IMG/VR virus record: IMGVR_UViG_3300023109_001904
Location: 1 to 32,346 of that record
Direction: 5' to 3' (one strand)
DNA from: a virus
DNA: 32,346 nt
The stretch's first letter is position 1, and every line of letters starts with the position of its first letter. Positions 1 through 32,346 of this stretch are shown here, piece after piece. A program made the translations under genes and the position numbers. The notes under the pieces were generated by a model. It was given only the letters and a program-made list of their open reading frames with translations. It was not told where the DNA came from and did no database searches.

Positions 1-629
1 CTAGTATCTATCCGGAGTTTAAAAAGTTTATGATGGATAGAACTGTAGATGAAGTTGTAGAACATTTGTTATCACTTACTCCAGAAGGTAAGTGGACAAT
101 GGATAGTGGACAAGATGTTCACTTGATTTTCACTGGCGGAGAACCTTTGTTAGGGTGGCAAAGATTCTATGCTGAATTATTAGAACACCCGCGTATGAAG
201 GATTTAAAAAATGTTACATTTGAAACAAATACTACGCAAAAGCTACGACCAGACTTTAAAGACTATCTCAACAATCAAGATAGATTTGAAGTCACTTGGA
301 GTTGTTCCCCAAAACTTTCAGTTAGCGGAGAACGCTGGGAGGATGCTATTATGCCTGATATTGCTAATGAGTATTACAGTGTTGCTAATAGTAACCTTTA
401 CTTTAAGTTTGTTGTCGCTGATGAAACTGATGTCGAAGAAGCTGGCAGAGCTGTGGCGAGTTATAGAGACGCCGGGATACAATGTCCGGTATACTGTATG
501 CCATTGGGTGGACGCAGTGAAGAATACAAGCTCAATATTCAAGAAGTGGCTGAGCTCTGTATGGAAAAAGGATGGCGATTCACACCAAGACTCCATATCG
601 ACTTATTCGGCAATGCATGGGGGACTTAG
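1..629 (+). CDS. queE: 7-carboxy-7-deazaguanine synthase QueE (radical SAM), 5' end outside window
   Basis: The reading frame is open from the left edge (first full codon at base 3), so the N-terminus with the radical-SAM CxxxCxxC cluster is missing. What is visible is the GGEP motif (FTGGEPLL, about 38 codons from the edge) and a C-terminus ending RFTPRLHIDLFGNAWGT, which matches the conserved RxHxxLWGNxxGT tail of QueE. The enzyme rearranges 6-carboxytetrahydropterin to 7-carboxy-7-deazaguanine, the step before preQ0 formation. Phage QueE can serve 7-deazaguanine DNA modification or act on host queuosine metabolism. No queD, queC, folE or transglycosylase gene is in this window, so which role applies cannot be said. 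The stop overlaps a possible 35-codon ORF that starts at 613. Confidence 0.88.
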   Translation, partial: SIYPEFKKFMMDRTVDEVVEHLLSLTPEGKWTMDSGQDVHLIFTGGEPLLGWQRFYAELLEHPRMKDLKNVTFETNTTQKLRPDFKDYLNNQDRFEVTWSCSPKLSVSGERWEDAIMPDIANEYYSVANSNLYFKFVVADETDVEEAGRAVASYRDAGIQCPVYCMPLGGRSEEYKLNIQEVAELCMEKGWRFTPRLHIDLFGNAWGT

Positions 630-720
630 TCCACATGAAGTTAATGAATTTAAAAATAAACAAAACAAACCCGTTAGCGATGTTAACTTGGAAAAACGGG
701 TAAGGGAGGCAGGACTATGA
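613..720 (+). CDS. possible small protein (35 aa) bridging queE and the next gene
   Basis: An ATG at 613 inside the last codons of queE opens a 35-codon frame with charged, hydrophilic sequence (SPHEVNEFKNKQNKPVSD). Its TGA at 718-720 overlaps the ATG of the next gene at 717 in the ATGA arrangement common in this window. That junction is the main argument for translation. There is no convincing Shine-Dalgarno sequence before 613, so it would depend on coupling to queE. The same frame is open upstream across queE, but that part is an out-of-frame shadow. The family is not recognised. Confidence 0.4.
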   Translation: MHGGLSPHEVNEFKNKQNKPVSDVNLEKRVREAGL

Positions 721-1109
721 ATTGGAATAAAATAAAAACAGCATTAGGCGTACAACCTAAAATAATAGAAGATACCAAGGAACCTACTCCGGAAGATGTT
801 CGACGTGCGGCATTAGATAAAGAAAAGGCTGCCGCTACTAAAGCAGGCGAACCTTGGGTTGCTGTATTAGATACACAAGTCAACAAAGATAACATTCGAA
901 ACGGGTTCTTTGAACTTGACTGGAACAATGAGTTTATTGAGGAACTTCTTGATGCAGGGTATCAAGGTGAATCAAACGAACAGATTGTTGATCAGTGGTT
1001 TAGAACTATTGTTAGTCAAATGCTTCAAGAAGAAGGACAAGATCCTAAAACTGAAGCAGGGTATATTAACGTAGTACCTATCGATAAAGGCAAATCAGAA
1101 GTATCTTAA
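717..1109 (+). CDS. hypothetical phage protein, 130 aa
   Basis: A soluble, acidic protein with no membrane segment and no catalytic motif that I recognise. The N-terminal half is rich in Lys, Glu and Ala and probably helical; the C-terminal half contains a Trp-rich stretch (FFELDWNNEFIEELLDAGY). GGGAGG lies at 706-711, 5 nt before the ATG at 717, and makes a good ribosome site. It sits between queE and the exonuclease gene and ends just before a strong promoter, so it probably closes the upstream transcription unit. It resembles in size and position the short conserved unknowns of marine T4-like phages, but I cannot assign a function. Confidence 0.75.
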   Translation: MNWNKIKTALGVQPKIIEDTKEPTPEDVRRAALDKEKAAATKAGEPWVAVLDTQVNKDNIRNGFFELDWNNEFIEELLDAGYQGESNEQIVDQWFRTIVSQMLQEEGQDPKTEAGYINVVPIDKGKSEVS

Positions 1110-1112
1110 TGC

Positions 1113-1141
1113 TTGACAACAGCCAGATCTGGTGTTATAAT
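1113..1141 (+). promoter_or_regulatory. near-perfect sigma70-type promoter with palindromic spacer
   Basis: TTGACA (1113-1118) and TATAAT (1136-1141) are separated by exactly 17 bp, and TG at 1133-1134 gives an extended -10. The spacer contains the 10-bp palindrome CCAGATCTGG (1123-1132), a possible operator. This is an early-type promoter, read by unmodified host RNA polymerase, driving the exonuclease gene at 1171 and the genes after it. AAAGG at 1159-1163 is the ribosome site. Confidence 0.88.
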
Positions 1142-1170
1142 AGTATTATAAATTACACAAAGGCAAACTA

Positions 1171-2160
1171 ATGGCAACATATATTCTAGTAGATACAGCT
1201 AACACGTTCTTTCGTGCAAGGCATGTAGTACGTGGCGACATTGACACTAAGGTAGGCATGGCTATGCATATTACACTTAACAGTGTTAAGAAAGCATGGC
1301 AAGACTTTAGTGGTACACATGTTGTGTTTTGTTTAGAAGGCCGTAGCTGGCGTAAAGACTTTTACGAACCTTACAAGCGTAACAGGCAAGTTGCACGTGA
1401 TAAGATGACTGTTACTGAGTCTGAAGAAGATACAGTGTTTTGGGAAATCTTTGACGAGTTTAAAGACTTTGTTAGCGACAAGACTAACTGTACTGTTATG
1501 CGACACAAGCAACTAGAAGCAGATGATCTTATTGCAGGTTGGGTACAAGCACATCCTAATGATAAACATGTTATTATTAGTACAGATGGCGACTTTGCAC
1601 AACTTATTGCACCTAACGTAACACAATACAGTGGCATACAAGACTTAACTATTACACACGAAGGTTACTTTGATAAGAAAGGTGATCCTGTAATAGACAA
1701 GAAAACTAAACTAGAGAAGCCTGCACCCGATCCTGCATTTATGTTGTTTGAAAAGTGTATGCGTGGCGACACTAGTGACAACGTGTTTAGTGCATATCCA
1801 GGTGTACGTAAAAAAGGTACTAAGAATAAAGTAGGCCTTATTGAAGCGTATGCTGACAAAGACACTAAAGGCTATAACTGGAATAACATGATGTTACAGC
1901 GTTGGACTGATCATGAAGGTGTAGAACATCGTGTACTAGATGACTATCAACGTAATGTTGTTCTATGTGATTTAACAGCACAGCCTGAAGACATTAGAGC
2001 AATTATAAACGAAACAATTAACGAAGCAACAGATAATCCTAAGGAGATAGCACAAGTTGGTATGCGTCTTATGAAGTTCTGTGCTAAGTGGGATATGCAA
2101 CGTATTGCTGATCAGGCTCAATACTATGCAGAACCTTTACAAGCGAGATATATTAAATGA
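1171..2160 (+). CDS. rnh: T4 RNase H-like 5'-3' exonuclease / flap endonuclease
   Basis: A FEN/5'-nuclease family enzyme of 329 aa, close to T4 RNase H (about 305 aa). The acidic metal ligands are in order: D8 in the opening VDTAN, the E116-x-D118-D119 block (LEADDL), D139 and D141 in STDGDF, and D200 and D203 in RGDTSDN followed by a helix-hairpin-helix-like stretch (PGVRKKG). In T4 this enzyme removes RNA primers and flaps from lagging-strand fragments at the replication fork. The ATG at 1171 has AAAGG 7 nt upstream. The stop overlaps the next ATG (2157), so the downstream gene is translationally coupled. Confidence 0.9.
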   Translation: MATYILVDTANTFFRARHVVRGDIDTKVGMAMHITLNSVKKAWQDFSGTHVVFCLEGRSWRKDFYEPYKRNRQVARDKMTVTESEEDTVFWEIFDEFKDFVSDKTNCTVMRHKQLEADDLIAGWVQAHPNDKHVIISTDGDFAQLIAPNVTQYSGIQDLTITHEGYFDKKGDPVIDKKTKLEKPAPDPAFMLFEKCMRGDTSDNVFSAYPGVRKKGTKNKVGLIEAYADKDTKGYNWNNMMLQRWTDHEGVEHRVLDDYQRNVVLCDLTAQPEDIRAIINETINEATDNPKEIAQVGMRLMKFCAKWDMQRIADQAQYYAEPLQARYIK

Positions 2161-2627
2161 GCATAAAAGCAAAAACAATACTAAAAGACAAGTTCTGGAT
2201 TGTTGAAGAAGAAGGTGAAAAGTTAGGAACCTTAAGTTTCAATGACGAAAAGTTTATGTTCTCTGCAAACAATGGTGTTGCATTTTTTGAAAACAAAAAA
2301 CAATTAAAGAACGAACTTGGTCTTACTATATTCGATAAAGACGACTCAATAAAGTTTGAAACTGAAAAAGAAATTTATGGCTTTCCAACTAGCACTACTC
2401 CTTACAATGTAATTTATGATGTACATCGTAAGTTTGCATTGTTTACTAAAAGCCGTAAGAGTAAGAGCTTGTATTGTGCAGGATACTATATTATCCACTT
2501 TGACAAAGGTTGGGTAAAGAGTTTTTGTCCTAAACTAATTACATTAGAACGTTACGACTACAAAGGTCCATTCAAAAACGATCTTACCATGCGTCAGGAA
2601 CTATCAAATGCCAACCAAAAATCTTGA
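2157..2627 (+). CDS. hypothetical phage protein, 156 aa
   Basis: Starts inside the exonuclease stop (ATGA at 2157). The product is Lys/Phe/Tyr-rich and probably beta-rich (alternating stretches such as KFWIVEEEGEKLGTL and KFMFSANNGVAFF). It has no signal peptide, membrane segment or enzyme motif that I can name. Co-transcription with the replication exonuclease suggests a role in early or middle infection, but nothing in the sequence defines it. The last 20 bases overlap the start of the next gene. Confidence 0.75.
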   Translation: MSIKAKTILKDKFWIVEEEGEKLGTLSFNDEKFMFSANNGVAFFENKKQLKNELGLTIFDKDDSIKFETEKEIYGFPTSTTPYNVIYDVHRKFALFTKSRKSKSLYCAGYYIIHFDKGWVKSFCPKLITLERYDYKGPFKNDLTMRQELSNANQKS

Positions 2628-2862
2628 TCCAGTAAACACTTTTCCAGTACAACAGTTTATTCAAACTGTTAAGAGTGCTGACGCTAGTAGAGCTAAAGAT
2701 GTTAGAATTGACATTGATACAGCAAAAAGATTAGCGTTTACACTCGGAGAAGTGATGTCTCGACTTAACGGAGACATGGAACAGTTTATTAAAGAACATG
2801 TACAAACCCTAGACAATGAGCCCGTAGAGGTGCAATTAGACGGTGGTACTGAGTGGAAATAA
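2608..2862 (+). CDS. hypothetical phage protein, 84 aa
   Basis: A small acidic, probably helical protein (for example DIDTAKRLAFTLGEVMSRL). The ATG at 2608 lies 20 bp inside the previous gene; AGGAA at 2596-2600 is a plausible ribosome site. Not recognised. The gene ends before a short non-coding stretch carrying a late-type promoter. Confidence 0.7.
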   Translation: MPTKNLDPVNTFPVQQFIQTVKSADASRAKDVRIDIDTAKRLAFTLGEVMSRLNGDMEQFIKEHVQTLDNEPVEVQLDGGTEWK

Positions 2863-2885
2863 ACTAGCATTTAACTAAAAAAAGA

Positions 2886-2893
2886 GATAAATA
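2886..2893 (+). promoter_or_regulatory. T4-type late promoter octamer GATAAATA
   Basis: The octamer GATAAATA differs from the T4 late -10 element TATAAATA only in its first base. It lies 29 nt before the ATG at 2922, with AAGG at 2909-2912 as ribosome site, so transcripts would have an ordinary short leader. The 16 bases from 2886 match those from 7644 at 15 positions (GATAAATAnATACGTA), which supports a shared phage element. Confidence 0.6.
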
Positions 2894-2921
2894 TATACGT
2901 AGTTAATTAAGGTACGTATAT

Positions 2922-3209
2922 ATGAGCAGACCCAAACCAAATGTTCTTTTAGAACATGTAAACAAAAAGAATTATAGATGTGAGCAAGTCCTAGATGCCG
3001 ATGCTATCTGGGCTGTATTCTATAAAGAAAAACCATTCAATTTAAAAAGTTCAAACGCTTTAACAAATTATCCTGGACCAAAGTATAAAAAGACAAGTTT
3101 CTCTAATCCAGGACATGCACACAATTTAGCACAAAAACTTAACGAACTGTTTTCCTGTGAAGACTTCAAAGTATATAAGTTGTCATCTGGCGAAATTGTA
3201 ACCGAATGA
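2922..3209 (+). CDS. conserved T4-like marine phage hypothetical, 95 aa
   Basis: A basic protein of 95 aa with the stretch NALTNYPGPKYKKTSFSNPG (about residues 44-63), a pattern I associate from memory with short conserved genes of T4-like cyanophages. No known function. The stop overlaps the next ATG (3206) by 4 nt, so the pair is probably co-translated. The start is supported by AAGG 9 nt upstream and a late-type promoter at 2886. Confidence 0.75.
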   Translation: MSRPKPNVLLEHVNKKNYRCEQVLDADAIWAVFYKEKPFNLKSSNALTNYPGPKYKKTSFSNPGHAHNLAQKLNELFSCEDFKVYKLSSGEIVTE

Positions 3210-3598
3210 ACTGGAAAGAAACCTATACAAAGTTATTCCTAAAAGAACTAGGCAAAAGTTTTAACGACTTGTCTGTTAAGGAGCATATGCCGTTGTGGTG
3301 GCATAATACACGTAACAAGGATGCTGGTGGACTTAGACTTACAGATGCAGGTTTAGACGCACTTACACAAGCAGAAGTAGCAACATACGATGTACCTTAT
3401 CCACATGATATGCCGATGACTACACAAGTTATTATCTTTTTAGATAAGTTTATCGACTGTCCTTACTACATAGGACCAAGATCTATTCAAGTAACACACC
3501 AAAAGAAGGCGGTCGAACTGTCTCTTTTCTCAGGTGATCTACGCAAGTATGGACTTACTAAAGCATTATCCCGTCAAAATAAAGACGAAAATAATTAG
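3206..3598 (+). CDS. conserved T4-like marine phage hypothetical, 130 aa
   Basis: Starts in an ATGA overlap with the previous gene. The second half has a strongly patterned segment (TTQVIIFLDKFIDCPYYIGP, then RSIQVTHQKKAVELSLFSGD) ending in a basic helix, which looks like a compact folded domain. I associate this pattern with conserved unknowns of marine T4-like phages, next to the same partner. No enzymatic motif is visible. After the stop comes a sigma70-type promoter for the ATPase gene. Confidence 0.75.
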   Translation: MNWKETYTKLFLKELGKSFNDLSVKEHMPLWWHNTRNKDAGGLRLTDAGLDALTQAEVATYDVPYPHDMPMTTQVIIFLDKFIDCPYYIGPRSIQVTHQKKAVELSLFSGDLRKYGLTKALSRQNKDENN

Positions 3599-3617
3599 AA
3601 AAAACTGCAGAAAACGG

Positions 3618-3646
3618 TTGACATTACCCCCATTTGGTAGTATTAT
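3618..3646 (+). promoter_or_regulatory. sigma70-type promoter before the MoxR ATPase
   Basis: TTGACA (3618-3623), a 17-bp spacer and TATTAT (3641-3646). The leader to the ATG at 3697 contains AGAGG (3683-3687) as ribosome site. It has the same architecture as the promoters at 1113 and 4830, so these genes probably belong to an early regulon. Confidence 0.8.
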
Positions 3647-3696
3647 ATATACATAAGTTAGAAATTAAGCACTGATAACTCAAGAGGTAATACAAT

Positions 3697-4785
3697 ATGG
3701 AAAACGTAATCACAAGAACAGTTTCGCCCAACGGCGCAAAATCTAGCATTAAACATGCTATTCGCAAGAATCGTCCGATCTTCCTTTGGGGTCCTCCAGG
3801 CATTGGTAAGTCTGATATTGTTAGACAAATTACCGACGACCTTGGTAACTCGCATTTGATCGACATTCGTTTGTCGCTTTGGGAGCCTACAGACATTAAA
3901 GGTATTCCGTACTTTGATAGTAACTCAGGTACAATGGTTTGGGGCGCACCAGCAGAACTTCCTACAGAAGAATTTGCATCACAATACGACTATGTCGTTT
4001 TATTCTTAGATGAAATGAACTCAGCGGCACCTGCTGTACAAGCGGCTGCATATCAGCTGATTCTTAATCGCAGAGTTGGGCAATATAAGTTGCCAGACAA
4101 TGTTGTAATTATTGCGGCTGGTAACCGTGAAGCTGACAAAGGTGTTACTTATAGAATGCCTGCTCCGTTAGCAAACCGTTTTATCCACTTAGAACTTGCT
4201 GTATCATTTGATGACTGGTTCCAGTGGGCTGTTGTAAACAACCAACATGCAGACGTTGTTGGTTACTTAACATTTGCAAAGAAAGACTTATATGACTTCG
4301 ATCCAAGAAGTGCAAGTCGTTCATTTGCAACACCTCGTTCTTGGTCGTTTGTAAGCGAATTGCTTGAAGACGGCTTAGATGAAACCACTACTACAGACTT
4401 AGTTAGTGGGTCAGTTGGAGAAGGTTTGGCTGTCAAGTTTATGGCGCACCGTAAGGTTGCGTCTCAGATGCCTAATCCAAGTGACATCCTCGCAGGAAAA
4501 GTCATGGAGATGGCCAGTAAAGAAATCAGTGCTATGTATTCCCTCACTGTGTCATTGTGTTATGAGCTACAAGAAGCTGATAACAAAAACGATAAAGACT
4601 TCGATAAGAAGGTTAATAACTTCCTGCGATTTTCGATGGATAACTTTGATACTGAATTAGTTGTAATGGGCATTAAGCTCGCACTTACTCAGTATTCGTT
4701 ACCCATTGATCCGGATGCTGTGGAATGCTTTGATGAATTCCATGAACGTTATGGTAAGTATATTAAGGCTGCACAGGGTTCGTAA
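3697..4785 (+). CDS. MoxR-type AAA+ ATPase
   Basis: A 362-aa AAA+ protein. The Walker A motif GPPGIGKS is at about residues 32-39, the Walker B motif VVLFLDEMN ends at D105-E106, and a sensor-1-like stretch (VVIIAAGNRE) is followed by an Arg-finger region (APLANRFIHLEL). This is the layout of MoxR/RavA-type ATPases, which pair with VWA-domain proteins to remodel or activate protein complexes, often by metal insertion. The next gene encodes such a VWA protein, so the two probably act together. The gene has its own sigma70-type promoter at 3618 and ends at a strong terminator, so it is a single-gene transcript separable from its partner. Confidence 0.88.
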   Translation: MENVITRTVSPNGAKSSIKHAIRKNRPIFLWGPPGIGKSDIVRQITDDLGNSHLIDIRLSLWEPTDIKGIPYFDSNSGTMVWGAPAELPTEEFASQYDYVVLFLDEMNSAAPAVQAAAYQLILNRRVGQYKLPDNVVIIAAGNREADKGVTYRMPAPLANRFIHLELAVSFDDWFQWAVVNNQHADVVGYLTFAKKDLYDFDPRSASRSFATPRSWSFVSELLEDGLDETTTTDLVSGSVGEGLAVKFMAHRKVASQMPNPSDILAGKVMEMASKEISAMYSLTVSLCYELQEADNKNDKDFDKKVNNFLRFSMDNFDTELVVMGIKLALTQYSLPIDPDAVECFDEFHERYGKYIKAAQGS

Positions 4786-4790
4786 GAATA

Positions 4791-4827
4791 GAAAGGGCGG
4801 GTATAATGCTCGCCCTTTCCTTTTTTT
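4791..4827 (+). terminator. Rho-independent terminator
   Basis: An 11-bp stem (4791-4801 with 4809-4819, one G-T wobble), a 7-nt loop and a run of seven T at 4821-4827. It begins just after the stop of the MoxR gene, and the next promoter starts 3 nt after the T run. Confidence 0.92.
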
Positions 4828-4829
4828 GG

Positions 4830-4858
4830 TTGACAAACTCCGTAAATACTTGTATAAT
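4830..4858 (+). promoter_or_regulatory. sigma70-type promoter before the VWA gene
   Basis: TTGACA (4830-4835), a 17-bp spacer and TATAAT (4853-4858), both hexamers perfect. It abuts the terminator at 4791-4827. AAAGGA (4875-4880) sits 8 nt before the ATG at 4889. Confidence 0.9.
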
Positions 4859-4888
4859 ATAAACATAAACTTAGAAAGGACATAGCAC

Positions 4889-6196
4889 ATGAGCGTAGAA
4901 GGTAAAAAGAACTGGGCACCTAATCCAGACATTACTGAATCCGAACTTAAAGTAATGCGTGAAGAAGTACTTGATCGTATTATTGTTGCACGGGTAGGAC
5001 TTCTTCTTAAGCACCCTTTCTTTGGTAATATGGCAACACGCCTTAAAATTCAAGCCGCAGACGACTGGTGTCCTACAGCAGCCGTAGATGGCAGAAACTT
5101 ATTTTTTAACACTCAGTTCTTTAATGCAATGGACAATAAAGAAATTGAGTTTGTTATTGCACACGAAATTTTACATTGTGTATTTGATCACTTAGAACGT
5201 AGAACTTGGCAAGGACGCAACTTAGATGCTATGCTGTCTAATATTGCACAAGACTACATTGTAAACAACATTCTTGTAAGAGACAGCATTGGTACTAAGC
5301 CTAGAATCGTTGACTGTTACCAAGACTTTAAATACGAAGATTGGACTTCAGAAGAAGTTTATGATGACTTGTTTGAAAAGTATGACGAAGATCAACTTAA
5401 CGCATTAGGCGAATTACTAGACGAGCATATTGACTGGACTGACGGTGATGGTAACGAAGGTGCTTCATCTGGTAAAGATGGCAAAGATGACGGTGAAGGT
5501 AAAGAAGGCAAGAAGCCTACTTACACTAAAGACGAACTTAAAAAGATACGTGACGAAATAAAAGAGAACATGGTAACAGCCGCACAGAGTGCAGGTGCTG
5601 GTAATGTTCCTAAAGGTGTCGAACGTATGATCAAAGAGCTTACGGAGCCTAAGATCAATTGGCGTGACCTGCTTCGTCAGCAAATTCAATCAACAATTAA
5701 AAGCGACTATACATTTAGTCGTCCTTCACGTAAAGGTTGGCACACTGGTGCTATACTGCCTGGAATGAACTTCCAAGATACTATCGACTTATGTATTGCA
5801 ATTGACATGAGTGGCTCAATTGGTAACTCACAGGCTGAAGACTTTTTAGGTGAAGTAAAAGGTATTATGGATGAGTACAAAGATTACAACATTAAGTTGT
5901 GGTGCTTTGATACTGGTGTTTATAATGAAGAAGACTTTACTGCCGCAGACAGCCAAGATTTAATGTCATATGAAATCTTAGGCGGTGGTGGTACTGACTT
6001 TATGTGTAACTGGACATACATGAAAGACCAAGGCATTACGCCTAAAAAGTTTTTAATGTTTACTGACGGTTATGCTTGGGATAGCTGGGGAGATCCCGAT
6101 TACTGTGATACAGTGTTTATTATTCATAGTAATCACAATAAAGAACTATTAGCCCCATTTGGAGTTACAGCTCATTATGAAGCTCAAACAGCCTAA
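4889..6196 (+). CDS. metallopeptidase-like / VWA-domain protein (DUF2201 type), MoxR partner
   Basis: Two-part protein of 435 aa. The N-terminal domain carries HEILH (residues 92-96), the zinc-peptidase-like signature of the DUF2201 N-terminal domain. A charged Gly/Lys/Asp-rich linker (about 185-215) follows. The C-terminal domain is von Willebrand A-like with a MIDAS site: D306-x-S308-x-S310 (DMSGS), T369 in GGGGTD and D393 in FTDG. This family is encoded beside MoxR ATPases in bacteria, which fits the gene just upstream. The role in phage infection is unknown; a chaperone- or protease-like system acting on virion or host complexes is an inference. The start is fixed by AAAGGA 8 nt upstream of 4889. 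Confidence 0.85.
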   Translation: MSVEGKKNWAPNPDITESELKVMREEVLDRIIVARVGLLLKHPFFGNMATRLKIQAADDWCPTAAVDGRNLFFNTQFFNAMDNKEIEFVIAHEILHCVFDHLERRTWQGRNLDAMLSNIAQDYIVNNILVRDSIGTKPRIVDCYQDFKYEDWTSEEVYDDLFEKYDEDQLNALGELLDEHIDWTDGDGNEGASSGKDGKDDGEGKEGKKPTYTKDELKKIRDEIKENMVTAAQSAGAGNVPKGVERMIKELTEPKINWRDLLRQQIQSTIKSDYTFSRPSRKGWHTGAILPGMNFQDTIDLCIAIDMSGSIGNSQAEDFLGEVKGIMDEYKDYNIKLWCFDTGVYNEEDFTAADSQDLMSYEILGGGGTDFMCNWTYMKDQGITPKKFLMFTDGYAWDSWGDPDYCDTVFIIHSNHNKELLAPFGVTAHYEAQTA

Positions 6197-6440
6197 CCCT
6201 TTAAACTACTTTAAGGTACGAAGCACTCAATATTTGCCTAGGCATTTTGAAGTTCTTAGTTTACCTATTTCATATAATATGGAAAGTAGTATTGAAAAGT
6301 GGATATTTGAAAATTTGAAAAATAGATATTATGTTTCACGTGACAGTCGCGGATTCAATAGTACTATTAAAGTAGGATTCGAAGATCCAAAAGAAGCAAG
6401 TTATTTCATGTTGGCGTGTCCACATTTGAAGTACAAATAA
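6177..6440 (+). CDS. hypothetical phage protein, 87 aa
   Basis: The ATG at 6177 is preferred to an in-frame TTG at 6159; GGAG at 6161-6164 lies 12 nt upstream. The gene overlaps the end of the VWA gene by 20 bp. The product is basic and rich in aromatic residues, with a segment of alternating charge and hydrophobicity near the end (KVGFEDPKEASYFMLACP). No family recognised. Confidence 0.65.
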   Translation: MKLKQPNPLNYFKVRSTQYLPRHFEVLSLPISYNMESSIEKWIFENLKNRYYVSRDSRGFNSTIKVGFEDPKEASYFMLACPHLKYK

Positions 6441-6443
6441 ATA
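6436..6443 (+). promoter_or_regulatory. late-type promoter octamer AATAAATA
   Basis: The octamer overlaps the stop of the preceding gene and lies 37 nt before the ATG at 6481; AGGAG at 6466-6470 is the ribosome site. It probably marks the switch from sigma70-type to late-type transcription for the genes between 6.4 and 8.9 kb. Short A/T-rich octamers occur by chance in this genome, so confidence is moderate. Confidence 0.5.
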
Positions 6444-6480
6444 AAGTACGCATATATATTAATATAGGAGAATATAAATT

Positions 6481-6723
6481 ATGAGCGACGAAAACAAAAC
6501 AGAAGCACCTGCTACTGAACAAGCACCTGCACCAGATCTTACTGTACAAGATCTTACAGCAATGAAATCAATTATTGATGTTGCATCAACTCGTGGCGCT
6601 TTTAAGCCTAACGAAATGACTACTGTTGGCACGGTGTATAGTAAATTAGAAGCATTCTTAAACGCCGTACAAGCACAACAAGAAGCACAGACGGAAGCAC
6701 AAGAGGCTCCAACAGGAGAATAA
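6481..6723 (+). CDS. conserved phage hypothetical, 80 aa
   Basis: An acidic protein with low-complexity Ala/Pro/Glu/Gln-rich ends (EAPATEQAPAPD near the start, AQQEAQTEAQEAPTGE at the end) around a short ordered core (DLTAMKSIIDVASTRGAFKP). This design is familiar from small genes near structural genes in T4-like marine phages. The function is unknown. AGGAG lies 10 nt before the ATG, and the next gene begins 1 nt after the stop. Confidence 0.75.
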   Translation: MSDENKTEAPATEQAPAPDLTVQDLTAMKSIIDVASTRGAFKPNEMTTVGTVYSKLEAFLNAVQAQQEAQTEAQEAPTGE

Positions 6724-6724
6724 T

Positions 6725-7324
6725 ATGAAACATATTGGAAGACAAATTAATCCAAAAAGACGAGCTATAGTAGCGTACAGAGTTGTACCTAAAGAACCAA
6801 ATCAGTGTTTGGTTGTATTCACAGACAGTCTTGAATCAGACGCACATGATGCATTAATGAACTTAGTTGAAAGTAATGCAGGACAAACAGCATACGAACT
6901 TGCAGAAGCAATGGACAGAGCTGTATTACCAGATGGTAGAAACATGCTTAGAGCATTTGCTGCTACTGGTAAGTTTTCAAAGATGCCAACTGATAAAATT
7001 GAAATGACTCCAGACATGCAGAACACTGTTATGTTGTCAGAACTTAACGATGCTATTGCAACACAAAAAGGTGTTACAGTAGAAGACTTAGCTCTACAAC
7101 CTCAGAGCAGCAGTTCTGAACAGTCTGAATCAACACCAACACCTGTGATTGCAGAAGCACCAGTTGCTCCATCATCTAACGATGTTTTAAGCGATGAAGA
7201 CTTAGCAGCACAATACCGTTCTCAAGCAGATTCTTTATTTAAAGAAGCAAAGCGTTTAAGAGAACAGGCGGAAGATCTAGTACCTACTAAGAAAAGTAGT
7301 AAGAAGTCCGCCGCCAGTGCCTAA
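6725..7324 (+). CDS. conserved phage hypothetical, 199 aa, possible virion or assembly protein
   Basis: The N-terminal half is a folded domain beginning MKHIGRQINPKRRAIVAYR. A Ser/Pro/Thr/Glu-rich linker (about residues 125-160) and a predicted helical tail ending in Lys/Ser/Ala (KKSSKKSAASA) follow. No catalytic motif is visible. The late-type promoter upstream and the position before a tail-fibre-like gene make a virion or assembly role plausible, but this is inference from context. GGAG at 6715-6718 serves as ribosome site. The 3' end overlaps the next gene, which begins with GTG at 7317. Confidence 0.75.
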   Translation: MKHIGRQINPKRRAIVAYRVVPKEPNQCLVVFTDSLESDAHDALMNLVESNAGQTAYELAEAMDRAVLPDGRNMLRAFAATGKFSKMPTDKIEMTPDMQNTVMLSELNDAIATQKGVTVEDLALQPQSSSSEQSESTPTPVIAEAPVAPSSNDVLSDEDLAAQYRSQADSLFKEAKRLREQAEDLVPTKKSSKKSAASA

Positions 7325-7634
7325 AAAGAATAAGCTCAGTAAACAAGTTATTGACAAATGGCCTGAAGTACTCAGTAACATCGACATAAAAGTTGTTCCT
7401 ACTGAATACATTAAGGCCGTTGAAGTTACATTCACAGACGGTAAAATATGGGTCATAGAGAATGATCCAAAATTACCAATAGGCGAAAACGCAGAAGCCT
7501 TTGAACAAAGCATGGAAGATCTCATGGATGAGTACGAAGATGTGTTACAAAGTGTAAACTTTGTCGTTGATATCGAACGTGTAAAGAAGGATATTACCAA
7601 GCGTACAAAGATATTTATGAAGAAAAGAAAATGA
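7317..7634 (+). CDS. conserved phage hypothetical, 105 aa (GTG start)
   Basis: The GTG at 7317 lies inside the end of the previous gene (8-bp overlap). The product begins MPKKNKLSKQVIDKWPEVLS and is a charged protein with a mixed alpha/beta look and a basic tail (KRTKIFMKKRK). I associate this pattern with short conserved genes of marine T4-like phages, but no function is known. It is followed by a late-type promoter for the tail-fibre-like gene. Confidence 0.7.
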   Translation: MPKKNKLSKQVIDKWPEVLSNIDIKVVPTEYIKAVEVTFTDGKIWVIENDPKLPIGENAEAFEQSMEDLMDEYEDVLQSVNFVVDIERVKKDITKRTKIFMKKRK

Positions 7635-7643
7635 CTCTTTGAT

Positions 7644-7651
7644 GATAAATA
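7644..7651 (+). promoter_or_regulatory. late-type promoter octamer GATAAATA before the tail-fibre gene
   Basis: GATAAATA lies 35 nt before the ATG at 7687, with GGGAG (7673-7677) as ribosome site. The 16 bases starting here match those at 2886 in 15 positions, extending into ATACGTA, which is downstream of the -10 and would be at the transcript start. Confidence 0.65.
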
Positions 7652-7686
7652 CATACGTAAACTTAAATCATTGGGAGTTATAACAC

Positions 7687-8910
7687 ATGGCATTGCGATT
7701 ACGAAGAGGCACAGATGCACAAAGATTGACACTAGACGGTGTAGCTTTGCCGGTGCCGGCTGAAGGCGAATTAATATATACAACAGATACTAAAAAACTT
7801 TATGTAGGCGATGGTGCTACAACAGGTGGTATTGCTGTTGACGTTGCTAATTCCACTTTAAGTGTTGATGATTTAACTGATGTAGATATTACTACTGTTG
7901 CTCCAACAGACGGACAAAGTCTTGTATGGAACGACAGTGATAGCGAATTCCAACCAGGTGACGCAAATATATCAAACCAATCAATTAATGCATTACAAGA
8001 CGTAGATACAATATCTAACACTCCTACAGTAGGACAAGTATTAAAATATAACGGTGCTGGCTGGGTAAATGGTACAGATGTATCAGGTGGATTAATTGAC
8101 GGTGCTACATACCCTATTAACATCACAGGTGATGTATCTGGTAGCGTATTTGGCGATGATAGTTCACTAATTGTTGACGGTACTGACGGTACTATTACTA
8201 CATCTAGCATTTCGGCGCCACGAAACTTAGATTTAGCTACATTTTCTACAGACGAAGTACGTGCAGCTACGTCGAATATAAGAATATTATCTCAAACAAC
8301 TGGACCTGCTGCAGACAACGGTCCGGCGTTTGCAAGTAACACTTCAAGAGGAACACTTGCTGTTCCAACTGCTGTTGATAACGACGATGCTATATTGTCA
8401 TTATTAGCTACAGGATATACTGGAAGTACTTACCAAACAAAAGGACTTTTTACTTTTAATGTATCTGAAAATACTGTTGGAACAGAAGCATATCCAGGTA
8501 GACTAGATATTAGTCTACTAGATGACAACGGTGCGTATGATGATGCATTTGCCCGATTAGAATCAAATGGTATATTTACAGTAAGAGCAATTCAAACACC
8601 AGGTATATCAACTACAGATAAAACTGGACTACTTGCTAAAGTAAGTGGCGGAATAGGTCTACAAGGTACAATAGTGTACGATACAACACTTGGTTGTTTA
8701 AGTTATTATCATGATACAGATGGCTGGAACAATGTATTAACTGGAAACAAGCCAGTTGAAACTACATCATTCATTAAGCCAGGTGTATATGCAGATGACG
8801 CTGCTAGAGATGCAGCAATTCCTACTCCAACAGCAGGTATGATGGTGTTTAACTCGACAGGTACTAAATTCCAAGGTTACACAGGTAGTGCTTGGGTAGA
8901 CTTAAACTAA
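7687..8910 (+). CDS. tail-fibre-like structural protein
   Basis: A 407-aa protein with typical phage fibre design. The N-terminus has the RRGTDAQR...GELIYTTDTKKLYVGDG motif found in many fibre and tropism-determinant proteins. A long Asp/Thr/Gly/Ser-rich repetitive middle follows (VDDLTDVDITT, ALQDVDTISNTPTVGQVL). The C-terminus is the short module GMMVFNSTGTKFQGYTGSAWVDLN (about 385-407), which recurs at the ends of fibre proteins. It probably forms part of a trimeric fibre or baseplate appendage that contacts the host surface. It has a late-type promoter at 7644 and a strong terminator directly after it. Fibre sequences diverge quickly, so the exact role is uncertain. Confidence 0.8.
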   Translation: MALRLRRGTDAQRLTLDGVALPVPAEGELIYTTDTKKLYVGDGATTGGIAVDVANSTLSVDDLTDVDITTVAPTDGQSLVWNDSDSEFQPGDANISNQSINALQDVDTISNTPTVGQVLKYNGAGWVNGTDVSGGLIDGATYPINITGDVSGSVFGDDSSLIVDGTDGTITTSSISAPRNLDLATFSTDEVRAATSNIRILSQTTGPAADNGPAFASNTSRGTLAVPTAVDNDDAILSLLATGYTGSTYQTKGLFTFNVSENTVGTEAYPGRLDISLLDDNGAYDDAFARLESNGIFTVRAIQTPGISTTDKTGLLAKVSGGIGLQGTIVYDTTLGCLSYYHDTDGWNNVLTGNKPVETTSFIKPGVYADDAARDAAIPTPTAGMMVFNSTGTKFQGYTGSAWVDLN

Positions 8911-8913
8911 TAA

Positions 8914-9519
8914 CTAAACTTTATAATTAAAAAAGTCTACGTCTCGTGCGTGGACTTTTTTTATGGCTGCAATACTTGCACTATTGAAATGTTCTTTAAA
9001 TTCCCAATGATCGTATCCTGTAATGTCAGGTAATGCTAATTCACATCCTAGATATTCTTGTACAGGCTTTAAATCTTCTTCTAGTGTTTCTGCTTTACAT
9101 ATGTAATCAACCCATTCGTTGTTTACATTAATAAAGTCTACTTGATTAGTAAAGCGATTAAACCATCTTGGAAATTCAAAAGGTACATCTGGGTTACAAT
9201 AATCTGCAACCCAATCGTTAATAGGTTTAAGTTCTAAAACTGTCTGCCCGTTCCAGTCTAGCCAATATCCTTCGTCACGTACTTTGCGGTATAAACTAAA
9301 CACTCTTTGCCACGGGTTACGCACTACACTAATAGTTTTAGCATGTGGATAGTGTTCACGTACTGTTCCTAAGTGCGGATGATCTACCATCCAATCTACG
9401 TGTGATAATACATTAAAATTAGGATGCAACCAATCTGCAATAACCTTCTTCATTGCCATGCCAGTTCTAGGAACATGTACATATGCTAGTTCAGGTTTAT
9501 CTATATAGAATGTTCCCAT
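8914..9519 (-). CDS. sulfotransferase-family protein
   Basis: A 201-aa protein with both PAPS-binding signatures of the sulfotransferase fold: the 5'-phosphosulfate loop (VHVPRTG, residues 14-20) and the 3'-phosphate site (VRNPWQRVFSLYR, about 66-78, with R67 and S75). It is short for the family but complete across these elements. It would transfer sulfate from PAPS to a hydroxyl or amine of an unknown acceptor, such as a glycan, lipid or small molecule. It is the last gene of a three-gene - strand unit behind a desaturase, whose stop overlaps its ATG (TAATG). Its 3' end doubles as a terminator hairpin. The acceptor cannot be read from the sequence. Confidence 0.82.
   Translation of the reverse strand: MGTFYIDKPELAYVHVPRTGMAMKKVIADWLHPNFNVLSHVDWMVDHPHLGTVREHYPHAKTISVVRNPWQRVFSLYRKVRDEGYWLDWNGQTVLELKPINDWVADYCNPDVPFEFPRWFNRFTNQVDFINVNNEWVDYICKAETLEEDLKPVQEYLGCELALPDITGYDHWEFKEHFNSASIAAIKKVHARDVDFFNYKV
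8929..8962. terminator. bidirectional terminator between convergent units
   Basis: Six A (8929-8934), the stem GTCTACG (8935-8941) with CGTGGAC (8949-8955, one G-T wobble), a 7-nt loop and seven T (8956-8962). It is symmetric, so it can stop transcription from both sides. It lies inside the last codons of the sulfotransferase gene on the - strand, whose stop is at 8914. Confidence 0.85.
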
Positions 9520-10289
9520 TAATCAACTTTGATTAATTTAATTAATGATCCCATTAAGTCCCATTCCCACCACTTTTCTCCAGTGTGGTAATTTCCAGGC
9601 TTGGCGTGATGATTGTTATGCCAACCTTCACCTAAACTAACAATATTTGCAATCCAACTATTGGAACTACGGTCTTTTGTTTCATGATTTCTATAACCAT
9701 GATAATGTCCAAGTACGTTAACTACACCGATTAAATGTACTGTCATACTTGCAGGAACAACATATGCAAATAACCATAGTACAGGATCTATTAATAGTAA
9801 TACAATAGAAAATGCAAATATAATTTTAAAGTAGTTTTTAAAAATAAACTTATGTGTAGGGCTACGCATTAAATCTTTAATATATTTTACAGGAATATTT
9901 GGCACTTTCCAATCGTATCCTAACCAAACTTTAATTGCTTCTTTAAAACTAAACTTGTCATTAGCGTACGAACTATGCGGGTCGCCTTCTCTATCTGATT
10001 GTGCGTGATGTTGCCTGTGTAACGCTACCCAACTCATTGTTGGGCCAACTGTACTGATGACACTAATATAACTTAGTACGGTTTCTAGCCACGGGTATGT
10101 TTTAAAACTTCTGTGTGTCAATAACCTATGCAGAGTTATAACACTGCTAATAGGTCCGATAATTAACCAAGAAACAGCAGCAATTGCAAATAGATAATAT
10201 TGCTGTGTATATATTGCATATGCAATTGCTGGAATAGTTACTATGTGGTTAAATGCTTGTAACAATCTTACTTTAGTATTTAGATTCAT
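9519..10289 (-). CDS. membrane acyl desaturase (delta-9 type)
   Basis: A 256-aa membrane protein with the three histidine boxes of acyl-CoA/acyl-lipid desaturases: HRLLTHRS (from H54), HRQHH (91-95) and HNNHH (224-228). Hydrophobic segments lie at about residues 12-50, 75-90 and 155-195. The di-iron centre introduces a double bond into a fatty acyl chain, here probably in host membrane lipids. The start at 10289 is chosen over an in-frame ATG 8 codons upstream because GGAGGAAGG directly precedes it and its ATGA overlaps the stop of the upstream gene. The acyl substrate is unknown. Confidence 0.9.
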   Translation of the reverse strand: MNLNTKVRLLQAFNHIVTIPAIAYAIYTQQYYLFAIAAVSWLIIGPISSVITLHRLLTHRSFKTYPWLETVLSYISVISTVGPTMSWVALHRQHHAQSDREGDPHSSYANDKFSFKEAIKVWLGYDWKVPNIPVKYIKDLMRSPTHKFIFKNYFKIIFAFSIVLLLIDPVLWLFAYVVPASMTVHLIGVVNVLGHYHGYRNHETKDRSSNSWIANIVSLGEGWHNNHHAKPGNYHTGEKWWEWDLMGSLIKLIKVD

Positions 10290-10906
10290 TTTCCTTCCTC
10301 CAACTCTTTCCATTCAGAATGAGTGATTGTCTTTGGTGCCCAATTATCGAAGGCTCCTTGTTTTGTCTCTTTCCATACAAAATTTTGCCAACACTTTTGC
10401 ACGTTCCATGGACAAGTCTGTATATATCCATTTGTTCCTAATGCCCATGCACCTTCACTGGCAATGTCCATGTGCTTACACCATACTTTCCAAAATCCTC
10501 TGTTAGGTCTTGCAGGACGATTTTGCATCGTAATTAAATAGACTTCATATGTATTTACTTCTTCTAGTGCATCTATTAGTTTACAAGTACAACGGAATCC
10601 GTCCGTCATGTCAGTGGCAGTCATTCTAAAGTCTGGAAATGTATATAACCTATTAATCTGTTTGGCAACATTAGGAGGATATCTACTGTCGTTAAACACA
10701 CCTCCCATTACCATAGGTTTACCGGTACTAGTCTGGTAAAGCACACCGTATCCCGAGTGTTCTTCTATCTTTAAATTTTCTTTAGTATAATTGTTACGAA
10801 GCCAATTATCTTCCTCTAAGCATATGTCTCTTACCTTTTCAAACTCAGGTGTAGATTCGTAATAAATTATAACGTGTGTGTTTTCTAAGTCGTATCTATA
10901 AGCCAT
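10286..10906 (-). CDS. hypothetical protein, possibly GNAT-like, 206 aa
   Basis: First gene of the desaturase/sulfotransferase unit. The segment MVMGGVFNDSRYPPNVAKQINRLYTFPDFR is followed by a beta-alpha pattern (TYEVYLITMQNRPARPNRGFWKVW) that loosely recalls GNAT acyltransferases. I do not see a clear acetyl-CoA loop, so this is only a fold guess. There are many Trp and Cys residues in the second half. It is coupled to the desaturase by an ATGA overlap and diverges from the operon starting at 10945. Confidence 0.7.
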   Translation of the reverse strand: MAYRYDLENTHVIIYYESTPEFEKVRDICLEEDNWLRNNYTKENLKIEEHSGYGVLYQTSTGKPMVMGGVFNDSRYPPNVAKQINRLYTFPDFRMTATDMTDGFRCTCKLIDALEEVNTYEVYLITMQNRPARPNRGFWKVWCKHMDIASEGAWALGTNGYIQTCPWNVQKCWQNFVWKETKQGAFDNWAPKTITHSEWKELEEGK

Positions 10907-10944
10907 TATAACGTATTTACTTAAATATATTTAAGGAGTAGTTA
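10907..10944. promoter_or_regulatory. divergent promoter region with a 14-bp palindrome
   Basis: This 38-bp gap separates two divergent units. It holds the perfect palindrome TTAAATATATTTAA (10921-10934). On the + strand, AAGGAG (10933-10938) is the ribosome site for the gene at 10945. On the - strand, AGTAAATA (10922 back to 10915) is a weak late-type match 7 nt before the ATG at 10906. The palindrome may reflect two overlapping divergent late-type elements or an operator. Confidence 0.45.
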
Positions 10945-11550
10945 ATGTTGAACAATATTGTAACACAGTTAAATTTTAAATTAAACATTGACGAACTACG
11001 ACAGTACTATACTAAATTAGATACAGACTACCAACATTTAGACTGGAGTTGGGAGAAGTGCGGTAATGACATTGTTAAACAATGGCGAGATGCTGCTTAT
11101 AAAGATCCTGCTAACTTACTAACACACGGATGGGCTATACAGAGTAATTTAAAAGATATTACATTACCGTGTCCGCCTTGGAATATCAGCACACACGAAA
11201 CTGTGGAATATCGAAATACAGAATTAGCATTTGGTATAATTAGCCGCTTGCAAGATAAGATACCGTTTGGATATCGTTGGAGTGTAAGCGTACAACCATC
11301 AGGTGGTAAAGTTAGTGTACACACTGATGCAAATGACGAATATACCGTGTGGTTACCTATTCACACTAGTGGGTCTGCAATAACATTTGACAAAGAATAC
11401 GAACTAGTTGCAGACGGTAGTGCTTACTTACTAGATACTACACAACCACATCATACATTTAATTCTAGTAATGAAGACAGAGTTACTATTATTTTTAGAT
11501 TAAAACAAGATAATCTCAAAGAGTTATTATCTTTGGAAGGCACTATATGA
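10945..11550 (+). CDS. 2OG-Fe(II) oxygenase-like, aspartyl/asparaginyl hydroxylase type
   Basis: The 201-aa product has the cupin-like metal triad of the aspartyl/asparaginyl beta-hydroxylase family: H126-x-D128 (SVHTDAN), H170 (or H169) in LLDTTQPHHTFNSS, and R179 for 2-oxoglutarate in EDRVTIIFRL. Such enzymes hydroxylate an unactivated C-H bond using O2 and 2-oxoglutarate. It heads a five-gene + strand operon with another 2OG-like protein, a kinase-like protein, a radical-SAM enzyme and a third 2OG-like protein, joined by short overlaps. AAGGAG is 6 nt before the ATG. The substrate is unknown. Confidence 0.78.
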   Translation: MLNNIVTQLNFKLNIDELRQYYTKLDTDYQHLDWSWEKCGNDIVKQWRDAAYKDPANLLTHGWAIQSNLKDITLPCPPWNISTHETVEYRNTELAFGIISRLQDKIPFGYRWSVSVQPSGGKVSVHTDANDEYTVWLPIHTSGSAITFDKEYELVADGSAYLLDTTQPHHTFNSSNEDRVTIIFRLKQDNLKELLSLEGTI

Positions 11551-12191
11551 AACATCTAGCATACTTGCCTATAGACATTGATGTAGAATGGCCCGACGAA
11601 GAATTAATACTAAAATGGTTTGAGGATCATAAATTATTAGACGACGACTATTGGGAGTTAACATCTAATCGCCATGCATGGGCAATGACTTCAACTTGTA
11701 AGGAACCTAAAGACTGGCGTAGATTTGATAAAGAAATGTGGGACAATCGCAGAACTGATGGAGTAAACGAAGGAGTATTTTTTCATCCTAGTTTTGAAGA
11801 AACATTTCCTAGTCTTGCAAACTGTATTAGACAGTTACCATTTAAACAATTAACCGTAAGCGGTATGCTTTATCAACTAGGTCCTATTCCAAATCATCAA
11901 GATGCACATGACCCTCATAATCCCTTAGAGCCTAGACGTTATACAATTTACTTAACAGATCCAAAACATAATACGTTTTATTTTAGTAAAGAAGAAGACG
12001 GAGAAAGGTACTATCCAAATATTCATAGTCCTTGTTTTGCATTTAATAATAACAATGTATGGCATGGGGCATCAGAAACACATAGACCAAAAATAATCTT
12101 AACTACCGCTGGTATTATAGATAATGAAAAACACGCTGCATTAATTAATCGCAGTTTAGAAAAATACAAAAACAAGGCATTATATATATGA
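11547..12191 (+). CDS. 2OG-Fe(II) oxygenase-like protein
   Basis: The 214-aa product has a double-stranded beta-helix metal pattern: H117-x-D119 (PNHQDAHD), H173 in NNNNVWHGASETHR, and a basic residue (R180 or K182) for 2-oxoglutarate. The first half is helical and Trp-rich and would form the family-specific substrate cap. The ATG overlaps the previous stop by 4 nt and its own stop overlaps the next ATG, so it is part of a tightly coupled operon. It is not closely similar to the neighbouring oxygenase outside the motif. Confidence 0.7.
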   Translation: MKHLAYLPIDIDVEWPDEELILKWFEDHKLLDDDYWELTSNRHAWAMTSTCKEPKDWRRFDKEMWDNRRTDGVNEGVFFHPSFEETFPSLANCIRQLPFKQLTVSGMLYQLGPIPNHQDAHDPHNPLEPRRYTIYLTDPKHNTFYFSKEEDGERYYPNIHSPCFAFNNNNVWHGASETHRPKIILTTAGIIDNEKHAALINRSLEKYKNKALYI

Positions 12192-12895
12192 ACTACAATT
12201 ACTATTGGAACGATATTCCAGGAGAAGGAAAGTGTCGCAACAATTTAATTTACACAAGTCTTATGAGCGAAGACACTCAGATATTTTGTCAATGGTTTTA
12301 CAATGATAAAGTTTATCATAAAGGACAAAACGAAGTAGTTGACACTAACCTAATGCAAGAAAAATTTGACAGAGAAGTCGAATACTCGTTGCTTATGGAA
12401 AAACACTATCCGCAACACGTTCCTGTAATTAAAGATATTAACACAGAAACCCGTAAACTTTATTTAGAAGTTGACGGAATTGACTTTTGGAATCGTGCTA
12501 ACTGTAGTGTTGAAAACTACGATAGTGTACTACCTGACTGGCGCGAACAGATGATTGAAATATTACAAGCATATAAAGACTTAGGATTATACAAGTATAG
12601 TTTACATCCTAGCAGTTACTTCATAATAGACGGAAAGTTAAAGAGTTTCAATCATTTTTTCTGTTATCATGAAAATGAAGGTCCAATTAAGATTTCAGAT
12701 CATGCTAGTCATATATACAGTACAAGACAAGACATAATGCGTACACAAATAGAGACTATGGGCATAAGTTGGGATAACCCAGAGCCGCTAAATACGTTAC
12801 AACATTTATGTTTTGAAAGTTTTAGAAAAAACTACACTGACGATTTTATAGATGCAGCAAAACAAATATACAATAAAGGAACTAATAATTGTTAG
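12188..12895 (+). CDS. kinase-fold-like protein with degenerate active site
   Basis: A 235-aa protein that looks like a reduced protein-kinase/phosphotransferase fold. A helix with a conserved-looking Glu (REVEYSLLMEKH, about 62-73) is followed by a strand-hinge region (KLYLEVDGIDFW). Then comes a catalytic-loop-like segment, LHPSSYFIIDGKLKSFNHFF (139-158). In active members this reads HxxN...xxDF; here Ser (S143) stands for the Mg-binding Asn and Asn (N155) for the metal-binding Asp. It may therefore be a pseudokinase or a very divergent kinase. It sits between a 2OG-like gene and a radical-SAM gene. Confidence 0.6.
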   Translation: MNYNYYWNDIPGEGKCRNNLIYTSLMSEDTQIFCQWFYNDKVYHKGQNEVVDTNLMQEKFDREVEYSLLMEKHYPQHVPVIKDINTETRKLYLEVDGIDFWNRANCSVENYDSVLPDWREQMIEILQAYKDLGLYKYSLHPSSYFIIDGKLKSFNHFFCYHENEGPIKISDHASHIYSTRQDIMRTQIETMGISWDNPEPLNTLQHLCFESFRKNYTDDFIDAAKQIYNKGTNNC

Positions 12896-14106
12896 ATCGA
12901 ATTAAAATAATTGGTATAAATCAATTTACGCAGAAAGCAATTGATACTATACGTTCTGCAATAATAGAAGTAGGAGGTACTGAATTATTGCCTACTGTTA
13001 GTCTATGTCATCACTGTCATTACCACGTTCCTGCATTGCGGTATCATAAAGACAACCAAGTATTCATAGCTAAACATTGTGAAACACACGGTACAAGTCA
13101 CCATATGATCGAAAGTGATTACGAATTTTATCGTAATATATACTATACACAAGATAATCCTCAATATAACTTTAATGGTGGAGTACTAATAGAAGTAACT
13201 GATAGATGTAATTTAGCATGTCCACATTGTTATCACGAACCTGATAATGCACTTACAGACCAATCAGCTAAAAAAATTATTGAACAAATTAAAACATGGC
13301 CACTCGGCAACGATGCTATACATCGTGTCATCCTTAGTGGAGCAGAGCCAACATTACGAAAAGACTTTAATAGTCTTGTTGAACAAATTAATGCTTTAGA
13401 TCCTAGCATTACTGTATCTGTAATGACTAACGGTATTCGGTTTTCAGATAGAAACTATGTAAAGTCGGCAATTGCAAGCGGATTAAGTAGTGTTAACATA
13501 GGATTGAATCATCCAAGTTATAATGATCACAAAGTAATTAGAAGAAAACAACTTGAAGCTATTAACAATGCACATGCAGAAGGCTTAGATATAAGTTATA
13601 TCAGTTATACTATGATGACTCTACAAGAAGTTGATTTTATAATGAACGAAATATGTAGCAACGAATGGCGAAGTAAAAACTTTAGGATTCGTTACGGAGC
13701 AGATATCGGTCGCAATCCTGGGCAAATTCGTATATTTGTAAGTGATGTATATAAAGCAATCGAACAATGGTGCAAAGATAACAATAAATCATTTGAAAGA
13801 ATTATAGAAGCTGACAACAACATATATCATGTTATGGCCAGAGTAGACGGCAAAGACATAAGAATTATTCAATGGTGTGACGAAACAGACATTGACATGG
13901 AAGAACTTCGTTCTGGACCGTGGTGCGATTTTGTACCGGGCGGTATAACAAATTTCTTGCATCAAATTATTAGAAGAGATGCTTGGAAAAATAAAGGCAA
14001 TACCCTGCCTGATAAGCCAATTGAACGATATATGTTTACTAGAAATCCAACTAAAGAACCATTAGATTTACTAACATTGCACAATGAAGAGACACCAAAT
14101 GATTAA
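12889..14106 (+). CDS. radical-SAM enzyme with N-terminal zinc-type domain (Tes/MJ0619-like)
   Basis: A 405-aa enzyme. The N-terminal domain has C40-x-x-C43 and C64-x-x-H67 (KHCETHG), the layout seen ahead of the radical-SAM core in the MJ0619/tetraether-synthase group. The core has CxxxCxxC at C107, C111 and C114 (DRCNLACPHC), followed by a variant GGEP motif (SGAEPTL, about residue 146). The enzyme group joins or alkylates unactivated carbon; the substrate here is unknown. TTG at 12889 is taken as start because AAGGA (12876-12880) lies 8 nt upstream and no ATG occurs before the zinc-type domain. It overlaps the previous gene by 7 bp. Confidence 0.82.
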   Translation: MLDRIKIIGINQFTQKAIDTIRSAIIEVGGTELLPTVSLCHHCHYHVPALRYHKDNQVFIAKHCETHGTSHHMIESDYEFYRNIYYTQDNPQYNFNGGVLIEVTDRCNLACPHCYHEPDNALTDQSAKKIIEQIKTWPLGNDAIHRVILSGAEPTLRKDFNSLVEQINALDPSITVSVMTNGIRFSDRNYVKSAIASGLSSVNIGLNHPSYNDHKVIRRKQLEAINNAHAEGLDISYISYTMMTLQEVDFIMNEICSNEWRSKNFRIRYGADIGRNPGQIRIFVSDVYKAIEQWCKDNNKSFERIIEADNNIYHVMARVDGKDIRIIQWCDETDIDMEELRSGPWCDFVPGGITNFLHQIIRRDAWKNKGNTLPDKPIERYMFTRNPTKEPLDLLTLHNEETPND

Positions 14107-14908
14107 AGGTATTAATAATCAACCATACTTAGATATGGAACAGCACGTAGACATGGAAACGTTTGAACAATTGCAACCAGAAATTATGCGAGGATTTGCT
14201 GAAGCAAGATGGTTTGCAAAAGAAGGTACTTGGATGAAACCAGGCTTTGAATTTAAAGACATGAGTTACACACTTAATTGGAAACCTATATACGCTGCAA
14301 TGGAAGAATTTGAAGCATTGCCCGACGGCGATCCTATTAAAGTAGAGGGTATGAAAATATGGCCTACAGACTTTAAAGACTATAAACAACGTAATGTAAT
14401 TACACGTTATCTTAAAATGGCAATGGAAGCATACGACCCTTACATCTATTACTTCTTACACGAAGAAGGTGAATGGGATGATCGTCCTGAAGAGAAAAAA
14501 CAAACAGAAGAGTCAAAGTTCTTTCCTAATACAATGAAATGGTTACAAGGATTTAAGGACAACGAAATATTTGAATCCTTTGGACGAGTAATGTTCTTCC
14601 ACTGTGAAGCAGATGGACTACCGTTTGAACATAGAGACTTAGGCGCACACAACGGCACTTGGCCTAAAGACAAGTATGAACCGCACAACAACGAATTTAT
14701 ACACATACGTCCAGATACACGTAACCAGTTTTATATATGGGATCCTGACAAAAAGATGAAACACGGCATTAACACTCGTGCGGCTTTTTGGAATGATCAA
14801 GATTGGCATGGCGGTAATCGTGTTATGTGTCCTACATACGGTATGCGTATTGACGGGAAGTTTACTGAAGCATTTAGGGAAAAATTAAAACTAAGTGGAA
14901 CTTACTAA
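14084..14908 (+). CDS. 2OG-Fe(II) oxygenase-like protein
   Basis: The 274-aa product has the metal pattern H183-x-D185 (FEHRDLG), H242 (WNDQDWHGG) and R255 (TYGMRIDG), with the usual beta-rich spacing between them. The N-terminal 120 residues are helical and acidic. It ends the operon that starts at 10945 and overlaps the radical-SAM gene by 23 bp. An alternative ATG at 14099 would shorten it by five residues. Its last 18 bp overlap the end of the convergent oxygenase gene. A paired action with the upstream radical-SAM enzyme is plausible from context only. Confidence 0.7.
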   Translation: MKRHQMIKGINNQPYLDMEQHVDMETFEQLQPEIMRGFAEARWFAKEGTWMKPGFEFKDMSYTLNWKPIYAAMEEFEALPDGDPIKVEGMKIWPTDFKDYKQRNVITRYLKMAMEAYDPYIYYFLHEEGEWDDRPEEKKQTEESKFFPNTMKWLQGFKDNEIFESFGRVMFFHCEADGLPFEHRDLGAHNGTWPKDKYEPHNNEFIHIRPDTRNQFYIWDPDKKMKHGINTRAAFWNDQDWHGGNRVMCPTYGMRIDGKFTEAFREKLKLSGTY

Positions 14909-15463
14909 GGCTGTAAAAGTTAAAAGAAACTTAGTTTCAAGTCCTGCATTGAATCCGGCGTGCCAGCTATCTAACTTAGAATATTTGTATATCGCACCTT
15001 GCGGTTCCATATAGAAACATTCGTCTTCAACCATAAACGCTTGACCAGGTTTTGGTTTGTCTATAAAACAAATGCACCTTACTAAATCGTTAGGATCGTA
15101 ATCTTGTACTACGCCCGCATCTTCATCTAAACTAGGGATATCCCAGTGCCAAGGTGCGCACTTTCCTTGACGTATTTCACTGATAAAACTTTGTAATACT
15201 TTGCCGCCAATTGTATCATTTATTGTTGTATGAATATCATCACTGTATTGATGCCCTGGTTTATAATGAAAAAATTCTACACTATCGCCATCAGTGTAAC
15301 CACTCTTGTCTGCTAGTTGTTTTTGTTCTAAATGATGTTGATAAAATTTATGTGTGGGATCAAGATCTCTATTACCAGTAAACGGTGTCACAGTATGTTG
15401 CATACATTCATTAATTAATGAATCACATATATCTGTAGGTATTTTTCCTAAATAATGTTTCAT
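14891..15463 (-). CDS. 2OG-Fe(II) oxygenase-like protein
   Basis: The 190-aa product has H106-x-D108 (APWHWDIP) and H168 (LDSWHAGFN), with K178 in the place of the usual Arg that holds 2-oxoglutarate. The segment FIDKPKPGQAFMVEDECF between them matches the beta-helix core of this superfamily. It is the second gene of a two-gene - strand unit, and its ATG overlaps the stop of the hydroxylase-like gene upstream. Substrate unknown. A Lys in place of Arg occurs in some members, so activity is not excluded. Confidence 0.7.
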   Translation of the reverse strand: MKHYLGKIPTDICDSLINECMQHTVTPFTGNRDLDPTHKFYQHHLEQKQLADKSGYTDGDSVEFFHYKPGHQYSDDIHTTINDTIGGKVLQSFISEIRQGKCAPWHWDIPSLDEDAGVVQDYDPNDLVRCICFIDKPKPGQAFMVEDECFYMEPQGAIYKYSKLDSWHAGFNAGLETKFLLTFTALVSST

Positions 15464-16137
15464 ACTGATGTTTTTACTGCTATATTAAAATAAGAAGTTT
15501 TAATCGATTTAAATTCTTCTAAATGACTACGTTCAATGTTAAATGAAACGTATTCGTCATTATATACAAAACTATTTACTATTCCATTTTTGTTTGCTGC
15601 ATTAAGCCAAGGACTGTAAAACTCATCAAACACATATCTGTAATCAGGATTTAGTTCCCTTATCGTCATTGTTACATGCAACGGGTCTGTTAATACATTT
15701 TTGTTAAGAAGCTTTCTAACTACTAATTGTATTCTATCAATTCGACCTGTGTTTACTGCACTATGTATTTCTCCAGCGTTCATATCAGCCCAATAAGATG
15801 ATTCTTCTTGCGGATATATCAAATTAGCATCAGTATATATTACAAAGCTCCGCTCTCCTTGAATATTAAAGTGATACCTGTCGTCTATGTCTGCATGAGA
15901 GCGATATGCTTGACCTGGTTCAAGTTTTATCAAACGTGCTTCGCCTATATTACTAGGCAATGTAGATACTAGCTTATCCCATATTGTTCCTTTGTACTGT
16001 TCCTTAACAGTCCAAGGATCATAGAAGAAATCTCCGGTAGGCTCATTTAGAGGTAACTTAAATGCAACATCTATATCGGCTAATGCTAAGTCTTTTCTAA
16101 TACTATTGTTGACAAAGTAGTTAGTCTGTGTTATCAT
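15460..16137 (-). CDS. aspartyl/asparaginyl hydroxylase-like 2OG oxygenase
   Basis: The 225-aa product has the aspartyl/asparaginyl hydroxylase pattern: H81-x-D83 (YRSHADID), H125 (GEIHSAVN) and R135 (RIDRIQLVV). The start at 16137 is preferred to an ATG two codons upstream because the late-type octamer TATAAATA (16150 back to 16143) overlaps that first ATG. From 16137 the octamer-to-ATG spacing equals that of four other operon heads in the window. No Shine-Dalgarno sequence is present. The C-terminal 80 residues lie outside the catalytic core and are not recognised. Confidence 0.75.
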   Translation of the reverse strand: MITQTNYFVNNSIRKDLALADIDVAFKLPLNEPTGDFFYDPWTVKEQYKGTIWDKLVSTLPSNIGEARLIKLEPGQAYRSHADIDDRYHFNIQGERSFVIYTDANLIYPQEESSYWADMNAGEIHSAVNTGRIDRIQLVVRKLLNKNVLTDPLHVTMTIRELNPDYRYVFDEFYSPWLNAANKNGIVNSFVYNDEYVSFNIERSHLEEFKSIKTSYFNIAVKTSV

Positions 16138-16142
16138 AAACA

Positions 16143-16150
16143 TATTTATA
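16143..16150 (-). promoter_or_regulatory. late-type promoter TATAAATA, leaderless geometry
   Basis: A perfect T4 late -10 octamer on the - strand, followed by 5 nt and the ATG at 16137. A T4-type late start site lies a few nt after the octamer, so the mRNA would begin at or very near the ATG. Confidence 0.65.
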
Positions 16151-16163
16151 TACGCAGTTAATA

Positions 16164-16171
16164 GATAAGTA
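16164..16171 (+). promoter_or_regulatory. late-type promoter GATAAGTA, leaderless geometry
   Basis: One internal change from the usual octamer (G for A at position 6). It is followed by 5 nt and the ATG at 16177, the same spacing as at 21638 and 26400. No ribosome site is visible. Confidence 0.5.
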
Positions 16172-16176
16172 TTGTT

Positions 16177-17445
16177 ATGAACAATAAATCATGTACGTTT
16201 TGTATGCACCCATTTACCGGATTAGCTACTAGAGAAGACGGCGCTATTAAAGTATGTTGCCGAAGTGCGCCGATTGGTTATATACAAAATGAAACGTTAG
16301 AAGAAGTTTGGAATGGCGATAAAATGCGTGAAGTACGTAGGCAAGTACTTAACAACGAACGTCCAGATGTATGTAAACCGTGCTTTGACCTTGAAGATCA
16401 GGGCGTAGAGAGCTTACGACAGCGTCATATAGCAGGGGTAATACCCGAAGCTAGGGTCAACTTATACCCTGATGCATTAGACGCATTAGACGAAGATTAC
16501 AGCATGCCGTTTGAGCTTCCTACTATGGAAATTAAGCTCAACAACTTGTGTAATTTAAGGTGCCGTATGTGCAATCCTTTAGACAGTACAAGTTGGAAAG
16601 ACTGGGACCAAGTTACAGATTTTTACAAAAAAGAAGACAACATATTAATTCCAATTGTTGATGCACTTGTAACTAAACCAGGGCAATATATTGGACCGTT
16701 TGACAACTCAGATAACTGGTGGTTGTCATTTGAAAAACTACTACCGTTCTTTAGACGTGTAGAGTTTGCTGGCGGTGAGCCTCTAATGGATCCATACCAT
16801 TATAAGATACTAGACAAACTTGCAGAGTACGGCGACAACATTGAACTAAAGTACGCTACAAACGGTACTACGCTAGGTATTAAAGGTGGTAGAACAATCC
16901 ACGACTATTGGCCTAAGTTTAAAAGCATAGCTGTAAACGTAAGCATAGACGGTGTATACGACACGTATGAATACATTAGGGGCAATGGTAAATTTAGTGT
17001 AATAGAAGAAAACATCGAAGTGTTTAAGAGCTTTCCTAATGTAAGTCGTGTAGTTGGTGCATTTACTGTACAAGCAAATAACATTATGCAGATAGACAAA
17101 GTTATTGACCACTTTATTAACAAAATGGGGATTATATTTTACTCGCATAGAGTAAGTTATCCTATGAGTCTAAGTGCGCAAGTATTGCCGCCAGAACTAA
17201 AACAAAAAGTAATAGCACGTTTAGAACAAATGAAAACAGAAGTATTAGAATATCCTTTAGTAAAGCAACACAAGCTATTAGAAACTGTAACACTACAACA
17301 AATACAAGATAATATTAATTTCTTAGAGTCAAAGTGTATGTACGAAACGCATTGGCAAGACTGTATAGAGTTTAACAAGCGTTTAGACAAAACTCGTGGG
17401 CAAGACTTCCTTGCAGCTAATCCAGAGTTTACACCATATGTTTAA
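16177..17445 (+). CDS. radical-SAM enzyme with N-terminal twitch/SPASM-like Cys domain
   Basis: A 422-aa enzyme with an unusual domain order. An N-terminal Cys-rich auxiliary domain (C6, C9, C27, C28, C66, C69) precedes the radical-SAM core (C125, C129, C132 in CNLRCRMC; AGGEPLM at about residue 200). In most SPASM/twitch enzymes the auxiliary cluster domain is C-terminal. Proteins with this permuted layout are annotated as twitch-domain radical-SAM proteins in marine phages. The second copy in this window is at 19118-20503. The auxiliary cluster suggests peptide or complex substrates; none is identified. It heads the + strand unit that ends at 19173. Confidence 0.82.
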   Translation: MNNKSCTFCMHPFTGLATREDGAIKVCCRSAPIGYIQNETLEEVWNGDKMREVRRQVLNNERPDVCKPCFDLEDQGVESLRQRHIAGVIPEARVNLYPDALDALDEDYSMPFELPTMEIKLNNLCNLRCRMCNPLDSTSWKDWDQVTDFYKKEDNILIPIVDALVTKPGQYIGPFDNSDNWWLSFEKLLPFFRRVEFAGGEPLMDPYHYKILDKLAEYGDNIELKYATNGTTLGIKGGRTIHDYWPKFKSIAVNVSIDGVYDTYEYIRGNGKFSVIEENIEVFKSFPNVSRVVGAFTVQANNIMQIDKVIDHFINKMGIIFYSHRVSYPMSLSAQVLPPELKQKVIARLEQMKTEVLEYPLVKQHKLLETVTLQQIQDNINFLESKCMYETHWQDCIEFNKRLDKTRGQDFLAANPEFTPYV

Positions 17446-18247
17446 CCTTATATTAACAAACGGCAAAGAAGACACTATTATACCATTTAAAGTTAGAAAT
17501 ACTAGTATTGCTAAAAAATGGTACAAAGAACTTTTAAAAAATTATAAATTATACGAAATAGATAGATTTACTAACTGGGGTACGCATAATCTTATTGATG
17601 AACTTAATCAATGTATTAAAGAAATAAACCACAGTGGAGTTTATATTGATCGATATATTAGTACTAATAGTACTAGTATGCAACAAGATTTAAACTATCT
17701 GCATAAATTTTTTGAAGACTTACGTGGCGAAGCAACTATAGGAACAGAATGGTTTAATAATTCTCCAAAGAAAATACAAAAATGCGTAGAGCGTTTTAAT
17801 ATTCTTATACATAAATTAGAAGCAGAGTTACGAACAACAAATCATCCTACAGTAGTAGTTACTTTTAAAGATAGACCTGTGATAAACCTAACACAAGAAG
17901 ATATGAAACACTTTACATTTCAATGGACTCACGGAACTGTATACATAAATTATTGTCAAGTTGGAAAAACAGTTTTAGATATCTTTAAAGACAAAGATAG
18001 TGTAGCCAAAGGAATAAGACCTCAAAAATTTTATAGTGCAGATTTTATGGTTAAGTTTGGTCCTACAATACCTTATCCAATGTACTTACTAAGAAAAATT
18101 TATATAAATTTATGGGTAAAGTTACAATCATTTAAATTTAAAAATCTTAATTTAGGAATGATTCCTGTAGCAGATCTAATTCAAGATATTGATACAACAC
18201 ACTTAAAAAAATATAATGAAGTTAAAGGTGTGCAATGCATAAAGTAA
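17438..18247 (+). CDS. hypothetical protein between two radical-SAM genes, 269 aa
   Basis: The ATG at 17438 overlaps the stop of the upstream radical-SAM gene by 8 bp; an in-frame GTG at 17396 would add 14 residues and is not needed. The protein is Lys/Asn/Ile-rich with helical stretches and a patterned core (TFQWTHGTVYINYCQVGKTV, then RPQKFYSADFMVKFGPTIPY). No enzyme motif is recognised. It lies between two radical-SAM genes and overlaps both, so it may be a partner or substrate-binding subunit; this is only an inference from position. Confidence 0.7.
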   Translation: MFNLILTNGKEDTIIPFKVRNTSIAKKWYKELLKNYKLYEIDRFTNWGTHNLIDELNQCIKEINHSGVYIDRYISTNSTSMQQDLNYLHKFFEDLRGEATIGTEWFNNSPKKIQKCVERFNILIHKLEAELRTTNHPTVVVTFKDRPVINLTQEDMKHFTFQWTHGTVYINYCQVGKTVLDIFKDKDSVAKGIRPQKFYSADFMVKFGPTIPYPMYLLRKIYINLWVKLQSFKFKNLNLGMIPVADLIQDIDTTHLKKYNEVKGVQCIK

Positions 18248-19173
18248 TAAGCAAATGGCCACATCAAGATAGTATACATGTTGAATGGAATATGGGCAAA
18301 CGCTGTAATTTAGATTGCGGATATTGTCCTGCTGAAATACACGATAACTTTAGCCCACATACACCCTTGCAAACATTTAAAGATGCAATAGATAAGTTAG
18401 TAGAAATAGGCAAACCTGTAAGACTTAGTTTTACAGGCGGCGAGCCATGTGTGCATCCTAATATTAAAGAAATATTAGCATACGCCCGAGATAAAGTTGA
18501 CTGGATTAATGTAACAACAAACGGAACATTGCCTTTTACCTTTTATGAAAGTTTACCAGTAAATCATTATGTATTCAGTATACACTTTGATAACGAAGTA
18601 GTTGATAAAGTAATTAATAATGTTTTAATTTGGGCGCAAGCAAACGAAGTTGATAACTTACCTTTTCAACTTAACATAATGGCACACCATGAATACATGG
18701 ACAAGGTAAAACATGCTACTACTGTATTTAACGGACACAATATTCCATATGTAATTAGACGCATACGCTGGACAGAAGCCGATAATAGAGATTGGTTTGA
18801 TGACATGCGTTATGATCCAAAAGATTTAGAATGGATACTTAATCAAGCATCAACAGTAAAGCCTAATGTTATCATTGACGACAAAGAAGAAATGCATGCC
18901 AATGATGTTATTAAACACAAATTAAATCAATTCGAAGGTTGGAAATGTAATGCAGGTATTGAAAGTTTAATGATCAACTGGGACGGCGAAGTTCATCGTG
19001 CTACTTGTAGAGTAGGCGGAAGTTTAGGTAACATTTATAAAGGAACTTTTGAACATCCTAGTCAGGCTGTAATATGTACACGTAAATGGTGTACTTGTGC
19101 CGCAGATATTCCGTTAACTAAAGTAAATGAGCCAGTTCAGGAAATATTGCCGCTGCGTTTAATCCACGAATAG
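18235..19173 (+). CDS. radical-SAM enzyme with C-terminal Cys domain
   Basis: A 312-aa enzyme. The core motif is at C24, C28 and C31 (RCNLDCGYC), with GGEP at about residue 68 (SFTGGEPC). The C-terminal domain has C238, C258, C281, C286 and C288 (TRKWCTCAAD), enough for an auxiliary Fe-S cluster. It is a paralogue of the gene at 31362-32345: both have WxCNAG, then a strand and a later Cys cluster. The last 56 bp overlap the end of the convergent radical-SAM gene on the - strand. Substrate unknown. Confidence 0.8.
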   Translation: MHKVISKWPHQDSIHVEWNMGKRCNLDCGYCPAEIHDNFSPHTPLQTFKDAIDKLVEIGKPVRLSFTGGEPCVHPNIKEILAYARDKVDWINVTTNGTLPFTFYESLPVNHYVFSIHFDNEVVDKVINNVLIWAQANEVDNLPFQLNIMAHHEYMDKVKHATTVFNGHNIPYVIRRIRWTEADNRDWFDDMRYDPKDLEWILNQASTVKPNVIIDDKEEMHANDVIKHKLNQFEGWKCNAGIESLMINWDGEVHRATCRVGGSLGNIYKGTFEHPSQAVICTRKWCTCAADIPLTKVNEPVQEILPLRLIHE

Positions 19174-20503
19174 CATCAAGTTTGTTCACATACTCTTTAA
19201 AACCAGAAAGTAAATGGCTGTTATCTGCTGAATCCATATGTGCTAACAAGCCTTCCCATTTAGGCCAACCAGATGGATTATGTATCCAAAAATCATCGTC
19301 TTGTGTATAATTTTCCCATAGCCATGTTTTAAGTTCTGCAAAACGTTCACGCACTTCTTGTTTGTCTTGTTCTGGAAGTATTGTAATATTAAGAAACGTT
19401 GGTATGTGTACTAGGTGCATATTAACTAATCCGCCGCCCATTTGTACTCCGCCTACTAAACCAATATTCATCTTTTTAAAATTACTGTTTATTTTCCACT
19501 TTATAAAATCAGGCATATGTTTGATATTGAAGATTTGTACAGCCGTTGCCATACTAATATGTATGTTGTCAGGTGTGTTATCTAGCATATGCAGTGTGCG
19601 TTCTACATCAGCAAATTTTGTAGGGAAGCGAATATAATCATCACGTTCAAAACTTGCATCAACACTAACAGCAAATTTAACTTTATGAAACTTTGACCAT
19701 AACTCAATTAATTCTTCATCTACAAGTAATCCGTTTGAGTTATAACGTAATAGTATTTTATCTTGATAGCCTTGGCGAATAATTTCTTTAATAAACATTT
19801 TGTGTTCTTTAATCATTAGAGGCTCGCCTCCAGCAAAGTACACTTGTCTTAGGTTAGGAATTTGTGCATTAATTTCTTTCCAGAATGAATCTTTCTCGTG
19901 CCACTTGTTATTAAACAATTTGCGATCCCATTGCATTTGTCTTTTAACTTCAGGATCTTGTAGTACAGGAATAAGTTTTTTATGGTCCGCAACCCACTTA
20001 CTTGAATCATGCGGGCTACACATTACACACTTAATGTTGCACGTATGTCCTAATCTTAGATCCAAATATTTTAAATTTTCTGGCACAGTGCCGTCTTCTT
20101 TTGTTTGACGAATAAGTTCAGGAATGTCTACGCCATTATCGTCTCGGTGCCAAGTGCCTGTTTCCCAAATACGTTTACTTACAATGCCTTGGCTTTCTTC
20201 TTTAAAACAACCTGTACAACTTGCAGGGATTTCACCATTAAGCATAGTTGTACGTACACTTTTCATATAATCGTTATTCCATGCTTCTAAAGGAGTGTGT
20301 TTACCAAAGTTTGCAGGTTTACCATCTTCCATTTTCACAAGACCTACTTCATGATTATCGCCTGCGCCGCTTGCATTAGATGTGCAACATAATCGCATAT
20401 CACCATTTGGTCTAGTTGCCATATGTATCCAAGGTAACACACAAAATGTTTCTGTGCCACTTACTTCTGCAATTTCAGCTTGATACTTTTTTAGGTCAGA
20501 CAT
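19118..20503 (-). CDS. radical-SAM enzyme with N-terminal twitch/SPASM-like Cys domain (second copy)
   Basis: A 461-aa enzyme with the same permuted layout as the gene at 16177. The N-terminal Cys domain (C21, C39, C40, C96, C99) precedes the core (C155, C159, C162 in CNIKCVMC; AGGEPLM). Shared features with the other copy include ...RPNGD/REDGA...CC..., a WN segment, and ATNG/NSNG after the core. AAGGA lies just before the ATG. It follows another radical-SAM gene in the same - strand unit with a 12-bp gap. Two such enzymes in opposite operons suggest related but distinct substrates. Confidence 0.82.
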   Translation of the reverse strand: MSDLKKYQAEIAEVSGTETFCVLPWIHMATRPNGDMRLCCTSNASGAGDNHEVGLVKMEDGKPANFGKHTPLEAWNNDYMKSVRTTMLNGEIPASCTGCFKEESQGIVSKRIWETGTWHRDDNGVDIPELIRQTKEDGTVPENLKYLDLRLGHTCNIKCVMCSPHDSSKWVADHKKLIPVLQDPEVKRQMQWDRKLFNNKWHEKDSFWKEINAQIPNLRQVYFAGGEPLMIKEHKMFIKEIIRQGYQDKILLRYNSNGLLVDEELIELWSKFHKVKFAVSVDASFERDDYIRFPTKFADVERTLHMLDNTPDNIHISMATAVQIFNIKHMPDFIKWKINSNFKKMNIGLVGGVQMGGGLVNMHLVHIPTFLNITILPEQDKQEVRERFAELKTWLWENYTQDDDFWIHNPSGWPKWEGLLAHMDSADNSHLLSGFKEYVNKLDAIRGLNAAAIFPELAHLL

Positions 20504-20515
20504 TGTTTTCCTTAA

Positions 20516-21583
20516 TCATAGTTCAGTATATTCAATAAACTGATCTTTTGGTTTACTAAGTTTGTTAACTCCGCACGTTCTTGCACATGTAATTAGTTTT
20601 TCTGCACCCCAATACTTGTGCCATACTGTTTGCCAAGCATTAGAATCTATTACATCTTTTATAGAATGATCAAGAGCATTAGTATTTCCTAACTCTGCAA
20701 TAAGACTAGAGTGCTGTGATTTTATCTTTTGTCTAATATCTTTAGCTAAATCATTAGGGTGTATATAATTATACGGAGCACTTGCTAAAAAACAGCAAGG
20801 CATAATGTTTCTTTGTGCGGTTATATAAATTTCTTTACGTTTTAATACTATGCAATCTATTTCACTAGCGTCCACTACATCCTTATAGTTGTCAATTACG
20901 TCTTGGGTTATAAGAGATATGTTACTTCCCGTAGGCGGCTCTAGGTAGTATTCAAGCTGGCCTTTTTTATCTAAAACTTCAAACTTATCAGTAGCAACAA
21001 ATCTTGCACTATCTTTACATGTAAATCTAGCAAAGCCATGTTCCGTTGCTAATGCTTCACAAGCAAGCTGTTGATGTTCGTTATGTTTAAATTTTATAAA
21101 CGCCCATTCTGCTATACCGCCTGCATTAATAAACGCTTTTGCATTTTTTAATACGTTGTCAAAGTCAGTACCAATACGATATAGGCTGTGCGTATCTGCT
21201 AATCCGTCAATTGCAAAAATAACACAATGGTTACTAGGCAATGCTTTTGCAAGTTTCTTCCACCAGTCTGTACTTCTTGCTCCGCCGTTTGTGTGTATCC
21301 TAATCTCTATAGTAGGGTTAACATCAGTTGCATAGCTGCACATTTCTGCTAAATCGTTATTGATAATAGGATCACCAAAGTTTCCACAAAAGTAAAAACT
21401 GTTTATTTGGTGTAGTACTTCGCTGGTTAGGATGTGTTTAAAATCATCAATTGTCCAATCTTGATTTTTAATCAATGGATTTTCTAATCCGCCGTGATAG
21501 TTTCTACTACACATTGGGCAACTTGCCTGACATCTATTTGTTATTTCAAGATGAATGTTTTGTAATTGATTAAACCTGAACAT
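20516..21583 (-). CDS. radical-SAM/SPASM-type enzyme
   Basis: A 355-aa enzyme. The core is at C18, C22 and C25 (RCQASCPMC), followed by a GNFGDP variant in place of GGEP. The SPASM-like C-terminal domain has C244, C263, C264, C333 and C337 (CARTCG). The start is set at 21583 rather than the ATG two codons upstream, because AATAAATA (21596 back to 21589) overlaps that first ATG and then keeps the 5-nt spacing seen at other operon heads. SPASM enzymes usually modify peptides or proteins; no clear precursor peptide lies next to it. Confidence 0.82.
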   Translation of the reverse strand: MFRFNQLQNIHLEITNRCQASCPMCSRNYHGGLENPLIKNQDWTIDDFKHILTSEVLHQINSFYFCGNFGDPIINNDLAEMCSYATDVNPTIEIRIHTNGGARSTDWWKKLAKALPSNHCVIFAIDGLADTHSLYRIGTDFDNVLKNAKAFINAGGIAEWAFIKFKHNEHQQLACEALATEHGFARFTCKDSARFVATDKFEVLDKKGQLEYYLEPPTGSNISLITQDVIDNYKDVVDASEIDCIVLKRKEIYITAQRNIMPCCFLASAPYNYIHPNDLAKDIRQKIKSQHSSLIAELGNTNALDHSIKDVIDSNAWQTVWHKYWGAEKLITCARTCGVNKLSKPKDQFIEYTEL

Positions 21584-21588
21584 ATGCA

Positions 21589-21596
21589 TATTTATT
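21589..21596 (-). promoter_or_regulatory. late-type promoter AATAAATA, leaderless geometry
   Basis: Octamer on the - strand, 5 nt, then the ATG at 21583. It matches the arrangement at 16150 (-) exactly, including an upstream in-frame ATG that the octamer itself overlaps. Confidence 0.6.
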
Positions 21597-21637
21597 GTAA
21601 CAGAAGCCTGTATATATAGATAACTGGTAGTTTAATT

Positions 21638-21645
21638 AATAAATA
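21638..21645 (+). promoter_or_regulatory. late-type promoter AATAAATA, leaderless geometry
   Basis: Octamer followed by 5 nt and the ATG at 21651. It diverges from the unit at 21596 (-). No Shine-Dalgarno sequence lies between it and the ATG. Confidence 0.6.
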
Positions 21646-21650
21646 CAAAT

Positions 21651-22157
21651 ATGAAGAAAATTGGCAATATACAAAACGATGCCTGGATTACAACCACTGT
21701 TGAGCAAGTAATGTCTAAAGAAGGAATATTTCGTCCTAAACACGGAGGTATTCCAGAAGGTGTTAAAGGTAAAAGCGAGTGGCAGAAAGCAATTGATGCT
21801 GGTTATGATCCTAATGCCAAGTACTTTCAAATGTTTACCAAAGACAATTTACAAATAGACGTTCCGAATATTTCATCATGTGGTAGACAGCAACACTGGT
21901 GGATTACTAAGATGATGCCAGGAAACTTTATGCCGATGCATGTAGATCCGCACACCGTACAACAGCAAAATGCAGATAGATTTTGGATACCATTACAAGA
22001 CTGGCAACCTGGTCATATCTTTATGTACGAAGACTATGTTACGACTGACTATAAAAAAGGTGATATATTTCAATACGCAAATAGTTCTGCGCTCCATGGC
22101 GCGGCTAATATAGGATCTACACCTCGAGTAGTATTACAGGTTACATTACATGAATAA
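21651..22157 (+). CDS. 2OG-Fe(II) oxygenase-like protein
   Basis: The 168-aa product is mostly the catalytic core: H97-x-D99 (PMHVDPHT), H149 (SSALHGAAN) and R159 (TPRVVLQVT). The segment FWIPLQDWQPGHIFMYED is typical of the beta-helix barrel between the metal ligands. It heads the six-gene + strand operon that contains the aminotransferase, amidinotransferase and SpeD-like genes, so it may oxidise a product or precursor of that pathway. The 3' end overlaps the next gene by 8 bp. Confidence 0.75.
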   Translation: MKKIGNIQNDAWITTTVEQVMSKEGIFRPKHGGIPEGVKGKSEWQKAIDAGYDPNAKYFQMFTKDNLQIDVPNISSCGRQQHWWITKMMPGNFMPMHVDPHTVQQQNADRFWIPLQDWQPGHIFMYEDYVTTDYKKGDIFQYANSSALHGAANIGSTPRVVLQVTLHE

Positions 22158-22587
22158 TATAGAAAAAAATATATCTGAGTGGGTTGATTATCTTTCAATA
22201 CCTCGGGATAAATTAAACGGTTCGCCTGTTTGTCCATTTGCCAAAAGAGCAAAATACAAAATAATAGAGTTAGCAGACCAAGAAGTATCAAACCCAGATT
22301 TTAGTACAGTAGAAGTAATACTTTACGTAGTAGATAGCAGCTATAGCTTTGAACAAGTAGAGCAATTAGCAATAAAGTATAACAAACAATTCCCTACTCT
22401 AGTATTCCTGCCTGATAGTAAACATCGTTATTCACATATAAATGGTGTACAATCTAACAACAATAAATATAATTTAATACTATGTCAAGAACGCAGCGAA
22501 TTACAAGTTGGTAGAGATAGACTGTCTAAAACATCATATTATGATCACTGGGACGAAAATTATTTAAAGGAAATACTGGCTCAATGA
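22150..22587 (+). CDS. hypothetical protein with a CPFA motif, 145 aa
   Basis: A small soluble protein with SPVCPFAKRAKYKII near residues 25-39 (Cys at 28). The CPFA motif recalls families of small proteins with a conserved N-terminal Cys, but I cannot match it further. The rest looks alpha/beta with a strand-rich middle (STVEVILYVVDSSYSF). It overlaps both neighbours (8 bp and 4 bp), so it is translated with the two flanking 2OG-like genes. It could be an accessory or redox protein for that pathway; this is speculation. Confidence 0.65.
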   Translation: MNNIEKNISEWVDYLSIPRDKLNGSPVCPFAKRAKYKIIELADQEVSNPDFSTVEVILYVVDSSYSFEQVEQLAIKYNKQFPTLVFLPDSKHRYSHINGVQSNNNKYNLILCQERSELQVGRDRLSKTSYYDHWDENYLKEILAQ

Positions 22588-23201
22588 CAGACAATATATA
22601 TCACAGATATGTAAGCGTACCGTTTGAATATCCTAAACCAGAAATTTTTAACGAAGGTTCAAAAAATTATACGGCACTGATAGAAGACAAATACATTCAT
22701 CCTCCTTTTAGAGAATGGATAGAAAGTGTTGGTCTAACTATATCAAATGTATTAGAAGGATTTTATACACCGCCAAACGGCGGCAGAGTGCCCTTACATT
22801 CAGATACATCTTCCATGCCCGGCGATAATGATTGTTGTAAACTAAACTTTACATGGGGGTCGCCAGATAGTACAACCCAATGGTATAAAATTAAACACGA
22901 CTCTAAAATAAAAAAACATTACTTAGACGAAGCAGACGCTAATCAAAAATTTTATAAAGCAGGTATTAAACCTGATATAGATATAGAGTATGTATTATTT
23001 GCAGATCATGATGATGCTGATTTAGTACATGAAGTTGTCATTGATCGTCCCAGTTTACTTAACATTAGCCAATTGCATTCTACATGGAACCCTTCGCCTG
23101 TTGAACATCGTTGGACATTATGTTTTACACTTCTAGAAAATAGAAAACCATTAACTTTCCAACGTGGATTGGAAATATTTAAAGACTACATTAAGGACTA
23201 A
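22584..23201 (+). CDS. 2OG-Fe(II) oxygenase-like protein
   Basis: The 205-aa product has H72-x-D74 (VPLHSDTSS), H165 (ISQLHSTWN) and R176 (EHRWTLCFTLL). The spacing between the first and last ligands is long, with a charged insert (HDSKIKKHYLDEADANQKF), which may form a lid. It lies in the middle of the aminotransferase/amidinotransferase operon, 1 nt before the aminotransferase start. Substrate not known; an amino-acid-like molecule is suggested only by its neighbours. Confidence 0.7.
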   Translation: MTDNIYHRYVSVPFEYPKPEIFNEGSKNYTALIEDKYIHPPFREWIESVGLTISNVLEGFYTPPNGGRVPLHSDTSSMPGDNDCCKLNFTWGSPDSTTQWYKIKHDSKIKKHYLDEADANQKFYKAGIKPDIDIEYVLFADHDDADLVHEVVIDRPSLLNISQLHSTWNPSPVEHRWTLCFTLLENRKPLTFQRGLEIFKDYIKD

Positions 23202-23202
23202 A

Positions 23203-24354
23203 ATGAAATACACAGGATTGGTGCCAGAGGTACAACCAGACAATATGGAATTAGAACTAGGATTACCATATTGGAAATTTGGTGAGATACGAGATGGAAG
23301 AAAAGTTATTGATCCGATTTTACAATACGGGTGTTATGTATTAGGATATCATAACCAAGAAATTATTGATTATGTATACGACACTATGAAAAATAACAAA
23401 CCAGAAATAGGCGAACATTTTATGCCTAACACTGATACGTTGAGATTAAATCATCTTAGCTTTCAGCTCGCTGACAGAGTACGTGAAATTTCAGGAATGA
23501 ATTCTTTTTACGCCCTTAGTGGGTCTGATGCTAATGAAGGAGCGGTTAAACTTGCATGTGCGTACCAGTTCCAAAAAGGAAATTACCACAAAAAAACTAT
23601 TGTAGGATTTTTAGATAGTTACCACGGTAGTACAAATTTTACTTCAAGTATTGGGCATGATAATTTTATGGATGCACCATTCTATACCCTAGACCCTAAT
23701 CCTTCAGTAAAACGAATACCTAGAGATACTAGTAAGTTTGACGAAGTTGATTGGGATTCAGTAGCAGCAATAGTTATTGAAACTTGTGCATACGGAGGCG
23801 ACATGACTCCTCCTAGTGCAGAGTTTTGGGCAAGTTTAGATGAAGTAAGAACAAAACACGATGTAATAATAATTATTGATGACATTTTTATGGGTGGCGG
23901 CAAGTCTGGAACTTATATTGGTTGGGAAAATATGAACATACGTCCTGATATTTCAACAATGGGTAAAGCAATTACTGGAGGATTTTTTCCGCTAAGTATG
24001 GTGCTGTTTAATGATAAAATTAGAGATGCATTACCTAAAAACTTTAATTGGGAACACGGGTTTACATATTGTTTTAGTTTGCCAGGAGTTGCAGCCGCTG
24101 TAAAATATTTACAAATTTTAGAACGTGATAAGTTATTAAATAATCACAATAGTATAGTAGAACGTGCTACAAAAATATTTGAAGATGCTGGTTATACAGT
24201 ATTTTACAGATTTGGATTACACTATAAAGTTAGAAAGCAACACGAGACCTGGCTAGAGAAACATTTTTATGTTGTTCCAATAGCTGCAGATGACGAATAC
24301 TTCGAAGCATTAGAGGAGAACCTACAATGGTTTACACAGAATACGACCCACTAG
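23203..24354 (+). CDS. PLP-dependent class III aminotransferase
   Basis: A 383-aa enzyme with the class III (ornithine/acetylornithine/GABA-type) signatures: SGSDANEGAVKLA at about 106-118, the cofactor Asp pair D226-D227 in IIDDIFMGGGKSG, and the Schiff-base lysine K255 in STMGKAITGG. These enzymes move amino groups to or from omega-amino acids, diamines or amino sugars. The ATG at 23203 is chosen over an upstream in-frame start because AAGGA lies 5 nt before it. The gene is somewhat shorter than usual (about 400-450 aa). It precedes an amidinotransferase, which suggests that it prepares an amine acceptor; this is inference. Confidence 0.88.
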   Translation: MKYTGLVPEVQPDNMELELGLPYWKFGEIRDGRKVIDPILQYGCYVLGYHNQEIIDYVYDTMKNNKPEIGEHFMPNTDTLRLNHLSFQLADRVREISGMNSFYALSGSDANEGAVKLACAYQFQKGNYHKKTIVGFLDSYHGSTNFTSSIGHDNFMDAPFYTLDPNPSVKRIPRDTSKFDEVDWDSVAAIVIETCAYGGDMTPPSAEFWASLDEVRTKHDVIIIIDDIFMGGGKSGTYIGWENMNIRPDISTMGKAITGGFFPLSMVLFNDKIRDALPKNFNWEHGFTYCFSLPGVAAAVKYLQILERDKLLNNHNSIVERATKIFEDAGYTVFYRFGLHYKVRKQHETWLEKHFYVVPIAADDEYFEALEENLQWFTQNTTH

Positions 24355-25409
24355 AAGAAGTTATTGTTGCAGACTCGTATGCAGGTGGTGACTTAGATCA
24401 TTTATTTCCAGATGAGAACTTGTCACAGTTTAATCAAATACTAGATGAAACAAAAGAAGACTTTGACAAATTAGCAGACTTCTTAAAAGCAGGCGGAGTC
24501 ACAGTTAAAAGACCAGATGTACATCAGTATGATGGACATATTGCAATGCCAGGGTTTGATGTAAAGTTTCCAATGGGGCCAACAGTTCCTAGAGATCAGT
24601 ACAAAGTAGCAGGTAAAACTATTGTGCAAACATACACTAGTTTAACTGATAGATACTTTGACGGTCTAAGTTACTATAATATATTTTCAGATATGTTTGA
24701 CCAAGGGTATAATTGGATTAGTCAAGCGGCGCCGCCGTTAGTTCCTGTTACACCGAGCGATATATGGTATATGCCAGGACAAGATCCTGGAACTAATATT
24801 TACTATAGTAAATTAAATGACAGAGTATTATTTCATACAGCAACTATGTTTCCAGTAGGTGATAAAATTATCATAGACAGTGACGGTCCCGGCAGTAAAA
24901 AAGGATACGAATGGCTTAAACGTAATCTACCCGAATTTGAATTTATAAAAAACGTAGGCGGACACGCCGAAAACTATGGTCATATTGATCACGGGTTTAT
25001 TATGATCGATGACGAAACAGTTTTACATGCTGGTATAAATTGGGTTCCTCAAGCACTACGACATTTAAAATTAATTGACGCTAAAGAATTTATTCCTTCG
25101 CCAAAAACAAAGGAATACAAAACAAACTTTATTGCAAAGGGCGGCAGATACGAATTAGACTGGGTTGAAAATTATTTAGGTAATTGGACAGGTTACAATC
25201 AAGACTGCTGTTTTGATCTTAATGTATTAATTGTAGATCGAAACAATATAATATTCGGGCGCGAATTACCAGACTTATTTAAATTTTTAAAAACACACGG
25301 TATTGATTGTCACACTGTTGATCAAAGACATATGTTATTTTGGGAAGGAGGCATTCACTGCGGTACACTAGATACTAAAAGACGAGGCAATAAAAGAACC
25401 ATTATATGA
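24327..25409 (+). CDS. arginine:amine amidinotransferase family enzyme
   Basis: A 360-aa protein with the L-arginine amidinotransferase layout. The catalytic Cys is C345 in GGIHCGTLD, a near match to the family's GGxHCxTLDxRRxG. The catalytic His is probably H219 in YGHIDHGF, the equivalent of GHIDATF. Family members transfer the amidino group of arginine to an amine, making guanidino compounds and ornithine (for example guanidinoacetate in animals). The ATG at 24327 has GAGGAG (24313-24318) 8 nt upstream. It overlaps the aminotransferase by 28 bp and the SpeD-like gene by 4 bp. The acceptor amine is unknown. Confidence 0.88.
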   Translation: MVYTEYDPLEEVIVADSYAGGDLDHLFPDENLSQFNQILDETKEDFDKLADFLKAGGVTVKRPDVHQYDGHIAMPGFDVKFPMGPTVPRDQYKVAGKTIVQTYTSLTDRYFDGLSYYNIFSDMFDQGYNWISQAAPPLVPVTPSDIWYMPGQDPGTNIYYSKLNDRVLFHTATMFPVGDKIIIDSDGPGSKKGYEWLKRNLPEFEFIKNVGGHAENYGHIDHGFIMIDDETVLHAGINWVPQALRHLKLIDAKEFIPSPKTKEYKTNFIAKGGRYELDWVENYLGNWTGYNQDCCFDLNVLIVDRNNIIFGRELPDLFKFLKTHGIDCHTVDQRHMLFWEGGIHCGTLDTKRRGNKRTII

Positions 25410-25777
25410 AAGTATTAGAACACAAACATTTAATTATTCGAGCAGAAGTTAAGAGTCCACCAACTGACGAAGTATGGTTACATAATTGGCTAAAACAATT
25501 AGTTGAAAAAATTGGAATGAAAGTTTGTAGAGGACCTATCACTGCATATGTAGATATGCCAGGCAACGAAGGATTAACAGGTGTAGTTGTAATAGAAACT
25601 AGTCACATTGCAATACATGTATGGGACGCTGTAGATCCTGCACTTGTACAACTCGATGTTTACACATGCAGTACACTAGACAAAGATATTATTTTTGCAG
25701 AATTAGAACAGTGGGATCCAGTTAAGGTAGAATATAAATATTTAGATAGAGAATTTGGACTGAAAGAAGTTAAATAG
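25406..25777 (+). CDS. speD: SpeD-like pyruvoyl-dependent decarboxylase
   Basis: A 123-aa protein of the prokaryotic S-adenosylmethionine decarboxylase family, similar in length to class 1b enzymes. The self-cleavage Ser (S66 in ETSHIAIHVWD), the processing His (H71) and the catalytic Cys (C88 in DVYTCS) are present at family-like spacing. The residue before the Ser is Thr, where characterised enzymes have Glu. The family makes decarboxylated SAM for spermidine, but some homologues, including phage ones, are ornithine or arginine decarboxylases. Placement beside an amidinotransferase, which yields ornithine, makes that alternative worth testing. ATGA overlap with the previous gene. Confidence 0.82.
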   Translation: MKVLEHKHLIIRAEVKSPPTDEVWLHNWLKQLVEKIGMKVCRGPITAYVDMPGNEGLTGVVVIETSHIAIHVWDAVDPALVQLDVYTCSTLDKDIIFAELEQWDPVKVEYKYLDREFGLKEVK

Positions 25778-26345
25778 GTATCCACACACCTGAAAAGGCA
25801 GTAGTACATTTTCTAGGAACAATGTCAAAAGCTATAGTAATTCTGTCTCTATCTGCAAACTGCCAAGGCCAAGTCCTGTGCCAGTCTCCGTCACTCTTGC
25901 TTAATACTAACAAGTTGTTCTTACTATCAATATCAACAATGTCTTCTACATTAGGCAGTCTATAAGATGTTTTACTCGGCTCACAGTCTACACAATAAAA
26001 CCCATGATAAGCATTAAGATGTGCGGGATAATGCTCGTGCCAATCGATAAAATTACCTTGCTTGTATAAATTTAACCAACATTGAATATAGTATTCTTCT
26101 TCATTAGTATTGAGTTGACGAAATAATTTTTGTATTTCGAAATATAAAGAATGAAATTCTTCTAATGGATGCAAAAATAAATTATATTGTTCGTGTACTT
26201 TAGTAGTTTTTGGTGCAACACCGGAATCATCTTCATAGCCGCTGTCACTAATATTAAAATTTTTAACAATATTGTTAAGTGTATAACAACTTTGTTTTAT
26301 CTTATTAATATCCAAATTTAGTTTAACAGTAGTTATGTAAGACAT
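25770..26345 (-). CDS. 2OG-Fe(II) oxygenase-like protein with an HxH variant
   Basis: The 191-aa product has the architecture of a phage 2OG oxygenase group: FIDWHEHYPAHLNAYHGFY, then a beta-rich stretch with SYRLPN and NNLLVLSKSDGDWHRT, then R168 in DRITIAFDIVP. The expected HxD is H103-x-H105, the distal ligand is H156, and R168 would bind 2-oxoglutarate. I associate this WHxH pattern with related phage proteins from memory, so it may be a family trait, not damage. It is a single-gene unit with a late-type octamer at 26386 and AAAGGAAAG before the ATG; 8 bp overlap the SpeD-like gene at the 3' end. Confidence 0.7.
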   Translation of the reverse strand: MSYITTVKLNLDINKIKQSCYTLNNIVKNFNISDSGYEDDSGVAPKTTKVHEQYNLFLHPLEEFHSLYFEIQKLFRQLNTNEEEYYIQCWLNLYKQGNFIDWHEHYPAHLNAYHGFYCVDCEPSKTSYRLPNVEDIVDIDSKNNLLVLSKSDGDWHRTWPWQFADRDRITIAFDIVPRKCTTAFSGVWIPI

Positions 26346-26378
26346 TTCAAACTTCTTTCCTTTGTAGTTTTATTTAAA

Positions 26379-26386
26379 TATTTATG
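26379..26386 (-). promoter_or_regulatory. late-type promoter octamer CATAAATA with normal leader
   Basis: CATAAATA on the - strand lies 33 nt before the ATG at 26345, with AAAGGAAAG in between as ribosome site. It contrasts with the leaderless arrangement on the opposite strand 14 bp away. Confidence 0.5.
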
Positions 26387-26399
26387 CGCACTTTATAGC

Positions 26400-26407
26400 G
26401 ATAAATA
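26400..26407 (+). promoter_or_regulatory. late-type promoter GATAAATA, leaderless geometry
   Basis: Octamer followed by 5 nt and the ATG at 26413, where the halogenase frame begins. The first residues from that ATG form the FAD-binding strand, so a later start is unlikely. Confidence 0.65.
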
Positions 26408-26412
26408 TTACT

Positions 26413-27846
26413 ATGAATATAGTAATAGCCGGTGGCGGAACAGCAGGGTGGCTGGCTGCTTTAATTTTAAGTAAAATATATAATCATAACATTACTGTTA
26501 TAGAATCTAGTAAAATAGGTATCATCGGCGTTGGCGAAGGTGGCACACATGTAGTAGGATCATTAATAAACAGTAATAGTACTCTTGGATTTAATCCTAA
26601 GGATTTTATGGAAGACGTGCAAGGAAGTATGAAAATTGCTGTTCAGCATAGCGGCTGGCCAAATACATATAAGTTGCCACTTGATATACTTCCAAATACA
26701 CAAAGAGAAGACTTCTTACCTTTAATGATTTCGCAAAACAAAAATCTTCACGATGTGTCTCCGTTAGGGCTATTCTTAAGTGAAGATAAAGTACCTATTA
26801 GAAAAGACGAATCTGGTGTTTGGACAGAAACTGAATGGAGTTATCACTTCGACGGGCATTTAGTCGGAAAATGGTTAAGAAAACAATCTAAAAATGTAAA
26901 AGTAATAGATTCTATAGTATCAAAAGTTAATATAGATGATAACGGTATAGAAAGTTTAATGTTAGAGGACGGTAGTTTAATAACTGGAGATTTGTATATT
27001 GACTGTACTGGTTTTAAAAAATTACTTATGAACAATCTAAATAATAAATGGATATCATACAGTAAACATCTTATCTTAAATAGTGCTATTCCATTTAGAC
27101 TTCCTTATCATCGACCTATTGGCATATATACTGGTGCTGAAGCAATGACAGCAGGATGGTCTTGGAAGATACCGTTGTTTGACAAAATGGGATTTGGTTA
27201 TGTATATTGTGATGAATTTATTAGTTATGATGACGCAATTAAAGAATTAGAAATGCGTCATCCAAAATTTGATATAAGTCCTAATAACCATATAAAATTT
27301 GAAGCAGGTAGATTAGAAAATATGTGGCAAAAAAATTGCATATCGTTAGGATTAGCAAGTGCTTTTGTAGAACCTTTAGAAGCTACAAGTGTTCACGCTA
27401 CTAAAATTCAAATTGATGCACTAGGCGAAGCTTTAAAAAATGGTACATCAAGTGCAACATATAATAAAGATATGTCTAAAATTTATGACGATATAAAAGA
27501 TTTTATAGTTTTACATTATTTAGGAGGAAGATCAGACACTCCGTTTTGGCAATATTGTGCTAGTGGAGAAATTTTAACTGACAGGGTCAAAGATATTTTA
27601 GAAATTGCATCTCATAGGATGTTAACAGAAGATGATATTTCTAATCCGTATAATCATTTAAGTTATAGAGCATGGAATCATGTATTAGCCGGTCTTGGAA
27701 AAATTAGTAAAGAAGTAGCAGAAAAATCAGTAACTGCAGGCATGGAAGATAGATATAATTCTTGGAAGAATATAACACTTAATAAAATTCATGATTATAA
27801 AGACCTTGAAGATGCATTAATTAATGGAGATTGGACAGTAACATGA
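26413..27846 (+). CDS. flavin-dependent (tryptophan-type) halogenase
   Basis: A full-length 477-aa enzyme. The FAD-binding GGGTAGW is at residues 7-13, the catalytic lysine that carries HOX is probably K74 (GSMKIAVQHSGW), WxWxIP is at 249-254 (GWSWKIPLF), and EPLEATS (320-326) matches the family's EPLExTS. All hallmarks of a halogenase rather than a monooxygenase are present. The enzyme oxidises halide with FADH2 and O2 and halogenates an electron-rich, usually aromatic, substrate. A marine cyanophage halogenase is known to be active, with a preference for iodide. The adjacent 2OG-like and SGNH genes form its operon. A separate flavin reductase is not seen in the window. Confidence 0.9.
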   Translation: MNIVIAGGGTAGWLAALILSKIYNHNITVIESSKIGIIGVGEGGTHVVGSLINSNSTLGFNPKDFMEDVQGSMKIAVQHSGWPNTYKLPLDILPNTQREDFLPLMISQNKNLHDVSPLGLFLSEDKVPIRKDESGVWTETEWSYHFDGHLVGKWLRKQSKNVKVIDSIVSKVNIDDNGIESLMLEDGSLITGDLYIDCTGFKKLLMNNLNNKWISYSKHLILNSAIPFRLPYHRPIGIYTGAEAMTAGWSWKIPLFDKMGFGYVYCDEFISYDDAIKELEMRHPKFDISPNNHIKFEAGRLENMWQKNCISLGLASAFVEPLEATSVHATKIQIDALGEALKNGTSSATYNKDMSKIYDDIKDFIVLHYLGGRSDTPFWQYCASGEILTDRVKDILEIASHRMLTEDDISNPYNHLSYRAWNHVLAGLGKISKEVAEKSVTAGMEDRYNSWKNITLNKIHDYKDLEDALINGDWTVT

Positions 27847-28427
27847 TACTATCAATATTTGGATCACCAGTCATTGTATTGCAAAACGAAAAAGATTTAT
27901 TTACAGATGAACTTTATAATATTGCAATGGAAAAACTTATGCTTCCTCAAAATAAAAATGTTAATCATCCTTATGCTAGAGGAGGAAAGATTTGTAGTAC
28001 AGATTTAGACATTACATCGTTTGATGATTTTACTAATTTGTTAGATAAATTAAAGCAAATAGGCAAACAGTACGTCGAGGTGTTTTCCAGTAAACCTAAT
28101 TTAAAATTTAACAACATGTGGATTAATTTGACATACGAAGGATGCGAAATCAAAAATCACTGGGATCGATATAGCACCGATGACGAAAAAAGTTTAATAA
28201 TTCTTTTTTATCCTAAAGCTCCTACTGGCGGATCAAATCTAGTATTCATGCATAATAGTGAATACGGAAAATGGTCAACAGATTATCAAGATACGGACAG
28301 CGTTAAACTTACTATAGAAGAAGGCGATATTGTAATTATGGACAATACTATTCTACATGCAGTAGATAAACATAATACTAATGAACCGCGTATGTGTTTT
28401 GCCACAGAGTTTGATTTTATATTATGA
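27843..28427 (+). CDS. 2OG-Fe(II) oxygenase-like protein
   Basis: The 194-aa product has H106-x-D108 (KNHWDRYS), H172 (NTILHAVDK) and R183 (NEPRMCFATEF). The motif GDIVIMDNTILHAV is typical of the second ligand region in prolyl-hydroxylase-like members. The ATG at 27843 overlaps the halogenase stop (ATGA) and is preferred to an in-frame TTG 4 codons upstream. The halogenase and this oxygenase may act on the same substrate in sequence. It ends in an ATGA overlap with the SGNH gene. Confidence 0.75.
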   Translation: MILSIFGSPVIVLQNEKDLFTDELYNIAMEKLMLPQNKNVNHPYARGGKICSTDLDITSFDDFTNLLDKLKQIGKQYVEVFSSKPNLKFNNMWINLTYEGCEIKNHWDRYSTDDEKSLIILFYPKAPTGGSNLVFMHNSEYGKWSTDYQDTDSVKLTIEEGDIVIMDNTILHAVDKHNTNEPRMCFATEFDFIL

Positions 28428-29002
28428 GAATAGTTGCGTTTGGATGTAGTTATACGTATGGTCACGGGTTACCTGATTGTCTAGATAATAACGGAAGACC
28501 TGGACCTAATTATAGTAAGTTAGCATTTCCTATATTATTAGCACAAAAGTTAGATTATGAATGTATAAATTTAGGAAAATCTGGTAATAGTAATAAAGAA
28601 ATTTGGAATGATATTTTAAATTTTGATTTTAAGGAAGGTGATATTGCCTTAGTTACTTGGACATATTATAGTAGATTTTGTATTATTAAGTCTAACACAA
28701 CACAAAGAATTAACCCCTGGAATGACCGAGATAAACCGTTCTATATGAATTATAGTAATAGAAATGATATGTTGTTGGACTTTTACACTAGATTAAATCA
28801 TGTTAATACATATTTACAAAATAAAAATATTAAAAGTCTCAATTACGTTATAGAAAACCACGAAGACAAATCTCCAGAATGGAATACTGTAGATATATTA
28901 GGATTGTTTGAAAAAATAGACGAAGCAGATGACAGATGTCATCCTGGCGAACGTTCACACATAGTCTTTGCCGACAAGATCCACAATCATATTATTAGAT
29001 AA
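28424..29002 (+). CDS. SGNH/GDSL-type hydrolase
   Basis: A 192-aa protein. Block I is FGCSYTYGHG (nucleophile S9), an N-containing block follows in NLGKSGNSNKEIW (about 49-61), and the catalytic pair is D170-x-x-H173 (DDRCHPG). Such enzymes cleave esters, including acyl or acetyl groups on sugars and lipids. It is the last gene of the halogenase operon, so release or deacylation of a modified product is possible but unproven. It has no signal peptide, so it is cytoplasmic. Its 3' end overlaps a convergent small gene by 48 bp. Confidence 0.78.
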   Translation: MRIVAFGCSYTYGHGLPDCLDNNGRPGPNYSKLAFPILLAQKLDYECINLGKSGNSNKEIWNDILNFDFKEGDIALVTWTYYSRFCIIKSNTTQRINPWNDRDKPFYMNYSNRNDMLLDFYTRLNHVNTYLQNKNIKSLNYVIENHEDKSPEWNTVDILGLFEKIDEADDRCHPGERSHIVFADKIHNHIIR

Positions 29003-29209
29003 ACAATTACAATAATCGTAAAACTCGTCATCTTGCTGTAACCAATATTTAATTGCAAGCCGGCTGTCATCATCTAACTGTGTAATACTATTTTTAAAAT
29101 ACTCAGATTGATTTAAAATGGCTTGTTCAATGTCTTTCCAACTAGTTTGCTGATTAGCCTGGTCATTTAATTCTTCTACTAAAATCCAAGCTTCTTGTAA
29201 ACTAATCAT
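28955..29209 (-). CDS. small acidic protein after a radical-SAM gene, 84 aa
   Basis: The ATG at 29209 overlaps the stop of the upstream radical-SAM gene (ATGA), so it is translated in the same unit. It is acidic and helical with many Gln and Asn, and ends in a Cys-containing tail (YDYCNCLSNN near residues 64-73). Small proteins directly attached to radical-SAM genes can be partner or precursor peptides, but no leader/core organisation is clear. More than half of its last 50 bp lies antisense to the SGNH gene. Confidence 0.6.
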   Translation of the reverse strand: MISLQEAWILVEELNDQANQQTSWKDIEQAILNQSEYFKNSITQLDDDSRLAIKYWLQQDDEFYDYCNCLSNNMIVDLVGKDYV

Positions 29210-30063
29210 AATAAATGTACTTTAATTTTTTTATCTGTACCTACAAAATCATGAGCTTCGTTATAATTACTAGGACAAAACTTACATTGCGGTATATGAT
29301 TAACTAGATCGTCTACAAATTTTTCAACATCATCATCATGAGACATCGGCTTATATGCATGTGCTAATTCTTTATCCGAGACTGCAACATTAAATTGGTC
29401 TAAAAAGTCTGGTAGTACACTTACTAATGGGCATTTGTATAATTTGCCTTTATTCATTTGATGACAAGTTTTAAATCCACAATTTTTATGTGCATCAACT
29501 GGATTACTATTGTACTTCATTGTTAGTTTATTGTCTATTAGATCTACAGCACTAGATCTAAATGTTTGCGTCCAATCAAGTATTACTTCAACACCATTTT
29601 TGTCAACAAATATTCTAGATACTTTACGAGCAGGTGCTTCGCCAGTATCAGATACAATTACATCAAGGAATGTTTTAATAAAGTCTATAAATCCGTCATA
29701 CAGTGCTATATCATGGCATGTTATCCAAAGTGTACTATTATTTCTTGCTAAAACATTATAAACATCTTCTGTTATTTTATCAAGAGCTGTTCCGTTAGTA
29801 GCTATCTGTAATTGAGATTCTGGCCATAACTTAGATACACCGTCGAGCCATTTATAGAAATCTGGATTAAGTGTAGGTTCACCACCAATAAGCTGTATTA
29901 TGTTAATATCAATTTGTTTGCTTAAAAGTTTGTACTCGTCTTTATAATCGTCCCAACGCTGATGACCTTTAAAGTTATAATTATTAAAACTTTGGCAATG
30001 TGTACAACTATAATTGCATACATTTGTAATATTTAATTCTGAATATTTTAAAACAGGCTTCAT
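29206..30063 (-). CDS. radical-SAM enzyme with C-terminal Cys cluster
   Basis: A 285-aa enzyme with the core C16, C20, C23 (VCNYSCTHC), GGEPTL at 60-65 and the C-terminal Cys set C195, C200, C211, C260, C263 (PQCKFC), a probable auxiliary Fe-S site. The core is shorter than in the other radical-SAM genes here. It lies in a five-gene - strand unit with a UDP-sugar dehydrogenase-like gene and a methyltransferase, joined by 4-nt overlaps, which hints at a sugar or nucleotide substrate. No direct evidence. Confidence 0.8.
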   Translation of the reverse strand: MKPVLKYSELNITNVCNYSCTHCQSFNNYNFKGHQRWDDYKDEYKLLSKQIDINIIQLIGGEPTLNPDFYKWLDGVSKLWPESQLQIATNGTALDKITEDVYNVLARNNSTLWITCHDIALYDGFIDFIKTFLDVIVSDTGEAPARKVSRIFVDKNGVEVILDWTQTFRSSAVDLIDNKLTMKYNSNPVDAHKNCGFKTCHQMNKGKLYKCPLVSVLPDFLDQFNVAVSDKELAHAYKPMSHDDDVEKFVDDLVNHIPQCKFCPSNYNEAHDFVGTDKKIKVHLL

Positions 30064-30659
30064 TTCTTTTTACCTATTAACATATAACGATCATACTTGA
30101 GTGTTTCTAATGTTTTGCACAAATAAGGATTAATGTTGCTCATACGCATAAAGTTATTTAAGTCTGTTGCACATCGTACATGTTCTTCTAATTCAAAATA
30201 ATTATTGCTCTGCAATACAATTGTAGCATCATTTGGTTGATTGCTTAACCAGTTGTCGTATTGATCTTGTGTAATATGCTCGCAACTTGTATTAATAACT
30301 ACATCAGCATCACTAGTATATTCGCACATATCTGCTGTTACAGCACTAAATTTGTTTTCATTTAAGTAACGTCTGTTTACAGTGTTTGCTATATCTTCGC
30401 ACACAGGGTCTATATCAACGCTTGTAATGCGCTGTACAGCAATGTTAGAGTTAAAGAGTATACTTGCCAGCACTCCGTTCCAACCGCCGTATATGACGAT
30501 ATTTAACGGTCTAACAGGTACAAATTCTAATAGGTTCTCAGCTAGCCATACTTTACTGTTTACTTGGCCTTTCCAAAAACTTTCAAGGGTACGGTATGTA
30601 TCATCACTATCTCGAATAGCATCCATCCAAAATAATACGTCTTGTATATCAACCTTCAT
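30060..30659 (-). CDS. class I SAM-dependent methyltransferase-like protein
   Basis: A 199-aa Rossmann-type protein: the motif I region is NIVIYGGWNGVLASILF (glycine-rich loop at about 57-62), the acidic residue after strand 2 is D82 (ITSVDIDPVCEDIA), and motif IV-like is DADVVINTSCEHI. The GGWNG loop differs from the common GxGxG but is known to me in phage members of this group. The substrate is unknown; nucleic acid, sugar and small-molecule methylation are all possible. It overlaps both neighbours (4 bp and 11 bp) in the - strand unit. Confidence 0.75.
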   Translation of the reverse strand: MKVDIQDVLFWMDAIRDSDDTYRTLESFWKGQVNSKVWLAENLLEFVPVRPLNIVIYGGWNGVLASILFNSNIAVQRITSVDIDPVCEDIANTVNRRYLNENKFSAVTADMCEYTSDADVVINTSCEHITQDQYDNWLSNQPNDATIVLQSNNYFELEEHVRCATDLNNFMRMSNINPYLCKTLETLKYDRYMLIGKKK

Positions 30660-31365
30660 CTTGCCACTCTTTGTTTAACTTTTTTATTTCTTTAAAGACT
30701 GTTGAATTTATACCTTGTACATCTAATGTAGAAATTAAGAAATCTAAATCTTTTGGTAAACACTTTCCGCTGAATCCTTGTTTATTATCAAACCCTGGTA
30801 CATCTAAATATGATTGTTTTGGCTGTACAGCAAGAAACATATCTTTAACAGCATCATAGTTTGCATCAACACTATTTGCTAGGTCGTAAAATGTGTTAGC
30901 AAAAGCAATACGCATTACAGCAAGATTATTTGAAAACATTTTTACAAGCTCTGCTTCTTTTGTAGAGCATGTTACTATATCATAAATGTCATTAAGCCAT
31001 GTTGGTACTTCACTGTTGCACCCTACAATTAAAGGACGATTAAGACAATCAGTTTCCCAATGTCTTTCTCGTAAAAATTCTGGCATATATATTACACAAG
31101 GTTTGTTTATTCTTTCACATGCACCAATTGGCAATGTACTACGGATTATAACTGTATCTGCTTTTAGTTGTTCTATCTCGCTAATTAATATGTTAACGTC
31201 AGTTTGTGTATTAGTAGGAATACATACAAATACTACATCAGCATCGTCTAATATACTTCTATTTGTATTCAAATTAAGGTCATGTATAATTGTGTCGTTA
31301 GGTAATCTTAATCCTAACATTGTAGCTTTGCCAACAAAGCCATGACCTAATATTCCAAACTTCAT
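30649..31365 (-). CDS. short UDP-glucose/UDP-sugar 6-dehydrogenase-like protein
   Basis: A 238-aa protein with the N-terminal NAD domain (GHGFVG at residues 7-12) and the central domain of nucleotide-sugar dehydrogenases. Catalytic Cys C202 is in the conserved context GFSGKCLPKDLDFL, and the helix AELVKMFSNNLAV supplies the family Lys (K142). Normal enzymes have about 390-450 aa with a C-terminal UDP-binding domain, which is absent here. It may use another substrate or act as a dimer with reduced binding. The ATG overlaps the upstream stop (ATGA). Likely function: two-step oxidation of a sugar nucleotide C6 alcohol to the acid, by homology. Confidence 0.82.
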   Translation of the reverse strand: MKFGILGHGFVGKATMLGLRLPNDTIIHDLNLNTNRSILDDADVVFVCIPTNTQTDVNILISEIEQLKADTVIIRSTLPIGACERINKPCVIYMPEFLRERHWETDCLNRPLIVGCNSEVPTWLNDIYDIVTCSTKEAELVKMFSNNLAVMRIAFANTFYDLANSVDANYDAVKDMFLAVQPKQSYLDVPGFDNKQGFSGKCLPKDLDFLISTLDVQGINSTVFKEIKKLNKEWQDEG

Positions 31366-32345
31366 ATTTTTCTCTTTGGTAGTTTACTATCTGCACTACT
31401 CATACAACTAGGAGTTATACAAGGCTTTGGTTGTTTAAATATTTCGAAGCCGCCAGTTGTAGTACCTAATAAATCGTCATGACAACTATGACTACGCCTT
31501 ACCTCAGTATCTCGTATTATAATACCTTGATAACCTGCATTACATTCCCAGCCTTGAAACTTATTAAATCCAAATGCATTAAAACGTTCTGCTTGATCTA
31601 TTTCGTACTCTACTCCTTGATCTGTTTTAAGTAAGACTTGTGCGACTGATTCTCCTTCCCAGTGTTGTGGGAAACCTTGTCGCAAGATTGTGATCTGGTC
31701 TTCAGTGTATCCATGTACCACGTGGGAGGCGGTTGGATCGGACTGGGGCTTGAGAGTGACATTAATACCTCTGGCGGCAAATCGTTCCAGGCGTTCATAA
31801 AGTTCTTCGAACATTTGCGGCACCATAACTTGATTGATTGTAACATATACTCCTCCTTCCATAAGTTGTAAACATGTATCACCGAACTTTTGTTCATCTG
31901 CAAACTCTGCATGAAAACTTGCTGTAACACTTCGGCGTTGTAAACTTTTTGTGTTATGTATATACTTATCCCACCAAATAGGTCCTGGTGATAGATTTGT
32001 AGTCATATGTATGCTTTGATACTCAGCTTCTTTGTCATTACAGTAATGCTCAACCAATGGCATAAACTGTTTATTTGCTGTGGGCTCTCCGCCGCTGAAA
32101 CTAAAATGGAAGTTTGTAAAGTTATTTGCACGAGCTTGTGCTTTGATACTATCCATGGTCTTTAAGTACAATTCTGTCGGCTTCTTGTCTGGGACACTAG
32201 ATCTTGCGTGTGGCCAGCAATAACTGCACGAATAATTACAATATCTAGTGGTGATCCAAGAGACTGTGAAAAGATGGCTCTCTAGGAGAGTTTTCTGGCC
32301 AAACTCCGTAATATCTTGCCATGGTATTTGTTCGTAATTACTCAT
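31362..32345 (-). CDS. radical-SAM enzyme with C-terminal Cys domain
   Basis: A 327-aa enzyme with the core C36, C40, C43 (YCNYSCSYC), GGEPTA at about 85-90, and C-terminal C268, C288, C309, C314. The WECNAG block at 266-271 matches the WKCNAG block of the gene at 18235, so the two are paralogues. The ATG lies 1 nt from the right edge of the window, so its promoter and any extension cannot be seen. Bases 31681-31800 are distinctly G+C-richer than the flanks. It leads the unit that runs to 28955. Confidence 0.8.
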   Translation of the reverse strand: MSNYEQIPWQDITEFGQKTLLESHLFTVSWITTRYCNYSCSYCWPHARSSVPDKKPTELYLKTMDSIKAQARANNFTNFHFSFSGGEPTANKQFMPLVEHYCNDKEAEYQSIHMTTNLSPGPIWWDKYIHNTKSLQRRSVTASFHAEFADEQKFGDTCLQLMEGGVYVTINQVMVPQMFEELYERLERFAARGINVTLKPQSDPTASHVVHGYTEDQITILRQGFPQHWEGESVAQVLLKTDQGVEYEIDQAERFNAFGFNKFQGWECNAGYQGIIIRDTEVRRSHSCHDDLLGTTTGGFEIFKQPKPCITPSCMSSADSKLPKRKI

Positions 32346-32346
32346 A

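Follow-up and report, generated by a model that had tools for sequence, protein, structure and literature searches.

What does a radical-SAM enzyme related to the tetraether synthase Tes do in a phage, and is it tied to the oxygenase-like and kinase-like genes around it? These questions are raised by positions 10,945–14,908 of a viral DNA of 32,346 nucleotides (hereafter the window; IMG/VR record IMGVR_UViG_3300023109_001904). The initial annotation had described there a Tes/MJ0619-like enzyme among three 2OG-like proteins and a degenerate kinase. The bond made by Tes is among the most difficult in biology, and the radical is held by an auxiliary cluster. Genes and proteins are referred to below by their first coordinate.

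Organization of the operon

The operon consists of five ORFs on the + strand, whose coordinates had been correctly placed (Table 1); the end of each of the first four overlaps the start of the next, by 4, 4, 7 and 23 bases in turn. Chance association of these genes is excluded because they are conserved in many other virus contigs. Two more 2OG-like genes, overlooked in the initial annotation, directly follow the operon on the opposite strand (14891 and 15460). The eight radical-SAM ORFs of the window, one of them a fragment, had likewise been overlooked. The 10286 protein was without a substantial match in Pfam, PHROG or NCBIfam, and a search for repeats around the operon returned nothing of note.

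Table 1. Position and supporting evidence of the features discussed in the window.
Feature	Position	Strand	Evidence
QueE-like radical-SAM fragment	3-629		among replication/structural genes, outside the island
Tail-fibre/baseplate-connector-like structural protein bordering the island	7687..8910	+	phrog_677 2.8e-13
Fatty-acid desaturase upstream of the operon	9519-10313		FA_desaturase 6.6e-23
Conserved protein of unknown fold, 206 aa, upstream of the operon	10286..10906	-	present in 9/27 clade A loci
Aspartyl/asparaginyl-hydroxylase-like 2OG oxygenase, 201 aa	10945..11550	+	PF05118; H126xD128...H169, R179 in 11/11
2OG-like protein, 214 aa	11547..12191	+	H117xD119...H173 in 7/7
Kinase-like protein, 235 aa, predicted pseudokinase	12188..12895	+	family profile; HRD Asp, catalytic-loop Asn and DFG Asp replaced
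Tes/MJ0619-superfamily radical-SAM enzyme, 405 aa	12889..14106	+	Pfam, NCBIfam and PDB sequence/profile/fold matches, motifs
2OG-Fe(II)-oxygenase-like protein, 274 aa	14084..14908	+	H183xD185...H242 and R255 invariant in 91/91
2OG-like protein, 190 aa, convergent with 14084	14891..15463	-	H106xD108...H168, K178 in 12/12
2OG oxygenase of beta-hydroxylase type, 227 aa	15460..16143	-	PDB 7v4f profile; H83xD85...H127, R137 in 63/63
Twitch-domain radical-SAM protein (N_Twi_rSAM), frequent island partner	16177..17445	+	NF033640 325.1 bits vs cut-off 170

The radical-SAM enzyme and its kinship to Tes

The 12889 protein matched PF04055 (8.5e-19) and, over residues 36–75, PF23545, the HMPTM/MJ0619 N-terminal zinc ribbon (1.7e-10; 40.7 bits vs a gathering score of 27). 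Both families were matched by 65/65 viral relatives (PF23545 at E ≤ 0.001), their alignment comprising 65 of 67 non-redundant full-length rows drawn from 132, with two from locus L096 left out. A CX2C-X20-CX2H motif at residues 40/43/64/67, with spacing identical to that of the M. jannaschii enzyme, was present in all 65; in Tes it is given as C9X2C12X20C33X2H36 in the available text of PMC9433317. The CX3CX2C motif (C107/C111/C114) was invariant in the same rows. The domain order is thus rubredoxin-like (~34–75), radical-SAM core (~99–245) and a shorter C-terminus.

Tes was the best PDB match both by sequence (4.6e-14, vs 1.8e-5 for MoaA) and by profile (6.3e-32, vs 7.7e-10 for SkfB). Structure prediction followed by comparison with Tes had been set beforehand as the test of this kinship, which was to fall if the Tes-type N-domain were lacking or MoaA-like enzymes were closer. 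A structure predicted from a deep alignment (pLDDT 91.9; an earlier model from 8 close sequences, with pLDDT 60, was set aside) contained this domain and gave Z 31.7 over 335 residues with Tes 7tom and 29.6 with 7tol, the next being NifB (18.1) and MoaA (17.5); the kinship therefore passed the test. A MoaA-like or ordinary radical-SAM identity was rejected, Tes being ahead at the sequence, profile and fold levels. Among viral predicted structures, the best fold match was 4.2e-9, and none came near the Tes match in the PDB.

Judged by its sequence, the 12889 enzyme belongs to the Tes/MJ0619 superfamily but is not a Tes. It scored 74 bits with NF045702, the Tes model, whose equivalog cut-off is 450, and its top NCBIfam score, 92.3 bits for NF045646 (radical SAM (seleno)protein TrsS), lay below the cut-off of 490. 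Both auxiliary clusters of Tes are predicted to be missing. No Cys is found between residues 67 and 107, a region holding 0–2 Cys in all 65 viral rows and none in 46, whereas a GCPxxCGxC-type motif is present between N-domain and core in 10/10 cellular relatives (four of the 10 compared were included in the alignment of cellular relatives). After the core no Cys is common to all 65 viral rows, and no auxiliary-cluster cysteine set is shared in the aligned C-termini. Profile alignment of the viral family stopped at residue 361 of a 482-aa cellular relative, leaving the final ~120 residues of cellular relatives without a viral counterpart. A Tes-type C–C coupling enzyme, as the initial annotation had implied, is not borne out by this predicted loss of clusters and by the low Tes score.

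The predicted pseudokinase and the 2OG-like proteins

The 12188 protein had no match in Pfam, and its family profile matched protein kinases with a best E of 6.2e-6, the basis of its putative kinship to kinases. Among 31 aligned relatives, the HRD Asp was kept in none, the catalytic-loop Asn in one and the DFG Asp in seven, and all three are absent from the 12188 protein itself. It is thus a predicted pseudokinase that has lost its catalytic residues, in agreement with its earlier description as degenerate.

The three 2OG-like assignments within the operon were also upheld. The 10945 protein reached 29.4 bits with PF05118 (Asp_Arg_Hydrox; cut-off 22.6), and the 11547 and 14084 proteins, of which the former matched no Pfam family and the latter nothing of note in Pfam or PDB, keep the HxD...H triad. 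This triad was intact in every sequence counted for the five 2OG-like proteins of Table 1, and in 54/54 for the 21651 protein. The family profile of 15460 matched the beta-hydroxylase 7v4f (2.8e-14).

Distribution in viruses

The viral branch gave at least 156 IMG/VR matches, 80 of the 156 being listed, and was seen only in viruses in this analysis; its carriers are uncultured tailed phages. Its presence in a phage had been called unexpected, but the family is common there. A first scan of cellular genomes for relatives of the radical-SAM enzyme returned none, and a second returned 43 loci, all matching part of the query and none at full length. Six of 398 Pseudomonadota genomes held a distant relative at E ≤ 1e-20, in all cases within model positions 5–255 of 354. 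A cellular origin of the viral branch was rejected, no full-length relative having appeared in the genome scans. The pseudokinase profile matched 0/398 of the Pseudomonadota genomes (positive control, 11/20 virus records), as did the 14084 profile, the positive control having been run for the pseudokinase profile only. A large set of cultured phages yielded no match to the pair formed by these two proteins, which was seen only in uncultured phages in this analysis. Searches of the open-licence PMC literature turned up no description of a phage-borne Tes relative.

Linkage and mobility of the operon genes

Gene neighbourhoods were compared in 89 loci, after removal of 12 that repeated a contig; near-copies L019–L022 and L024 remain. 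Two other match lists comprised 80 of 474 and 80 of 311 matches. Linkage was tested in non-redundant loci chosen through independent anchors, each flanked by 8 kb or more on either side. In pseudokinase-anchored loci, 14084 was present in 33/33, the radical enzyme in 19/33 and 16177 in 28/33; in 14084-anchored loci, the pseudokinase was present in 43/43, the radical enzyme in 35/43 and 16177 in 35/43, counts to be read with caution, since any co-occurrence is raised by common phage descent and by the use of 10-kb flanks. Eight gene arrangements were found in each of the two sets. The pseudokinase and 14084 form a near-obligate pair.

The radical enzyme accompanies this pair frequently but not at a fixed site: some lineages have it between the two genes, and others at another place in the same virus. 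When the slot lacked the radical gene, a copy was found elsewhere on the same contig in 10/22 cases; the other 12 contigs, of up to 191 kb and partial, had the pair and no copy. The label "beside the pair" requires 3 changes on the tree, and clade B loci of this enzyme carried the pseudokinase in 65/65 and 14084 in 64/65. Coupling in one operon, as originally proposed, thus holds for the kinase-like protein and 14084, and for the radical enzyme in some lineages.

Gene content of the island

The most conserved partners across loci were the pseudokinase, 14084, 15460 and 16177. Genes of small-molecule type in the island include a class III aminotransferase, SpeD, an amidinotransferase-like gene, a Trp halogenase, an AMP-binding gene and TauD, and a UDP-sugar dehydrogenase and a sulfotransferase are also among the families of the window and its relatives. 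A cluster of PP-loop proteins (c46), which we take to be QueC-like, occurred in 32/89 loci, often immediately before 16177. No function is claimed for clusters c118 and c71, since they gave, respectively, no PDB match and one weak match (0.049). An acetyltransferase-like identity, considered for c118 and the 10286 protein, was dropped. A tail-fibre-like gene was present in 29/89 loci, adjoining an island gene in 16 of the 29 and one gene away in 6. Among 392 small ORFs in 123 gaps, no conserved family that could encode a precursor peptide was found near the operon.

Possible role of the radical-SAM enzyme

The reading that we favour, with a probability of about 0.36, is that the phage island serves to tailor a polypeptide, such as a tail fibre, and that this virus-specific, cluster-poor Tes/MJ0619 branch contributes a movable C–H functionalising step to it. 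The CX3CX2C cluster would generate a 5'-deoxyadenosyl radical that abstracts hydrogen from an unactivated carbon, and the rubredoxin-type iron may serve as an electron relay. The substrate radical would then undergo quenching, desaturation or cross-linking inside the substrate, rather than being stored on an auxiliary cluster, as happens in Tes. The 2OG hydroxylases of the island may work on the same substrate, which the pseudokinase would hold or present. AspH-type and twitch/SPASM radical-SAM families are known mostly for protein or peptide work, and a polypeptide target is supported by the membership of the island partners in such families. The simplest guess is the tail fibre or adhesin of the phage itself, whose gene often borders the island; its modification would tune host binding. 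The tail-fibre host recognition cluster of pelagimyophages, which acquires radical SAM cassettes (PMC7029224), is in keeping with this reading. More broadly, and as a proposal that is unlikely as it stands, the island could represent a new class of virus-encoded protein-tailoring pathway, in which a pseudokinase and a dedicated 2OG oxygenase make up an obligate core and are joined by interchangeable cassettes of a Tes-derived radical enzyme, twitch radical-SAM enzymes and other hydroxylases. If this were true, phages would diversify the chemistry, and not just the sequence, of their receptor-binding proteins. The near-obligate pair in any case marks an uncharacterised, widespread phage pathway.

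Several observations go against a polypeptide target: the gaps contained no conserved family of small precursor ORFs, the radical enzyme is dispensable, a tail-fibre-like neighbour is limited to a minority of loci, and the small-molecule-type genes fit a metabolite or glycan equally. The island might thus make or decorate a metabolite or nucleotide sugar whose carbon skeleton is altered by the radical enzyme, changing the infected-cell surface or a virion glycan. The genes of this type listed above and the glycosyltransferase-rich host recognition clusters described for pelagimyophages in the available text of PMC7029224 make this possible, if doubtful; however, the best-conserved partners are not classic small-molecule enzymes, and in clade A loci 24327 of the window was present in only 11/27 and the Trp halogenase 26413 in 3/27, the corresponding clade B counts being 5/65 and 1/65. 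Modification of lipids, in which abstraction from acyl chains would join, desaturate or cyclise membrane lipids together with the upstream desaturase, is suggested by the nearest known enzyme, Tes, being a lipid C–C coupler, and freshwater pelagimyophages carry a desaturase according to the same partial text (PMC7029224). It is nevertheless improbable: the case is weakened because the desaturase, present in 9/27 loci of clade A, was seen in 0/65 of clade B, and the viral sequences offer no counterpart of the radical-holding cluster or of the last residues of the cellular relatives. Bacterial hosts, moreover, are not known to have archaeal phytanyl lipids. A protein or surface molecule is a likelier target than a lipid; of the targets first suggested, lipid retains weak support, and we infer a peptide or protein to be favoured.

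Hypermodification of DNA or tRNA, with a base precursor made alongside the QueE-like and PP-loop proteins and the kinase-like protein, is still less probable, given that c46 scored 19 bits against a curated cut-off of 27, the QueE-like gene lies outside the island and the kinase-like protein lacks catalytic residues. The mobility of the radical gene, and the shuffling of genes in hypervariable islands, would also fit an ordinary radical-SAM gene hitch-hiking with no pathway in common with its neighbours. This is very improbable, however, as the gene is kept in the same virus after moving in 10/22 cases and clade B is tied to the pair through several arrangements.

Comparison with known systems

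The beta-hydroxylases of PF05118 and 7v4f resemble the 10945 protein and the 15460 family, respectively; by contrast, the phage 2OG proteins are free-standing and occur in sets, and 14084 and 11547 fall in no Pfam family. In the available text of PMC7029224, the pelagimyophage host recognition cluster is likewise a hypervariable island; it includes tail fibres and acquires cassettes that carry radical SAM genes, but the Tes relative, the pseudokinase and their pairing are not named in that text, and the window is not assigned to pelagimyophages. MoaA (GTP 3',8-cyclase; 1TV7, 2FB2) shares the radical-SAM core, but its alignment begins at residue 95, excluding the N-terminal iron domain, and scores far below Tes. 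TrsS (NF045646) was matched by all 65 viral relatives.

The closest resemblance is to Tes (MJ0619, GDGT-MAS; PDB 7TOL, 7TOM; NF045702), in the rubredoxin-like N-domain, the CX3CX2C core and the predicted fold. In Tes, the N-terminal auxiliary cluster [Fe4S4]N is bound by C73/C77/C80 and a His between N-domain and core, and these cysteines are absent from the viral protein; the C-terminal cluster [Fe4S4]C, with its labile Met439, holds the substrate radical and appears to have no viral counterpart. The viral enzyme, of 405 aa, is also shorter than the cellular relatives compared (473–574 aa). A natural branch that keeps the iron domain and fold of Tes, with both auxiliary clusters apparently dropped, would offer a view of what the minimal scaffold can do and a tractable test of the purpose of the rubredoxin site.

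Gene content of the window

The window spans one entire IMG/VR virus record (32,346 bases) and is most likely a fragment. Its left third holds phage replication and structure genes (a QueE-like fragment, an exonuclease, an ATPase, a VWA/HNH-annotated protein and a baseplate/tail-fibre connector). An island of tailoring-enzyme genes begins at 8914 and runs rightwards. By family match and/or motif, eight radical-SAM ORFs and nine 2OG-like ORFs were counted in the window.

Features of the window (single numbers are ORF starts)
Coordinates	Strand	Feature
3-629		radical-SAM, fragment
4889-6196		≤42.5% identity to best isolate matches, jumbo phages frequent among them
8914-10313	minus	sulfotransferase-like (below cut-off) and fatty-acid desaturase; 9/27 clade A, 0 clade B loci
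10945-14908	plus	operon, five overlapping ORFs
10945	plus	2OG-like
11547	plus	2OG-like
12188-12895	plus	kinase-like (predicted pseudokinase)
12889-14106	plus	radical enzyme, fourth operon ORF
14084-14908	plus	2OG-like
14891		2OG-like
15460		2OG-like
16177-17445		twitch-domain radical-SAM, NF033640, above cut-off; widespread in related islands
18235		radical-SAM
19118-20503		as 16177-17445
20516		radical-SAM
21651		2OG-like
22584		2OG-like
23164-25777		consecutive class III aminotransferase, presumed amidinotransferase-like protein (no match in Pfam search), S-adenosylmethionine decarboxylase
25770		2OG-like, HxH in place of HxD
26413-27846		tryptophan-halogenase family, PF04820 8.2e-97, inside island; certain related loci hold remoter relatives
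27831		2OG-like
29206		radical-SAM
31362		radical-SAM

Kinship, fold and distribution of the radical enzyme

In family searches the radical enzyme hit both the radical-SAM family and that of the N-terminal zinc ribbon, whose name derives from the MJ0619 enzyme. As a single sequence, its nearest solved structure was the M. jannaschii tetraether synthase (Tes; GDGT-MAS, 7TOL; 4.6e-14), then MoaA (1.8e-5), and a profile of 65 viral relatives matched Tes at 6.3e-32, then SkfB at 7.7e-10. An AlphaFold2 model from the 65-relative alignment (pLDDT 91.9, pTM 0.90) was compared with solved structures by Foldseek (7tol 1.1e-19, MoaA 1.1e-10) and VIA-align 2 (7tom Z 31.7, rmsd 3.5 over 335 residues; 7tol Z 29.6; NifB Z 18.1; MoaA Z 17.5). 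The initial annotation had assigned the enzyme to the MJ0619/Tes group; the predicted structure neither lacks the Tes-type N-terminal domain nor comes closer to MoaA-like enzymes, the two outcomes that would have told against it. The observation is real, and the enzyme is more conserved than could have been known from the window.

A single-sequence scan of IMG/VR yielded nine loci, and profile scans 21 and then 156 matches (the best 80 of the 156 listed). The relatives fall into two clades (A and B); 132 family proteins occur across 89 loci, with adjacent copies in 36. Two scans of a species-genome collection revealed no full-length relative, and 398 Pseudomonadota genomes gave only six distant partial matches at E ≤ 1e-20, none full-length. 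Cultured phages gave core-only matches below 35% identity to the radical enzyme and no match to 12188, 14084 or 16177. One radical-SAM match (L121, G429:168070-169113, in a 200-kb record) is listed with a single internal TAA.

Iron motifs

In the available text of PMC9433317, Tes has a rubredoxin motif, C9X2C12X20C33X2H36, an N-terminal cluster bound by C73/C77/C80 and one His, and a C-terminal cluster with a labile Met439; in an intermediate the substrate carbon is bonded to a sulfur of this C-terminal cluster. CX2C-X20-CX2H was present in all 65 viral rows of the alignment. The N-cluster cysteines were not found in these rows, the segment holding no Cys in 46, a single Cys in 18 and a pair in the remaining row, and no post-core Cys was common to all 65: C295, C330 and C346 occur in 12/12, 12/12 and 10/12 clade A rows and in 32/53, 12/53 and 6/53 of clade B. 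Cellular relatives, unlike the viral enzyme, carry a GCPxxCGxC-type motif ahead of the core (10/10) and 6-9 Cys behind it; the profile alignment ends about 120 residues before the C-terminus of one of them. Because the first motif is kept, both sets of cluster cysteines are absent and cellular relatives differ, the viral enzyme is, as read from the alignment, one that retains the Tes iron motif and barrel without either auxiliary ligand set, although the fold comparison leaves the cysteines unplaced. NCBIfam scores below cut-off (TrsS 92.3 against 490 bits, Tes 74 against 450) point in the same direction, and by membership the enzyme is not a Tes.

Linkage and mobility

Counting the window, clusters of 14084, 12188, 15460 and 16177 occur in 75, 74, 65 and 57 of the 89 loci. 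Clade B loci hold 12188 in 65/65 and 14084 in 64/65, and clade A loci in 12/27 and 13/27. The pseudokinase and 14084 (the pair) were also used as independent search anchors, removing the bias of the radical-enzyme search. Among the best 80 matches to each, filtered for at least 8 kb on each side and with near-copies dropped (the sets share contigs), pseudokinase-anchored loci held 14084 in 33/33 and the radical enzyme in 19/33, and 14084-anchored loci the pseudokinase in 43/43 and the radical enzyme in 35/43; each set showed eight arrangements of gene order and strand. Seven loci lacking the radical gene (L169, L172, L173, L179, L180, L191, L237) retain the window order from 9519 to 14084, the 12188-14084 slot being empty or occupied by another radical-SAM gene.

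The radical gene lies elsewhere on 10 of the 22 contigs without a copy near the pair. In clade A it stands beside the pair in 10/27 loci (including L009, whose pseudokinase, cut at the contig end, adjoins it), beside a 30060 relative in 12, beside both in none and beside neither in five. Among six newly read copies, four (L323, L325, L327, L328) adjoin 30060/31362 relatives, L324 sits in the same block with one gene intervening, and the 4 kb read for L326 contained no window homologue. On a tree with several long branches, three changes are required for the site beside the pair and five for that beside the 30060 relative. Given these alternative sites, copies elsewhere on contigs and repeated changes, the radical gene moves between sites, yet tends to remain within the same virus.

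Partner proteins

Iron triads are invariant in the tested 2OG families, except for the HxH of 25770. Against solved structures, the 15460 family matched a beta-hydroxylase (2.8e-14) and the 14084 family nothing of weight. The kinase-like family matches protein kinases over the catalytic region (best E 6.2e-6); among 31 aligned members the HRD Asp is lost in 31 and the loop Asn in 30, and the DFG Asp is kept in seven and lost in 12188. Another kinase-like paralogue, c147, is present in 53/89 loci.

Other island families were observed. A 480-aa protein (c71; L080:5661-7103), in 49/89 loci, gave no Pfam match and no convincing PDB match. Beside an island lies a short, 220-aa protein with an AMP-binding (adenylation) domain (L025:11109-11771; PF00501 4.6e-17). 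B12-binding-type radical-SAM proteins (c59, c90; e.g. L093:11363-12904, L022:8073-9989) recur as well and would add another kind of radical chemistry to these phages.

Mechanism and target

As a radical-SAM family member, the enzyme would abstract H from its substrate with a 5'-deoxyadenosyl radical, and the rubredoxin site may serve as an electron relay. Without [Fe4S4]C, Tes-style holding of the radical on the cluster would be unavailable, which makes Tes-like sp3-sp3 coupling between chains unlikely, although GrsA/GrsB, with a single cluster, are believed to cyclise lipids (PMC11186832). As regards a lipid target, the neighbouring desaturase is missing from all 65 clade B loci.

A polypeptide target, the tail fibre first, has a probability of about one in three. 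It is favoured because the constant partners are hydroxylases, the pseudokinase and twitch/SPASM radical enzymes, and because, among the 29 loci holding both, a tail-fibre-like gene adjoins an island gene in 16 and is separated from one by a single gene in 6. A dedicated precursor was sought near the operon and not found, and the probability of a metabolite or glycan target is only slightly lower than that of a polypeptide. The polypeptide reading also has a parallel in pelagimyophages, whose genomes contain a tail-fibre island of a comparable kind, to which radical-SAM cassettes are added (PMC7029224).
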